Notes: generated by a model from the letters alone, not told the origin. A stretch of 64,000 nt of DNA from Dehalococcoidia bacterium (GCA_003142375.1 PLME01000024.1:1-64000); one strand, 5' to 3'; positions 1-64,000 are shown, counted from the first letter of the stretch. Program-made: numbers and translations.

Positions 1-66
1 GGAGAGCCCCCACATTATTTTAATGGTGCATTTTGAGAGTTTGTCCTCGGTCAAGATTGATTTATC

Positions 67-513
67 CTAATTAGATCCAGCTAATATCTTCTTTACGGTC
101 AAAAGCACCCGGTAGTCTTCCACTGATATCTTCTTGCCTAACTCCGGGTATGGCTGTACGTGTGAGGTGATTTCATATTTCTTATAAATGGTACTGCCGT
201 AGTTGTCGCTCAAGCCCGGTTCGCTCAGTACTATTTTCGTTAAATCACTGCCGTCGCTAACCTGCAAGACGCAGCTCACTCTACCCTGCCAGATACAGGT
301 CGCACCTCTGGGACACCGGCTGTCCGCCTGTATACCATCAAACTTTATAGTAAGTTGTTCCTCTTGTAACTCGGCGGTCTGGCCTATGGCCAGGGAGAAC
401 TCATTATTGAGAGAGGCTTTGATCGTGCCTTCACCAGCCTGACAACCGGATGAAATGGCCAATATTAACACTGAGGTGAGAAACAGAGTAAGTTTAAACA
501 TCCATTTGACCAT
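67..513 (-). CDS. putative lipoprotein of unknown function
   Basis: 148-aa ORF with N-terminal hydrophobic segment and lipobox-like ISSGC; DSRCPRGATCIWQG motif. Confidence 0.7.
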   Translation of the reverse strand: MVKWMFKLTLFLTSVLILAISSGCQAGEGTIKASLNNEFSLAIGQTAELQEEQLTIKFDGIQADSRCPRGATCIWQGRVSCVLQVSDGSDLTKIVLSEPGLSDNYGSTIYKKYEITSHVQPYPELGKKISVEDYRVLLTVKKILAGSN

Positions 514-646
514 AACCCATTTCCCTAAAATTAGCTATACCTTTTCAGCATAGTATCGGTATGGAAATATGTCAATGGTTTTTTCCATGCAAGAAAGCTA
601 TGCAACGTGAGTTACGCATTAATCGAAAACATACTATAATCTACCT

Positions 647-2119
647 ATGTTGACTCATACTGATGGAAAAGGAAGAGATATCCTGGAGCGGATCGCCTGC
701 CGTGTGATGGTGGAGCGCGGTTTCCTGCCCGATTTTTCAACGGAAGCCATTAATCAACTTGCGAAGATCACGGAAGTCCCTGGAGAAACGGGAGTTGCTA
801 CAAGGGATTTGCGCAACCTGCTATGGGCATCGATCGACAATGATGATTCCCTTGATCTGGACCAGCTTACGGTGGCAGAAGCCCTGCCGGATAATACGGT
901 GAGGATCCGTGTAGCAGTAGCCGACGTAGACATACTGGTAAAAAGGGACACGGCCATTGATGAGCATGCCCACCAGAACACAACTTCGATCTATACGGCC
1001 GGTAAGACTTTCCCCATGCTCCCGGAGAAGCTGTCTACCGGTCTCACCTCCCTCAATTTCCAGGAAGACCGCCCGGCTATCGTGATCGAAATGGTGATCG
1101 ATGATGCCGGCGAGGTGCAGTACCCGGATATATACATTGCCTCGGTGCATAACTATGCCAAACTAGCCTATAGGAGCGTAGGGGCCTGGCTGGAAGGTAT
1201 AGGGCTTGTTCCGGAGGCAATTAAAGCTGCCCCAGCTCTGGCCGATAATCTCCGCACGCAGGACCGGGTAGCCCAGAAATTAAAGGCCAAGAGGCATGAA
1301 CACGGCGCCTTGGATTTGCAGACATTGGAAGCCCGCCCGGTCTTTGCAGGAGACATGATCAAGGACCTGCAGGTGGAGGTAAAGAACAGGGCCACTGAGC
1401 TGATCGAGGATTTCATGATAGCGGCAAACGACGTGACAGCGCGTTTTCTCCGCGACAAGCAGGTCCCGTCGTTGAGACGTGTAGTCCGCACTCCCAAACG
1501 TTGGGACAGGATCGTGGAGATCGCCGCTCAGCATAATTACCAGCTTCCCGCAGAACCCGATTCAAAGGCGCTTGCGCTCTTTCTAACCGCGCAAAAAACA
1601 GCCGACCCGGTGACTTTTCCCGACCTTTCACTCTCCGTAATCAAGCTGCTGGGATCAGGTGAATACATCGTCGAGCTTCCAAACGAGACTGCGCCAGGCC
1701 ACTTCGGCCTGGCCGTCCAGGACTATACGCATTCCACGGCCCCCAACCGCCGATTCCCCGACCTGATTACTCAGCGCATCCTTAAAGCTACCCTGGCGGG
1801 GTCACCCATGCCATATAACCAGGACGAGTTGGTGGAGTTGGCTGCCCATTGCACACAGAAGGAAGATGATGCCAACAAAGTGGAACGGCAGGTAGCCAAA
1901 TCGGCTGCCGCCATGCTCCTCTCTTCAAGAATAGGAGACCGGTTTGATGCAATCTGCACGGGTGCTGCAGACAAGGGGACATGGGTGCGCATCTTCAATC
2001 CGCCCGCTGAAGGCCGTCTGGTCAGCGGCTTTCAAGGCATCGACGTCGGTATCCGGCTGAAAGTGCAATTGATCCGCACCGATGTGGAGAAAGGATTTAT
2101 TGATTTTAAGAAGGCCTGA
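647..2119 (+). CDS. RNB-domain (RNase II family) ribonuclease
   Basis: 490-aa ORF; RNB-like catalytic segment SIDNDDSLDLDQLTVAE and later RRFPDLITQRIL; no obvious S1/cold-shock domain. Confidence 0.85.
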   Translation: MLTHTDGKGRDILERIACRVMVERGFLPDFSTEAINQLAKITEVPGETGVATRDLRNLLWASIDNDDSLDLDQLTVAEALPDNTVRIRVAVADVDILVKRDTAIDEHAHQNTTSIYTAGKTFPMLPEKLSTGLTSLNFQEDRPAIVIEMVIDDAGEVQYPDIYIASVHNYAKLAYRSVGAWLEGIGLVPEAIKAAPALADNLRTQDRVAQKLKAKRHEHGALDLQTLEARPVFAGDMIKDLQVEVKNRATELIEDFMIAANDVTARFLRDKQVPSLRRVVRTPKRWDRIVEIAAQHNYQLPAEPDSKALALFLTAQKTADPVTFPDLSLSVIKLLGSGEYIVELPNETAPGHFGLAVQDYTHSTAPNRRFPDLITQRILKATLAGSPMPYNQDELVELAAHCTQKEDDANKVERQVAKSAAAMLLSSRIGDRFDAICTGAADKGTWVRIFNPPAEGRLVSGFQGIDVGIRLKVQLIRTDVEKGFIDFKKA

Positions 2120-2213
2120 CATACGCATTTGCAAGCAGTGGCCATCTTTTAGGCAGCTTGCTTTGGGACTAATCAATTACTATTTTTAATAGTAGTACAG
2201 CCGCCTCCACTGA

Positions 2214-2876
2214 TTACTGCTGTGTGTACCTGCTGCAACTGCCGCCGACACATACTCCCCAATTGGGATAAATGCTCCTTAAGTAAGAATCGGCGCCGGG
2301 GTTAGAAGAGCCGGGCGGGATATATAAGCTAGAACTGGACGGACTAGGTATTGTACTGTAGATACCGGAGGAAAGCGTATCCGCCGACGGCGAAATATTC
2401 GGCGTCTGCAAAATATCCGGCGTCGGTGTTGCATTCGGCTTGGGGCTGTAGAGCTGCGCCGGATGAATCGCCTGCGAAGTATCGGTTGACCCTGTGCTTG
2501 ATTGATTAACGACAGGTTTAGACAAAAGCGAATTACTGGCTGCCAGGCTGATAGGAATAGCTAAAAACACTATCGCTCCCAGCAACGAAAGCAACACTGC
2601 GGGCCAGGCACTCCTGTTGCCGTGACCTCCGGTGTGACCGTACTTAATATGGGTGTCGCCATATACGGTCGCTCCGTACATGGTATCGCCGTCCGTGGAA
2701 ACCGTTGCCGGCCAATTCAGATCATTGCGGCATATCGGGCAATTAATAAAAGTATTATCAACCCAGGCGCTGCAATGCGGGCAGTTGTAATAGAAAGGAC
2801 TGTAGCAACTACTACAGGTCTTGACCCCGACAATATTGTGGGAGCCGCATCTATAACACGGAAATGTGTGCTGCAT
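2214..2876 (-). CDS. zinc-ribbon membrane protein of unknown function
   Basis: Four N-terminal Cys pairs (CYRCGSHN, CSSC, CPHC, CPIC), one TM segment, Ser/Pro/Thr-rich C-terminal tail. Confidence 0.65.
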   Translation of the reverse strand: MQHTFPCYRCGSHNIVGVKTCSSCYSPFYYNCPHCSAWVDNTFINCPICRNDLNWPATVSTDGDTMYGATVYGDTHIKYGHTGGHGNRSAWPAVLLSLLGAIVFLAIPISLAASNSLLSKPVVNQSSTGSTDTSQAIHPAQLYSPKPNATPTPDILQTPNISPSADTLSSGIYSTIPSPSSSSLYIPPGSSNPGADSYLRSIYPNWGVCVGGSCSRYTQQ

Positions 2877-3052
2877 TATTCACTCGTAAATATAGGCCTT
2901 TTCTATATTGCCCCAGTGCTATTATAGCGACGTGATCGGCATTATTGCAAAATCGGCAACTCCAAAGAACTAAAAATAGGATATGGTTTGGACCTGAAAA
3001 TCAATTGTGCTGATGCCGGTAAATGCAGTCATCTGACACTGCAGAAACCAGG

Positions 3053-3310
3053 TTATTTGCCGTACTTCAATTTGGCAAACAGCATTATGCACATTAAAGC
3101 CGAGGAAATGGCATTCCAGATGATCATCGGCATCAGCCCCAGAGAAATACCATAAGCCAGCCAGCAGAGGCCGCCCGCCAGAAACAGCAGAGTGAATGAA
3201 AGGCTTATCTCACGCGCGCTCTTCAATTTGAACAGGCGCCAGACCTGGGGCACGATGCCCAGCGTAATAAATAAGCCTCCACTGAATCCAAGTACTTCTT
3301 GCCAAGTCAA
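3053..3310 (-). CDS. SemiSWEET/PQ-loop family small membrane transporter
   Basis: 85 aa, three TM helices, PQVWRLFKLKSAREISLSF PQ-loop motif. Confidence 0.8.
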   Translation of the reverse strand: MTWQEVLGFSGGLFITLGIVPQVWRLFKLKSAREISLSFTLLFLAGGLCWLAYGISLGLMPMIIWNAISSALMCIMLFAKLKYGK

Positions 3311-3347
3311 AATTGCCGCCTCCTTCCTGTAGATTATAGATCCCCGA

Positions 3348-5111
3348 TTAATAGCGCGATCTTTGTTTCCCGATTTGTATTATGACGAATACTACCACCA
3401 ATAGTCCGCAAAAAGCGATCGCCACCAGTACGGGAAAGTTGGGTTGGGCGGCCTGTTCCTTCTCAGTTGCAACAGCCTTAACAGTGAAAGACGAGGTCAG
3501 ATTATCTATGGCTGCCGTGTAGGTGCCCGGTTCGTTCCTGGTCAGCGTGAAGCCAATGGTCTGGGAGCCGCCGCCGGGAAGCGTGACTTCCTTGCGGGCC
3601 TCCTCCGTGCCGTTTACCTGGAGAACAACTTCACGGGCAGCTTCCACAGCGGCGTTGTTAACAATTGTGGCAGACACCGTGAACGTCCCTGCAGCATCGG
3701 ACGTTGAATGAACCACGCTCAGGTTAGAAGTTGTGAATGCCGCTGCAGCCGGTAATTGAGTTATGATCTTTTGTACCAACAGTGCGTATACAGAAAAATG
3801 AGCTATTTTAGCGGTGACTGTTTTATGCAGTGTATCCACTGAAGACGGCAGCGGGATCCAGTTCTTGGAGGCCGTAAAGGCCGCAATGTAAAGCCCGGAC
3901 TCCGTCATATCCTGCTGAACTTCCGACGCATCATATTTGATCGTAAGGATAAGAGACGGATTAAAGCTGCTGTTATCAGGTCCAAAGCTATAGGCGACAA
4001 TCAAACCGGCACCGGGAGGAGGCGCCGGAGGATTGGCCATTTGAAGGACAGTTATCTGCTGACCTCCCCGGAGATTGAAAGTAGTATTATCAGCAAAATC
4101 CAGCCTTATCTTGCCATCGGAGCTATCCAAATCCCGGCCGGCAGTAAGCATACCGTTGTTGAGATTAAGATTGTCTGCTTTACCTGAAATAAAGCTACTT
4201 ATCACCTGCGGCGGTTGCGACGGCTGCAGCGGATTAACTTTTCCTAAAACAGCAACAGTGGTAAAAGACGGTAACTGTGCAGTAACGGTTTTGGCAATAG
4301 TGTTGACCGTCGATGACAGTGGTATCCACGAGGTACCGTTCCACCATGCCACATAAAGGTTGGGCTCGTTTACGCCCGGTGGCAGGCTGGTAGCATCGTA
4401 TTTCAAGGCTATGGCTGCTGCAGGGCTAACAGTAAAATTAGCGGGAGAAAAATCATAGGCCTGAATAAGTTTCAATCCCGGCGGAGGTACTGGAGGCGAT
4501 GCCTGGGCATTGAGGGTAAGCACGTGTGCGCCATTTGTAGTTATAGCCGTATTGGCCGAAAGGCTGAGGCTAACCTTTCCGTCGGCGCTACCGAGCCTTT
4601 TAGCTGTGGCAAGTAATCCATTATTGATGCTCAGCGAGTCTGCCTGTCCCAGGATATTTGCGGTTAAAGTAGTGCTTGTACTAGCAGTAGCATTAGAGGT
4701 GCTGGGTACCGTTAAAGCGGACACTGTGAAATCCAGCTTGGTAGACGATCCGGCTATGCAGCTTGCAGCTTTACCCTGGTATTCTCCGCTGACGTAAAAT
4801 TCGACAAAACTGCCCGACGGCGCACTTACTATAAACGGTTCAGCATAACCCCATTGCCCGTTGGAATCCGTTGTGGTTGAAGCAACCTGTTCGCCGTTGA
4901 CTACAGCATAAATTGTATATCCCGGGCCTACAGGCAAGCCATTCTTAGTAACTGTACCCAAGTACTGGTGACTGATGCATGACGGGCAATCGGCCAGGAC
5001 TGCCTGACCCATTAAGATGATACAGATGATTGCGGTGGCAAGTACCGCTGTCAGGTGAAGGATATCGAATTTAAAGACCGCAGGTCCCGAGCGTTTGAGT
5101 TTATGACCCAT
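3348..5111 (-). CDS. secreted/cell-surface protein with two tandem homologous domains, a CARDB-like domain and a C-terminal TM anchor
   Basis: Signal peptide; two ~140-aa repeats (SINNGLL..VPPPGL..KYDA.. / LNNGML..APPPGA..KYDA..); C-terminal hydrophobic helix followed by KQRSRY. Confidence 0.65.
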   Translation of the reverse strand: MGHKLKRSGPAVFKFDILHLTAVLATAIICIILMGQAVLADCPSCISHQYLGTVTKNGLPVGPGYTIYAVVNGEQVASTTTDSNGQWGYAEPFIVSAPSGSFVEFYVSGEYQGKAASCIAGSSTKLDFTVSALTVPSTSNATASTSTTLTANILGQADSLSINNGLLATAKRLGSADGKVSLSLSANTAITTNGAHVLTLNAQASPPVPPPGLKLIQAYDFSPANFTVSPAAAIALKYDATSLPPGVNEPNLYVAWWNGTSWIPLSSTVNTIAKTVTAQLPSFTTVAVLGKVNPLQPSQPPQVISSFISGKADNLNLNNGMLTAGRDLDSSDGKIRLDFADNTTFNLRGGQQITVLQMANPPAPPPGAGLIVAYSFGPDNSSFNPSLILTIKYDASEVQQDMTESGLYIAAFTASKNWIPLPSSVDTLHKTVTAKIAHFSVYALLVQKIITQLPAAAAFTTSNLSVVHSTSDAAGTFTVSATIVNNAAVEAAREVVLQVNGTEEARKEVTLPGGGSQTIGFTLTRNEPGTYTAAIDNLTSSFTVKAVATEKEQAAQPNFPVLVAIAFCGLLVVVFVIIQIGKQRSRY

Positions 5112-5147
5112 TACTTTTATTTTAGAGCGTTACGTAAGAACGTACAA

Positions 5148-7151
5148 TTAAAAGCCGGTCAAATGTGCTATTTGATATATCAAAATTGCCATTACGAACG
5201 ATACTACAAACTGAAAAGCTACGCTGAAAAGCGGCCAGCGCCAGCCGCCTGTCTCCTGTTTGATAGCTGCCACCGTTGCCACGCAGGGAATAAACAACAC
5301 CTGAAAAACCAGAAAAGATAGCGCGGCGGCAGGCGTCAGGATTTGCTTGAGCTGTTGGGATAGGTCTGTCCCATTTCCACCCAGTAATATGGCTAGGGTA
5401 GCTATGGTGTTTTCCTTGGCGACGAAGCTGGATAAAAGGGCAACCATCATCTGCCAGTTCAGGCCCATCAAGCGTCCTACCGGTTCAATCATTTTTCCGA
5501 ATTGCGCCAGGATACTATCGTTTATATTGCCGTTGGGTATTACCGAAAGCAGCCAGACAACCAGCGAGACTGCCAGGATAATAGTGCCGGCACGTTTTAT
5601 AAAAGCTAAAATGTTTTGCCAGGTAACTATGCCAATCAGCCTCGCATCTGGCACATGATACAAGGGCAACTCCATGATCAAAGCGCCGCTTTCTCCGCGA
5701 ATCACAAAGCGATTCAAAATTATTCCTACCAAAACAAGCATCAACAGGCTGAATATGATGATCCCAATGGAAACCAGCACCGCCTGACTTCCGAAGAAAG
5801 CCGCTGCCACAATAGCTATCACCGCCATCCTCCCCGAGCATGGGACCAGAGGCGTCAATAAAATAGTCAACAGACGGGCACGAGGGGAGTCTATTATGCG
5901 TGTCCCCAGCACGGCAGGAACGTTGCACCCGAAACCCAGCACCAGCGGCAGACACGACTTGCCGTGCAGGCCAAGCAAATGCATGAACCTGTCGGTCACG
6001 AAAGCTGCCCGCGCCGTATAGCCGATATCTTCCATGGCCGCCCATGCAGCAAAAAAGAAGAATAATATGGGGATAAAGGTCAATACGGTTCCCACACCAC
6101 TCAGCAATCCGTCGGCCAGGAAACTCTGGAACCAGATGGGCATAAAAGACAGGTTTCCATATACAAGAGCCCTGCCTTTCTCGATCAGGTTTACTTCTAA
6201 AAACTTCTGGATGGGAATGCCCAGGCTGTAGACCAGCCAGAAAATCAAACCTAAAATCCCGATAAGTATGAGCAGCCCGATTATGGGATGGGTTGCAGCC
6301 CGATCAATTCTTTCCGAAAATGAAACCCAGCCGATATGGGGCTTTTCCTGCGCAACCGCTACCATTTTTTCCACCCATTCGAAACGCAGTGTGGCTATAT
6401 CCACAGCCGCCGACTCATTGTCACCCAGGAAGTCATCCAGAATTCCCCAGCGGTCGGCCGGGCAGCGTTTGCGAATCAGCTTATTGATCTGATCATCGCC
6501 TTCCAGCAGCTTCATGGCAGTCCAGTGCTGAGGATAGGGGGCTGTAATCTCGGGCGTCAATAAACCGGCAACATGGTCTATGGTATCCTTTATCTCGCTG
6601 CCGTACTCAATGTGTTTAACTTCACGTGAGCCGACGGGGCGGTCGTATTCAAGCATTATCTGCTCCACCAGCTCTTTTAAACCCTTGTTTTTATTGGCTA
6701 TAACCGGTACGACGGGCACATTCAAGACAGATGCTAGGGCTTCGGGGTCTATTTTCATGCCCTGCTGATGGGCCACATCGATCATATTCAAAGCTATTAT
6801 CAGGCGCGGCGAAAGCTCAATAAGCTCGGCTACCAGATACAGATTACGCTCCAAACTGGCTGCATTGAGCACAGCTACAACCACATCGGGGTTGTCCTTG
6901 ACCAGATAGTCCCTGGCTATCTGTTCTTCAGCCGAGTTGGCTGTCAGGCTGTAAGTACCGGGCAAATCGACGATGTTTATGTTCCAATTGCCTCGCCTCA
7001 ACACGCCTGTTTTCTGCTCAATTGTCTTGCCGGGCCAGTTGCCTACATGCTGCGACAGGCCGGTCAAGAGGTTGAAGACCGTGCTCTTACCCACATTGGG
7101 AGCGCCTGCCAGCGCCACTACAATTGATTTCTCTTCCGTTTTTTCTAACAT
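5148..7151 (-). CDS. feoB: ferrous iron transport protein B (FeoB)
   Basis: GAPNVGKSTVFNLLTG G1 motif, DLPGTYSL G3, NMIDV G4, FeoB gate domains with CXXP-like segments; 667 aa. Confidence 0.95.
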   Translation of the reverse strand: MLEKTEEKSIVVALAGAPNVGKSTVFNLLTGLSQHVGNWPGKTIEQKTGVLRRGNWNINIVDLPGTYSLTANSAEEQIARDYLVKDNPDVVVAVLNAASLERNLYLVAELIELSPRLIIALNMIDVAHQQGMKIDPEALASVLNVPVVPVIANKNKGLKELVEQIMLEYDRPVGSREVKHIEYGSEIKDTIDHVAGLLTPEITAPYPQHWTAMKLLEGDDQINKLIRKRCPADRWGILDDFLGDNESAAVDIATLRFEWVEKMVAVAQEKPHIGWVSFSERIDRAATHPIIGLLILIGILGLIFWLVYSLGIPIQKFLEVNLIEKGRALVYGNLSFMPIWFQSFLADGLLSGVGTVLTFIPILFFFFAAWAAMEDIGYTARAAFVTDRFMHLLGLHGKSCLPLVLGFGCNVPAVLGTRIIDSPRARLLTILLTPLVPCSGRMAVIAIVAAAFFGSQAVLVSIGIIIFSLLMLVLVGIILNRFVIRGESGALIMELPLYHVPDARLIGIVTWQNILAFIKRAGTIILAVSLVVWLLSVIPNGNINDSILAQFGKMIEPVGRLMGLNWQMMVALLSSFVAKENTIATLAILLGGNGTDLSQQLKQILTPAAALSFLVFQVLFIPCVATVAAIKQETGGWRWPLFSVAFQFVVSFVMAILIYQIAHLTGF

Positions 7152-8059
7152 GTTCTCGTATCTGGATAAATAATGATTTTCTCAGCCAGGTCCCGTCCCA
7201 GGGCAACCTCTGTATCGTGAACCTTGACCAGCACGGGACCGCTGCTGAAATTCTCCATCATCTTCACCATGCTGCCCGGTGTAAAACCCAGTGATAGGCA
7301 GCGTCCCAGCGAACTGCGTCCGCTCCCACAAGACCGAATGACCCCGGAATGGCCGCTGGCTAATTTACTGAGCGGCATATCCTCCTTGGTGACCGCTTCC
7401 CTGGTTTTAGACAACGGCCTTGCCAGCAGTACACCTGCCATCTCACTGTTAATCGAAATGTTTTTCCCTCCGGCCTCTATATCGATCGTGCCATCTTTAT
7501 TTTTTCTAACGATTGTTATAGGAATACCCGGCCGCAAACCCAATTTTTCTATTTTTCTCAGCAGGGCCGGGTCCTCCCTATCAACTGCCGAAACGCACAG
7601 GGGCTGAGAAGCTTGGTATTTCGACAAGGGGTACATACCCTTTTCATTTATTTTGCCGCTTTTATCGGGAATGGAATGACCGTGCGGACAGGTGTCAACA
7701 TTGCCCAGCACCTGCGAAAGGCCCTCTTCAATCTCCGGGGAGGTGACATGTTCCAGTTTACAAGCTTCTTCATGGACCTTATCCCACTTCATTCCCAGCA
7801 CATCAGTTAAAAACCTTTCCCATAAGCGGTGCCGCCTGATAACTGCTACAGCTTGCTCCCTCCCAAGGTCGGTGAGGACCGCCCCTTTGCTGGCCCTGTA
7901 GTTAATCAAACCTTTGCTTTCCAGGCTGCGCAGCATATCTGTAACAGCCGGGGGCGAGACCTTTAAATCCTCGGCCAGGGTAGACGTGGCGACCGGCTTC
8001 TCGGTTCTCTGCCTCTTATATATAGCTTCCAGGTATTCTTGCGTCCTTTCGCTTTCCAT
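7145..8059 (-). CDS. DtxR/MntR-family metal-dependent regulator fused to FeoA/SH3-like C-terminal domain(s)
   Basis: N-terminal winged helix (SERTQEYLEAIYK..VSPPAVTDMLRSLESKGLI), dimerisation/metal domain (HVTSPEIEEGL..CPHGHSIP), two FeoA-like SH3 segments; overlaps feoB start; AGGAGGG RBS just upstream. Confidence 0.88.
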   Translation of the reverse strand: MESERTQEYLEAIYKRQRTEKPVATSTLAEDLKVSPPAVTDMLRSLESKGLINYRASKGAVLTDLGREQAVAVIRRHRLWERFLTDVLGMKWDKVHEEACKLEHVTSPEIEEGLSQVLGNVDTCPHGHSIPDKSGKINEKGMYPLSKYQASQPLCVSAVDREDPALLRKIEKLGLRPGIPITIVRKNKDGTIDIEAGGKNISINSEMAGVLLARPLSKTREAVTKEDMPLSKLASGHSGVIRSCGSGRSSLGRCLSLGFTPGSMVKMMENFSSGPVLVKVHDTEVALGRDLAEKIIIYPDTRTC

Positions 8060-8073
8060 GGGTCCCTCCTACA

Positions 8074-8105
8074 AATTAAGCCAGCTTAATTAAGCTGGCT
8101 TAATT
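8074..8105. promoter_or_regulatory. 32-bp perfect palindrome, candidate operator of the DtxR-FeoA regulator
   Basis: AATTAAGCCAGCTTAATTAAGCTGGCTTAATT equals its own reverse complement; starts 15 bp upstream of the regulator start codon; consists of two overlapping 18-bp palindromes. Confidence 0.8.
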
Positions 8106-8149
8106 ATGACACCGTTGTCGAAATAACGCAAACTGCGCTGGCAAATTAC

Positions 8150-8168
8150 TTGCAGAATATTTCTGCAA
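8150..8168. repeat. inverted repeat TTGCAGAA-TAT-TTCTGCAA in the divergent intergenic region
   Basis: 8-bp perfect arms with a 3-nt spacer, read directly. Confidence 0.55.
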
Positions 8169-8279
8169 CCAAACAATGCTATTTCAGTTATACGTATGAA
8201 AGTATATGCTGTTTGATGACCAGACTTTGACATGATAAGACAAATTTTCTTACACTACATCAAACAAAAAGGAAATAAG

Positions 8280-9011
8280 ATGAATAAATTGTGCACACTT
8301 CTATTCCCTGTTTCGGCGGCCTTTATATTAATAGCAGCCGCCTGTTCATCAGCCCCGCTGCCGGCTGCGACACAGCCCCCAGCCAGCGAACCGGCCTCTC
8401 AGCCATCGGCCGAACCCCCTGTCATTAAGGGGATAGTAGGGATCCTGGAATGGGCCCCCTCTTCGAAGGGTCCAATTAGCTGCGTGGCCAAGGACCCGAT
8501 GGGCACCAACCTGACCTATAGCTGGTCGGTCGACAAGGGAACACTGGAAGGCCAGGGCCCGCAGGTAACATGGACGGCACCTAATACCGTCGGGGATTAC
8601 ACAGTAACCGTTATAGTGACCAATGAAGCCGGAGCTCAGGCAACGCAAAGCAGGACCTTCAGCGTCGTTTCGAATCCCCTGCGTAACCAGGTTGAAGACA
8701 ATACGATTTACTTAAAGTTTACACTGCCGTCCCAGGGTCCTGTGACGGTCTCCAAGCGGGTCAGGTATGATACCGTTTCAGACATACAATGTACCTTCCC
8801 CAATGCAGACCCGAACCAGATTACAATAGTGTGGTCTGCTCCGGTGGGCAAGCTCTTTGGCGATGGCATAGCAGAAGGTAAAGCCAGCCGGGTGGGCTGG
8901 TTGCCACCGGGAGTGCCGGGACAATACACGGTAAACGTTCAAATCAAGGACAACCTTGGCCGTACGGCGACTGGACAAGTTAATTTCGATGTTTATCTCA
9001 TGGACCAGTAG
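8280..9011 (+). CDS. lipoprotein with two Ig/PKD-like domains
   Basis: Start taken at internal ATG (MNKLCTLLFPVSAAFILIAAACSS, lipobox); repeated beta-sandwich-like segments (TYSWSVDKGTLEGQGPQVTWTAP / TIVWSAPVGKLFGDGIAEGKASRVGWLPP). Confidence 0.7.
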   Translation: MNKLCTLLFPVSAAFILIAAACSSAPLPAATQPPASEPASQPSAEPPVIKGIVGILEWAPSSKGPISCVAKDPMGTNLTYSWSVDKGTLEGQGPQVTWTAPNTVGDYTVTVIVTNEAGAQATQSRTFSVVSNPLRNQVEDNTIYLKFTLPSQGPVTVSKRVRYDTVSDIQCTFPNADPNQITIVWSAPVGKLFGDGIAEGKASRVGWLPPGVPGQYTVNVQIKDNLGRTATGQVNFDVYLMDQ

Positions 9012-9047
9012 GATGACCAAATAAAAATTTAAGGAAGCAGTAATTAA

Positions 9048-9467
9048 ATGTGGAAACGAACAGCAATCTGTATGATATATTTTCTTTTCATTATATCCCT
9101 CGTGGCTTCATCCTGTTCGTTTATACAGCAGCAGCCAAAAATAACCTATGATCCCAACAAAACATATGCCGCATTTTTAGTTCTTGACAGTGCCGCCGGC
9201 AAAGCTTCTCTGGAAACCATGAAACAGCACACCCTTGCGGAAGGACTTGAAATCGGCCCGATCGAGTATTACAGCCCGGGCACCAAGGACTTTGAACCGA
9301 TCCTTACCAGGCTTACAACCAATAAGCAAGTAAAACTCGTGTGGATAATCAGCTTGGTTCTGGATGTCCCGCAGATCAAAACAGGTATGTCAAAGTTAAC
9401 GTACGAGGGATCCTATAGATACGCACCCATTATGAATGACGGCAGCCAGATCAAAATTCAACAATAA
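9048..9467 (+). CDS. small putative lipoprotein of unknown function
   Basis: 139 aa, signal peptide with lipobox-like VASSC. Confidence 0.55.
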   Translation: MWKRTAICMIYFLFIISLVASSCSFIQQQPKITYDPNKTYAAFLVLDSAAGKASLETMKQHTLAEGLEIGPIEYYSPGTKDFEPILTRLTTNKQVKLVWIISLVLDVPQIKTGMSKLTYEGSYRYAPIMNDGSQIKIQQ

Positions 9468-9558
9468 TGTTCCCGGGCAGTGCAATAGAATTCTTACACC
9501 CTGCCATATATGACCGGCATAAATTGCTGCGAATCCCTGTTTTGATTAATAATGGAGC

Positions 9559-10635
9559 TTGATGAAAAGGATTGTATTTCTCATCCTGGCTGCATTATTG
9601 GTTGCTTCGTCGGGGCTGGTCGGCTGTTCCGCATTTGCTCCGTATAAACATGAAATAAAATACCTATACGGATTCTGGCCTTACTGGATCGATCCGGGAT
9701 CATATCAACCGGACTGGACTGGCCTGACTCATGTCAGCTATTTTTCCATGGATGCAACAGCCAATGGCGGACTGGATACCCAGTACATAGGCCCTGCCTA
9801 CTATTACATCAGAGAAAAAGCCCATTCTCAAAATGTTAAGATCACACTGACCGTGGCATGTTTCGACTGTGCCGCCCAGGATTCCATACTTGCCTATCAT
9901 CAGGCCGACCTTGTGGATGCCGTACTCACCAAATTGCAGGACTATGCGGCCGATGGTGTTTGCATTGATTTCGAACTGGTAAAGAACACCAATTCGTTGA
10001 CCAGCGGATCCAATACAGTGCTCATGCAGGACCTGATGCTGCTTTTGAATAGCAAACTCAAAAAGGCCAACCCGGACTACGATATTTCTTTTTGTGTGAC
10101 CGGCAATGTAGAAAATGTGTACAGAAACCGTGCCCTGGCCGCATATACAGATGCTGTGTTTTTAATGGGATACGAATATCACTGGTCCAAAGCCCCCGAG
10201 ACCGGCGCTATCTCTCCTTTCGACGACTCCGGGCAGCTGGATGTAAATGAATCAATCGATATACTGAAAAAATGGTATCCTGCGGACAAGCTGATATTGG
10301 GCCTGCCCTTTTACGGCTACGATTGGGCCTGTGATTCACCTGAACCCAGGGCCAAAACCAATGGAGAAGGTGAAATAATAACCATGTACTCGGCTTTGGC
10401 CAGTGCCAAAGATTACGGCAGGTTATGGGATACCAGTTCACATACTCCCTGGTATAAATACCAGTCGCAGGGAACCTGGCATCAATGCTGGTACGAGGAT
10501 AACGAATCGCTGGCCTTAAAATTTAACTACATCAATGCTGCCGGTTTAGCAGGCGCCGGCTTCTGGGCGCTGGGATATGAAGGACCGGACTCACCTGTGT
10601 GGACCCTGGTTAAACAGGCCTTCAACCGCAAATGA
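9559..10635 (+). CDS. glycoside hydrolase family 18-like lipoprotein (chitinase/spore-hydrolase fold)
   Basis: Lipobox LVGC; YGFWPYW..LTHVSYFS; catalytic-strand motif DGVCIDFEL; ..ILGLPFYGYDW.. Confidence 0.82.
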   Translation: MMKRIVFLILAALLVASSGLVGCSAFAPYKHEIKYLYGFWPYWIDPGSYQPDWTGLTHVSYFSMDATANGGLDTQYIGPAYYYIREKAHSQNVKITLTVACFDCAAQDSILAYHQADLVDAVLTKLQDYAADGVCIDFELVKNTNSLTSGSNTVLMQDLMLLLNSKLKKANPDYDISFCVTGNVENVYRNRALAAYTDAVFLMGYEYHWSKAPETGAISPFDDSGQLDVNESIDILKKWYPADKLILGLPFYGYDWACDSPEPRAKTNGEGEIITMYSALASAKDYGRLWDTSSHTPWYKYQSQGTWHQCWYEDNESLALKFNYINAAGLAGAGFWALGYEGPDSPVWTLVKQAFNRK

Positions 10636-10646
10636 AAATCTAACTA

Positions 10647-11093
10647 TTAGAGGTCTTCGAGCAAAGTGGTGAAGGTGTCATGGTGTTCCTCTTCCTGCTC
10701 GAGTATCTCACGGAAGAGCTGGGCTGTCGTTTCATCACCCTCTTTGAGGGCCATTTTAATAATATCCTTATACATTTTAATGGCCGTCACCTCGGCCGCC
10801 ACATCATTGGTGATCATCTCTTTAAGCGTCGTACCGACAAAAATGGGGTCTGGTTTGGTTGTCGGGATTTCGCCAAGGTAAAACAGGCGTTCCGCTATAG
10901 ACTCCGCATGCTTCATCTCTGCTATGGCAATGGATTTCAGCACTTCATGAACGGCAAAACCCTTTACGCCGGCCCATTGTACATGTTGCCACATATACTG
11001 CACCGCCACCTGCATTTCCCTGGCAATAGCGCGGTTCAACATGATTAATAACGCTTTGGATGACTTGGTGACCGGTCCTTGCTTTTTAGCCAT
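10647..11093 (-). CDS. ferritin-like / bacterioferritin-type protein
   Basis: 148 aa four-helix pattern with ExxH-type metal ligands (EMQVAVQYMW..EMKHAESIAERL..EEEHHDTF). Confidence 0.8.
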   Translation of the reverse strand: MAKKQGPVTKSSKALLIMLNRAIAREMQVAVQYMWQHVQWAGVKGFAVHEVLKSIAIAEMKHAESIAERLFYLGEIPTTKPDPIFVGTTLKEMITNDVAAEVTAIKMYKDIIKMALKEGDETTAQLFREILEQEEEHHDTFTTLLEDL

Positions 11094-11130
11094 GGTTATC
11101 CTCCTCCTAAATTAATATAGGCCCTCTTGA

Positions 11131-11361
11131 TCACGGATAAATCTGGTTGCCCTCGTCATCTTCAATAATAATAGCATCCACCGGGCAACTTTCGGCCGCA
11201 TCCATTAATGTTTGGCTGTCAACGCTGTCCTCGTCTATTAAAATAGCCTTGTTATTTTTATCCAGCTTGAAGACAGTTGGAGCCACGGCCACACAATTTC
11301 CCACTCCGATACATAACGTCCTGTCAATTTTCACTTTCAACCTTGTACGTCCCCGCTTCAA
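11131..11361 (-). CDS. small ferredoxin (3Fe-4S/4Fe-4S type)
   Basis: CIGVGNCVAVAPTVF...CPVDAI; start may be an internal TTG/GTG. Confidence 0.85.
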   Translation of the reverse strand: MKRGRTRLKVKIDRTLCIGVGNCVAVAPTVFKLDKNNKAILIDEDSVDSQTLMDAAESCPVDAIIIEDDEGNQIYP

Positions 11362-11468
11362 ATTCTATAAATTGGAGCGGTATAATGCAATTTTACGCCA
11401 GCCGCTATTGAACTTATTGTAAATATAGTCTATTATCAAATTAATAGCGAAAATGGAGGTGCTAAATT

Positions 11469-11645
11469 ATGGCAGTTAAAAAGTCGGTTGCGACCAAAAA
11501 GAAGGTGGTAGCAGTCAAGAAAGCTGCGCCCAAAAAGAAGGCGGTAGCGATCAAGAAAGTTGCGCCCAAAAAGAAGGTTGTGGCCAAGAAAGTTGCACCC
11601 AAGAAGGTTGCGCCTAAAAAGAAGGTTGCTGCCAAAAAGAAATAG
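11469..11645 (+). CDS. 58-aa Lys/Ala/Pro-rich repeat protein, histone H1-like
   Basis: Below the ORF-track length cut-off. Translation MAVKKSVATKKKVVAVKKAAPKKKAVAIKKVAPKKKVVAKKVAPKKVAPKKKVAAKKK*; GGAGG at 11455-11459. Confidence 0.8.
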   Translation: MAVKKSVATKKKVVAVKKAAPKKKAVAIKKVAPKKKVVAKKVAPKKVAPKKKVAAKKK

Positions 11646-11753
11646 CTTGGTTTGATATCCTTTTAAGGAACCTCGCAACAATTTGATGCATCTGCCCGGA
11701 TAGGCCGTTATATAACGGCTGGCTGTTGTATCGAAAAAATACTTTTTGTAGTT

Positions 11754-12734
11754 TTAGTAGGACTGACCTGTTACTAAACCGATAACGGTCGCCAGACGTT
11801 CCGGCCGGTCGGAACCGATGAGATATTTTTTACTGCCGGCCATGGTGATCTTCACCGCCCTGTCCCCCTTGAGATAATAGGCCTGTGTCCCGGCATTAAA
11901 ACGTATGCCATATCCTCCGAAATCGTGTAGAGGCGAGAACGTCAGCACTTCCAGAGAAACTATCTCCGCTGTCTTTAACCTGAGCAAAGGAATACCCATG
12001 ATTCCCATTTTAACCGATACCCTATCACGGGTCACCAAGGCGCTAAACCCTCCGTAAGTCAAAAGGAAGCTAATCCCTATAATCCCTAATACGACTGCCA
12101 GCCAGGGTATTGCGGGCCAGACCAAATAGGCGGATACAAACATGATAACGGCAACTATAATGGCCAGGGGGCCGGCATAGGCAGGATTTTGTGATTCCCT
12201 GTAAGACACAGGTTGTCCCCTTTTTATCTGGCCTTCGATTTCGGCTTTAAATGCATTTACATCTTCGATTTCTCTGCCGGGGCTTTTTTCGTAATGCCTG
12301 TAAGGCCTGTCAAGCTCCAGCACGGCAGCCAGCAGTGTAGCTCCCCCGCAGGTTATCGTAAGTATCATCCAGGGAAAAGGAAATTCTTTACCTGCGGAGG
12401 CAAGCATATTAATATAGGCGATTTGTATACCGCAAAGGTCCCCAATGGCCAGCTCGTCAAACAGTGATAGCCAGTTGAAGGTCTTCTTCCTTTCCTGACG
12501 TGCCCACATCTCATCCAGCCACGTCGAGAGCAGCAAGAATCCCACTGACAGACCCATTAACAAAATCGAGTTCATAAGTGGAGACCCATACCCGTCCGGC
12601 TGACCGTTGAGATCAAAATGCACAGGAGCCTGGTCGGGCAGCGGCATTGCACGGGCAGTTAGTACAATGGCGATGACCAAAACAAGCATGGCCGGCATAT
12701 GTGTCCATAACGGGTTTACAAGCTTAAATTTCAT
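11754..12734 (-). CDS. DUF1648-type membrane protein
   Basis: N-terminal PLPDQAPVHFDLNGQPDGYGS motif, multiple TM helices. Confidence 0.7.
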   Translation of the reverse strand: MKFKLVNPLWTHMPAMLVLVIAIVLTARAMPLPDQAPVHFDLNGQPDGYGSPLMNSILLMGLSVGFLLLSTWLDEMWARQERKKTFNWLSLFDELAIGDLCGIQIAYINMLASAGKEFPFPWMILTITCGGATLLAAVLELDRPYRHYEKSPGREIEDVNAFKAEIEGQIKRGQPVSYRESQNPAYAGPLAIIVAVIMFVSAYLVWPAIPWLAVVLGIIGISFLLTYGGFSALVTRDRVSVKMGIMGIPLLRLKTAEIVSLEVLTFSPLHDFGGYGIRFNAGTQAYYLKGDRAVKITMAGSKKYLIGSDRPERLATVIGLVTGQSY

Positions 12735-12774
12735 TTATTACTTTCCAATATAGGTTTGAGCTTAGCCCTAAAGT

Positions 12775-13650
12775 TTAATCGTGTTTCTTCCCGATGTCAT
12801 TCCCGGGCATTCCCCTGGCTACCGCAAGCACGAACTGTTTTCCGCCTTGCCTGATGATCTTGGCCCTTACTTCTGTGTTGATTCGGGAGCTGTCTTTCCT
12901 AATGACAATAGTATTGAATCTGGCCTCTTTATGTTCCGACATCTGTTTCAAACGTATATTGAACCTCTTACTGAACTCGGGCGCAGTAAGCTCGAGCACA
13001 TTCATGGCCATCAGCTCATCTTTTGAATATCCAGCCGATTCGCACACTGCATCATTTATATATGCGATTTTACCGGACATTTCCATCAGTATAACCCCGT
13101 CATTAATCGAATCCAACATCTGGGCACGCATCATTGACTCTTCGAACAGTTTTTTATTTTCCGTTACGTCATAGAAAACTGAGACAATGGCCGGTTTCTC
13201 CAGATAGATTACACGGTAAGAGAAGATCCTTACATATCTGACCATCCTATCCTTTCTGTATACCGGCCACTCTTGAGGCGTGGCAATGGGGTCGCCCGCC
13301 AGAACCATATTAATTCTGGCGATAAGTTTATCGCGATGGCTGGGCAGTGTAATATCGGGGACGGCTATAGCCAGCATTTCATCAAATGTATAACCCGATA
13401 TCACGCAGGCAGCCTTGTTAACCCAAGCAAACCTGTTGTCTTGAACGAGTATGATGCCTTCTCTGCTTTTGTCGGCGATGGTATCCATCATGGCCTGTAC
13501 TTCTTTGATAACAGTGCTGAGACGTTTTAAATGAGTCAGGGAACCGTCCAGGCTGGCGACGGCCTCCGTCAACTCCTGCACTTGAGATATCATCGGGCTC
13601 TGGATATCTTTAGGGATATCTATTCCACTGTGTTTTTCACTTTCCAGCAT
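12775..13650 (-). CDS. tandem PAS-domain protein without recognised output domain
   Basis: Two PAS-like blocks (GIILVQDNRFAWVNKAACVISGYTFDEM / GVILMEMSGKIAYINDAVCESAGYSKDEL); no kinase, GGDEF or HD motif. Confidence 0.75.
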   Translation of the reverse strand: MLESEKHSGIDIPKDIQSPMISQVQELTEAVASLDGSLTHLKRLSTVIKEVQAMMDTIADKSREGIILVQDNRFAWVNKAACVISGYTFDEMLAIAVPDITLPSHRDKLIARINMVLAGDPIATPQEWPVYRKDRMVRYVRIFSYRVIYLEKPAIVSVFYDVTENKKLFEESMMRAQMLDSINDGVILMEMSGKIAYINDAVCESAGYSKDELMAMNVLELTAPEFSKRFNIRLKQMSEHKEARFNTIVIRKDSSRINTEVRAKIIRQGGKQFVLAVARGMPGNDIGKKHD

Positions 13651-13658
13651 TGCAGCTC

Positions 13659-15137
13659 CTATCTGTGAAGGGGCGAAAATTTATTGTACCACGCAACAGT
13701 TCTGGCCATGGCCAGCGCAGCTTTTTCTATTGATCGGAAGACCGGTAGGCCTGCGCCGACAAATGCGGACTGTACCTTGAGAAACTCTTCCATAGCCAGC
13801 ATATCCGAGGCCGGACCCAGCGCCAGCATTACTGGTTTTTTCGATTCCTCATGCGCCCTGTTCAAAGCATCGACCGCGGGTCGCAAAAACATATCGCTTG
13901 AGATAAGGCCCGTCCCCCACCTGGTTACAGGATGGAACCCCATGTGATACATTATCATATCTATATCCGGTGATTTGCCGAGCACTTTCACCGTCCGGTA
14001 AATAGCTTCAGGAAAGACCAGGCTGGTAGCATCCAGTGGATTGGTAAAGATAGCTCCGTCACCCGGCAGAAAACCCTTCAATTCTTGCCCCACCGCTTCA
14101 GAAAAGCGGGGTAGCTGCAATCCGGCAGCTTCCATATGATCTCCGGCTTCTACGCTCGGCCCTCCTCCAACGCCCAGGACGGCCATATTTCTGCCTCTGG
14201 GATACGGGGTAGCAAAACACAAGGCAACCAGAACATCTATCATTTCCTGCACATCGGTAACCTGAATAGCGTTAGCCTGACGGCAAAGAGCTTCGAAGAC
14301 TCTGACGGAAGAAGTCATGCTGGCAGTATGGCTCATCGTCGTCCGCAAGCCCGCCTCAGTGATACCGCCTTTATATATTACGACCGGCTTGTTGGCAGCC
14401 GCTTTCTCGAGAATACTGCGGAAACGGTAGCCCTCTCTCACGCCTTCGATATAAATAGCTATGATTTTCGTCTCCGGGTCGGCGGCAAAATATTCCAGCA
14501 GTTCGCATTCGTCTATATCCAGCGCATTGCCGTAGCTGATCACCTTGCTGAACGTCAGCCCCCTGGGTCCGGCATGTAGCGGCAGGTCCTGTGAGTGGCC
14601 TCCGCTTTGAGACATGAAGGCAATGCCGCCCGGCGCCATGGGCATCCTCGTAGCCAGGGCAAAACGCGCCCTGGGGACGAAAAGCCCCGTGCAATTGGGA
14701 CCAATGATACGGAAACCCCCCGCCCTGGCTTTCCCGAGCATCTGCATTTCAAGGTCAGCCCGTGCTTTCTCCCCGCTCTCGCTGAAACCGGCGGAAAAGA
14801 AGTGTACGGACTTGACATGCTTTGCCGCACAATCGTCCAGCAAGTCCAGCGACTTCTCGGCGGGAATGCATACGACAACATGGTCCACCGGGCCGGGTAT
14901 AGCCGACACAGAGGGAAAACAGGGCAACCCGTAGGCTTCCCTGTGATTGGGGTTGACCGGGTAAATAGCCGGGAAACCGGCCTCTTTGAGGGAAATCACG
15001 GCGAAGGTCGCAAATGATAGCGCTTCCGGGGAAGCCCCTACAATAGCTACGCTTTGAGGATTGAAGACTTCATCCAGGGTAACGATCGGTCTCTCCGACA
15101 TGTCATTTATCATATCAACAGGTCTCTGCATTATCAA
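13659..15137 (-). CDS. CoA-binding/succinyl-CoA-ligase-like protein (ADP-forming acyl-CoA synthetase alpha-type)
   Basis: NPQSVAIVGASPE CoA-binding Rossmann start, IIGPNCTGLF, MSQSGGHSQDLP, SHTASM (phospho-His segment). Confidence 0.82.
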   Translation of the reverse strand: MIMQRPVDMINDMSERPIVTLDEVFNPQSVAIVGASPEALSFATFAVISLKEAGFPAIYPVNPNHREAYGLPCFPSVSAIPGPVDHVVVCIPAEKSLDLLDDCAAKHVKSVHFFSAGFSESGEKARADLEMQMLGKARAGGFRIIGPNCTGLFVPRARFALATRMPMAPGGIAFMSQSGGHSQDLPLHAGPRGLTFSKVISYGNALDIDECELLEYFAADPETKIIAIYIEGVREGYRFRSILEKAAANKPVVIYKGGITEAGLRTTMSHTASMTSSVRVFEALCRQANAIQVTDVQEMIDVLVALCFATPYPRGRNMAVLGVGGGPSVEAGDHMEAAGLQLPRFSEAVGQELKGFLPGDGAIFTNPLDATSLVFPEAIYRTVKVLGKSPDIDMIMYHMGFHPVTRWGTGLISSDMFLRPAVDALNRAHEESKKPVMLALGPASDMLAMEEFLKVQSAFVGAGLPVFRSIEKAALAMARTVAWYNKFSPLHR

Positions 15138-15242
15138 TTATTAAGGATACGCTAGACGACCAGCCTGGCCCTATTTGACAAAGCTATCATACGATATTTA
15201 AACTGTCGTAACCATGGCTATCAGCCAGGTCACTTGGTCCTT

Positions 15243-16226
15243 ATGAAAACAGTTATAACCGGGGCATCGGGCCATCTGGGTATAAATCTGGTACGTGCCC
15301 TTATTTCGAAAGGCAGAGAGGTGCGTGCGCTGTCGCATTTAAGCGACAGAGGATTGGAAGGCCTGCAGGTCGAGTACTCTAAAGGTGACGTCGGCAATCT
15401 AAGTTCTCTGGTCGAAGCTTTCGAAGGGGCAGATGTCGTCTACCATTTGGCTGCCCATATCTCGTTGATGATGGACGATTGGCAGCGCTGTTCGGAGGTC
15501 AACGTCGTGGGAACAGCCAATGTAGTGGAGGCCTGCCGCCGCAGCGGCGTCAAGCGGCTGGTGCATTTCAGCTCTATTCATGCCCTTTGTCAGGAACCAT
15601 TCGACTCACCTGTCGACGAATCACGTCCCCATGTCGATTCCTCCAAGGCTCCCCCTTACGACCGCTCTAAAGCCGCCGGTGAAAAAATAGTGCGTAAGGC
15701 AATCGAGGAGGGGTTCAATGCCATCATAATAAACCCGACTGCTGTAGTCGGGCCATATGACTACAGACCGTCGCACTTCGGATTGGCGCTTCTCCAGATG
15801 GCCAGGGGCAATTTGCCCGTTCTCATTGAAGGAGGATTCGACTGGGTGGATGTACGGGATGTTGTCGATTGCGCCATAAAGGCTGAGGAGATAGCTGCTA
15901 CAGGCTCCAATTATTTGCTCTCCGGAACGTGGCTGTCTATCAAAGAAGTGGCCGACATAGTCGCCATGATTATGGGGAAGAAAGCTCCGAGCATGATATG
16001 CCCCCTGTCAGTAGCACGTGCATGTTCTCCCATCGTGACACTTTCCTCACGATTGATTGGGGCAAGGCCAATTTTTACAACGGCTTCGTTAACCGCACTG
16101 GTGAGCAACCATCATATCCTTCACGAGAAGGCCACGCGTGAGCTGGGTTACAAGCCGCGGCCGATCCGGGATACCCTGGCTGATACCATTCAATGGTTCA
16201 AAGATAACGGGTTCTTGAATCCTTAA
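15243..16226 (+). CDS. NAD(P)-dependent epimerase / 3-beta-HSD-like extended SDR
   Basis: TGASGHLGINLVRAL Rossmann motif, VYHLAAH, YDRSKAAGE (YxxxK). Confidence 0.88.
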   Translation: MKTVITGASGHLGINLVRALISKGREVRALSHLSDRGLEGLQVEYSKGDVGNLSSLVEAFEGADVVYHLAAHISLMMDDWQRCSEVNVVGTANVVEACRRSGVKRLVHFSSIHALCQEPFDSPVDESRPHVDSSKAPPYDRSKAAGEKIVRKAIEEGFNAIIINPTAVVGPYDYRPSHFGLALLQMARGNLPVLIEGGFDWVDVRDVVDCAIKAEEIAATGSNYLLSGTWLSIKEVADIVAMIMGKKAPSMICPLSVARACSPIVTLSSRLIGARPIFTTASLTALVSNHHILHEKATRELGYKPRPIRDTLADTIQWFKDNGFLNP

Positions 16227-16232
16227 AACATT

Positions 16233-16994
16233 ATGCTTATCGAAAGAATATATTACATTGTCTTAATAACCTGGCTGATGCTGTCGGCGGCGATTTTTAT
16301 TAGCCTTTTCTTTATTGTCGCCCCTTATGGGCGTCATGTCAGGAAAGGTTGGGGCCCTGCTCTGGATAGTAAGCTGGCCTGGATTATCATGGAAGCCTGG
16401 TCTCCCGTAATATTCGCTCTGTGCTTCATCTTGGGGAAAGCGCCCCTGTCAATACCAATAGTGATCTTCTTGCTGCTCTGGGAGGCACATTACATTCACC
16501 GTGCTTTCATTTATCCCTTCAGCTTGAAGAATTCCAATGACAAAATGCCTTTATCGGTGGTGCTGCTGGGCATTTTCTTCAACCTGGTCAACTCCTCTCT
16601 GAATGGATACTATGTATTCACCTTATCGGGAGGATATACCAATCAATGGCTAGCCGATCCGCGTTTTATTATAGGAGCAGTCATCTTTGTATGCGGATTC
16701 GTCATCAACAGGCAGGCCGACTTTACGTTAAGCAAATTAAGAAAGCCTGGAGAGAAGAGCTATAGCATACCGCGGGGCGGCCTATACAACTACATATCCT
16801 GTCCCAACTACTTCGGGGAGATCCTGGTGTGGCTGGGATGGGCTTTATCGACCTGGTCCCTTGCCGGTCTCAGCTTTGCGCTCTGGACTATTGCTAACCT
16901 CGCTCCACGCGCCAGGTCACACCACGCCTGGTATCATCAACAGTTCCCGGATTACCCGGCCGGCCGCAAAGCCCTCATACCCGGCATCTGGTGA
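16233..16994 (+). CDS. steroid 5-alpha-reductase-like (3-oxo-5-alpha-steroid 4-dehydrogenase C-terminal domain) membrane protein
   Basis: C-terminus YSIPRGGLYNYISCPNYFGEILVWLGWALSTWSLAGLSFALWTIANLAPRARSHHAWYHQQFPDYPAGRKALIPGIW matches the SRD5A/DET2 family signature as I know it. Confidence 0.82.
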   Translation: MLIERIYYIVLITWLMLSAAIFISLFFIVAPYGRHVRKGWGPALDSKLAWIIMEAWSPVIFALCFILGKAPLSIPIVIFLLLWEAHYIHRAFIYPFSLKNSNDKMPLSVVLLGIFFNLVNSSLNGYYVFTLSGGYTNQWLADPRFIIGAVIFVCGFVINRQADFTLSKLRKPGEKSYSIPRGGLYNYISCPNYFGEILVWLGWALSTWSLAGLSFALWTIANLAPRARSHHAWYHQQFPDYPAGRKALIPGIW

Positions 16995-17000
16995 TATCCG

Positions 17001-18110
17001 CTAGTTAATTACGTCCACAAAGACACGGTTGGATGTAAGTATGCTGCCGGGGGCCAGCTTGTACTTTTTCCCCTTTTTCATCAGCATCTTTTGCCCGGCT
17101 AAATTATTAAGCCGCTCTTCAAGTCCCTTAGACTCATTGAAACCGTAGCGTCTTGCAAGCTGACCAGCATCCAAACCCTCTTCGAGCAGCCGCAATCGCA
17201 GCATGGCCTCCTCCGCCATTTTAGTCTCAACATCTACGATATCTTCGTCGAACCCTACAGCCGCTGGATCATCGATGTATGCCATCAGATCGGAGGCATT
17301 TTTCCACCGTCTTCCACCCATATGTGACGCCGCCGACGGTCCCAGGCCTATATATTCACCACCCCTCCAGTAATTAAGATTATGTAAACATTCCTTTCCC
17401 GGCAGGGCAAAATTGGAAATCTCATAGTGAATAAAGCCGCTCCTTTTCAGAATACCGGACACGCTCTCATACATGAGGGCCTGAAATTCATCGCCGGGTA
17501 AATCGTCGGGAGGACAGGCCGCAAAGGCTGTCCCTTCCTCAATGGATAAACAGTAGACCGAAATGTGGGTCAGCCCGGCACCGATAAGTTTGCGCAGCGT
17601 GTTATCCAAGCTTTCTCCTGTTTGCCCCGGAAGTCCGATGATTACGTCGGCCGAAACATTATCGATGCCGCAGCTAAAGGCGACGTCTACAGCTTTAAGG
17701 GCCTGCGCGCTGCTATGTACCCGCCCGGCTTTCTTAAGTTCATCATCATCAAGAGACTGGACGCCAATTGAAATCCTTTTGAATCCCATATTCCGCACTG
17801 CTTTTAGAAAATCCTCGTCGGCTGATTCTGGATTGGCCTCGATAGTAGCTTCGACTAGACGATCGATCCCCAAATGGCTCTGCAGGCTCTCCATGAGCCT
17901 GGCCAGCCTTCTTGCCCCAAGCAGGCTGGGCGTCCCGCCCCCTACGTACAAGGTTCTAAACGACATGCCGTCGTACTTCTCCGATTCCCGAACCACTGCG
18001 GACACATACCCGTCAATCAAATCGTCCTTGCCCGCCAGTGAATAGAAATCGCAATAAAGGCATTTGCTGATGCAGAAAGGGATATGGATATACAGACCCG
18101 GCATTTGCAT
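17001..18110 (-). CDS. hemW: radical SAM HemW-like protein (coproporphyrinogen III oxidase-like)
   Basis: MQMPGLYIHIPFCISKCLYCDFYS (CxxxCxxC), YVGGGTPSLL; internal start chosen at 18110, just after the lepA stop. Confidence 0.88.
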   Translation of the reverse strand: MQMPGLYIHIPFCISKCLYCDFYSLAGKDDLIDGYVSAVVRESEKYDGMSFRTLYVGGGTPSLLGARRLARLMESLQSHLGIDRLVEATIEANPESADEDFLKAVRNMGFKRISIGVQSLDDDELKKAGRVHSSAQALKAVDVAFSCGIDNVSADVIIGLPGQTGESLDNTLRKLIGAGLTHISVYCLSIEEGTAFAACPPDDLPGDEFQALMYESVSGILKRSGFIHYEISNFALPGKECLHNLNYWRGGEYIGLGPSAASHMGGRRWKNASDLMAYIDDPAAVGFDEDIVDVETKMAEEAMLRLRLLEEGLDAGQLARRYGFNESKGLEERLNNLAGQKMLMKKGKKYKLAPGSILTSNRVFVDVIN

Positions 18111-18112
18111 GG

Positions 18113-19903
18113 CTACTCCTCTATCTTCATCAGCGACAGGAAAGCCTCCTGCGGCACTTCCACAAAGCCCACCATTTTCATTTTCTTCTTGCCCTCTTTC
18201 TGCTTCTCCAGCAGCTTCCTCTTGCGAGTAATATCGCCTCCGTAACATTTTGCGATTACATCCTTTCTCATGGGGAAGATATCCGCCCTGGCTATTACCT
18301 GTGAGCCTATAGCAGCCTGGAGAGGTATCTTGAACTGGTGCCTGGGAATGACCTTGCTGAGCTTATATATCAGGGCCCTGCCTTTAATAGAGGCACCTTC
18401 TTTGGGCGATATATAAGACAGAGCATCTACGACGCCGTTATTGACCAGTATATCCACCTTAACCAGGTCTGCGGCACGGTAGCCGTTCATCTCGTAGTCC
18501 ATGCTGGCATAGCCGCGGCTGACGCTCTTCAGCCTGTCGTAAAAATCGGTTATCATCTCGGCCAGCGGCAGATCGTAGACCAGTGTGGCCCTCTTATCGT
18601 CAGGGTGCTCGATGCCGACCAGCGAGCCCCGCTTGGCTTCCGCCAGCTCCATGCATGGTCCCACAAAGCCCGTCGGGACGATCACCCTGGCGCGGATCAT
18701 GGGCTCTTCTATATGGTCGATCTGGCCCTCCGGGGGAAATTTTGAAGGGTTATCCAGCATTTGAATTTCGCCATTATTAGTGGCCACTTTATAAATGACG
18801 GATGGCATGGTTGCAATAATATCCTGTTCGTATTCGCGTTTCAGCCTCTCCAGGGCAATTTCCATGTGCAGCAGGCCCAAGAAACCCATGCGGTAACCAT
18901 ATCCCAGGGCAGCCGACGTCTCTTTTTCAAAAGTAACTGACGAGTCGTTAAGCTTGAATTTCTCCAATGCTGCTCCCAGTTTGGCATAATCGCTGGTGAT
19001 TATAGGGTAAACGCCGCAGTAAACCATAGGCTGAGACATCCTGAACCCCGGAATCGCCGGGACCTCAGGGTGCTCGGCCGATACCACGGTATCACCGACA
19101 TGGATTTCACCGGCGTTCCTGATAAGCGCCACGGTGTAACCCACATCGCCGGCGCTCAAACCGGCCGCCTGCACCAGTCCGAGGCTAAAATACCCCACCT
19201 CTTCCACCTCGAAGACCTTCTCCGTAGACTTAACCATAATTTTATCGCCTGCTTTTAACATACCCGTAAAAACACGCAGGTGCGGGATCACCCCCCGGTA
19301 GGCGTCATAAAAGGAATCGAATATCAGGCATTTCAGCGGGTCCGATGCGTTGCCCTGGGGAGGCGGAACCCTGTCTACGATGGCCTCTAGCAGTTCCAGC
19401 ACACCGGTGCCCTCCTTGGCTGATACGTGCAATATGTCTTCGATATGCAGTCCCAGCATCGAATATAGCTGCAGGCTGCAGTCGTCGACCATGGCATTGG
19501 GAAGGTCGATCTTATTTATTACGGGTATTATCTTCAGCCCGGCATCTAGGGCAAGGTTGGCGTTGGCGATAGTTTGCGCTTCGACGCCCTGCGATGCGTC
19601 CACCAGCAATACGGCTCCCTCGCAGGCCATAAGGCTGCGGGACACTTCGTAGTTAAAATCGACATGGCCCGGCGTATCTATCAAATTCAAGATAAATTCG
19701 TCGCCGCTGGCCGATTTATAGGGGATGCGCACCGACTTGGCTTTGATAGTTATGCCCCTCTCACGTTCAAGGTCCATGCTGTCGAGCATCTGCTCCATGC
19801 TGGCTTTCCTGATCAGCCCTGTCAACTCGAGAATCCTGTCGGCCAGGGTCGACTTTCCGTGATCTATATGGGCGATTATGCAAAAATTACGGATGTTGTT
19901 CAT
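18113..19903 (-). CDS. lepA: elongation factor 4 (LepA)
   Basis: MNNIRNFCIIAHIDHGKSTLADRILELTG; ends with LepA-type ..GGDITRKRKLLEKQKEGKKKMK. Confidence 0.96.
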   Translation of the reverse strand: MNNIRNFCIIAHIDHGKSTLADRILELTGLIRKASMEQMLDSMDLERERGITIKAKSVRIPYKSASGDEFILNLIDTPGHVDFNYEVSRSLMACEGAVLLVDASQGVEAQTIANANLALDAGLKIIPVINKIDLPNAMVDDCSLQLYSMLGLHIEDILHVSAKEGTGVLELLEAIVDRVPPPQGNASDPLKCLIFDSFYDAYRGVIPHLRVFTGMLKAGDKIMVKSTEKVFEVEEVGYFSLGLVQAAGLSAGDVGYTVALIRNAGEIHVGDTVVSAEHPEVPAIPGFRMSQPMVYCGVYPIITSDYAKLGAALEKFKLNDSSVTFEKETSAALGYGYRMGFLGLLHMEIALERLKREYEQDIIATMPSVIYKVATNNGEIQMLDNPSKFPPEGQIDHIEEPMIRARVIVPTGFVGPCMELAEAKRGSLVGIEHPDDKRATLVYDLPLAEMITDFYDRLKSVSRGYASMDYEMNGYRAADLVKVDILVNNGVVDALSYISPKEGASIKGRALIYKLSKVIPRHQFKIPLQAAIGSQVIARADIFPMRKDVIAKCYGGDITRKRKLLEKQKEGKKKMKMVGFVEVPQEAFLSLMKIEE

Positions 19904-19992
19904 TATTCTATTTAAGCTGGTCGAAATCTCCTGTGTTAATCTTAGTTGGCTTTCGACCCAGGCGCAAGACAATCATTGCTGAGGAGATATAA

Positions 19993-20038
19993 TAACAGCA
20001 GGACAACTCCCTGCCAGCGGGCAGCCGTCCTGCTGTTA
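19993..20038 (-). terminator. long hairpin downstream of ppsA, possible terminator
   Basis: 12-bp stem TAACAGCAGGAC/GTCCTGCTGTTA enclosing an inner CTGCC/GGCAG stem; weak T-tract on the minus strand. Confidence 0.5.
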
Positions 20039-20062
20039 ATTACCTTCGGATATAACAATCAG

Positions 20063-22363
20063 CTAAGTGCCAGAATTCATTTTGCGCATCATTTTAAGTA
20101 CCATGCGCTGTTCCGCAGCCGCCACATTGTGCCTGGTGACGTTAATAACGTCGGGATTTACCGATACCGAGGTAATACCCCAGTCCACAAGTTTCTCTGC
20201 AAAGTCGGGGTAGTTGGAAGGCGCCTGCCCGCATATCGAGCAGGTAATACCCATTCTACGGCACGTTCCAATAATCTGCCTGATGGCGTCAAGGACAGCT
20301 TTGTCTCGTTCATCATACAACGGAGCGCATACTTCGCTGTCCCTGTCCACGCCCAATACCAACTGGGTGAGATCGTTGGAGCCGATGGATACGCCGGTTA
20401 TGCCCGCCTTAACGTAATCTTCAAGCCAGTAAACCACTGAAGGCACCTCGGCCATAACCCACAATTCCATCTCTCTGTCATCAGCCAGCTCGCTTTTGTC
20501 GATCAATTGCTTGCATTTCTTGAATTCCCAGAGTGTCCTGACGAAAGGTATCATGAGGTGCAAGTTTTTATCCTGTTCCCTTACCTTGGCCAGCACCTTC
20601 AGCTCAAGTTCGAACAGATCGGGATTTATCACATATCTGTAACAGCCGCGGAAGCCTATCATCGGGTTTTGTTCAACCGGCTCGAATTTATCACCGCCGC
20701 GCAGGTTGCGGAACTCATTGGTCCTGAAATCGATGGCCCTGTAAATCACCGGCCTGGGATAAAATGCACGGGTAAAAATACGCAGGTTCCTGACCATGGA
20801 GTCGATGAACTGGTGGCTTTTGCCGTCTTCCATAAGCTGTCGGGGATGCACACCGTCGCAAGCATCTATTACCATGAACTCGGCCCTGAGTAATCCGACG
20901 CCGTCAACATCCTCCTTGGCAATCCTTTCTGCCTCATATGGCATAGCCAGGTTAACATACAGCTTGGTTGCTGTAACCATGGGAGCCGGCCTGGGCATAC
21001 CAGCCATGGCCACATCTTCCGCACTCTTATTCTTTTCCTTCAGTTTTCCTTCATACACAACGCCATGAGTGCCATCTACGGTGACCAGCATTTTGTCCTT
21101 TAAGACTTTAGTGGCAGTCCTGGTACCTACCACGCAGGGAAGGCCCATCTCGCGCGATACGATAGCCGCATGGCAGGTCATACCGCCGCCGTCAGTGACG
21201 ATGGCCGACGCTTTTTTCATCAGCGGCACCCAGTCGGGCGTCGTCATTTCCGCCACCAGCACATCCCCACTCTCGAAACCGTTATCCTGTGTAGGAGTAG
21301 TAAGTACGCGCACTTCACCACTTCCCCTGCCAGGACCTGCGCCAAGCCCCCTGATCAGCTCTTTACCTTCTTCTTCCGTTGTCTCTTCAGAGGTCTTGAG
21401 CAAAGTTGTTATGGGCCTGGACTGTACCATATAGATCTTGCTGCCTTCTATGGCCCACTCGGTATCCTGGGGTCTGCCGTAGTGCTCTTCGATCTTTAGT
21501 CCCAGATTAGCCAGTTCCAGCACTTCGGCTTCGCTCAGCACCTGCTCTTCCGCTTCTTTCTTGGCCAGCTTAACCTCCAGGTTCTGCCCCTTGTCATCAC
21601 GTATGATTTTGAAATTTTTGTGGGATAATCTCATATCTTTGACTTTGAGGGTCGATTTCTCCACTTCATAATAATCGGGCGATACCAACCCACCTACAAC
21701 CACTTCACCCAGTCCGAACGCGCCTTCTATTACCAGGTTGGTCAAATTATTGTTGCTGGGATTAGCCGTAAACATTACGCCCGCTTTGTCCGAATTGACC
21801 ATTTTCTGGATAACTACGGCAATAACAGGCTCATCCAGAAACTCCTTTTTCGACCTGTAAAATATAACCCTGGCGCCGTATAAAGACGCCCAGCATTCCT
21901 TCACTTTCCTGATAAGATCTTCTTTTCCATGCACATTTAAAAAGGTGGCGTTCATACCGGCAAAAGAGGCCTGTTCCGAATCTTCCATGGTAGCTGAGGA
22001 CCTGACGGCAACGAACTGCGCCTTAATGGAGTCCTTTTTCGAAAGCTCTTCGTATGCCTTTATAATCTCGCTCTTAATAATTGAGGGCATGTCTGCACTG
22101 ACTATCATATCCTGTATTTCTTTGGCCTTAGACTGCAGGGCGGACGTGTCATCGACATCCAGACCTTCGATAGCGTGGGCTATCTTCTGCGAGAGACCAC
22201 TCTCAGTCGTGAAAAGCAGATACGCCTGCGCCGTGATAACAAAACCCCCGGGCACCGGGAGCCCCGCTTTGACCAGCTCGCCGAGGTTAGCGCCCTTGCC
22301 GCCTGCTTTATTCACATCAGCTTTACCCAGGTCCTCGAACCATTTAACTATTTCCATGGACAA
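20063..22363 (-). CDS. ppsA: phosphoenolpyruvate synthase
   Basis: KGANLGELVKAGLPVPGGFVIT; DGGGMTCHAAIVSREMGLPCVVG phospho-His motif; CSICGQAPSNYPDF C-terminal motif. Confidence 0.95.
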   Translation of the reverse strand: MSMEIVKWFEDLGKADVNKAGGKGANLGELVKAGLPVPGGFVITAQAYLLFTTESGLSQKIAHAIEGLDVDDTSALQSKAKEIQDMIVSADMPSIIKSEIIKAYEELSKKDSIKAQFVAVRSSATMEDSEQASFAGMNATFLNVHGKEDLIRKVKECWASLYGARVIFYRSKKEFLDEPVIAVVIQKMVNSDKAGVMFTANPSNNNLTNLVIEGAFGLGEVVVGGLVSPDYYEVEKSTLKVKDMRLSHKNFKIIRDDKGQNLEVKLAKKEAEEQVLSEAEVLELANLGLKIEEHYGRPQDTEWAIEGSKIYMVQSRPITTLLKTSEETTEEEGKELIRGLGAGPGRGSGEVRVLTTPTQDNGFESGDVLVAEMTTPDWVPLMKKASAIVTDGGGMTCHAAIVSREMGLPCVVGTRTATKVLKDKMLVTVDGTHGVVYEGKLKEKNKSAEDVAMAGMPRPAPMVTATKLYVNLAMPYEAERIAKEDVDGVGLLRAEFMVIDACDGVHPRQLMEDGKSHQFIDSMVRNLRIFTRAFYPRPVIYRAIDFRTNEFRNLRGGDKFEPVEQNPMIGFRGCYRYVINPDLFELELKVLAKVREQDKNLHLMIPFVRTLWEFKKCKQLIDKSELADDREMELWVMAEVPSVVYWLEDYVKAGITGVSIGSNDLTQLVLGVDRDSEVCAPLYDERDKAVLDAIRQIIGTCRRMGITCSICGQAPSNYPDFAEKLVDWGITSVSVNPDVINVTRHNVAAAEQRMVLKMMRKMNSGT

Positions 22364-22461
22364 ACCTCCTGAAAGAATCGGACGTATTTAACCTTCATAT
22401 AAAACTGGTGATTTACAACAACCGCCCCGGAATGGGATATTACTACAAGCACAATTCGACT

Positions 22462-23439
22462 CTAAGAGGATAATATCGGCATAATTTTGAGAAAACGATG
22501 GTCTATTTCTTTTTTCTTTTCCCAGGTTTCCTTAAACGGGGTAAGGACTATTTTACCCTTCACCTCACCCACCGCCTGATCGCTCTTGCCTTCCAGAAGA
22601 GCATCGATAGCTGCTACTCCCAGGAAGCTGGCAAGTATTCTATCCCTTGCCGTCGGCGAGCCTCCCCTTTGTATATGGCCCAGAGTACAAAGCCTGCATT
22701 CGATTTTCAATCTCAGCTCAACGTACTTTGCAATATTAATGGTATCTTCCACCTGGTTGCCTTCGGCGACCACTATTATGCTGCTCCTCTTCCCGCTCTT
22801 AAAGCTTTCTTTCAAATTATGGCAAAGCTTCTCCATGTCCATTTTAATTTCAGGAATGATGATTTGTTCCGCACCGCCGGCCAGTCCCACGGCGATAGCC
22901 AGGAACCCCGACTTCCGGCCCATGACCTCTACGAAGAAGACCCTCTCGAACGCGCTGGCCGTATCACGAATGCGGTCTATGGCGTCCAAAGCCGTGTTGA
23001 CGGCTGTCTGGTAGCCAATTGTATAGTCCGTGCCCCATATATCATTATCGATGGTGCCCGGTACGCCGATAAAGGCGATGTCGCTCTCCTGACACATCAA
23101 AGATGCCGCCTGGAACGACCCATCACCTCCTACTACCACACATCCGTCGATGCCCTCGCCCTTCAGAGCATCTATAGCTTTCTTTCTGCCCTCAACAGAG
23201 TACATATCATTGCAGCGCGATGTTTCAAGTATGGTGCCGCCCCTCTGAATGATGTTGGCTACTGAACGCCTATTAAACTTCTGAAAATCGCGACCGATCA
23301 GACCGGCAAATCCCCTGCGGATACCCGTAACTTCAATGCCATGATAAGCAGCGCCTCGCACAATAGCCCTGATGGCGGCATTCATGCCCGGCGCATCTCC
23401 ACCGCTGGTTAACAGACCAATCTTTTTAATTTCCTTCAT
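22462..23439 (-). CDS. pfkA: 6-phosphofructokinase, probably ATP-dependent
   Basis: LTSGGDAPGMNAAIRAIVR; VVGGDGSFQAA and GVPGTIDND (Gly at both ATP/PPi-discriminating positions); LGHIQRGGSPTARDR. Confidence 0.93.
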   Translation of the reverse strand: MKEIKKIGLLTSGGDAPGMNAAIRAIVRGAAYHGIEVTGIRRGFAGLIGRDFQKFNRRSVANIIQRGGTILETSRCNDMYSVEGRKKAIDALKGEGIDGCVVVGGDGSFQAASLMCQESDIAFIGVPGTIDNDIWGTDYTIGYQTAVNTALDAIDRIRDTASAFERVFFVEVMGRKSGFLAIAVGLAGGAEQIIIPEIKMDMEKLCHNLKESFKSGKRSSIIVVAEGNQVEDTINIAKYVELRLKIECRLCTLGHIQRGGSPTARDRILASFLGVAAIDALLEGKSDQAVGEVKGKIVLTPFKETWEKKKEIDHRFLKIMPILSS

Positions 23440-23543
23440 TATGTTAAGCTACTAGATCAAGGTATCAACAATTTAGCACATATTATACTGTAATAAACGG
23501 TGGAGGCAACCCCCTGATGATAATTATAGCTTTTTGTCCCGCT

Positions 23544-25682
23544 TTATTTATGCTGGCTATGTATGGCCTTGAGGTAAAAACGCTCGGTGTACTCCTTGGC
23601 CATCCTGGAAGTATTAAATAGAGGGCTGTTTGAACGCATAGTTTCCTTCATCATCTTGATCCATCCACGAGGCAGGCCTTCGGCATCCCGATCATAATAC
23701 AAAGGGATTATCTGCTCCTCCAGCAAATCATAGATCGATTTGGCAGTTTGATTATCAATGGTGTCAGGATCTCCGCCGCCTCTCTCTTCTACAGCCCATC
23801 CATTTTGCCCATTATAACCTTCGAACCACCAGCCATCGAGCACACTCAAATTCAATGCACCGTTGGCCGAAGCTTTCTGGCCGCTGGTGCCGCTGGCCTC
23901 CATCAACGAGCGCGGCGTGTTAAGCCAGACGTCTACGCCACATACGATGTCACGCGCCAAATGCAAATCATAATCTTCAATGAAAGCGATCCTGCCGCCG
24001 AAATCGGGATCCTTGGCCAGGTTGTATATCTGTTGTATCAACTTCTTTCCGTCTTCATCGCTGGGATGCGCTTTTCCTGCGAAAACGATTTGCACGGGTT
24101 CAAGGTTGCGGTTTAATATCCTCTTGAGCCTGGCAGCATCCCTGAGAATCAAACTCGCCCTTTTATACCCGGTAAAACGCCTGCAAAAGCCAATGGTCAA
24201 CGCATCGTTATCCAGCAACGCCCCCATAGCCAGCGGCTGTATGGGTGCCACTCTGTCCCGCACCCATCTGCGGCGGGCCCTGTAAAGCACGGAATTAATC
24301 AGCTTGGATTTCAGCCAGCGGTGCATGCCCCACAGGGACTCATCGGGGATGAGGAGCATGTTTTGCCACATATCGGGATCGTCCTGGTGTTTCATCCAGT
24401 CATTCCCCATGTACTGTCGGAAAAGCAACTGGTACTGCGGGGCTATCCAGGTCCGTTCGTGGACCCCGTTGGTGATTGATTCGATGGGCACATTGTCCTC
24501 TTCCACATCCGGCCACAAACCATGCCACATCTTCCTGCAAACCTGGCCGTGAAGCTTGCTGACACCGTTTCTAAACCCGGCCAGCTTCAGGCCCAAAACA
24601 GTCATATTAAAAGCCTCATCGTGGCCACCGATCGTCCCCATCTTCAGGAACTGGTCACGGTCCATTTTCAATTGGCTCCAGTAATTATGGAAATATTTAT
24701 CTATGAGCTCCGGGGCGAAAGTATCATTACCGGCCGGTACTGGCGTATGCGTCGTGAATACCGAGGTTTCCTGTACTTTGCTTATGGCCTCTTCCAATGC
24801 CATGCCGTTCTGTACCATTTCCCGGATGCGTTCCATGAGCATAAAGGTGGTATGGCCTTCGTTGGCATGCCATACAGTAGGATTCAGACCGAGCGCCCTC
24901 AGCACCCTGACCCCACCAATGCCGATCACGAGCTCCTGCAAAAGACGTATCTCACGGTCACCGCCGTACAACCTCGCAGACAGATTGCGGTAGGACATTG
25001 GATTCGCATCGAGGTTGGTATCAAGCAAATAGAGCTTGACACGGCCCAGATTCAGCACCCAGGCTGCAACATGGATCGATACATTGTCCAGGGGAACAGA
25101 CACCATCAGCGGTTTGCCGTCGGGAGTGCAGACGCGCGAGACAGCTACCTCATCAAAATCGACCTGGTCGTATACCTCGCTTTGCCACCCGTCCTGCGAT
25201 ATATACTGATGAAAATAGCCCTGCGGGTACATTAAACCCACCCCAACCAGTGGAAGTCCCAGGTCACTGGCCTCTTTGCAGTAGTCGCCTGCCAATACGC
25301 CAAGGCCTCCGGCATAAAGCGGCAGCGAAAAATGTACGGCAAATTCGAGCGAAAAGTAGGCTATTAGCTGATCAGCGCATTCGGGATGAGTTCTTTCAAA
25401 CCAGGTATTGCCGGGTGCTATACTGGTCTTGAAATCAGCTATGGTCTTGTCATACAGACTCAAATAACTGGCATCGCCTGCGCGGGCTACCAGGCGGTAG
25501 TACGGAATATCTTTCAACAGCTTGACAGGGTTGTGCCCGTAGGATTTCCACATGGACCTGTCCAGCACCTTGAAAACTTCACGGGCATCTGGATGCCAGC
25601 TCCACCAGAGGTTATAGGACAGTTGACTAAGCCCTTCAATACGTTCGGGGAGATTGAATCTATTGTGTGATTCCATTACCAA
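23544..25682 (-). CDS. glgP: alpha-glucan (glycogen/maltodextrin) phosphorylase family
   Basis: AYFSLEFAVHFSLPLYAGGLGVLAGD; VWHANEGHTTFM; RFTGYKRASLI; NTPRSLMEASGTSGQKASANGALNLSVLDGWW. Confidence 0.92.
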   Translation of the reverse strand: MVMESHNRFNLPERIEGLSQLSYNLWWSWHPDAREVFKVLDRSMWKSYGHNPVKLLKDIPYYRLVARAGDASYLSLYDKTIADFKTSIAPGNTWFERTHPECADQLIAYFSLEFAVHFSLPLYAGGLGVLAGDYCKEASDLGLPLVGVGLMYPQGYFHQYISQDGWQSEVYDQVDFDEVAVSRVCTPDGKPLMVSVPLDNVSIHVAAWVLNLGRVKLYLLDTNLDANPMSYRNLSARLYGGDREIRLLQELVIGIGGVRVLRALGLNPTVWHANEGHTTFMLMERIREMVQNGMALEEAISKVQETSVFTTHTPVPAGNDTFAPELIDKYFHNYWSQLKMDRDQFLKMGTIGGHDEAFNMTVLGLKLAGFRNGVSKLHGQVCRKMWHGLWPDVEEDNVPIESITNGVHERTWIAPQYQLLFRQYMGNDWMKHQDDPDMWQNMLLIPDESLWGMHRWLKSKLINSVLYRARRRWVRDRVAPIQPLAMGALLDNDALTIGFCRRFTGYKRASLILRDAARLKRILNRNLEPVQIVFAGKAHPSDEDGKKLIQQIYNLAKDPDFGGRIAFIEDYDLHLARDIVCGVDVWLNTPRSLMEASGTSGQKASANGALNLSVLDGWWFEGYNGQNGWAVEERGGGDPDTIDNQTAKSIYDLLEEQIIPLYYDRDAEGLPRGWIKMMKETMRSNSPLFNTSRMAKEYTERFYLKAIHSQHK

Positions 25683-25863
25683 ACTTTCGCCAATTACAAT
25701 TAATAAAAGCTACTTTTAATAGGGTAATGGTTTATTATAAGGAAAGCACCACCGACTTAGCAATGTACGATCAACGCCCCGATTCTTTGAAACCCCTATA
25801 ATTAAAACGGTATACTTAAAAACGCCGCTTCATTCGCAGGCAGATGTTTATCGAGGTAAAGCC

Positions 25864-26535
25864 ATGAAGATTAATGTTATGCAGGACGTATTACAGGCCA
25901 ATGACAGGATTGCCGAAGAAAACAGGCAACTTTTCCGCAAGAACCGCAACCTGGTGCTCAACCTGATGAGCTCACCCGGCGCGGGCAAGACTTCGCTGCT
26001 GGAGAAAACGGCCGAAAAACTGGCCGGCAAGCTCAGGCTCGGCGTTGTAGTCGGAGACCTGGAGACTACCAGGGACGCAGACCGGATCAGTAAATTCAAC
26101 ATCCCGGCCATACAACTCACCACAGGTTCCGCCTGCCACCTGGATGCCAATATGGTAGCCTCAGCTTTGCCTCATTTGCAGCTTGATAAGATAGATATAC
26201 TGGTTGTCGAGAATGTCGGCAACCTGGTGTGCCCGGCCGAATTTATCGTCGGCGAGGACTATAAGATCATGATCCTCAGCGTGACCGAAGGGGACGAGAA
26301 ACCGCTTAAATACCCTCTCATGTTCCATGAGTCGGCCCTGATGCTTATCAATAAGATCGACCTGGTGCAATATACCAACTTCAATCTGGAGGAAGCCCGG
26401 GCTAACGCCCGCAAGATCAATCCCGATATTGACATAATCGAGATCTCCTGCACTAAAGGCACAGGGCTGGATGAATGGATAGCGTGGCTGGAGAAACATC
26501 ACCAGAAAAAACTGGGTGAGCTTTCCCATGCATGA
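25864..26535 (+). CDS. hypB: hydrogenase nickel incorporation GTPase HypB
   Basis: NLMSSPGAGKTSLLEKT; GDLETTRDADRI; NKIDLV; no long N-terminal His-rich stretch. Confidence 0.94.
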   Translation: MKINVMQDVLQANDRIAEENRQLFRKNRNLVLNLMSSPGAGKTSLLEKTAEKLAGKLRLGVVVGDLETTRDADRISKFNIPAIQLTTGSACHLDANMVASALPHLQLDKIDILVVENVGNLVCPAEFIVGEDYKIMILSVTEGDEKPLKYPLMFHESALMLINKIDLVQYTNFNLEEARANARKINPDIDIIEISCTKGTGLDEWIAWLEKHHQKKLGELSHA

Positions 26536-26869
26536 GATGGGCATTGCCCAGAACATCGTCGAAATAGCAGTGGAAGCAGCCAGGAAGGAGGGCGCCTCTA
26601 AAGTCACGCGTATCAACCTTATTTCCGGTGAACTGCGGGGTATCGTGCCTATGCAGCTTACCTTTTGCTTCGGCATTGTCGCCAAAGATACCATGGCCGC
26701 CGGCGCTTACCTGGACATCGAAGAGGTGCCGGTCTCCGGACACTGCAAGAACTGCAACGCCGATTTCTCGGTCGAGGAATATGAATACGTGTGCCCCAAG
26801 TGCGGAAGCCCCAACATAGAGCTCACGGGTGGCACCGAGCTGCGCATAAAAGATATCGAAATAGAATAG
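26528..26869 (+). CDS. hypA: hydrogenase nickel incorporation protein HypA
   Basis: MHEMGIAQNIVEIAVEAA start; zinc motif CKNC..CPKCGS; overlaps hypB 3' end. Confidence 0.94.
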   Translation: MHEMGIAQNIVEIAVEAARKEGASKVTRINLISGELRGIVPMQLTFCFGIVAKDTMAAGAYLDIEEVPVSGHCKNCNADFSVEEYEYVCPKCGSPNIELTGGTELRIKDIEIE

Positions 26870-26897
26870 CTGTCCCTTTAGAAGGAAAAACGCATTA

Positions 26898-27062
26898 TTA
26901 CTGCTGTTTTTTAATTTTGCGGACGCTATTGGACTTACATTTGGGGCAAGCTCGGTCCTTCATCTCGCTTTTAGCATCCGGCTCCATTTCGTAGCTGTGG
27001 CCACAGTGCAGGCATTTAAAGCTCTCTTTAGACAAGTTATATTCCCCCGCTAAATTTGTCAT
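26898..27062 (-). CDS. 54-aa zinc-ribbon protein
   Basis: Below the ORF-track cut-off; translation MTNLAGEYNLSKESFKCLHCGHSYEMEPDAKSEMKDRACPKCKSNSVRKIKKQQ* with two CxxC knuckles; lies just downstream of the hdrA-like gene on the same strand. Confidence 0.65.
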   Translation of the reverse strand: MTNLAGEYNLSKESFKCLHCGHSYEMEPDAKSEMKDRACPKCKSNSVRKIKKQQ

Positions 27063-27085
27063 ATGCCGGCTTTAATGACCGGGCT

Positions 27086-29497
27086 TTAAGCAGCATTATC
27101 CCTTGCAGTAAGCGCTCTCTGAGTAAATTCTATCTCTTCACTGGTAACCGTCTGGCGCATCTTTTCAAGCTCGTGCATTATCTGGGCAAAGCGAGGACCT
27201 TCGGCGGCGCTTATCCACTCAAGCTGCAGCCTTTCGGGCCTGATTCCCAGCTTTTCCATGGCGTCCCACATCCTGTCCGCCCTCCTCTGGGTTGAATGGT
27301 TGGCGGTAATATAGTGGCAATCGCCGATATGGCAGCCGGAGAGCAGCATAAGGGGCGCTCCCAGCTTGAAGGCATGCCAGATAAAGCGCTCTGTAACGCG
27401 TGCACTGCACATGACCCTTATAAACCGGTTATTAGCCGGATACTGCATCCTGGAGATGCCGGCCACATCGCTGGCTGCATAGCTGCACCAGTTGCACAGG
27501 AAGGTGATAATCTTGTTTTGCGGGTTGGTAGCCAGGGCCGAGCTGATCTGGGCAAGGATCTGGTCTTCCATGAAGTGGTGAATGGATATGGCATCGAAGC
27601 GGCATTCGGCCGAACAGGCGCCACAGCCTGCGCAGGCAGCTACAATTATTTTTGCCCCGCTCTTGGCCTTAATATCCACCTCGATGGCATTGTAAGGGCA
27701 AACCCTGGCGCACACCCCGCAGGAGGTGCACTTTTCCTGATCGACAAATGCTTTTACTCCATCACCCTTGATAAAGTCGGCATTGAGGATAATTGAGCTG
27801 CGGGATACGGCGGCGCTGGCCTGGGTGACGCTGTCCTTAATATCCTTGGGCGCCTCCACAGAGCCTGCGAAAAATATACCCGGCGTTGGGGCATCCACCG
27901 GCTTCAATTTGGGATGCGCCTCCATCACAAAACCGTCCGAGGTCAGCGAGATATTCAGCAGGTTGCACAACTTCTTGAGCCCACTGTCCTGGTGTAATCC
28001 TACGGATAGCACCAAAAGGTCCAGCTCATATTCTTCCACCTCGCAGGTGGTAGTATTTTCCACGCGCACCTTGATATTACGGCTTACCGGGTCCTCGGTC
28101 ACTTCACCCGGGAAGCCACGTATGTAATGCACTCCCTCTTCCTGCGACCTTTTGTAAAGGTCTTCAAACCCCTTGCCGTAAGCACGGATATCCATGTAAA
28201 ACACATATATCTCGGTATCGGGATGATGCTCTTTAATCAGCAGGCTGTCTTTAATGGTATTCATACAGCAGACGTTGGAGCAGTAGGGGTTGCCCCGGTT
28301 GGCCGTACGGGAACCCACGCATTGGATGAAGCCGATGCGATTTGGCACGTTACGGTCGGTGGGACGCAAGATCTGCCCCTCGGTCGGCCCGCCGCCGCAG
28401 ATAAGGCGTTCGAACTCCATGGTAGTTATCACATTTTCAAAGCGTGTATAGCCGTACTCATCCAGCACGGTCGGATCGTAGATATCCATCCCCGTGCACA
28501 TGATAATGGCGCCCACTTTTATCTCGATCTCTTTGTCCGCCATATTCAGATCGATGCATTTCTTTTCGCAAACTTCCACGCATTTATTGCACCTGACGGG
28601 ATTATTGCCCAGACAGTTCTTCATGTCGATCATATATGCCGGCGGCACGGCCTGCGGGAAGGGGATGAAAGCCGCTTTGCGTGAAGAAAACCCCTGCTGG
28701 AATTCATCGGGCACTACCACGGGGCAGACTTCGGCGCATTTGCCGCAGGAGTTGCATTCCAGCTCATTAACGTAGCGGGCTTTTTTATTTATAACAACTG
28801 TGTAGTTTCCAATATAGCCCGTAACCTTGGATATCTCGCTGAAGGCTATCAACTCAATATTAGGATGTTTGCCGGCGTCCATCATCTTGGGGCCCAGCAC
28901 GCATATTGAACAGTCCATTGTTGGAAAGGTCTTATCCAGTTGGTCCATTATCCCGCCGATAGAAGGCTGACGTTCAACCAGGTAGACCTTATGCCCGGAA
29001 TCAGCCAGGTCCAGCGCGGCCTGAATGCCTGCAACCCCTGCCCCGATGACCAGCGCTGCGTCCGTAACCGGGATTTTCATTTCCTCAATAGGCTGCAGCA
29101 GCCTTGCTTTGGCCACGGCCATTTTGACAATATCCATGGCTTTTTCGGTAGCCGCCTTTTTATCATGCAGGTGCACCCAGCTGCAATGCTCACGGATATT
29201 GGCCATCTCCAGCAGGTAGGGATTCATGCCTGCTTTGTTGATGCAGTTGCGGAAGGTCGTCTCATGCATCCTGGGTGAACACGAAGCGACCACTACGCGG
29301 TCGAGGTTGTGCTCATGGATACATCTCTTGATTTCTTCCTGGCCGGGGTCAGAGCACGTATATTTATTTCTCATGGCTACTACGACACCCGGAACGGTGG
29401 AGGCCATCTCTTTAACAGCTTCACAATCCACTGAACCGGCGATGTTCATGCCGCAGTCGCATATAAAAACGCCTACTCTATTGCTTGCTTCTTCCAA
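27086..29497 (-). CDS. HdrA-like FAD/Fe-S protein with C-terminal MvhD domain
   Basis: GVFICDCGMNIAGSVD; VIGAGVAGIQAALDLADSGHKVYLVE; several CxxCxxCxxxC clusters; C-terminal FLCNWCSYAASDVAG..GCHIGDCHY MvhD/FrhD-type segment. Confidence 0.93.
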   Translation of the reverse strand: MEEASNRVGVFICDCGMNIAGSVDCEAVKEMASTVPGVVVAMRNKYTCSDPGQEEIKRCIHEHNLDRVVVASCSPRMHETTFRNCINKAGMNPYLLEMANIREHCSWVHLHDKKAATEKAMDIVKMAVAKARLLQPIEEMKIPVTDAALVIGAGVAGIQAALDLADSGHKVYLVERQPSIGGIMDQLDKTFPTMDCSICVLGPKMMDAGKHPNIELIAFSEISKVTGYIGNYTVVINKKARYVNELECNSCGKCAEVCPVVVPDEFQQGFSSRKAAFIPFPQAVPPAYMIDMKNCLGNNPVRCNKCVEVCEKKCIDLNMADKEIEIKVGAIIMCTGMDIYDPTVLDEYGYTRFENVITTMEFERLICGGGPTEGQILRPTDRNVPNRIGFIQCVGSRTANRGNPYCSNVCCMNTIKDSLLIKEHHPDTEIYVFYMDIRAYGKGFEDLYKRSQEEGVHYIRGFPGEVTEDPVSRNIKVRVENTTTCEVEEYELDLLVLSVGLHQDSGLKKLCNLLNISLTSDGFVMEAHPKLKPVDAPTPGIFFAGSVEAPKDIKDSVTQASAAVSRSSIILNADFIKGDGVKAFVDQEKCTSCGVCARVCPYNAIEVDIKAKSGAKIIVAACAGCGACSAECRFDAISIHHFMEDQILAQISSALATNPQNKIITFLCNWCSYAASDVAGISRMQYPANNRFIRVMCSARVTERFIWHAFKLGAPLMLLSGCHIGDCHYITANHSTQRRADRMWDAMEKLGIRPERLQLEWISAAEGPRFAQIMHELEKMRQTVTSEEIEFTQRALTARDNAA

Positions 29498-30649
29498 TTA
29501 ATCGTTCTCCTTGAGCGCCGTCTCTGAGATTAAATGGTATATATCCACAATTTTTATTTTTTCACCGGCCTGGCCGGCAGAACCCTGGGCACACGTTAAA
29601 TGGATCTGGCACTTGGGGCAGGATGTCACCAGGAAATCGGCCCCCGTGGCGCCGGCCTGTCTTAGCCTTTCATCCTGAATTTGTTTATTGACCGAGCCGC
29701 AGAACATCCATGGATTGGCCCCGCAGCAGACTGCACTGTCCCTGTTATATTCCATCTCGATCAATTCAGCATCGGCCAACGTACGCAACATATTGCGCGG
29801 CTCATCGTATTTCTTAAAATGCCTGCCCAGCTTGCATGAATCCTGAAAGGTCACCTTTGTCCGGGCTTTCCCGCTTTCACTCGGTTTAACCGTAATTTTA
29901 TATATTTCTGGAACTTCTGTTAAATGTTGAACTTCTATATGCCAGTCATTAAAAAATTTGGCGTAGTCCACTTTCAGCGTATAGTAACATTCCGGGCAGG
30001 AGGTAATTATCTTTTTTATCCCGCGTTTATTTAATTCCTCTATATTGGCCTGCCCCAGGTTGATAAAACCGTCTTTATCGCCCGACAAAATCAGATCGTG
30101 CCCGCAGCAGCGTTCATTAGCCAACACCGTGTAGGCAATTCCAGCCCGATTGAGCAGCCTCATAGCGCCGATGGAACTATCCGTGGATTTGACGCCGATA
30201 TCTTTGAAAATAGTATCGAAGTAGGGAGAGCAGCCTACAAAGAAGGCCGTGTCGGTGGACGAACTAATATTTATATCCTGAGGTATCCAATCCAACCTAT
30301 CCTGCTGGACCTCTTTTTTGCCCATCAAGTGCATAACCGACTCGGTCACACCGCTGTGGCTGTAAACCGGCTCCATACCGTGTTCACGTGATTTCATGCG
30401 CAAGTACCTGATGAAATCAACATAGTCCACATTGTAATTACATCTGATCGTGCACATATTGCAGCCGATGCAGGACCATATATTGCGGTCCGAGTAAATT
30501 TTCTCCGGGTGACGGAGAGCCTTGCGGACGATTAAGCGCGGGCTGAACTGTGGATCGTAGCGGCTGACCGGGCATACAGCAGTGCATTTGCCGCAGTCCA
30601 GGCAAAACTGCGCTTTGGTCTGACGTATTATATCCTTCAGTTCTGACAC
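29498..30649 (-). CDS. HdrC-HdrB-like (HdrD-type) Fe-S oxidoreductase with two CCG domains
   Basis: FCLDCGKCTAVCPVSRYDP; CIGCNMCTIRCNYNV; NERCCGHD..SCPECYYTL; DSCKLGRH..AVCCGANPWMFCG..SCPKCQIHL. Confidence 0.9.
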   Translation of the reverse strand: MSELKDIIRQTKAQFCLDCGKCTAVCPVSRYDPQFSPRLIVRKALRHPEKIYSDRNIWSCIGCNMCTIRCNYNVDYVDFIRYLRMKSREHGMEPVYSHSGVTESVMHLMGKKEVQQDRLDWIPQDINISSSTDTAFFVGCSPYFDTIFKDIGVKSTDSSIGAMRLLNRAGIAYTVLANERCCGHDLILSGDKDGFINLGQANIEELNKRGIKKIITSCPECYYTLKVDYAKFFNDWHIEVQHLTEVPEIYKITVKPSESGKARTKVTFQDSCKLGRHFKKYDEPRNMLRTLADAELIEMEYNRDSAVCCGANPWMFCGSVNKQIQDERLRQAGATGADFLVTSCPKCQIHLTCAQGSAGQAGEKIKIVDIYHLISETALKEND

Positions 30650-30660
30650 TTAATCTCCGT

Positions 30661-31080
30661 CTATGGCTTATCGGTTCCCTTTTGTGCGCCGGCGGGTACA
30701 GCCAGGTTCTTGATTTCATGAAGAAATCCGTTAAGCTGCTCAATGAAGCCCCTTCCGTCGAAGGGCTCCATCCGGGCCAGCATAATCCTGTCTCCTTTGA
30801 CACCCAGCATTTTAATAATATCTTTAGCTTTGTTATATTCCTTCTCGATACTCTCGTTAAACTGCCCGTACTGGCATTGCTGGTTTTTACAGCCGAGCAG
30901 CATAACGCCGTCTGCGCCGTTTTCGAAGGCCTTCAGGATGAAACCCGAATTTAAGCTGGAAAGGCAGGTCAATTTAATGATATTTACGGAGGCCGGATAA
31001 CCCAGACCTTCATTGGCGGCGGAGTCGATGCAACTCCATCCATCCCAATTACACGAGAATATCAATATTTTAGCAGTCAC
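30661..31080 (-). CDS. stand-alone MvhD-like iron-sulfur subunit
   Basis: ILIFSCNWDGWSCIDSA..ENGADGVMLLGCKNQQCQYGQFN, typical MvhD/FrhD delta-subunit pattern. Confidence 0.88.
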   Translation of the reverse strand: MTAKILIFSCNWDGWSCIDSAANEGLGYPASVNIIKLTCLSSLNSGFILKAFENGADGVMLLGCKNQQCQYGQFNESIEKEYNKAKDIIKMLGVKGDRIMLARMEPFDGRGFIEQLNGFLHEIKNLAVPAGAQKGTDKP

Positions 31081-31095
31081 ATGTCACCTGCAATA

Positions 31096-34000
31096 TCATA
31101 TTTCTGCCGGGCACAGGAATGATTTCAATGTGGCGCCGATTGTACTGTTATCCTGTCCGCACAGGTAAATAGCCCCTGTCGGGCATACGCTGGCACAAGC
31201 GCCGCAGCGCGTGCACAGGTAACGTTCAAGATACGAATGCAGCAGCCCATTGGCTCCCTCCCGCATTTCGATCAACGGGCACTGCTCAATGCAGGTCAGG
31301 CAGCTCCTGCAGAGTGCCGTATTGACCTGCGCCGCAGAAGCCCGCATGGTAATCCAGTTTGAACGGAGGTACAGCAGTATCCCGGCGGCCAGGGCAACGC
31401 CCTGTGCACTCTCATCCCGTTTTTCATTGCCCGTTAAATGTGAATTGACAAAAAGGCCGGCCCTGTTGAGGGCCGATGCATACTTACTGAGATTGAATTT
31501 CGCTCCAGTAGCTCCGGCCCCCGTTTCGGAGATCAAACGCTGAAATAACCTGCCGGTATAGGTATAGCCCAATTTATCGAGGTCAGACTGCTTCAGGGTT
31601 GCATCAACGACTATGGCGCCGGCTTTTACCACCTCATTCCTGTCAGGGAAACCCAGCTTTATATGATATTCACCGGGGTGACCGCCTATCTCCAGAGAAT
31701 CAGGCACCTGGGTTATCTGAAAGACCTTGCAGCCGAGAACTTCCAGAGTCATGGCAGCGATCTTGCTGGTACCCGAGTCACCGATAAAAAGCGCCGCCGG
31801 GTTAATCGGCTGACGTTCGTATTTTTGATGGCGGGACGGAGCGACCAGTGCTGAGGCCTCAATCATTTTACGGGCTTTATCCGTCGCGGACTCCCGGTTG
31901 TCACTATGCGCCCAGGCACACAGCTCCCTGATGTTGACATACTCGATATCCGCATTACCTTGACCGGCAATATGACGGTTAAGGTACTTGCGGCTGAGAA
32001 TACGCCTGTCGTTGCAGCTATAACAGACCTGGTCGTAATTGCAGCACCTGCAAGCCGCTACTACGGCGTGGTCCAGGCCGGCTTCTTTCCAGCGCTCCGC
32101 TATGACCTGTGCTCCTTCTTCTGTACAGGCCTGCTCTATCTCGGATATATGTGCAATATTCAATTTCGCAGAACTGAAGCTGAGCAGCCTGTCGAAGTCT
32201 ATAACCGAGCTATTCTCACCATTGCAGCGGCACAGGAATATGCCCTGCCTGCTTTCCGACCGGGCATGATCATGATGGTGGGTGGGATGATAACCCGCTT
32301 CAGCTTGATCGTTGCCGTCAAACGGGCCCACGGATAATTTGTCGAGGAAATCAATGTCCGAATCCAGGATGGTCTGCATAACAGCGGACATGAGTTTAAG
32401 GTTCACATCGCTCCCCGATTGGCCTGGTCCCGGGTCGATTAAATATATACCGTCCTTGCCGGTCACCAAACTTTCCTCTTTCACACTTATGCCATCAGCA
32501 GGGAATTTCAGGATAACATCCGCTTCCACATCCTTATGTCTTACGGTGTCATCGTGTCTGATGGCATTTGATTTACACACCTTGACGCACTCAAGGCATT
32601 CGCTGCACAAGGCGCAGCTCAGGCATCTTTGCGTCTCTTCCACCACCATCTCGGCTGAGAAACCCGTCGTCGTTTCCTCATAGGTATTTTTCCTGCTTTC
32701 CATATCCAGGTAAGGCATCTCCGCACGTTTGACGGGAAAGGCCCATACCGAGTTTAAATCCACTTCCGCTATCTTTCTGGACTCAATTTGCCTGCCCTGT
32801 TCCAGATCGGAACCGGACAGATACCTGTCAATAGATTCCGCAGCTTTCAGGCCGTCGGCCATGGCTTCCACCACATTGTTGGGGCCTCGCATACAATCGC
32901 CACCGGCAAACACGCCGGGTAAATTGGTCGCCAGCGTGAGCGGGTTGACCCTGATCGTGCCTGACCTTTTCTCGATGTTAAGGCCGTCGAGGTTCAACTG
33001 CGTTGCATCAGCCGACTGCCCTATAGCAACGATCACATGGTCGGCCTCGATAATGAAATCGGTCCCCTCCACAGGCTCCGGCCTGTGCCAGCCGTTGCGC
33101 ATCAGCTCATCGGTCAACTTCGTCCGGCAGAAGCGTACCCCTTCTACCCTGTTTTTATTTTCCAGTATTTCCAATGGATAGGCTGAGTACTCTATGGAAA
33201 CGCCCTCTTCCAGTGCTTCCTCAATCTCATCCGCAGATGCCGTCAATTCTTCGGGCACGGTCCAGCTTACGATTTTAACGCTGCCTTTATTCTGTCTGAT
33301 AGCTGCCCGGGCCGAATCGACGGCGCTGTTGCCGTCGCCGATAATAACGATGTTCGAGCCTATAAACACGTCATCGGTAAGGTTGAGCGTCAACAAGAAT
33401 GACATACAATCTATGACACCTGACAACTCCTCGCCCGGTATACCCAGTTTGTTGTTTCTGGACGCGCCGATAGCCAGGAAAAAGGCCTTGTAGTCACGTT
33501 CCTTCAAATAAGCGAAATCTATATCCCGGCCGACCGTGATACCGGTCCTGATCTTGATTCCCATGGCCAGCAATTGACCCAGCTCCCGCTCTCGGATCTC
33601 CCTGGACAATCTGAACCTGGGGATGCCCGTGGCCAGCATTCCGCCGATAACGTTATGTGATTCAAAAATAGTGGGGTCATAGCCCCTGCGTTTAAGGTCC
33701 CAGGCAGCCATAAGGCCCGCCGGGCCGCTGCCTATAATAGCGATTTTACTTTTAGACGTGGGAACAGCCGGTACGGCGCCTTTTCCGGCAGGTGTAATAA
33801 CATTGTCGTAGGCATAGCGATGCAACGACCTGATGGAGACAGCACTGTCGATTTTAGCCCGGCTGCACTTGCTTTCGCAGGGATGTTTGCACAACCGTCC
33901 CAGGATCCCGCCCAGCGGAGCAAACCCGTTGATCAGATCGTAGGCCTCCTGAACCTTGTTGTTGGCCAGCAGCGATACAAATCCCTGAACGTTAATACCC

Positions 34001-34470
34001 AGCGGACACGAGGCGCGGCAGGGTGAAATCTCGTTCTTATCAATGACCATGGTCGACGGCACTGACTTATTACCCGGAAACGGTTTATGAACTGCGCTCA
34101 ATATTACGTTCTTGCCGTCACTGGTCTTTGTCAGCCTGGTGGAACAGTTCTCCTCGCATCTCTTACAACCGGTACAGAGATCGCTGTCTATATATCTCAA
34201 TTTCTGAGTAGTCTTTATATTGAAATTGCCTTTGGCGCCGCTTATGTCGGCGGAGGAAGTGCTGTAGACAAATTCGATGGAGGGGTCCTGAATGGCATTC
34301 AAAACGGTTGACCAGAACAGCCTGGGTTCCACCCCGCTGGAGTCAAAGAAAGCAAAAGCGGGCAAATCGGTGATGAGTTTTACCTGTGCGCCTATTTTGG
34401 CCAGATAGAGCGCAGCCTGCAGCGCATCAATATTGCTGCCTATAACTGCGGCGCGTTTGCTTTTCCCCAT
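31096..34470 (-). CDS. 1124-aa chimeric flavo-iron-sulfur protein: GltD/NfnB-like NAD(P)H module plus HdrA-like segments and terminal ferredoxin
   Basis: CRASCPLGINVQGFVSLLANNKVQEAYDLI / CKHPCESKCSRAKIDSAVSIRSLHRYA / AIIGSGPAGLMAAWDLKRRGYDPTIFES (GltD type); later GIFLCRCNGENSSVIDFDRL..VVAACRCCNYDQ..VNIRELCAWAHSDNRESATDKARKMI (HdrA N-terminal type); C-terminal CRSCLTCIEQCP..CTRCGACASVCPTGAI. Confidence 0.88.
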   Translation of the reverse strand: MGKSKRAAVIGSNIDALQAALYLAKIGAQVKLITDLPAFAFFDSSGVEPRLFWSTVLNAIQDPSIEFVYSTSSADISGAKGNFNIKTTQKLRYIDSDLCTGCKRCEENCSTRLTKTSDGKNVILSAVHKPFPGNKSVPSTMVIDKNEISPCRASCPLGINVQGFVSLLANNKVQEAYDLINGFAPLGGILGRLCKHPCESKCSRAKIDSAVSIRSLHRYAYDNVITPAGKGAVPAVPTSKSKIAIIGSGPAGLMAAWDLKRRGYDPTIFESHNVIGGMLATGIPRFRLSREIRERELGQLLAMGIKIRTGITVGRDIDFAYLKERDYKAFFLAIGASRNNKLGIPGEELSGVIDCMSFLLTLNLTDDVFIGSNIVIIGDGNSAVDSARAAIRQNKGSVKIVSWTVPEELTASADEIEEALEEGVSIEYSAYPLEILENKNRVEGVRFCRTKLTDELMRNGWHRPEPVEGTDFIIEADHVIVAIGQSADATQLNLDGLNIEKRSGTIRVNPLTLATNLPGVFAGGDCMRGPNNVVEAMADGLKAAESIDRYLSGSDLEQGRQIESRKIAEVDLNSVWAFPVKRAEMPYLDMESRKNTYEETTTGFSAEMVVEETQRCLSCALCSECLECVKVCKSNAIRHDDTVRHKDVEADVILKFPADGISVKEESLVTGKDGIYLIDPGPGQSGSDVNLKLMSAVMQTILDSDIDFLDKLSVGPFDGNDQAEAGYHPTHHHDHARSESRQGIFLCRCNGENSSVIDFDRLLSFSSAKLNIAHISEIEQACTEEGAQVIAERWKEAGLDHAVVAACRCCNYDQVCYSCNDRRILSRKYLNRHIAGQGNADIEYVNIRELCAWAHSDNRESATDKARKMIEASALVAPSRHQKYERQPINPAALFIGDSGTSKIAAMTLEVLGCKVFQITQVPDSLEIGGHPGEYHIKLGFPDRNEVVKAGAIVVDATLKQSDLDKLGYTYTGRLFQRLISETGAGATGAKFNLSKYASALNRAGLFVNSHLTGNEKRDESAQGVALAAGILLYLRSNWITMRASAAQVNTALCRSCLTCIEQCPLIEMREGANGLLHSYLERYLCTRCGACASVCPTGAIYLCGQDNSTIGATLKSFLCPAEI

Positions 34471-34471
34471 T

Positions 34472-35020
34472 TCAGGCAGGCCCTTTGTCGGGTGATGAGT
34501 AGCTGTATCCCAATTCGAATGCCTTCATATTAAAGCTCTCGGTGCCGGCAGGAATGAAATCCTTGACCGCCTTCTCCAGCGCCTCACGCGATACAACGTC
34601 GCTGTTGGCTGCAAGAAAACCAAGCATGATGATATTGGCCACTACAGGTTTCCCCATCTCCTGTGCCAGGCGGCTGGCCGGTATGGACAGCATTCTGGCG
34701 GCAGGTGGGTTATCAATCTTGACCAGCTCCGAATCGACGATCAGGAGCACATGGTCCTTGGCCCCGGCGCCGAACTCGTTGTACGCCTCTTGCGATAGAA
34801 TGACCACTACTCCGGGATCGGTTATATACGGATACTCGACGGGAGAATCACTGATGATAACCTCGGCACGGCATGAGCCGCCCCTGGATTCGGGACCGTA
34901 GCTCTGAGTAAGTGCCGCATAAGAATTATTGTAAATAGATGCGGCTTTGCCTATGATGTTGCCCAGCAGGACTATGCCCTGTCCGCCGAATCCTGCCAGC
35001 CTGATTTCCGCTTTTTTCAT
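34472..35020 (-). CDS. korC: 2-oxoacid:ferredoxin oxidoreductase gamma subunit
   Basis: IRLAGFGGQGIVLLGNIIGKAA; YGPESRGGSCRAEVIISD. Confidence 0.88.
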   Translation of the reverse strand: MKKAEIRLAGFGGQGIVLLGNIIGKAASIYNNSYAALTQSYGPESRGGSCRAEVIISDSPVEYPYITDPGVVVILSQEAYNEFGAGAKDHVLLIVDSELVKIDNPPAARMLSIPASRLAQEMGKPVVANIIMLGFLAANSDVVSREALEKAVKDFIPAGTESFNMKAFELGYSYSSPDKGPA

Positions 35021-35050
35021 TCAAGACTTCCTGGAAATTATCTCGTTTAA

Positions 35051-35899
35051 CTATTTTTTAGTCGGTTTCCTGGCCCTTTCGGCCACCACACCCAGGCTGC
35101 CGTGCAGGGTGGGACGATCGACATCGATAAATTTCCCCACGATTATGGGGCCGTTCTGCGTGATATCCACCTCTTTGGGATCGGCGCCGTTCTTGATGAT
35201 GCTCCTCTTCTCATAGCTCTTGAGCGAATCAAGCCCTTCGGGCTCTTTATTCATGCGGCCGTACACGGCAGGACAGGGACTGATAACCTCTACGAAGGAA
35301 AAGCCGGGCTTCAATAGTGCCTCCGTAATGGTGCCTTCAAGCTGATGCAGGTGCAATACCGTCCACCTGGCAATATACGTGGCGCCGCTGGCATACAGCA
35401 GCAACGGCAGGTTGAAAGGCGGCTCAAAATTGCCATAGGGTGTGGTGGAGGTGCGCACGTCGTAGGGAGCAGTGGGCCCAACCTGGCCTCCGGTCATGCC
35501 GTAGTTAAAGTTATTAATGCAGATAACCGTCATATCAATATTGCGGCGGGCGGCATGGATGAGGTGGTTTCCGCCAATAGCAGCCAGATCACCGTCGCCC
35601 GAAAAAACCACGACCTTCAACTCGGGATTGGCCAGCTTCAGACCCGTTGCGAACGGGATGGCGCGCCCGTGCGTAGTATGGAAGGAATCGAGTTTCACAT
35701 ACCCGGCTACGCGTCCCGAGCAGCCAATGCCCGAAACAACGGAAATTTTATCAGGGTCCAGCCCCGATTTATCGATGGCCCTTAAGAAGCAATTCAAGGC
35801 AGGCCCTATACCGCAGGCCGGGCACCAGATGTGCGGCAGCCTGTCCTGCCTGAGGTATTTGGCTATCAGGGAATGCCCGTCGGCTTCATGATCAGGCAT
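35051..35899 (-). CDS. korB: 2-oxoacid:ferredoxin oxidoreductase beta subunit (TPP-binding)
   Basis: WCPACGIGPALNCFLRAI; HTTHGRAIPFATGLKLANP; VVFSGDGDLAAIGGNHLIHAARRN. Confidence 0.92.
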   Translation of the reverse strand: MPDHEADGHSLIAKYLRQDRLPHIWCPACGIGPALNCFLRAIDKSGLDPDKISVVSGIGCSGRVAGYVKLDSFHTTHGRAIPFATGLKLANPELKVVVFSGDGDLAAIGGNHLIHAARRNIDMTVICINNFNYGMTGGQVGPTAPYDVRTSTTPYGNFEPPFNLPLLLYASGATYIARWTVLHLHQLEGTITEALLKPGFSFVEVISPCPAVYGRMNKEPEGLDSLKSYEKRSIIKNGADPKEVDITQNGPIIVGKFIDVDRPTLHGSLGVVAERARKPTKK

Positions 35900-37043
35900 G
35901 GCACTCCTTAATGGCAGCTAATATTGTTTCCGGCCTGTGCACATCGCCACCCGAGTGTGGAAGCGAGACGCTGCGGGCTTTGCCGCAGGAACATCTTTCG
36001 ACCTCATATACAATTTGCCCGCGGTTTATCTCTGGCACTATAAACGTCTTAACCTGTGAGGCCAGCTCACGGACACGTTTTTCGGCGAAGGGCCACAGGG
36101 TGATGAGCTGCAAAAACCCGGCCTTGATGCCCTTCTGTCGCGCCAGTTTAACAGCGTACCTGGCAATACGGGAGGTTATCCCGTAAGCGCAGACCACTAT
36201 GTCGGCATCGTCGGTCATATATTCATCATACATGATGATATCATCAGCATGGAGCCTAATTTTATCTATCAGCCTGGTGACCAGCTTGTCCTGAGCTGCA
36301 GCAGTCATGGCGGGATAACCACGCTCATCGTGCGTCAGACCGGTGACGTGAAAACGATATCCCTGCCCGGCGATGGCCATAGGGGGCACCAGGCTCTCGT
36401 CCGCCTTGTAGGGATGATAGGCGCCAGCACCGATTTGCGGCATTTTCCTGTAAATCAGGTCGGCCGCTGAGATCTGCGGGATCACCACCTTTTCACTCAT
36501 ATGCCCTACAACCTCATCTGACATCATCAATACCGGCACACGGTATTTTTCCGAGAGGTTGAAGGCCTTGACGGTCAGGTCGAACATGTGCTGAGGGGAA
36601 TCCGGGCTAAGTGCTATGATCTCATAGCTGCCGTGAGATCCCCAGCGGGCCTGCATGATATCCTGCTGACCGACCAGCGTCGGCAGTCCGGTGGAAGGCC
36701 CCGCCCGCTGAATATTCACCACCACACAGGGTGTCTCCAACATGACTCCCAGCCCGATGTTTTCCATCATCAGGCTGAAGCCGGGCCCAGAGGTAGATGT
36801 CATCGATTTAACGCCCGCCCATGAAGCGCCCAGTATGGCATTCATAGAGGCGATCTCATCTTCCATCTGGATATAAGTGCCTCCGATGGCAGGCAGGCGG
36901 CGGCTCATCCTTTCGGCTATCTCGGTGGCGGGGGTGATGGGATAGCCGGCAAAGAACCTGCAGCCGGCGCTTATAGCTCCCTCGGCGCAGGCTACGTCGC
37001 CGTTAATGAAAAACTCACCCAAAAGGTGCCCGTTTTCTGTCAT
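35892..37043 (-). CDS. korA: 2-oxoacid:ferredoxin oxidoreductase alpha subunit
   Basis: GDVACAEGAISAGCRFFAGYPITPATEIAE; TSTSGPGFSLMMENIGLG; overlaps korB start. Confidence 0.92.
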   Translation of the reverse strand: MTENGHLLGEFFINGDVACAEGAISAGCRFFAGYPITPATEIAERMSRRLPAIGGTYIQMEDEIASMNAILGASWAGVKSMTSTSGPGFSLMMENIGLGVMLETPCVVVNIQRAGPSTGLPTLVGQQDIMQARWGSHGSYEIIALSPDSPQHMFDLTVKAFNLSEKYRVPVLMMSDEVVGHMSEKVVIPQISAADLIYRKMPQIGAGAYHPYKADESLVPPMAIAGQGYRFHVTGLTHDERGYPAMTAAAQDKLVTRLIDKIRLHADDIIMYDEYMTDDADIVVCAYGITSRIARYAVKLARQKGIKAGFLQLITLWPFAEKRVRELASQVKTFIVPEINRGQIVYEVERCSCGKARSVSLPHSGGDVHRPETILAAIKECHA

Positions 37044-37128
37044 TGCATTCTACAAAATAAAGCATGCCGGATATACATCCAATATTTAACCTGCAGCTTT
37101 ATCCGGCGAAAATCCTGGCAGCGGCAGA

Positions 37129-37410
37129 TTACGGCTTAATTTCCGAATGGGCCTTATTATTGATGGTTAGCTTGACGGCGAATTCCGGGCATATCAACTC
37201 GCAGAACCCACAGGCCAGGCACTTGCTGCCGTCTTTGACCACTGCCAGTTGGTATCCCTTGGAGCTAAGCTCCGAACCCATCTTGAGCACATCGCGTGGG
37301 CAGTATTCAGCGCAGAAACCGCACCCTTTGCATCTCTCCCTGTCAATAAATACATATGCCAGAGGTTCGGCAGAATGGTTATGGTCGAAAGGTGTGCGCC
37401 ACAGCTTCAT
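37129..37410 (-). CDS. korD: 2x[4Fe-4S] ferredoxin subunit (KorD-like)
   Basis: CKGCGFCAEYCPRDVL and CLACGFCELICPEFAV. Confidence 0.88.
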   Translation of the reverse strand: MKLWRTPFDHNHSAEPLAYVFIDRERCKGCGFCAEYCPRDVLKMGSELSSKGYQLAVVKDGSKCLACGFCELICPEFAVKLTINNKAHSEIKP

Positions 37411-37513
37411 AATCGATAGAGTAGTATACCATTCGAGCCAGCATCAGACAAGATTGAGCTAAACGGCGGCCAGGCGGGCAGGAGTGCGTAAAAATAGCGG
37501 GGTTTTAATGTAT

Positions 37514-38416
37514 TTAAGCAGCGGAGGACATCCCTCGAATGCTGTTCAGGAGCAATACCAGTTCCCTCTGGTACTCATCATTACCTAATATGTCCAGATA
37601 GGAAAGGTCGCTGTCCTTTTCCCTGAGCACAGTGAGTATCTCTTGCGGGTTTTTACCCCGGCCGGTTTCTTCAGTGACTATTTTATGCCAGGCTAACAGT
37701 TTTTCCCTGTATTGCTTCAACCTTGCAAGCCCGTTGTCATAGCATCCGAAGTGTCCGTAGCACAGCTTGGCGGGCTTGAGTTCGATAAGCTTATCCACCG
37801 AAGCCAGCATTTCGTCCAGTTTAAAAGGGGGTGGCGTGGCAGGCCTTACCTTTCCCACTGTACACACGCCGGCTGCTTCACCCGCCAGGAGAATTCCGTG
37901 TGCCCGGTCGAACAGACTCAAGTGATGTATGGCATGGCCGGGAGTAAAATATATCTCAAGCTCCGTACCTGCCAGATCGAGCTTCATATTATCCTTAGCG
38001 GCAATAACCCGTTCTGCCGGCACGGGCTCTATCTCACCGTATTTGATAGCCAGGTCGCCCAGAGTTTGCAGGCTGGCATTCCACAATTTTTCCGGGTTTA
38101 CCATGTGAGGCAAAGCCCTCTCATGTACAACAACCCTGGCGTTGGGCATCGCCTTGACAGCGGCGCCTGCACCCCCTGCATGGTCTATGTGTATGTGCGT
38201 TAGCACGATATAGTCGATCTCTTCCGGCTTTGTGCCCGCTTCGGCCAGCGCCTCAAGCAGTCCACCTGCAGCAACGGCTGGTCCGGGATCGATAATGGCG
38301 TTCTTACCGCTATTAACAAGATAGCTGGATATGAACTTGCCGTAACCGAGTATGGGCGGCTTCAGGTCAAGCAGTTTCAGATTGGGCGATATGTTCGTTA
38401 CTCTGATACCTGTCAT
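37514..38416 (-). CDS. metallo-beta-lactamase-fold hydrolase
   Basis: LTHIHIDHAGGAG (HxHxDH), PGHAIHHLSLFD, LCYGHFG. Confidence 0.9.
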   Translation of the reverse strand: MTGIRVTNISPNLKLLDLKPPILGYGKFISSYLVNSGKNAIIDPGPAVAAGGLLEALAEAGTKPEEIDYIVLTHIHIDHAGGAGAAVKAMPNARVVVHERALPHMVNPEKLWNASLQTLGDLAIKYGEIEPVPAERVIAAKDNMKLDLAGTELEIYFTPGHAIHHLSLFDRAHGILLAGEAAGVCTVGKVRPATPPPFKLDEMLASVDKLIELKPAKLCYGHFGCYDNGLARLKQYREKLLAWHKIVTEETGRGKNPQEILTVLREKDSDLSYLDILGNDEYQRELVLLLNSIRGMSSAA

Positions 38417-38472
38417 CTTCTGCGTTTAGAAATTTGGCCAATTATACCCCTTGAAATATGGTAATCAAAAGG

Positions 38473-39714
38473 CTATCTCATTACAGGGATGCTGTCTATG
38501 GTATCCATCCGTTTGATAGAGTTCAGCTTCAACGAACTGAGAAAATCCGCACTTACTGGCCTGTAGTTGACCAATTCCGGGCTGATATTGATAGTCTTCT
38601 TGTCCCCATTGATGAAAGGATAGTTCTTCAGATCGTTGTTGTGCTTGTGCCCGTGGATAATCCAGCCGTTCCAATCGACGGGAAGCCTGTCCGGGTCATG
38701 CACCAGTAGAAAAGTATACCTTCCGTTTTTGATTATCTGGTATTCTTTAGCACCTCTGACATCAACATCGTGTTTTCCTCTTATAAAATTAATTTTCCCT
38801 TTTAGCCTTTCCAGCCAGTAACCGGCGGGTCTAGCTTCCTTTCCAAAAGATAGGTCGCCCAGGAAATAAACCTGGTTAGAACCAACGATATTGTTCCAGT
38901 TGTCCAGCAGGACTTCGTTCATCTCTTCAACGTTAGAGGAAGCAAACGGCCTGGCGCAATAGTGAATTATATTGGTGTGATCCAGGTGCAGATCGCTGCT
39001 AAGATATAATGGCTCTTGATCACCGTTGAATTTGACTCCTTCTATGCCTTTGCTGATCCTGAACAGCTTCAGCGTCTTGCTCCATTCGTTGGAGCTCAAG
39101 GCCTCACCCCTGGTGAGCAGCCTCTGCTGTAAAAAGTCGTACTCACAAATTATTTTAGATTGGTCATTCAGGAATGTTACCCTGAGACTATTCAAAGGTA
39201 AATAGAAATACCTCATATGGTAATCTTCGTTATCTACAGCATGAGATGAATATTTCTCGGCCAGCACCTTATCGGTAGACACATAGGACCACAGGCTCTC
39301 GAACTCCCTGCTATCCAGTTTATAGGCCAGCGTCGAGTGGAACAAAAAGTCTTCTTCTTTATCAAATGGTTGTGTCCTGGGTACAATTTTAAGTAGCCTC
39401 TGTGCCAGCTCCTGCCTGAACCTCTTAAATTCAGCTGAAGCAACTATGTTGAAATATATAACCCGGCCGTGTTGACCGTTAATCCAACGAAAACCATCGA
39501 TGAGATACGGCAAGAATGAGTACCGTCTGCCGATATTCAGGAGGGCCTCCTTGACCCGCTCCACCTGCTGATAGTCGGCAGCAAAGCTTCCGTATAACGA
39601 AATATGCGGGACCCTGTGTATTTTGTTCAGGGGTGTCCCGCACAGCCGGCTGACCCTGACAATAGACTCGGATAATTTTCTTTTGCCCGGCCCTATACGT
39701 ACTTCTATAAGCAT
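38473..39714 (-). CDS. fusion of 2H phosphoesterase (2'-5' RNA ligase-like) and calcineurin-like metallophosphoesterase
   Basis: N-half HISLYG and HSTLAY (two HxS/T motifs); C-half SSDLHLDHTN, FLGDLSFG, IRGKHD, HGHKHNN. Confidence 0.82.
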   Translation of the reverse strand: MLIEVRIGPGKRKLSESIVRVSRLCGTPLNKIHRVPHISLYGSFAADYQQVERVKEALLNIGRRYSFLPYLIDGFRWINGQHGRVIYFNIVASAEFKRFRQELAQRLLKIVPRTQPFDKEEDFLFHSTLAYKLDSREFESLWSYVSTDKVLAEKYSSHAVDNEDYHMRYFYLPLNSLRVTFLNDQSKIICEYDFLQQRLLTRGEALSSNEWSKTLKLFRISKGIEGVKFNGDQEPLYLSSDLHLDHTNIIHYCARPFASSNVEEMNEVLLDNWNNIVGSNQVYFLGDLSFGKEARPAGYWLERLKGKINFIRGKHDVDVRGAKEYQIIKNGRYTFLLVHDPDRLPVDWNGWIIHGHKHNNDLKNYPFINGDKKTINISPELVNYRPVSADFLSSLKLNSIKRMDTIDSIPVMR

Positions 39715-39879
39715 TTATCTTTAGTATAGCATGCGATTTATTCGTTTATCCCAATTACAATGTTCAGAGTAAGGATGACTTAAGTACTATATCCTAAGGT
39801 ACTAACTAATCATTGAGAATTTCTTTTAGGCAGGTATAATTGCTTAAGCGCTATTGGAAGGTCATATTGGGGTTTCATA

Positions 39880-40197
39880 TTGAATAAGATGACCGAGATA
39901 ATTAAAAAAACATTTCTGAATTTGCCAGGATGGCAAAGGGGGGCTCAGGGCCTGGGATTGTCCGTGATGCTAATGGCAGTCATCGTGGCGATCATGATTT
40001 TTTCGTTCTGGGTATGCAGCGCCGGACCCTTCTCCAATGGAAAAGAAATCGTGACGCCGAGCTCAACGCATTCTCAACCTATAAGCAATCCGGGGGCAAA
40101 TGCTTTTCGCTCCACCGGCAGCGATAATTACAGCAGCAGCGATGTCAGCCAGGTGCTTAATAAATTACAGAATTCGACCAGTACCTCCTCTCAGTAG
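39880..40197 (+). CDS. small single-TM protein with Ser/Thr-rich extracytoplasmic tail, unknown function
   Basis: 105-aa ORF (TTG start, or ATG at 39889); one strong TM segment; low-complexity tail. Confidence 0.4.
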   Translation: MNKMTEIIKKTFLNLPGWQRGAQGLGLSVMLMAVIVAIMIFSFWVCSAGPFSNGKEIVTPSSTHSQPISNPGANAFRSTGSDNYSSSDVSQVLNKLQNSTSTSSQ

Positions 40198-40397
40198 AAG
40201 GTTGTCCCTGCATCTAAATCTATAACCTTCAGACAGGACAGGAACTTCAAGAGCCAAAAGGCCGTGACTTATTAGCCAATCCTCACAAAAGGTTCGCGGC
40301 TGTCCGCAACACAAAGGGCATGAAATTATGCTTCCGCGGTGTTATGATTAATACTTGTCACTTTTCAAGCCATCATATAACGAGGTAAGTTTCTGAA

Positions 40398-41063
40398 ATG
40401 AAAGTACTGGCCTTTAACAGCAGCCCCCACAAGGATAATGGCAACACTGCACTAATCCTCAATCCCTTTCTCGGGGGCATGCGCGAGGCCGGCGCAGAGG
40501 TGGAGCTATTTTACACCTGCGATCTCGACATCAATCCGTGCCGGGGTGAGCTCAACTGCATGCTGAAAACCCCCGGAAAATGTCATCAGAACGATGATAT
40601 ACAAATGCTGACTCCCAAATTGGGTGCAGATGTGCTGGTATTAGCCAGCCCTCTATATATCTGGGCGGTGAACGGCCAGATGAAAAACCTGATGGATAGG
40701 ATGGTTCCCCTGCTACCTCCCAACAAAGGCCGGGTAATACTGGTCTCGAGCTGCGGTTTCTGGGGACTGGAAAATTTCGACCCCTTGCTTTTTCATATAA
40801 AGGCAATATGCCATAATATCGACCGCGTATTTGCAGGGGCGCTGCTCCGGCCGCACGCCGTATATCTGAAAATGATGTTGGAAGCTGGAGCGCAGGTACA
40901 GGATATCCCCGCAGCCGCTCAAGAAGCCGGACGCCAGTTAGTTGTTGATCAAACGATAAACCCCAAAACGCTGAGCATAGTCAGCCGCGAACTTGTATCG
41001 TTGGAAGCATGGAACGATCGGGTAAAACAGCGATTCGGCCCGACTGCAGATTCATCCCAATAG
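40398..41063 (+). CDS. flavodoxin-fold NAD(P)H-dependent FMN reductase family
   Basis: MKVLAFNSSPHKDNGNTALIL; CHQNDDIQ; ADVLVLASPLYIWAVNGQMKNLMDR. Confidence 0.88.
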   Translation: MKVLAFNSSPHKDNGNTALILNPFLGGMREAGAEVELFYTCDLDINPCRGELNCMLKTPGKCHQNDDIQMLTPKLGADVLVLASPLYIWAVNGQMKNLMDRMVPLLPPNKGRVILVSSCGFWGLENFDPLLFHIKAICHNIDRVFAGALLRPHAVYLKMMLEAGAQVQDIPAAAQEAGRQLVVDQTINPKTLSIVSRELVSLEAWNDRVKQRFGPTADSSQ

Positions 41064-41096
41064 AGCGATTGCGGTACCCGAACAGTGCGTTGTCTT

Positions 41097-42748
41097 TCAT
41101 ACAAACATGTAGTTCTTTTGATTGAATAGCTCTAGGCAGGCGTCCACGCTGTCGCAGTCATAAAGGCTGCCTTTGTTCTGCCAGATCTCCTCCAGCGCCT
41201 TATCTATCCCTAACGCCGGGCGGTAAGGACGATGTGAGGCCATGGCTTCGACGATATCCGCCACGGCCAGAATTTTCGCCTCCTGCAGGATCTCTGCTTC
41301 CTTCGATCCTTTCGGATAGCCGGAGCCGTCCAGCCTTTCATGGTGCTGCAATACGGTATCAGCGACGGAGCAGTGAAAATCCATGCTCTTGGCAATGTCG
41401 TATCCGCCCTGAGGGTGAGTCTGCAGCATGCGGTATTCGATATCACTGAGCTTGCCAGGTTTGCTGAGGATTTCCGACGGCACATATATTTTGCCGATGT
41501 CGTGAATAGTAGCGGCCATACGAAGTAGATCGAGCATATCGGCATCTATATCCATGTGTTTGGCCATGGCAACTGCCAGGTCAGTCACCCTGCGCTGATG
41601 TCCTGAAGTGTAAGGGTCCCTCAGTTCCACCATTTTAGTCATAGTATTGACGGCATCATTGAGTGATTTCTTGAGCTTCTCGTTGCTCCTGATAAGCTGC
41701 TCCTCCACCTGCTTCCGTTCACTAATGTTGGTGGCCGAAATAACAAAGCCGGCTATTCCATCATACGAGTCATTCACGGCCGACGCCGATACCAGCACCG
41801 GTATGGTGAGCCCTGCTTAGACAAATATGACATTTCGCACTGCGCACGAACTCCTGTGACTGTGCTCCTGGCCAGCAGCTCGTCGGCCTTCTTTCTATCC
41901 AGGACTATTGAATTGAAATCGGAGCCCTTTAGTTTATTTCCACGTATCCCGAGAAGCGAAGTATTGGCGCCGTTGGCATAAATGATCTTACCGTTTTCAT
42001 CCAGCAGCAGGACGGATTCGGTCATGGTGCCGAGTATCTCATCGGCAGCAACTATCGGGGTTATTCTCATCATTCCGTACTTGGAAACCGCGTAGACGAT
42101 ACCTATGCTCCATATAAGCCCCGACATGTCAGTTAATTGTGGATACGCCAGGGTGCCCAGCAACTGATAGAAAACCCCGGTAACTAAACCGAACAGGATG
42201 GCGATGCCGCCAAAAAGGAGCATTAACAGGGACTGCCTTTTCTGGCGAAACGCTTTCATCTTTAGTGCATAGCTGATCAAAAGGTAACAGCATATACCAA
42301 GCATTACGGTAAAATAAGCTACGTAAGTGTACAAATATAATCCGGGTGCCCACACCATGGCCCAGCCCCAGGCAGCCTTTTCAGCACTGAAAATCGTTGC
42401 ACCCGACCACTGCCAGTAAACAAATAGAGCTGGCAAAAATACTGTGCCCAAAATAATTGCCCTATTTTTCAAAACCCGCTGGGTGTGTGAGTAGATAAGA
42501 TAAAACCACAAGGCAGCGACAGGGAAACCGCTCATACCTATAATGGCACCGTTGACGAACAGATGGGCCTCTTCCTCAGTGTGCGCCAGGTTGATCAGAC
42601 CATAAAAGAAGCTCCATACCGCCAGAGTGAATATAAGCAACGCACAGGCACGATTTATCTGCCCCCTGGGGTTGTTGCTGAAAATCAATATAATCAGCAA
42701 GGCTTCAGCCAGGAAGCTGCCAAAGTGCACGATGGGAACAATATACAT
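41097..42748 (-). pseudogene. 7TM + PAS + HD-GYP sensor protein split by an apparent 1-nt frameshift near 41801-41806 (or assembly error)
   Basis: ORF 41774..42748 carries the membrane and PAS N-half; ORF 41097..41798 resumes the PAS C-terminal part (VLVSASAVNDSYDGIAGFVISATNISERKQ) and carries HDIGKIYVP..HHERLDGSGYP HD-GYP. Confidence 0.7.
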
Positions 42749-42949
42749 ATGTTGCTAAATAACTGGCAGGACTAATTACCGCTGTGTTTTCATATGTATA
42801 CAAATATGCGGTTATATGCCAAATAACGCAGTGGTCGAATAGACACAATATTACGAGCCATGTAGATAATTAGTTCTGAAACGTATATTTTATGGACATC
42901 AAGAAGAACGTGGAATAGCCATATATATGGGGTACGGCGAGCGCCCTTA

Positions 42950-45814
42950 CTAACTAACCCGGGCAGCCCCGGCTGTGCTCTTCTCGAGGATATCCCGCAG
43001 GTAGCGCCCGGTCGCGGAGCCTTCTATCCCAGCCACTTGCTCAGGTGTTCCCGTGGCTATGACATAGCCGCCCTCATCCCCTGCACCCGGTCCCAGGTCG
43101 ATTATGTGGTCCGCATTTTTAATGACGTCAAGATGATGTTCGATGATGACAACTGTATTCCCTGAATCAACCAGCCTTTGCAACACCCTGAGCAGGCAAT
43201 CTATGTCGGCAAATGACAGCCCCGTGGTAGGCTCATCCAGTATGTAGACGGTCTTGCCCGTAGACCTGCGTGATAATTCCGTAGCCAGTTTAACGCGCTG
43301 TGCTTCGCCGCCTGACAGAGTGGGCGCGGGCTGGCCCAACCGCATATAACCCAACCCAACATCCTGCAGGGTTCCCAGCTTATTCTTGATCTTGGGGAAG
43401 TTTTCGAAAAAGGCTGTGGCCTCCTCGATGGTCATATCCAGCACATCGGCTATATTTTTACCTTTAAACTGAATCTCCAGGGCCTCGCGGTTATAACGTT
43501 TACCCTTACATACTTCGCAAGGCACTGTTACATCGGGCAGGAATTGCATTTCTATCTGAATATAGCCTTCGCCCTGGCAGGCCTCGCATCTGCCTCCGCG
43601 CACATTGAAGGAAAACCTTCCCGGGCCGTAACCACGCACTCTTGCTTCAGGCACCGATGCAAACAGCTCCCTGATAGGGGTGAATGCACCAGTGTAGGTG
43701 GCAGGGTTGCTGCGAGGTGTGCGACCTATGGGCGACTGATCGATATTGATAACCTTGTCTATATTCTCGGTCCCGGTAATTGCATCGCATTTGCCGGGCT
43801 TCTCCCTTGACTGATAAAAAATCTGCGCCAGCTTCTTATACAGTACGTCGTTCATGAGGGTGCTCTTACCGCTGCCCGACACCCCACTGATACACACCAG
43901 CTTGCCCAGAGGTATCTTGACATCGATATCCTTCAAGTTGTTTTCGGCAGCACCCTTGATCACCATATATTTCCCGGAGCCATTCCTGCGTTTCTTCGGC
44001 ATGGGTATCTCTTTGGCTCCGCTCAAATACTGCCCCGTTACAGAGGCACGGCTTCTCATTACATCTTCGATCGTGCCGGTGGCAACTATCGAACCGCCGT
44101 GCTCCCCTGCACCCGGCCCGAGATCGACAATAAAATCCGCCGCCCGCATCATAGCCTCATCGTGCTCCACACTGATTACCGTATTGCCCAAATCCCTCAG
44201 CTTCTTGAGGGTAGTTATCAACCTGTGTATGTCAGCAGGATGCAGCCCTATGGTCGGCTCGTCACAGATATATAGAACACCCATCAGACCACTGCCGATC
44301 ATAGTTGCCAGCCTGATACGTTGCGCTTCACCACCACTTAATGTCATTGAGGCGCGTTCCAGCGTAAGGTAGCCCAGGCCGATATCTTTCAGGAACCCCA
44401 ACCTGGCATCTATCTCCTTGATGATCTGCTGCGCTATGGTCTTTTCATTTACACTCAATATGGGCTTGCCATCCCGCATGCCTGTAACAGCAGTTATCCA
44501 GTAACCCGCCTCAACCGCCGACATGGCTGTCACATCCATGATATTCTTGCCGTCGACCTTCACCGCCAGCGATTCCGGCTTCAATCTTTTACCCTCGCAG
44601 GCCAGGCAGGGTGAGGCTGACATATATTTTTCGATCTCCGCACGCCTGTTTTCCGACTCTGTTTCCCGGTAGAGCCTCTCAAGATTGGGGATAACGCCTT
44701 CGAAACCCACCGCATACTCACGAACCTTGCCAAAACGATAGCGGTATCTGTGCTTTTCGGGGTTTTCTCCGTAGAGGACGAGGTTTAGTTGATCTTTAGT
44801 AAGCTTTTTTATGGGTATCCTCAGCGAGAAACCGTAGCGCTCAGCAATCTCTTCAAGCTGGCTTAAATACCAGCTATAAGTTGCCCAGGGCCTGATGGCC
44901 CCCTCCGCAATGGTCAGGTTTTTATTGGGTATCACCAGGTCAGGATCGATCTCCAGCTTGAAACCCAGCCCGGTACAGGTGGGGCAGGCGCCGTGCGGGC
45001 TATTGAAACTGAATGTACGGGGAGCTATCTCACCCAGGCTGATCCCGCAATTTACACAGGCGAAGTGCTCGGAGAAAAGCAGCTCCTCGCCTTCTATTAT
45101 CGAGATCAATACTACTCCTCCCCCCAGTTTAAGAGCGGTCTCGACTGAATCGGCGATCCTGGCTGTATTGCTGCCCTCACCGGTTACGATTCGGTCCACC
45201 ACCGCCTCGACAGTATGTTTCTTGTTCTTGTCGAGGTTAAAATCCTCTGAGAGGTCACGGATATAGCCGTCCACCCTGACACGCACAAAACCGGCCTTTC
45301 GCAGGTCATCGAATATCTGCTGGTGCTCGCCTTTCCTATCCCTGATGAGCGGTGAAAGTATCATAATCCGCTTGCCAGGCTCTATATTGAGTACGGCATC
45401 CACGATTTGCTGCACGGTCTGCCGGGCTATTTCACGTCCGCACTGCGGGCAATACGGCCTTCCGACACGTGCAAACAGCAGCCGCAGGTAGTCATATATC
45501 TCGGTAACAGTGCCCACGGTCGAACGCGGGTTATGCGAAGGGCCTTTCTGGTCGATCGATATGGCAGGGCTGAGCCCCTCGATATAGTCCACGTCCGGCT
45601 TATCCATACGTCCCAGGAACTGACGGGCATAGGCGGAGAGCGATTCGATATAGCGCCGCTGGCCCTCAGCGTAGATGGTATCGAAAGCCAGTGAGCTCTT
45701 GCCGGACCCCGAGACGCCGGTTATGACCACCAGCTTGTCGCGGGGTATGGTTACATCTATATTCTTGAGGTTGTGCTCGCGTGCGCCGCGCACAACTATA
45801 GTATTAAGCGTCAT
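42950..45814 (-). CDS. uvrA: excinuclease ABC subunit UvrA
   Basis: [85 protein letters not shown]; two ABC modules; start placed at internal Met. Confidence 0.97.
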
Positions 45815-45879
45815 AAAATTTTCCTTTGTCCGAAGAGACTCTACTATTGTAGCACTGTGAATCGGAGGGGATAAAAAGA

Positions 45880-45906
45880 AGGAGGCCGGCTTGTAACCGG
45901 CCTCCT
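45880..45906 (-). terminator. rho-independent terminator downstream of the acetate transporter
   Basis: 10-bp GC-rich stem AGGAGGCCGG/CCGGCCTCCT, 7-nt loop, followed on the minus strand by CTTTTT. Confidence 0.8.
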
Positions 45907-45938
45907 GAAGGGTTATTTGATTCTTTAACCTGAAAATA

Positions 45939-46538
45939 TCAGGCAACCGGTCCGATGGGCCAAACAACCTTCTTGTATACTTCGTTCAATACCTGAGCCA
46001 GGCCGGCATAGATAGCTGAAAAACCGCAAATAATCCCCTCATATCCGGTGATAATGCCTATGACCTGGTTGCCTGTTATGTCAGTAATGGCAAGCAGGAA
46101 GAAAAGTAAGGCAAGCGTTCCGAATACAACCTGTAGTGCCCGGTTGAGCTTCAAAGTCCCAACGAATAAAACGGTGGTGAAAATACCCCACATGATAAAA
46201 TAAGAGATCATACCCGCACTATCCGTTTTATCCCACCAGCCAATTTTGGGCATTACCAATAGCGCTACCAGAGAAAGCCAAAAAAGTCCATATGAGGTGA
46301 ATGCTGTTGCGCCAAATGTATTGCCCTTTTTCCATTCCAGTATTCCAGCGATCACCTGTGCGATGCCGCCATAAAATATACCCATTGCCAGGATCATTGA
46401 GCCAAGAGTGAAAAACCCCGCATTGTGCAAATTAAGAAGAACAGTGGTCATGCCGAATGCAAGGAGTCCCAGCGGTGCCGGATTTGCCGTTGTGTCCTTG
46501 ATTGACCTTAGAATCTCCGTGCCTTGCTGTTGTGCCAA
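45939..46538 (-). CDS. satP: GPR1/FUN34/YaaH (AceTr) family acetate transporter
   Basis: [25 protein letters not shown] family motif, six TM helices. Confidence 0.9.
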
Positions 46539-46665
46539 ATTGCTACCTCCTAATAATTTTTAATGAAAGAAAATACTGGCTCGTTATTATACGTGGCTAT
46601 CACAGAGGGTGTCAACGCACGTACGCACGATCGGCGGCCGCATCAGCGCCATTATCGGGTAAAAA

Positions 46666-46696
46666 AAACGGCGCTGCGTGTAAAGCAGCGCCGTTT
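46666..46696 (-). terminator. rho-independent terminator downstream of acs
   Basis: 12-bp stem AAACGGCGCTGC/GCAGCGCCGTTT with 7-nt loop; A-run on plus (U-tract on minus). Confidence 0.85.
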
Positions 46697-46711
46697 CTCA
46701 AGTACTTGGAG

Positions 46712-48694
<1,983 letters not shown>

Positions 48695-48874
48695 AACTTG
48701 CTTTATTGATCCTCCTTAAATTTTTTATCAGGGTAAGTTTCTATACAAAGGGTTGTTACTGGGAAACACCATTACAGACTGTCAGAATTGATCAAACAAA
48801 AATTTACCGATTTACGGGCATAGTACAACCAAACGAAAATGATACATTATGAAATTTGGACTGTCAAGCTTAAG

Positions 48875-49960
48875 TCAAGCTTCTATAATTTCCGCCTGTT
48901 GCTGGCTGCGTATGTACTTAAATATCTCCCAGATAGTGGCTGCCACCGGCAGGGCCAGGATCATGCCCCAGAATCCTCCAACATAGCCTCCCACCACCAG
49001 CAGGACCATGACGATTGCCGGATGGATCTGCATATATTTACCCTGTATCCAGTTGACAAAAACGGTGTTTAACAATACCTGAACAATGACCACCACCAGC
49101 AGTACCCATAGGATCCTGTCCGGCGCCAGCGCCAGTGTAATAATAGCGATAATCAACCCGGAAATAACCGGGCCAATAATCGGGATGAACTGGGTAATAG
49201 CTGTGACAGCGGCCAGGGCCGGAGCATACTCAATCCTCAAGGCCAACAGTCCCAGGAATACCATTGTCCCGGCTATAAGTCCCAGGATTATTTGAGAGCG
49301 CAGGTAACGCCCCATAGCATTGACGATAATGCTGAGTATATTTCCTGCATGCCTGGCTGCGTTGGGCGGTAATATATCATAAAAATACTTCTGGAATGAC
49401 TCGTAATCCATGAGAATGAAAAAGAGGAAGAACGGCATAATCATAAACCCTATGATGGTAGGCACGCTGCCGGGTATGAGTGCCATGCTCCCCACGACAA
49501 AATCTTGTATAAATTTACCCGCGGCAGGGCCGAGGTTATCAATAAATGAACCGATTTGCAAAGCAAGAGTATCCGGTACGCTGCCTTTGAAATTCTTTAT
49601 CCAGGCGGTTATCTGGTTGGCGCTCATGGTGAGGAATTCGGGCGCTTTGATGATTAAAACATTAGAGGCGTTGACCAGCGCAGACCCAATATAGGCTATA
49701 AACAATACCAGTAAAACTATAATAACGATAAATAAAATGACTATGGATATGACGCGTTTGGCTTTCTGAGCTTTGCCCTTAGTAGGCAAAATGCCCTCGA
49801 ACCAGTTGACCAGAGGCATCAATAAATAGGCCAGCAAAATACCGACCAGGAATGGGACAAGTACCGCCATGGAAATCACTACTAACCACAGCGCAATAAC
49901 GAGTGCAACCAAGATTAGAAAAGGCTGCCAGTATTTCCTCAATTGGCTGACGTTGGTCAT
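48875..49960 (-). CDS. AI-2E/PerM-family membrane protein
   Basis: 8-TM pattern, PIIGPVISGLIIAIITLAL and QGKYMQIHPAIVMVLLVVGGYVGGFWGMILALPVAAT motifs. Confidence 0.88.
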   Translation of the reverse strand: MTNVSQLRKYWQPFLILVALVIALWLVVISMAVLVPFLVGILLAYLLMPLVNWFEGILPTKGKAQKAKRVISIVILFIVIIVLLVLFIAYIGSALVNASNVLIIKAPEFLTMSANQITAWIKNFKGSVPDTLALQIGSFIDNLGPAAGKFIQDFVVGSMALIPGSVPTIIGFMIMPFFLFFILMDYESFQKYFYDILPPNAARHAGNILSIIVNAMGRYLRSQIILGLIAGTMVFLGLLALRIEYAPALAAVTAITQFIPIIGPVISGLIIAIITLALAPDRILWVLLVVVIVQVLLNTVFVNWIQGKYMQIHPAIVMVLLVVGGYVGGFWGMILALPVAATIWEIFKYIRSQQQAEIIEA

Positions 49961-50069
49961 ATCTTGTATACCTCTTTATATAATATATGTAATTACGAAA
50001 ACCCTGACTATGAGAGGTTACCTGCTCCCCTGATCAAAACAGGTTCTCCCAGCGCATTTGGGGATGCTT

Positions 50070-50282
50070 CTACTCCTCATCTGCGGCCATTTTACTGGAT
50101 ACCGCATCCTTCATACGCCTGACAGCTTCGGCAGCTTTCCCTTTAGTCTCTGATGCCTTTTCTTTTACAATGCGACGTGTCTCCGAACCGGGCTGCGGAG
50201 CGTAGAGCAAACCCACAGCTGCGCCGATTATCGCCCCTATAATTAGGCCAGCAAAGAAACCGGAACTGGAATCCTTATTCAT
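50070..50282 (-). CDS. YtxH-like small membrane protein
   Basis: GFFAGLIIGAIIGAAVGLLYAPQPGSETRRIVKEKA; internal Met start. Confidence 0.8.
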   Translation of the reverse strand: MNKDSSSGFFAGLIIGAIIGAAVGLLYAPQPGSETRRIVKEKASETKGKAAEAVRRMKDAVSSKMAADEE

Positions 50283-50559
50283 CTTGCTCCTCCTTTTTCT
50301 TGAATATGCTGCTGAATAAGCTGATGCCCTGGACAATCCCCTGAATCATGGTGCCCAACTGGGTTACCGGACGTAATACTTCTTTGTCGGCATACTCCAC
50401 GATATCGGCGACTTTGCCGACCACCTCATCGGCCGATTCGAGCAGTGACATAGTCCTCTTGTAAAATAGATAGGTTATTATGGATATGAATATTATGGCT
50501 ATCGTAGCTATCACGCCCCAGAATATGATGACCAGGTCACGCCATGCTGCCAGATCCAT
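50275..50559 (-). CDS. small membrane protein (DUF948-like), overlapping the YtxH-like gene
   Basis: N-terminal TM helix followed by amphipathic region; overlaps next gene. Confidence 0.55.
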   Translation of the reverse strand: MDLAAWRDLVIIFWGVIATIAIIFISIITYLFYKRTMSLLESADEVVGKVADIVEYADKEVLRPVTQLGTMIQGIVQGISLFSSIFKKKEEQDE

Positions 50560-50592
50560 TAAACTACCCTCCTTGTATTAACTATACCTTTA

Positions 50593-52479
50593 TCACAAGT
50601 TTAAGCTGAGATAGTATATTCCCGATCCGCTGCTGACTATTTTAAAACCTGCCTTGTCGAAGACCGAGAGCATGGGCTTATTTTCATAAAGCACCTCGGC
50701 AACGAAGGCTAGCAACCCATTTCTTTTACCAAGGTAAATAAGGTAATTCAGCAACTCGGTCCCAATCCCCTGCTTCTGGTCTTTGTCGCGGACAGCAAAG
50801 GCAACCTCAGCACTGTGTACGTCCTGACCTATACCGTACTGCCCTACTCCCACTATCTCTTCCTTATCTTCCTTGGTTATGGTCGCCATGATAACCGTTT
50901 CCTGTGTATAGTCGATAATTACGAATTCCTGCAGTCGTTCATGCGGCATATCTTTCCTGCTGGAAATAAACCGCCGATATAGGCTTTGATCTGAAAGCGA
51001 ATAGAAGAAATCCTTTAGCAACGGCTCATCGCTGATTTTGACAGGCCTGAAGAGGAGCTGAAGGCCGGTTTTGGTTGTTCTAAACGATTCCAGTGCTTCC
51101 GGATACTCTCCTCTTTTGCCCGGCACAAACGCCTGGTCTTTGAAAATTATATTTAGTTTCTTGGCTTCCTCAATCAGCCACGGGCGGAATTTGGGGTGCG
51201 CTATCGCTATGAGCTCCATAGCACGTTCACGTACATTCTTGCCGTGTAAATAGGCGATACCGTATTCAGATACGACATAATGTATATCGCCGCGCACCAT
51301 GGTCACTCCGGAACCCTCCGATAAAAACGGCACTATCCTCGAAACAGAGTCATTTTGAGCTGTGGACTGTATAGTGAGAATCGTCCTCCCGTTAAGTGAT
51401 AACATTGCGCCACGCATGAAATCGGCCTGTCCTCCCACACCGCTATAAAAGGTCTTGCCGATCGATTCGGCGGTGGCCTGCCCGGTCAGGTCGATTTCAA
51501 GTGCGCTGTTGATGGCCACCATATTATCGTGCTGAGCAATGATCAGAGGATTATTGGTATAGTCAATAGTGCGAAATTCGATGGAAGGGTTATCGTCAAT
51601 GTAATCGTAAGTCGCTTTCCTGCCCATGCAAAAGGTGGCCACAGTTTTCCCATGGTCGATCTTTTTTCGAGTGTTATCTATGGCCCCTATTTTCATCAAA
51701 TCAGCGATGCCGTCTGACATTAATTCAGTGTGTACTCCAAGGTGTTTTTTGCCGCTCAAAGACCTTATCATTGAATTAAGACGGCTGCCGTACCCAATTT
51801 GAATGGTATCACCATCCTGCACAAGGCGCGAGACATAGCTGCCGATACGTTTGGCAATTTCATCATCTACCGGCACGTCAAACTCCAGCACCGGCTCATC
51901 GTGCACAATTAAATAATCGATGCGGTCTATATGCAAAAAGCCGTCACCCTGCACACGGGGCATATTGGAATTGAGCTGTGCTATGACCACGGAAGCTTTC
52001 TCAACAGCCTCCTTAACGATATCTACGCTTATTCCCAGGCTCACATATCCATGGCGGTCGGGCAAAGATGTTTGAATCATCGCCACGTCGACCGGCACTA
52101 TGCCGCGCCTGAAAAGATCGGGCACCTGTGATAGAAAAATAGGAGTGTAATCCGCCAGCCCTGCATTTATTGCACCGCGTGTATTGTCGCCAATGAAAAA
52201 GGAGTTATGCCTGAAATTTGATTTGAATTTTTCCTGTGTATAGGCCGCCACTCCCAGGGTCCACACCTGTAGTACCTCGGCATCGAAGAATGCCTTGGGG
52301 TTGGATTCTACGTAATCGACCAGCGATTTGACCAGGTATTGAGGCTCGGCGCAGGCGGTGCCAATAAATATGCGGTTGCCGGGATGAATTTTGCTGAATA
52401 TTTCCTTTTCATCGGCAAATTTCGCCGGATAGGCCTGCTTGAACTGCTCCAGTCCCGGATTGCCCCCCTGATCACCCAT
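50593..52479 (-). CDS. acetyl-CoA hydrolase/CoA-transferase fused to C-terminal GNAT acetyltransferase domain
   Basis: CoA-transferase motifs GVGGQADFMRGAML, EYGIAYLHGKNVRERA; C-terminal RPVKISDEPLLKDFFYSLSDQSLYRRF..VRDKDQKQGIGTELLNYLI (GNAT motif A). Confidence 0.88.
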   Translation of the reverse strand: MGDQGGNPGLEQFKQAYPAKFADEKEIFSKIHPGNRIFIGTACAEPQYLVKSLVDYVESNPKAFFDAEVLQVWTLGVAAYTQEKFKSNFRHNSFFIGDNTRGAINAGLADYTPIFLSQVPDLFRRGIVPVDVAMIQTSLPDRHGYVSLGISVDIVKEAVEKASVVIAQLNSNMPRVQGDGFLHIDRIDYLIVHDEPVLEFDVPVDDEIAKRIGSYVSRLVQDGDTIQIGYGSRLNSMIRSLSGKKHLGVHTELMSDGIADLMKIGAIDNTRKKIDHGKTVATFCMGRKATYDYIDDNPSIEFRTIDYTNNPLIIAQHDNMVAINSALEIDLTGQATAESIGKTFYSGVGGQADFMRGAMLSLNGRTILTIQSTAQNDSVSRIVPFLSEGSGVTMVRGDIHYVVSEYGIAYLHGKNVRERAMELIAIAHPKFRPWLIEEAKKLNIIFKDQAFVPGKRGEYPEALESFRTTKTGLQLLFRPVKISDEPLLKDFFYSLSDQSLYRRFISSRKDMPHERLQEFVIIDYTQETVIMATITKEDKEEIVGVGQYGIGQDVHSAEVAFAVRDKDQKQGIGTELLNYLIYLGKRNGLLAFVAEVLYENKPMLSVFDKAGFKIVSSGSGIYYLSLNL

Positions 52480-52554
52480 AATATCCTCCGATGAACTCAG
52501 TTATAGTGATTTGCTACATATGAATTGTATCACAGGCCAATCTGCAATAATAAA

Positions 52555-52584
52555 AGGAAGCCTTGCGCGTGCGCAAGGCTTCCT
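52555..52584 (-). terminator. rho-independent terminator downstream of the Ala-Pro lipoprotein gene
   Basis: Perfect 30-bp inverted repeat AGGAAGCCTTGCGC-GT-GCGCAAGGCTTCCT; T-rich on the minus strand. Confidence 0.8.
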
Positions 52585-52605
52585 AAATGTTAAGATCTGA
52601 GGTAA

Positions 52606-53262
52606 TTATTTGAAAGAAAGTGTCTGGCAGATCTCTTGAATCGTCTTCTTGGCGTTTCCGCCGCCGATCGTTCCACCCATCACGTTCACCGTCTTGTCTC
52701 CCTTGGTGGCGCTGATGGCATAGAAGTAGAAGTTATAGATCACGATCTTAGCGGAACATTCCTGGGCCTCGGCGGTGGGAACCGACCCGGTCAGGGTGAA
52801 GGCCTTGGCTGAATCCACTTTCGCCGTTACTTTATACTGCAGGAAAGCTGCACTGGTATCAAGCACGCCTTTGGCACAAGTGGCCAGATCCGGTACCGCG
52901 GGTATAACATCAACATAAACTGTATCACCTGTAGAATTAGAAGGATCTACTGCAATTGTCAGTACATTGTTGGCACCAATATCGGTGGTTTTTACCTTCC
53001 ATTTTGCGGGATATGTTACAGTGAAACCAACCGCGTCGTTAGTATAAACGGTTGAATCGCCCCAGGTATGAGTAACGGCCGTTGCGGGCGCAGCAGGGGC
53101 TGCGGGTGCTGCGGGTGCAGGGGCTACGGGTGCCGCAGGGGCTGCAGGGGCTGCAGGTGCTGCCGGTGCCGCCGGCGGTGTTGCCGGTGCGCAGGATGAG
53201 GCAATAACTGCCAATGCAATGACCAGGATTGCTACTACGAATAACGCTTTGCTTTTGAACAC
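52606..53262 (-). CDS. lipoprotein with Ala-Pro linker and PsbP-like C-terminal domain
   Basis: VIASSCAPATPP lipobox; (AAP)n repeat; DAVGFTVTYPAKWKVKTTD. Confidence 0.7.
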   Translation of the reverse strand: MFKSKALFVVAILVIALAVIASSCAPATPPAAPAAPAAPAAPAAPVAPAPAAPAAPAAPATAVTHTWGDSTVYTNDAVGFTVTYPAKWKVKTTDIGANNVLTIAVDPSNSTGDTVYVDVIPAVPDLATCAKGVLDTSAAFLQYKVTAKVDSAKAFTLTGSVPTAEAQECSAKIVIYNFYFYAISATKGDKTVNVMGGTIGGGNAKKTIQEICQTLSFK

Positions 53263-53612
53263 TTGTTTGGGCTCCTCCTTAAATAATAATTTATTGAAAT
53301 TATATGAAATTGAACGCTTGCTAATTTAGGAGAATTCCTCTCACCTCCTTTTACACAGTCACTACCATTAGATGTGGCAATGCGTTGTGCTTAAAAATAC
53401 AACAAACGCCGTTGCAAGTCAAGCATATCAAGCAAATGGATTTCAGGGCTGAGAGTGGAAACTGCATTTATCCGGCTCCGGGCGCCATTTTTGGTCGATC
53501 AGCCAGTCGAGGACCCCTTCATATGGATTCTTGTACTCACAATGGTTTTACGTGTAAAATACCTTACTACAGATGTCGCGGCACTCCCAATAGCCGAAGT
53601 ATAACGTTAAAA

Positions 53613-54302
53613 ATGGGATTTAAAATACTAATTGCCGACAGCAATGCCAGGTTCATGAGCATGCTCGGGCGGGCACTGCTCGATTCTGATTATGCCCTTT
53701 ATCCGGCTGAGTCTAAGGAGACCGCCCTTAAACAGCTAACCCAATATGATGTGGATGCCTGCATTATCGATGTGGACCTGCCGGGCGGCATCGAAGAGAT
53801 ATTACAGGCGTGTATGGGCAAAGCGAAACCCATCGTAGCTATGGGCACATCCGCCCTCAAAGAAACCGAGAAGCTTATTGAAATAATGTACTATGGCATA
53901 CCTTATGTAAAGAAATTCAGCGCCGACGGCGATGCCAAACTGGACCATATTATAGCCCGTATGAATGTTATGTTAAGAACACTTCTCATCTTCAACAAAG
54001 ACGGCGAGTACGAGCGCGGGGTTGTGGCCGGTCTGGAAAGCAAGGGTTACAAGGTTTTTACTGCCGAGAATGCCGAAGACCTGATGCACACATTTTTAAT
54101 TAGTGAGCCCAAAGCCATCCTGGTATATTTCCCGACATCGGAGGACGTGGACGAACTGGCCAAGATACGGAAGCTGGATAACAAACTGCCCATCGCCATT
54201 GTGCTGAACAACGTTTCGCCGGAGATGAACGGCCTTCTAAAAGATAAGTCTACCAAGCTGCTCGAACAGGATGAAGTGTCGGATTACCTGGATAAACTAT
54301 AA
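53613..54302 (+). CDS. response-regulator receiver-like protein, two REC-like domains, no output domain
   Basis: Start at MGFKILIADSNARFM; DACIIDVDLPGG; second degenerate block TLLIFNKDGEYERGVVAGLESKGYKVFTAENAEDL. Confidence 0.7.
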   Translation: MGFKILIADSNARFMSMLGRALLDSDYALYPAESKETALKQLTQYDVDACIIDVDLPGGIEEILQACMGKAKPIVAMGTSALKETEKLIEIMYYGIPYVKKFSADGDAKLDHIIARMNVMLRTLLIFNKDGEYERGVVAGLESKGYKVFTAENAEDLMHTFLISEPKAILVYFPTSEDVDELAKIRKLDNKLPIAIVLNNVSPEMNGLLKDKSTKLLEQDEVSDYLDKL

Positions 54303-54303
54303 G

Positions 54304-56298
54304 CTATATTCCAAGCGGCACACTCACCTTAACCTCGGTCCCTTTTCCCGGTTTGGACTTTATAGTGATAGAACCACCAAGTAAGGAAACCCTCTCCTGC
54401 ATGCCTACCAGACCCAATTTGCCACTGTGCGATAGATCGCCCACGGTCTGCGGTAACTCAAATCCCTGTCCGTTATCTACAATTGACACATCGACGTGGG
54501 AATCTTCAAACTCAACCTTGACTTCGGCCTCTGAGGCGGAAGCATGCTTGCTGACATTGTTTAGTCCCTCTTGAATAATCCTGAAAAGTATCAGCTCCAT
54601 CTCCGGCAGTAATCTCTGTTCCCTGCCGGTTATTTTTAATAGAATGTCGATGCCGCTTTCCTCGGACTTTTGTTTAACCAGCCATTTAACCGCAGGCATG
54701 AGACCAAGGTCATCGATAATGGATGGGCGCAGATCCTGGCTGAAGCGCCTGATGCCCTGCAAAGTCACGCCAATCCGTTGCCTTATATCTTGCAACATCG
54801 TTCTCTGCTGCTCCGGCAAGGTCAAATTATCTCGAATAAAGTTATCCATTTGCCTGGAAATGGCAAACAAAGCCTGTGCCGTATCGTCGTGCAGTTCACG
54901 AGAAATCCTCTTGCGCTCTTCTTCCTGAGCCCTCGTAATTTGATTAAGATAATAGCGCAGGTTATTCTGCATCCGCCTTTCTTCCGACACATCTCGACCT
55001 ATATGCTGAAACCCTACAGGCTCGTTATCTATAGTCATTACACTGGATGTAATCATGGCCGTCTTCCTCACGCCGTCCTTGGTCACGGTCTGCTGTTCAT
55101 ACGGCTGCGTAAAGGGTTCGCCGTTTAACAGCTTGCGTTTTACCTCGGCTGCGAGTTTGATCATCCCCTCATCCATGAACTCCTGCACCCTTCTGCCGAT
55201 GAACTCTTCTATAGGGTAGCCGGTCAGGTCCTGGGCTGCTTTGTTGGCGGCCAGTATCCTTCCGTCTATGTCATGAAACCAGATGGCGTCATGTGCGTTT
55301 TCAAATAGATTTCTATAGTCACGGGCCGATTTGTAAAGCTGGTCTGCTATCTGTTTGGCTTCCTCATACAATTTGGCGTTAGTAAGGGCCGATGCTATCT
55401 GACCGGCGATGGTGCTTAACAGGTCGATCTCGTCCGGCAGGAAGGTTCGCGGCCGCCGCATGGCTACGCACAGAGTACCTATTACCTCACCCTTGGATTT
55501 CATGGGAACGATCAGCATGGGATGAAGCTTATTACGAACAACCGCAGGCCTGGTCAGGCGAGCGTCGCTTGATGCATCAGGCACAAGCATAACTTCGCCG
55601 GTGGCGGCCACCTGTCCATTGAAGCCTTCTCCCAGCTTCACGTGATCAAGTTCCTTGGCGGAGTCAGCGGAAATGCCTTCATAGGCTGTCAATAGTAATT
55701 CGTTCTCGCGGGGCTCGATGGTATAGACCAAAATGACTTCTACTTCCATGACCTCGCCTACCATCTCCACCGCCCTCTCAATAACCTTGGCAGGCTCCAG
55801 ATACTGGCTGAGGGCATTGGAAATCGTATTCAGAGTAGCCAGCCTGCGCGCATTGGCCCTGGCTTCCCTAATTCTGGCCTGTAACTGCTCCTGCGTATTC
55901 TCAAGCGCGGCCACAGCCCTTTTATATCGCCTATCATCATCCTCTTTGATGCGCACGAAGTATACAAATGCCAGGCCGGCTACCGTAACCAGAATTAATT
56001 CCAGTATGGAGTCACTCACATTGGGCGTATAGATAAGCGCCTGCGGCAACATCACGACCAATGAGGCTCCGATCACAACCAGCGCAGGGATAATTCCGAA
56101 TACGAACCCGGTATAAATAGCTATGAGAAGAAACAGGTTGCGCTCAATGGTATGGCGGCTAAGGTTGAAAAGAAATACATTGGATGTGATACCATATGGC
56201 CATATCACGTCCCTGTACAAGAGAAGGGTCACTAAACCGAAAAGGACGATAATAACCCAGAAATGATATCGTGTCCAAATCTTATTCGGGATCTTCAT
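54304..56298 (-). CDS. sensor histidine kinase (TM + GAF + PAS + HisKA_3/NarX-type kinase)
   Basis: ERKRISRELHDDTAQALFAISRQMDN; DVSIVDNGQGFELP; GKLGLVGMQERVSLLGGS. Confidence 0.92.
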   Translation of the reverse strand: MKIPNKIWTRYHFWVIIVLFGLVTLLLYRDVIWPYGITSNVFLFNLSRHTIERNLFLLIAIYTGFVFGIIPALVVIGASLVVMLPQALIYTPNVSDSILELILVTVAGLAFVYFVRIKEDDDRRYKRAVAALENTQEQLQARIREARANARRLATLNTISNALSQYLEPAKVIERAVEMVGEVMEVEVILVYTIEPRENELLLTAYEGISADSAKELDHVKLGEGFNGQVAATGEVMLVPDASSDARLTRPAVVRNKLHPMLIVPMKSKGEVIGTLCVAMRRPRTFLPDEIDLLSTIAGQIASALTNAKLYEEAKQIADQLYKSARDYRNLFENAHDAIWFHDIDGRILAANKAAQDLTGYPIEEFIGRRVQEFMDEGMIKLAAEVKRKLLNGEPFTQPYEQQTVTKDGVRKTAMITSSVMTIDNEPVGFQHIGRDVSEERRMQNNLRYYLNQITRAQEEERKRISRELHDDTAQALFAISRQMDNFIRDNLTLPEQQRTMLQDIRQRIGVTLQGIRRFSQDLRPSIIDDLGLMPAVKWLVKQKSEESGIDILLKITGREQRLLPEMELILFRIIQEGLNNVSKHASASEAEVKVEFEDSHVDVSIVDNGQGFELPQTVGDLSHSGKLGLVGMQERVSLLGGSITIKSKPGKGTEVKVSVPLGI

Positions 56299-56347
56299 GG
56301 CAGATGGACTTCAGATTATTTACCTTCAAGAACGGCGATAAAAGAGG

Positions 56348-57013
56348 TCACGGCAGTTCTTCTAGAGTCAGCCATCCCTTCTTTAAACCATGAACGATAG
56401 CTTCGGAGCGGGAACCTACGCCCAATTTGTTAAATATGCTGCGCAGGTGAGTTTGTACCGTCCTGACGCTTAAAGTAAGGCTATCGGCTATTTCCATATT
56501 GCTCATGCCTTTGGCTGCCAGACGCAGGACTTCCATCTCTCTATCGCTTAAGACCTCGCCGGGCACCTGAGTGGTCTGTTCTTCGACGGGTGATCTCAGC
56601 CGGTTCAATACCTTTTTCATGATCCTGGGGTGAAGCACGGGTTCCCCCGTCATAACCTGCCTGATGGCCAGTATAAGTTCCTCGCCGCTGGACTCCTTGA
56701 GCAGATAACCGGCCGCGCCGGCTTCGAGAAGAGCAAAGACATACTCGTCATCGTCATAGCCTGTGAGAACCAGGATAGCTATATTGGGGTAAAGCGCTTT
56801 TATCTGCTTGGTAGCTTCGATGCCGTTCAACTTGGGCATGGATACATCCATGATAATGATCTCGGGTTTATATTTCTTGGTCAGCTCCACCGCCTCAATC
56901 CCATCGCTGGCTTCGCCGACTACCTCAAAATCTTCTTGAGATTCCAGGAGGCGTCTGGTGCCTTCTCTGACGACTTTATGATCTTCAGCCAGAAGAATCC
57001 GTATTTTATCCAT
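56348..57013 (-). CDS. NarL/LuxR-family response regulator
   Basis: ILLAEDHKVVREGTRRLLE; IIMDVSMPKLNG; LSDREMEVLRLAAKGMSNMEIADSLTLSVRTVQTHLRSIFNKLGV. Confidence 0.95.
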   Translation of the reverse strand: MDKIRILLAEDHKVVREGTRRLLESQEDFEVVGEASDGIEAVELTKKYKPEIIIMDVSMPKLNGIEATKQIKALYPNIAILVLTGYDDDEYVFALLEAGAAGYLLKESSGEELILAIRQVMTGEPVLHPRIMKKVLNRLRSPVEEQTTQVPGEVLSDREMEVLRLAAKGMSNMEIADSLTLSVRTVQTHLRSIFNKLGVGSRSEAIVHGLKKGWLTLEELP

Positions 57014-57279
57014 TATTTATATCTCCAACACATTTGTGATTATATACACAATAAATATACTATTCAAGCCGGACGTACATCTGTTTCAGTACAAATACCT
57101 AAGTATTTTAGGCTAAAAGCGTTTGATCCATAGTTGCCAGCTGCAGATACAAATCCTTCGTAAATAGAGAATAATTCTCTTTAACAGAAATTAAGCTTTG
57201 AGGCGGATGCAGGGGCAGGCCCTTTTCTTTACATTTAATAGATGGTCTATACCTTATATATTATCGTGAATCTTTCCCA

Positions 57280-57645
57280 ATGGACCCGGAGGTGAGTCCT
57301 ATCTCACAGCATATTATTGAAAAGCTCAACCAGGCCACGCAGTTAAATGCGGAAGAGCATGCCAGTTTCTGGACAGGCAAATCACCCTGCTGGGAAATGT
57401 GCCACTGCCCGGCCATGATAAGGGAGGAGTGCCCGTCTCCAAAATATCTATTTTTGCCATGTTGGCAAATAGAGGGCACCTATTGTAAGCTCGATGATTA
57501 TGGCGAGTCTGGAATTGACACCAGCATCTGTGAAGTGTGCAGGGTCTATAAAAAGTACGGAAATAATGAGCCTATCACGCTTAAACTTTTCGGCAGGGGT
57601 CTGGATACTTCTTTAAAGTCGTTGGAGAAGGCGGCGGGACGTTGA
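57280..57645 (+). CDS. Cys-rich two-CW-type domain protein
   Basis: PCWEMCHCPAMIREECPS..LPCWQIEGTYC..SICEVCRVYKKYG. Confidence 0.6.
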   Translation: MDPEVSPISQHIIEKLNQATQLNAEEHASFWTGKSPCWEMCHCPAMIREECPSPKYLFLPCWQIEGTYCKLDDYGESGIDTSICEVCRVYKKYGNNEPITLKLFGRGLDTSLKSLEKAAGR

Positions 57646-57774
57646 CTGCGTATCTAAAAAAGATTAGAATCAATATTTGGTCGGGTCAATTATCATGTTA
57701 TCTCAAAAGGGGAATAGTGTTGAGAGACGTTATTCCCCTTTTTGATGTATATAGCCTGAGTTAGGAGGATTTTT

Positions 57775-58287
57775 ATGGCAAAACAAAAATCAGCCCCAGT
57801 TCCTATTTCCGACACCGGTAGAGGCTTCGCAGGCAAGGCATTCCAACGCATCCAGGGTATCATAGACGATACAGGCGGCCAGGCCGGTGCTCCGATCCGT
57901 GTTTTGCAGCAGGCACAGGGCATCATTGGTTACCTGCCCCCTACCGTGTTAAAGACCATCTCGAGGGACCTGAAAATACCCCTGGCTGAGCTACACGGAG
58001 TCGTAACCTTCTACAGTTTCTTCACCATGCAGCCCAAGGGCAGGCACGTTATACAGGTTTGCCTGGGTACAGCTTGCTACGTGAGGGGCGGTCAGGACAT
58101 TCTCGATCTTATGAAAAAGGATTTCGGACTTGAGCCGGAGGGAATCACCCCGGACGGGAGGTTCTCTCTCGAAATAGTCCGCTGCCTCGGCTGCTGCGGC
58201 CTGGCTCCCGTGATTGCCATTGGCGACGATATACATCGCAAGGTCAAACCCGGCCAGATAAAAGATATCCTGAGTATGTACCATTAG
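57775..58287 (+). CDS. NuoE/HoxE/HndA-like [2Fe-2S] thioredoxin-fold subunit
   Basis: GVVTFYSFFTMQPKGRHVIQVCLGTACYVRGG..EIVRCLGCCGLAPVIAIGDD; strong RBS TTAGGAGG. Confidence 0.93.
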   Translation: MAKQKSAPVPISDTGRGFAGKAFQRIQGIIDDTGGQAGAPIRVLQQAQGIIGYLPPTVLKTISRDLKIPLAELHGVVTFYSFFTMQPKGRHVIQVCLGTACYVRGGQDILDLMKKDFGLEPEGITPDGRFSLEIVRCLGCCGLAPVIAIGDDIHRKVKPGQIKDILSMYH

Positions 58288-58299
58288 GAGGTAAATGAA

Positions 58300-61200
58300 G
58301 TGCCCAAGATAACCTCTATTGAAGAGTTAACTAAAGTAAAAAAAACAGTCGAGCCCCGGCTAAAAATTCGCGAGGATGCGAATTTCAGTCATTTCAAAGC
58401 CACCCCCGAGATCTGCATTCAGCAGTGCAGGGGTATGGGCTGCACCGCTGCCGGCGGCGATAAGGTTACAGAGTTATTTGAAGACCTCATTAAGAAGAAG
58501 GGCCTTGATAGCAAGATAAATATCGTCAGGACAGGCTGCCTCGGCCCCTGCGAAATGGGCCCCACAGTCATCGTCAATCCCGGCGATATACTCTACGTGA
58601 GGGTCAAACCCGAAGACGTACAGGAAATATTTGATAAGCACATCATGCAAGGCGAAGTGGTTGAAAGGCTGGTCTATCACGATCCCACTACTAACAAAGC
58701 CGTACCCGAGCGCCTTAAGATCAACTTCCTGGCCGACCAGGAGTTCCGCATCCTGCATAATAACGGCATCATCGACCCCTGGAATATCGAAGAGTACATA
58801 GCTCGCGGCGGTTACGAAGCCCTGGCTAAAGCCCTCTACAAAATGAAGCCCGACGATATCCTGGAAGAGGTCAAGAAATCAGGCCTGCGCGGCAGAGGCG
58901 GCGCAGGCTTCCCAACAGCTACCAAATGGGGCTTTCTGAAGAGCTCGCCCGGCACTGTTAAATACCTGGTTTGCAACGGCGACGAGGGCGACCCCGGCGC
59001 ATATATGAACCGTGCCGTGCTGGAAGGCAATCCCCACTCTATCATCGAAGGCATGGCGCTGGGCGCCTATGCCGTCGGCAATGTCAAGCAGGGATTCGCC
59101 TATATACGTGCCGAATATCCTCTGGCCATCGAGACCCTGAGCGCGGCTATCGCACAGGCACGTGACTATGGCCTGCTCGGCAAGAACATCCTCGGCACTG
59201 ATTTTGAATTCAACCTGGATATCTTCCCCGGCGCCGGCGCTTTCGTCTGCGGCGAGGAAACAGCCCTGCTAATCTCCATCGAAGGCAAACGCGGCATGCC
59301 CAGGCAAAGGCCACCCTTCCCCTCCGACAAAGGCCTTTTCGGCAAGCCCACCGTTATCAATAACGTTGAGACCTGGTCGATCATCCCGCGAATTATTCGC
59401 GAGGGTTCCGACTGGTTCGCCAGTGTAGGCAGCGAGAAGAGCAAGGGCACCAAGTCATTCAGTCTGGTAGGCAAAGTTAACAACGTAGGGCTGGTAGAAG
59501 TCCCGCTGGGCACCAGCCTCGGCAAAATAGTATTCGACATCGGCGGCGGCGTCCCCAATGGTAAGAAATATAAGGCCACCCAGATGGGCGGCCCCTCGGG
59601 TGGTGTTATCCCCATCGAGCACATCAACGTCCCGGTCGACTATGAGTCGGTAACGGCTCTGGGCGCTATCATGGGATCAGGCGGCCTCGTAGTTATGGAC
59701 GAGGACAACTGCATGGTTGATATCGCCAAGATGTTCCTGGGCTTCACGAGAGACGAGTCCTGCGGCAAATGCGTGCCCTGCCGTGCCGGCATCCCCAAGC
59801 TGCTGGCCATATTGAACAATGTCACCAACGGCACGGCTACACTGCAAGACATTGATACACTGCAGGAGCTGGGGGAGATGATACAGAATGCATCGATATG
59901 CGGCCTGGGCCAGACAGCTCCCAATCCGGCAATCTCCACCATCCGGCACTTCCGTGAAGAGTATGAATCACACATCATCGATAAGAAATGCCCGGCTTCA
60001 CTGTGCCAGGCTTTGTTCAAAGCTCCCTGCCAGCACACGTGCCCGGTAGGATTGAACGTGTACGGTTACATAGCCTTAATCAAGGAAGGCAGGCCGGCAG
60101 ATGCTTACAAGCTCATGAGCCAGAGGCTGCCGTTGCCGATGACAGTCGGCAGGGTTTGCCCGCATCCCTGCGAAAGCAAATGCCGCAGGGGGCAGGTTGA
60201 TGAGCCTATCTCTATCAGGCATCTCAAGAGGTATGCGGCCGATTTTGCATACGAGCATAACCTTTCATATATACCTGAGATCAAAGGCAATAAAGCCGAA
60301 AAGGTGGCCGTCATAGGCGCAGGCCCCGCCGGTCTATCGGCAGCCTGGGACCTGGCAGTCGAAGGCTACAAGGTAACTATCTTCGAATCCTTGCCCGTAG
60401 CAGGCGGTATGCTTGCAGTGGGTATCCCCGAATACAGATTGCCCAAGGATATCCTAAATAAAGAAATCGACAATATCAAAAAACTGGGCATTGAGATTAA
60501 GCTTAATACTCCGGTTAATGATATCGATGCTCTATTCAAGGACGGATTCAAGGCCGTTTTCGTAGGTATTGGCGCTCACAAAGGCGACAAAATGGGCATC
60601 CCCGGCGAGGACCTTGCCGGTGTCTACGATGCCATTGATTTCCTGAGGAATATCAACCTCGGCAAGCCAGTCGAGGTCGGCAAGAAAGTGGCCGTGGTCG
60701 GCGGCGGCAACTCCGCCATTGATGCAGCCCGCGTTGCGATCCGCAAGGGCGCCCAGGAAGTACATATCGTATACCGTAGGGAGAAAGTGGATATGCCCGC
60801 TGAAGCAGAAGAAATTGCTGCTGCAGAGGAAGAAGGAATCAAACTGCATGTCCTGGCAGCCCCGGTCAAGGTGATCGGCAAGGACGGCAAGGTCGCCGCC
60901 ATCGAGTGCTCCAGAATGGCGCTGGGCGATTTTGACAAGAGCGGACGGCGCTCACCCAAACCCATTCAGGGTTCTGAATTCACCATTGAGGTAGATATGC
61001 TTATAGAGGCCATTGGCCAGAGGCCGGATACCTCTTCAATGAAACTCGGCGCTGCTAAGATCGGAAAGGGCGGCAGACTGGTTGCCGACAAGAGGACCCT
61101 TGCTACTGAGCAGAAGGGTGTTTTCGTAGGCGGCGACGCCTTCACCGGCCCCTGGACGGTTATTGAAGCCATAGCTTCCGGCCAGAGGGCAGCTTCATCG

Positions 61201-61440
61201 ATCAAGAGATACCTGAACGGCAAGGACCTGGGGCCAAGAGTGGACCGTCAAGACCCTGAAACCATCGATTACAACCACATTCCTCCCACCGACGAAGAGA
61301 CGAGTGAAAGGTCCAGGGTTAAACTTTCAGAGATCCCTCTGCCCGAAAGGAAGTCTTCCTTTAAAGAATGCATCGTCAACTATAACGCCAAGCAAGCTAA
61401 AGAAGAATGCAGCAGATGCCTGAGATGCGATATTGGATAG
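58300..61440 (+). CDS. NuoF/HoxF-like NAD/FMN/Fe-S subunit fused to GltD/NfnB-like NAD(P)H oxidoreductase module
   Basis: NuoF: [67 protein letters not shown]; GltD: [82 protein letters not shown]; GTG start. Confidence 0.93.
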   Translation: [1046 protein letters not shown]

Positions 61441-61452
61441 GAGATAAGGCAA

Positions 61453-63405
61453 ATGAGTGAAATAACATTAACTATCAACGGGAAACAGGTCAAGGGTAAA
61501 CAGGGCGATACCGTTCTGGCGGTGTGCGAGGCCAACGGCGTCAAACTGCCAACTCTATGCCACTATAAAGGCTTGACCGATGTCGGCGCTTGCAGGCTTT
61601 GCCTGGTCGAAATTGAAAAAGAGAGAAAACCGGTGCCGGCTTGTCTTTATCCGGCCCGTGACGGCATTGTAGTCGTAACCAGCAACGAAAAACTTGAGAA
61701 ATACAGGCGTTTAGTTCTGGAACTATTATTCACCGAGCGCAACCACCTTTGCGCTTACTGCGTAGCCAGCGGCGACTGCGAGTTGCAGAGCCTTGCTTAT
61801 ACCTACCAGATGGATAATGCCAGGTATCAGTATTCCTGGCCCAATGTAATCGTAGATTCTTCTCATCCCTACGTGGTGCTTGACCATAATCGCTGCATTT
61901 TGTGCGGTCGCTGCATCAGGACCTGTGACGAGATCACAGGCGCCCATGCTCTGGATTTCGGCAAGCGTGGCTGGAAGACTACCGTTTCCGCAGATATAAA
62001 CCAGCCCCTTGGCGAATCATCCTGCATATCCTGCGGCGGATGCTTCCAGGCCTGTCCGACGGGCGCTATCTTCTCTAAAGGCAGCGCTTACAAAGGAAGG
62101 CCCGACGAGTGCACAGTTGTGGAATCGTCATGCGCCATTTGCGGCATTGGCTGCGAGGTCAAAGGCCTGGTCAAAAACAATAGGCTGGTCAGAATCGACA
62201 GCCCCGATATGTCCAGGGAGCGCGGCCTGCTGTGCGATATGGGCAGATTTGAGCCGCTCTACAAGCCGGCTGAAAGGGTAACTACCCCCATGAAACGCGA
62301 TGCCAAGGGCCAGCTTGCAAGCTGCTCTTACGAAGAGGCCTTCGGAGCTATCGCCAAAAAGCTCGGCGGCATGGACAGCGTAGCCGCCCTCGCTTCCGGA
62401 AAGGCCAGCACTGAAGCACTTAAAGCTTTTGCCGACCTCAATAAAGCTCTGGGAACCAAATTGGTCGACACACTTGACGGCGACGATTTCCGGACGATAT
62501 CGCAAGGCATCGCCAAATTTGACAGTAAAGCCGGCCTTAAAATAGAGGCGACTCTCGAAGATATCCTTTCGGCTGATGCCATCTTGATAATCGGTGCTCA
62601 TCCTGTAAAGACCCATCCTGTGATTGGGTCCTATGTCATGCGCGCAGCCTCCAAGAACAAGGCACAACTGGTTGTGCTAGACCCGCTGCGCAATCCTTTC
62701 ACCTTCCGCGCCAGTGTCTGGCTGAGGCCTCCCGAAGGTAAAAAGGGCCTTGCCATCAAAGCGCTTGGCAATGCCATCCTTGACCACGGGAAAGTAGCCG
62801 GCGATAAAACTAAATTCTCTGCAGAATTCAAGGAAGTCGAAGCCAGGAAGGCCGCCAAGACCCTGGGTATCGATGTCAATGATATTTATAAGGCGGCCGA
62901 GGTTTTGGCCGAATCTAAAAACAGCGTTATCATTTACGGTAGCGGAATATTGCAGTTCAAGGACGCCGACATGGTAGCCACCATCCTGAATCTGGCCGGC
63001 CTGATCAGCAGCAAACCCAAGGTCATCTCACTGAAACGTTACGGTAACAGCCGCGGGGCTTGGGAACTAGGGATAAGTAATTCTAAGAGCTCTGTGACAA
63101 GCGAACTGACCAAGGGAAAAATTAAGGGGCTTTACCTGTTGCTTGCCGATGATCTGGCTGATTCTCAAGCGCTAGCAGATTCAATGAAAGGAATCAACTT
63201 TGCGGTAGTTCAGGCCAGCTACCTGTCACCGGTCACTGCCAAGGCCGATGTAGTACTTCCCTCACTTCTGTGGACTGAGTCGAAAGGCAGCTATACAACC
63301 CTAGATGGTATCAGCAAATCGACGGCCCCCATGATTAAAGGCCCGGCCGGCATTAAGAGTGACGCCGATACCCTTAAGGGGATCGTCAAACATCTGGAAA
63401 AATAA
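61453..63405 (+). CDS. NuoG-like Fe-S/molybdopterin-oxidoreductase-fold subunit of the hydrogenase diaphorase module
   Basis: [2Fe-2S] CHYKGLTDVGACRLCLVEI; HLCAYCVASGDCELQ His/Cys cluster; CILCGRCIRTCDE; CISCGGCFQACPTGAI; CAICGIGCEVKG followed by a molybdopterin-like domain. Confidence 0.9.
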   Translation: MSEITLTINGKQVKGKQGDTVLAVCEANGVKLPTLCHYKGLTDVGACRLCLVEIEKERKPVPACLYPARDGIVVVTSNEKLEKYRRLVLELLFTERNHLCAYCVASGDCELQSLAYTYQMDNARYQYSWPNVIVDSSHPYVVLDHNRCILCGRCIRTCDEITGAHALDFGKRGWKTTVSADINQPLGESSCISCGGCFQACPTGAIFSKGSAYKGRPDECTVVESSCAICGIGCEVKGLVKNNRLVRIDSPDMSRERGLLCDMGRFEPLYKPAERVTTPMKRDAKGQLASCSYEEAFGAIAKKLGGMDSVAALASGKASTEALKAFADLNKALGTKLVDTLDGDDFRTISQGIAKFDSKAGLKIEATLEDILSADAILIIGAHPVKTHPVIGSYVMRAASKNKAQLVVLDPLRNPFTFRASVWLRPPEGKKGLAIKALGNAILDHGKVAGDKTKFSAEFKEVEARKAAKTLGIDVNDIYKAAEVLAESKNSVIIYGSGILQFKDADMVATILNLAGLISSKPKVISLKRYGNSRGAWELGISNSKSSVTSELTKGKIKGLYLLLADDLADSQALADSMKGINFAVVQASYLSPVTAKADVVLPSLLWTESKGSYTTLDGISKSTAPMIKGPAGIKSDADTLKGIVKHLEK

Positions 63406-63425
63406 CGCCCGTAAGGAGTGAACAA

Positions 63426-63962
63426 ATGGCAAAAGTAAAGGTAGCTACTGTCTGGTTGGAAGCATGCTCAGGATGTCACATGTCATTCCTGGACATAGAT
63501 GAATTTATTATCGATGTATCCAAGCTGGTTGAGTTTCACAGGAGCCCTATAACTGATATTAAGACATTCACTCCAGTTGACGTGGGCATAGTCGAAGGTT
63601 CAGTCGGCAATGAAGAAGAGAAAGAGATCATCGAGGAACTGCGCCACAACTGCAAGATATTAATGGCCTGGGGCGATTGCGCCTGCTTTGGCGGTGTCTG
63701 CGCTATGCGCAGTTCGCTAAATAAGGATGACGTGCTGAGGTGCGGCTATATCGAGACAGCCAGCACCTACAAGGGAAAGATCCCTCAGTCACCCGGTGTG
63801 CCGGCCCTTCTGGATAAGGTCTATCCGGCCAATCAAATAGTTAAAGTCGATTGCTACATTCCCGGTTGTCCTCCGGAGCCTGAGGCAATTAAATACGGCC
63901 TTACCGAATTGCTGGCGGGCAGGATCCCGGTACTTCCCAGCAATATAATGCGCTTTGATTAA
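63426..63962 (+). CDS. hoxY: [NiFe]-hydrogenase small subunit, HoxY-like (group 3)
   Basis: TVWLEACSGCHMSFLDIDE; WGDCACFGGVCAMR; VDCYIPGCPPEPEAIKYGL. Confidence 0.93.
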   Translation: MAKVKVATVWLEACSGCHMSFLDIDEFIIDVSKLVEFHRSPITDIKTFTPVDVGIVEGSVGNEEEKEIIEELRHNCKILMAWGDCACFGGVCAMRSSLNKDDVLRCGYIETASTYKGKIPQSPGVPALLDKVYPANQIVKVDCYIPGCPPEPEAIKYGLTELLAGRIPVLPSNIMRFD

Positions 63963-63974
63963 TGAGGTGAAAAA

Positions 63975-64000
63975 ATGGCGAGCAAAATAATTGAAATTAA
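63975..64000 (+). CDS. 5' end of next operon gene, probably the [NiFe]-hydrogenase large subunit (truncated by window)
   Basis: ATG after a GAGGTGA RBS, MASKIIEI..; position directly after hoxY; identity inferred from context only. Confidence 0.5.

Follow-up and report, generated by a model that had tools for sequence, protein, structure and literature searches.

A conserved fusion of two shrunken HdrA units and a GltD module, encoded between kor and hdr genes in a Dehalococcoidia bacterium

The draft genome of a Dehalococcoidia bacterium (2.1 Mb, 92% complete) contains, in the 64,000-nucleotide stretch analysed here and called the window (GCA_003142375.1, PLME01000024.1:1-64000), an ORF for a 1124-aa protein in which a GltD/NfnB-like NAD(P)H-FAD unit is flanked by segments derived from HdrA. 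Such an arrangement raises the question of whether the protein is genuine and, if so, what it could do. The ORF (31096-34470, minus strand) is a single open frame, while the plus strand across the same positions contains many stops; GC content across the region is even (0.47-0.56), and the start ATG lies one base past the stop codon of korC (TGAAATG). The search for the same domain order in other genomes, which the original prediction had proposed, returned full-length orthologues with that order from end to end, giving 38 aligned rows from independently assembled genomes, with identities to the fusion of 85%, 66% and 40-48% (counts and trees in this work rest on fetched loci, the best 80 of 449 candidates). 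A chimeric artefact, in which a gltD gene had been joined to pieces of hdrA by a frameshift or during assembly, could find some encouragement in one relative (L025/L044) that changes frame in the linker, yielding ORFs of 728 and 360 aa. However, the frame runs on without a break in a second relative (L045), whose GltD module is almost the same as that of L044, so that a genuine gene split in L044 is doubtful and the change of frame may be a sequencing error. Because the orthologues are full-length in independent assemblies, an artefact is hardly conceivable. The single chimera of the original prediction, with every element that it had named, is confirmed as a real, conserved protein with an intact ORF.

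The protein is composed of the following parts:

34027..34470, minus strand: pseudo-HdrA unit 1, first part (residues 1-148); BLAST similarity to residues 148-291 of the HdrA of the window and 141-298 of 5odc_A
32791..34026, minus strand: GltD/StnC-like NAD(P)H:FAD module (residues 149-560); PF14691, PF07992
32551..32637, minus strand: six-Cys Fe-S block (residues 612-640); C616, C619, C622, C625, C628 and C632, all 38/38
32356..32550, minus strand: remnant of the second half of HdrA unit 1 (residues 641-705); alignment and secondary structure
32254..32355, minus strand: linker with HHHDHA; not conserved, low confidence in the model (709-738)
31816..32253, minus strand: pseudo-HdrA unit 2, HdrA N-terminal Fe-S domain (residues 740-885); nine invariant Cys
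32014..32052, minus strand: family-specific CxCCx5CxxC motif (C807-C819); 46/46 members against 0/85 other HdrA N-domains
31336..31815, minus strand: pseudo-HdrA unit 2, shrunken Rossmann/flavin domain (residues 886-1045); hhalign, Foldseek
31099..31335, minus strand: C-terminal 2x[4Fe-4S] ferredoxin of HdrA type (residues 1046-1124); PF00037/PF13237, Cys 37-38/38

By these comparisons, the fusion is a tandem of two shrunken HdrA units, and an intact GltD module lies inside the ferredoxin insert of the first. The original reading, an HdrA paralogue with an inserted NAD(P)H-oxidising flavoprotein, holds as regards the HdrA origin and the insertion, but not as regards the number of units, since there are two of them, both shrunken and both devoid of the bifurcation residues. 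The first part of unit 1 retains the Rossmann strand order but not GxGxxG, the second Gly being lost in 34 of the 38 rows (GSNIDA in the window protein), and keeps one [4Fe-4S] site of the HdrA inserted ferredoxin, the predicted CxxCxxxC cluster (C99/C102/C105/C109, all Cys 38/38). After the GltD module, whose Fer4_20 cysteines are C151/C155/C194/C198/C202, comes the predicted second Fe-S region, recovered as the six-Cys block C616-C632. It is followed by the last strands and helix of a flavin domain, before which about 190 aa are absent; that residues 641-705 correspond exactly to the end of the unit 1 flavin domain is partly conjectural, and is based on alignment and secondary structure. The His-rich HHHDHA linker, to which attention had also been drawn, does exist, but it was dropped as a feature because it is neither conserved nor confidently modelled.

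Unit 2 comprises the HdrA N-terminal-like block, the degenerate Rossmann block and the C-terminal ferredoxin, all as foreseen. A profile of residues 740-1124 from 41 relatives was aligned by hhalign to HdrA residues 4-657 with 100% probability, skipping about 275 residues. In a Foldseek search with the full-length protein, matches to the GltD module outweighed all others, and a separate model of the C-terminal half was therefore built and used as the query. With this model (AlphaFold, pLDDT 82; the models are cofactor-free monomers) the seven top matches were all HdrA chains (E 5e-18 to 1e-16); the eighth had an E value of 6e-4 and a probability of 0.33. The NCBIfam HdrA models were matched by all 41 members, the window member scoring far below their cut-offs.

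The surroundings of the gene, which had played no part in the original prediction, are the main clue to function. The fusion lies in a conserved gene order, korD-korA-korB-korC-[fusion]-mvhD-hdrCB-hdrA, and the cluster is transcribed leftwards, from korD (37129-37410) to the hdrA+mvhD gene ending at 27086:

37129..37410, minus strand: korD-like 2x[4Fe-4S] ferredoxin, 93 aa; ORF, with a homologue upstream of the fusion in 29/31 loci
35892..37043, minus strand: korA, 2-oxoacid:acceptor oxidoreductase alpha subunit; PRK08659, 571 bits, cut-off 411
35051..35899, minus strand: korB, TPP subunit; PF02775, PRK09628
34472..35020, minus strand: korC, gamma subunit; PF01558
30661..31080, minus strand: mvhD-like electron-transfer subunit; PF02662
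29498..30649, minus strand: hdrCB fusion (HdrD/TfrB-like) with two CCG domains; PF02754 in two stretches, Fer4
27086..29497, minus strand: full-length hdrA with a second MvhD fused to it; NF040770 exceeds its cut-off at 1146 bits

The TfrB-like call for hdrCB by NCBIfam is below cut-off. Among loci for which sequence was available, korA and korB were found upstream of the fusion in 36 of 36, and mvhD (separate or fused), hdrCB and hdrA downstream in 40/40, 37/38 and 23/24, respectively; korC is a separate gene in 25 of 36 loci and fused to korB in some others. In five loci (L049, L050, L062, L073 and L078) the fusion protein continues at its C-terminus into MvhD, which suggests that the two are in contact; on the basis of these fusions and of gene order, a physical association of Kor and Hdr is putative. 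The C-terminal ferredoxin of the fusion had been considered as a missing KorD, but this was rejected because a separate korD ORF is present.

The HdrA encoded three genes downstream of the fusion is complete. It keeps GxGxxG and, aligned to 5odc_A, E363/K416 and Cys199, the counterparts of E356/K409 and Cys197. In the partner HdrA of 18 relatives' loci, an in-frame TGA lies exactly at the Cys197 codon, which is consistent with selenocysteine; the solved chain 9sfi_A reads X at that position.

All Kor subunits (alpha, beta, gamma and ferredoxin) are present in the operon. KorA passes a generic 2-oxoacid model and stays under the cut-off of the 2-oxoglutarate model. Since, of the five other POR_N ORFs of the genome, two are best classified as PorA, two as VorB and one is unclassified, family scores make the Kor of this operon the best candidate for a 2-oxoglutarate-type enzyme in the genome. 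Two Iso_dh-family genes are also present. A CdhC/AcsB homologue is encoded, and no match to the citrate synthase profile PF00285 was found (Re-citrate synthase falls outside this profile search), so that the metabolic gene set leans towards a biosynthetic need for 2-oxoglutarate. DsrC, sought as a candidate disulfide partner of HdrCB, was not found in the 92%-complete genome. A search for reductive dehalogenases gave no match, but neither did its controls, and it is therefore uninformative.

How many flavins the fusion carries bears directly on its role. Cys197 (or Sec) of HdrA completes the N-domain cluster of the partner. In the 38 rows, no CSIC-like site was found in the aligned region of unit 1, and the region is missing from unit 2. 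E356 and K409 are functional residues for bifurcation in HdrA (PMC12054007), and the segment that bears them (5odc_A numbering) is absent from both units, including the shrunken flavin domain of unit 2. Unit 2 does hold the N-terminal Fe-S domain and the C-terminal 2x[4Fe-4S] ferredoxin of a bifurcating HdrA; the HdrA GxGxxG, E356/K409 and Cys197 are all missing from the window protein. In unit 2, GxGxx(G/A) occurs in 24 of the 38 rows, so some relatives may still bind flavin there, while the window protein has GDSGTS instead. The GxGxxG FAD motif of the GltD module, in turn, is kept in 38/38. Because the HdrA flavin motif, the E356/K409 segment and Cys197 are lost and the GltD motif is retained, a single FAD, held by the GltD module, is the most likely flavin content of the fusion, which would be without the bifurcating flavin of HdrA.

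The same losses (motifs in both HdrA flavin domains, together with some 190-275 residues) could also be those of a decaying protein, deprived of electron-transfer function and kept as a scaffold only. This is highly improbable: of 32 Cys positions sampled, 31 are invariant in the 38 rows and one is conserved in 37, and the invariance of these ligands and of the GltD FAD motif across phyla argues for maintained electron transfer. It is also very improbable that the FAD of the GltD module is itself bifurcating as in NfnB, which would place a second bifurcation site in the complex. NfnB (4ylf_B) is indeed among the closest solved relatives of the module, with 9bov_A, 9n5u_A and 8oh5_C; R287, the Arg of the FAD N5 region, does not vary, though StnC has the same Arg; and a second bifurcation site has been suggested for ANME HdrA-NfnB proteins. 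However, the best matches of the module are NfnABC and StnC, and in StnC this GltD domain is an NADPH port that feeds an Fe-S chain, its FAD being non-bifurcating (PMC10482914). At the cluster-ligand position, where NfnB has Glu and StnC has Lys, 19 of the 38 rows, those of the clade of the window protein, have His and the other 19 have Lys, but none has Glu; moreover, no NfnA- or PyrK-like gene was seen in the operon with domain and family profiles. The predicted GltD/NfnB-like unit is present, but it resembles the non-bifurcating StnC/NfnABC (8oh5, 9bov, 9n5u) more than NfnB, sharing with them the GltD fold and the short Fer4_20 Cys set. It differs from them in the ligand His of its own clade, and in being carried on HdrA scaffolds rather than on a NuoG-like domain. 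Because SWT in the window's clade replaces the YRR that most relatives have at the NAD(P) site, whether NADH or NADPH is used is uncertain.

We favour, with about even confidence, a role of the fusion within a KorABCD-HdrA-HdrCB-MvhD complex, as the subunit that would take up electrons from NAD(P)H and conduct them onwards; in this complex, NAD(P)H and a disulfide would drive carboxylation. The part of wire is supported by the retained cysteines, the loss of the HdrA flavin segment, the retained GltD FAD motif and the complete partner HdrA. NAD(P)H would exchange hydride with the single FAD of the GltD module, and electrons would then move singly, via the Fe-S sites on the two flavin-less HdrA scaffolds and via MvhD, to the separate, complete HdrA. 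The latter would split or merge them between a high-potential branch, the HdrCB disulfide, and a low-potential one at ferredoxin level, KorD/KorABC. HdrA usually forms a dimer, and the tandem pseudo-HdrA would replace its second HdrA. In the favoured direction, NAD(P)H oxidation and disulfide reduction would drive the reductive carboxylation of succinyl-CoA to 2-oxoglutarate. The opposite, confurcating direction falls short of an even chance and is nonetheless nearly as likely: Kor would oxidise the 2-oxoacid, dithiols would be oxidised at HdrCB, and HdrA would merge the two streams so that NAD(P)+ is reduced at GltD. The same anatomy is compatible with it, Hdr-type complexes are treated as reversible (PMC12054007, PMC9012536), and deltaproteobacterial MAGs with other lifestyles are among the family members; against it, the CdhC/AcsB homologue and the missing PF00285 match lean towards a reductive need.

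The original prediction did not recognise the architecture as a standard named subunit, and it is not one, but HdrA with an inserted GltD had already been described. HdrL of Desulfobacterium autotrophicum HRM2 was named a 'heterodisulfide reductase/glutamate synthase fusion' in 2009 (PMC2702500), NfnB-like insertions are found in HdrA9-11 of ANME-1 (PMC9012536), and HdrA with a GltD insertion was classed as type III HdrA in 2025 (PMC12054007). All of them share with the fusion an HdrA bearing a GltD/NfnB domain; HdrL likewise adjoins mvhD, and type III HdrA likewise has GltD in the inserted-ferredoxin region, where in the fusion the similarity to HdrA runs to HdrA residue 291 and GltD starts at residue 149. 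Type III HdrA, however, is described as otherwise complete and bifurcating, whereas both flavin domains of the fusion are shrunken; two tandem units, the CxCCx5CxxC N-domain and korDABC in the operon further set the fusion apart from type III HdrA and HdrL. Tandem or fused HdrA is known as well, from type II HdrA and the Moorella MetFV-HdrABC-MvhD (PMC9012536, PMC12054007). There, too, each chain has two HdrA units, proposed to be its own heterodimer, but FAD residues are kept and the N-domain and Cys197 are divided between the units, while neither unit of the fusion has a Cys197 equivalent. Lastly, in tubeworm symbionts and Thioflavicoccus, korABCD/tfrAB are interspersed with FlxABCD-HdrABC, and direct electron supply to 2-oxoglutarate oxidoreductase was proposed in 2019 (PMC6315080). 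This precedent for an Hdr-coupled enzyme is likewise a genomic proposal, and it likewise mixes Kor genes with an NADH-linked Hdr complex; it differs in that NAD(P)H input is by FlxABCD and not by a GltD module in a pseudo-HdrA. In the open-access literature, to which our search was confined (subscription reviews of HdrA diversity were outside its scope), no description of the flavin-poor tandem form or of a Kor-fusion-Hdr gene cluster was found, and the form with its fixed Kor operon is apparently undescribed, although we do not claim priority.

It is possible, although rather unlikely when taken as a whole, that the operon encodes a new electron-bifurcating Kor-Hdr 2-oxoglutarate synthase, scattered in uncultured Chloroflexota and deltaproteobacteria, in which a flavin-dead tandem HdrA serves as Fe-S wire and carrier of an exchangeable NAD(P)H module and couples, in one complex, CO2 fixation to the oxidation of NAD(P)H and the reduction of a disulfide. 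If the favoured role is right, a family of HdrA proteins would have given up the bifurcating flavin and kept only the wiring, a natural experiment on scaffold versus catalytic role, and 2-oxoacid carboxylation would be tied directly to NAD(P)H and the thiol pool in energy-limited anaerobes, a coupling that was proposed earliest in tubeworm symbionts, where the NADH module is another one.

Orthologues were found in Dehalococcoidia, Anaerolineae and deltaproteobacterial MAGs; every family locus that has a record title comes from a MAG. The family is uncommon: 23 of the 393 genomes in a class-wide sample have it, as do 13 of the 220 of good quality. A plasmid search gave only GltD-level matches, none over 80% of the query. 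In the fetched loci, CxCCx5CxxC separates the family completely from other HdrA N-domains and could serve as an easy marker when genomes are searched for such complexes, it being understood that for some members the best match to the window N-domain was part of the basis of assignment, so that the labelling is not fully independent. In the tree of the N-domain (HdrN), the family is one clade (support 100/99, present in all 200 bootstrap trees), whereas in the GltD-module tree it is not (AU p 1e-78, or 2.5e-7 without the long-branch pair), the long branches of L080, L021, L022 and L084 limiting the detail of the trees. A single GltD insertion inherited family-wide is therefore rejected on current data, which suggest that NAD(P)H modules have replaced one another at one and the same site. 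The same genome (L022) and the relatives L033, L040, L101, L110 and L113 also encode longer HdrAs, of about 1490-1580 aa, whose domains follow the order seen in the fusion but whose two flavin domains are both complete; judging from domain order, the fusion family appears to be a reduced form of such proteins.

In 18 relatives' loci, the complete hdrA downstream of the GltD-inserted fusion gene in the Kor-Hdr operon carries an in-frame TGA at the codon equivalent to Cys197, the residue completing the partner chain's N-domain cluster (L058, L060-L063, L066, L068-L071, L073, L074, L076-L079, L082 and L104). The translated context is DCSI* or ECSI*, and from the sequence this TGA is predicted to encode selenocysteine; the window's own partner HdrA has Cys at this position.

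At residue 217 of the family alignment, every one of the 19 fusion proteins from the window's clade carries His, and the remaining 19 carry Lys. At the equivalent cluster-ligand position, StnC has Lys and NfnB has Glu. The operon of L070 (Ardenticatenales) contains the fusion gene twice in tandem (3282-6440 and 6510-9902), and the GltD lineages of the two copies differ.

The window's genome encodes, on another contig (C25; L021, L022), a GltD-inserted tandem HdrA of 1492 aa and also a split form of 909 + 577 aa, which likely represent the parental architecture of the fusion.

Genes with a possible link to hydrogenases lie in and just past the window:

25864-26869, strand opposite to the Kor-Hdr operon: hypB/hypA-like maturation genes (recognized from translations only)
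58300-61440: NuoF-GltD fusion
61453-63405: NuoG/HoxU-like gene
at and past the window's end: genes for both subunits (small and large) of a [NiFe] hydrogenase, the gene set running on to position 65327 in contig numbering (C19)

The set from NuoF-GltD onwards resembles either an NAD(P)-linked hydrogenase or a Stn-like complex. The hypB/hypA-like genes adjoin the hdrA end of the Kor-Hdr operon.
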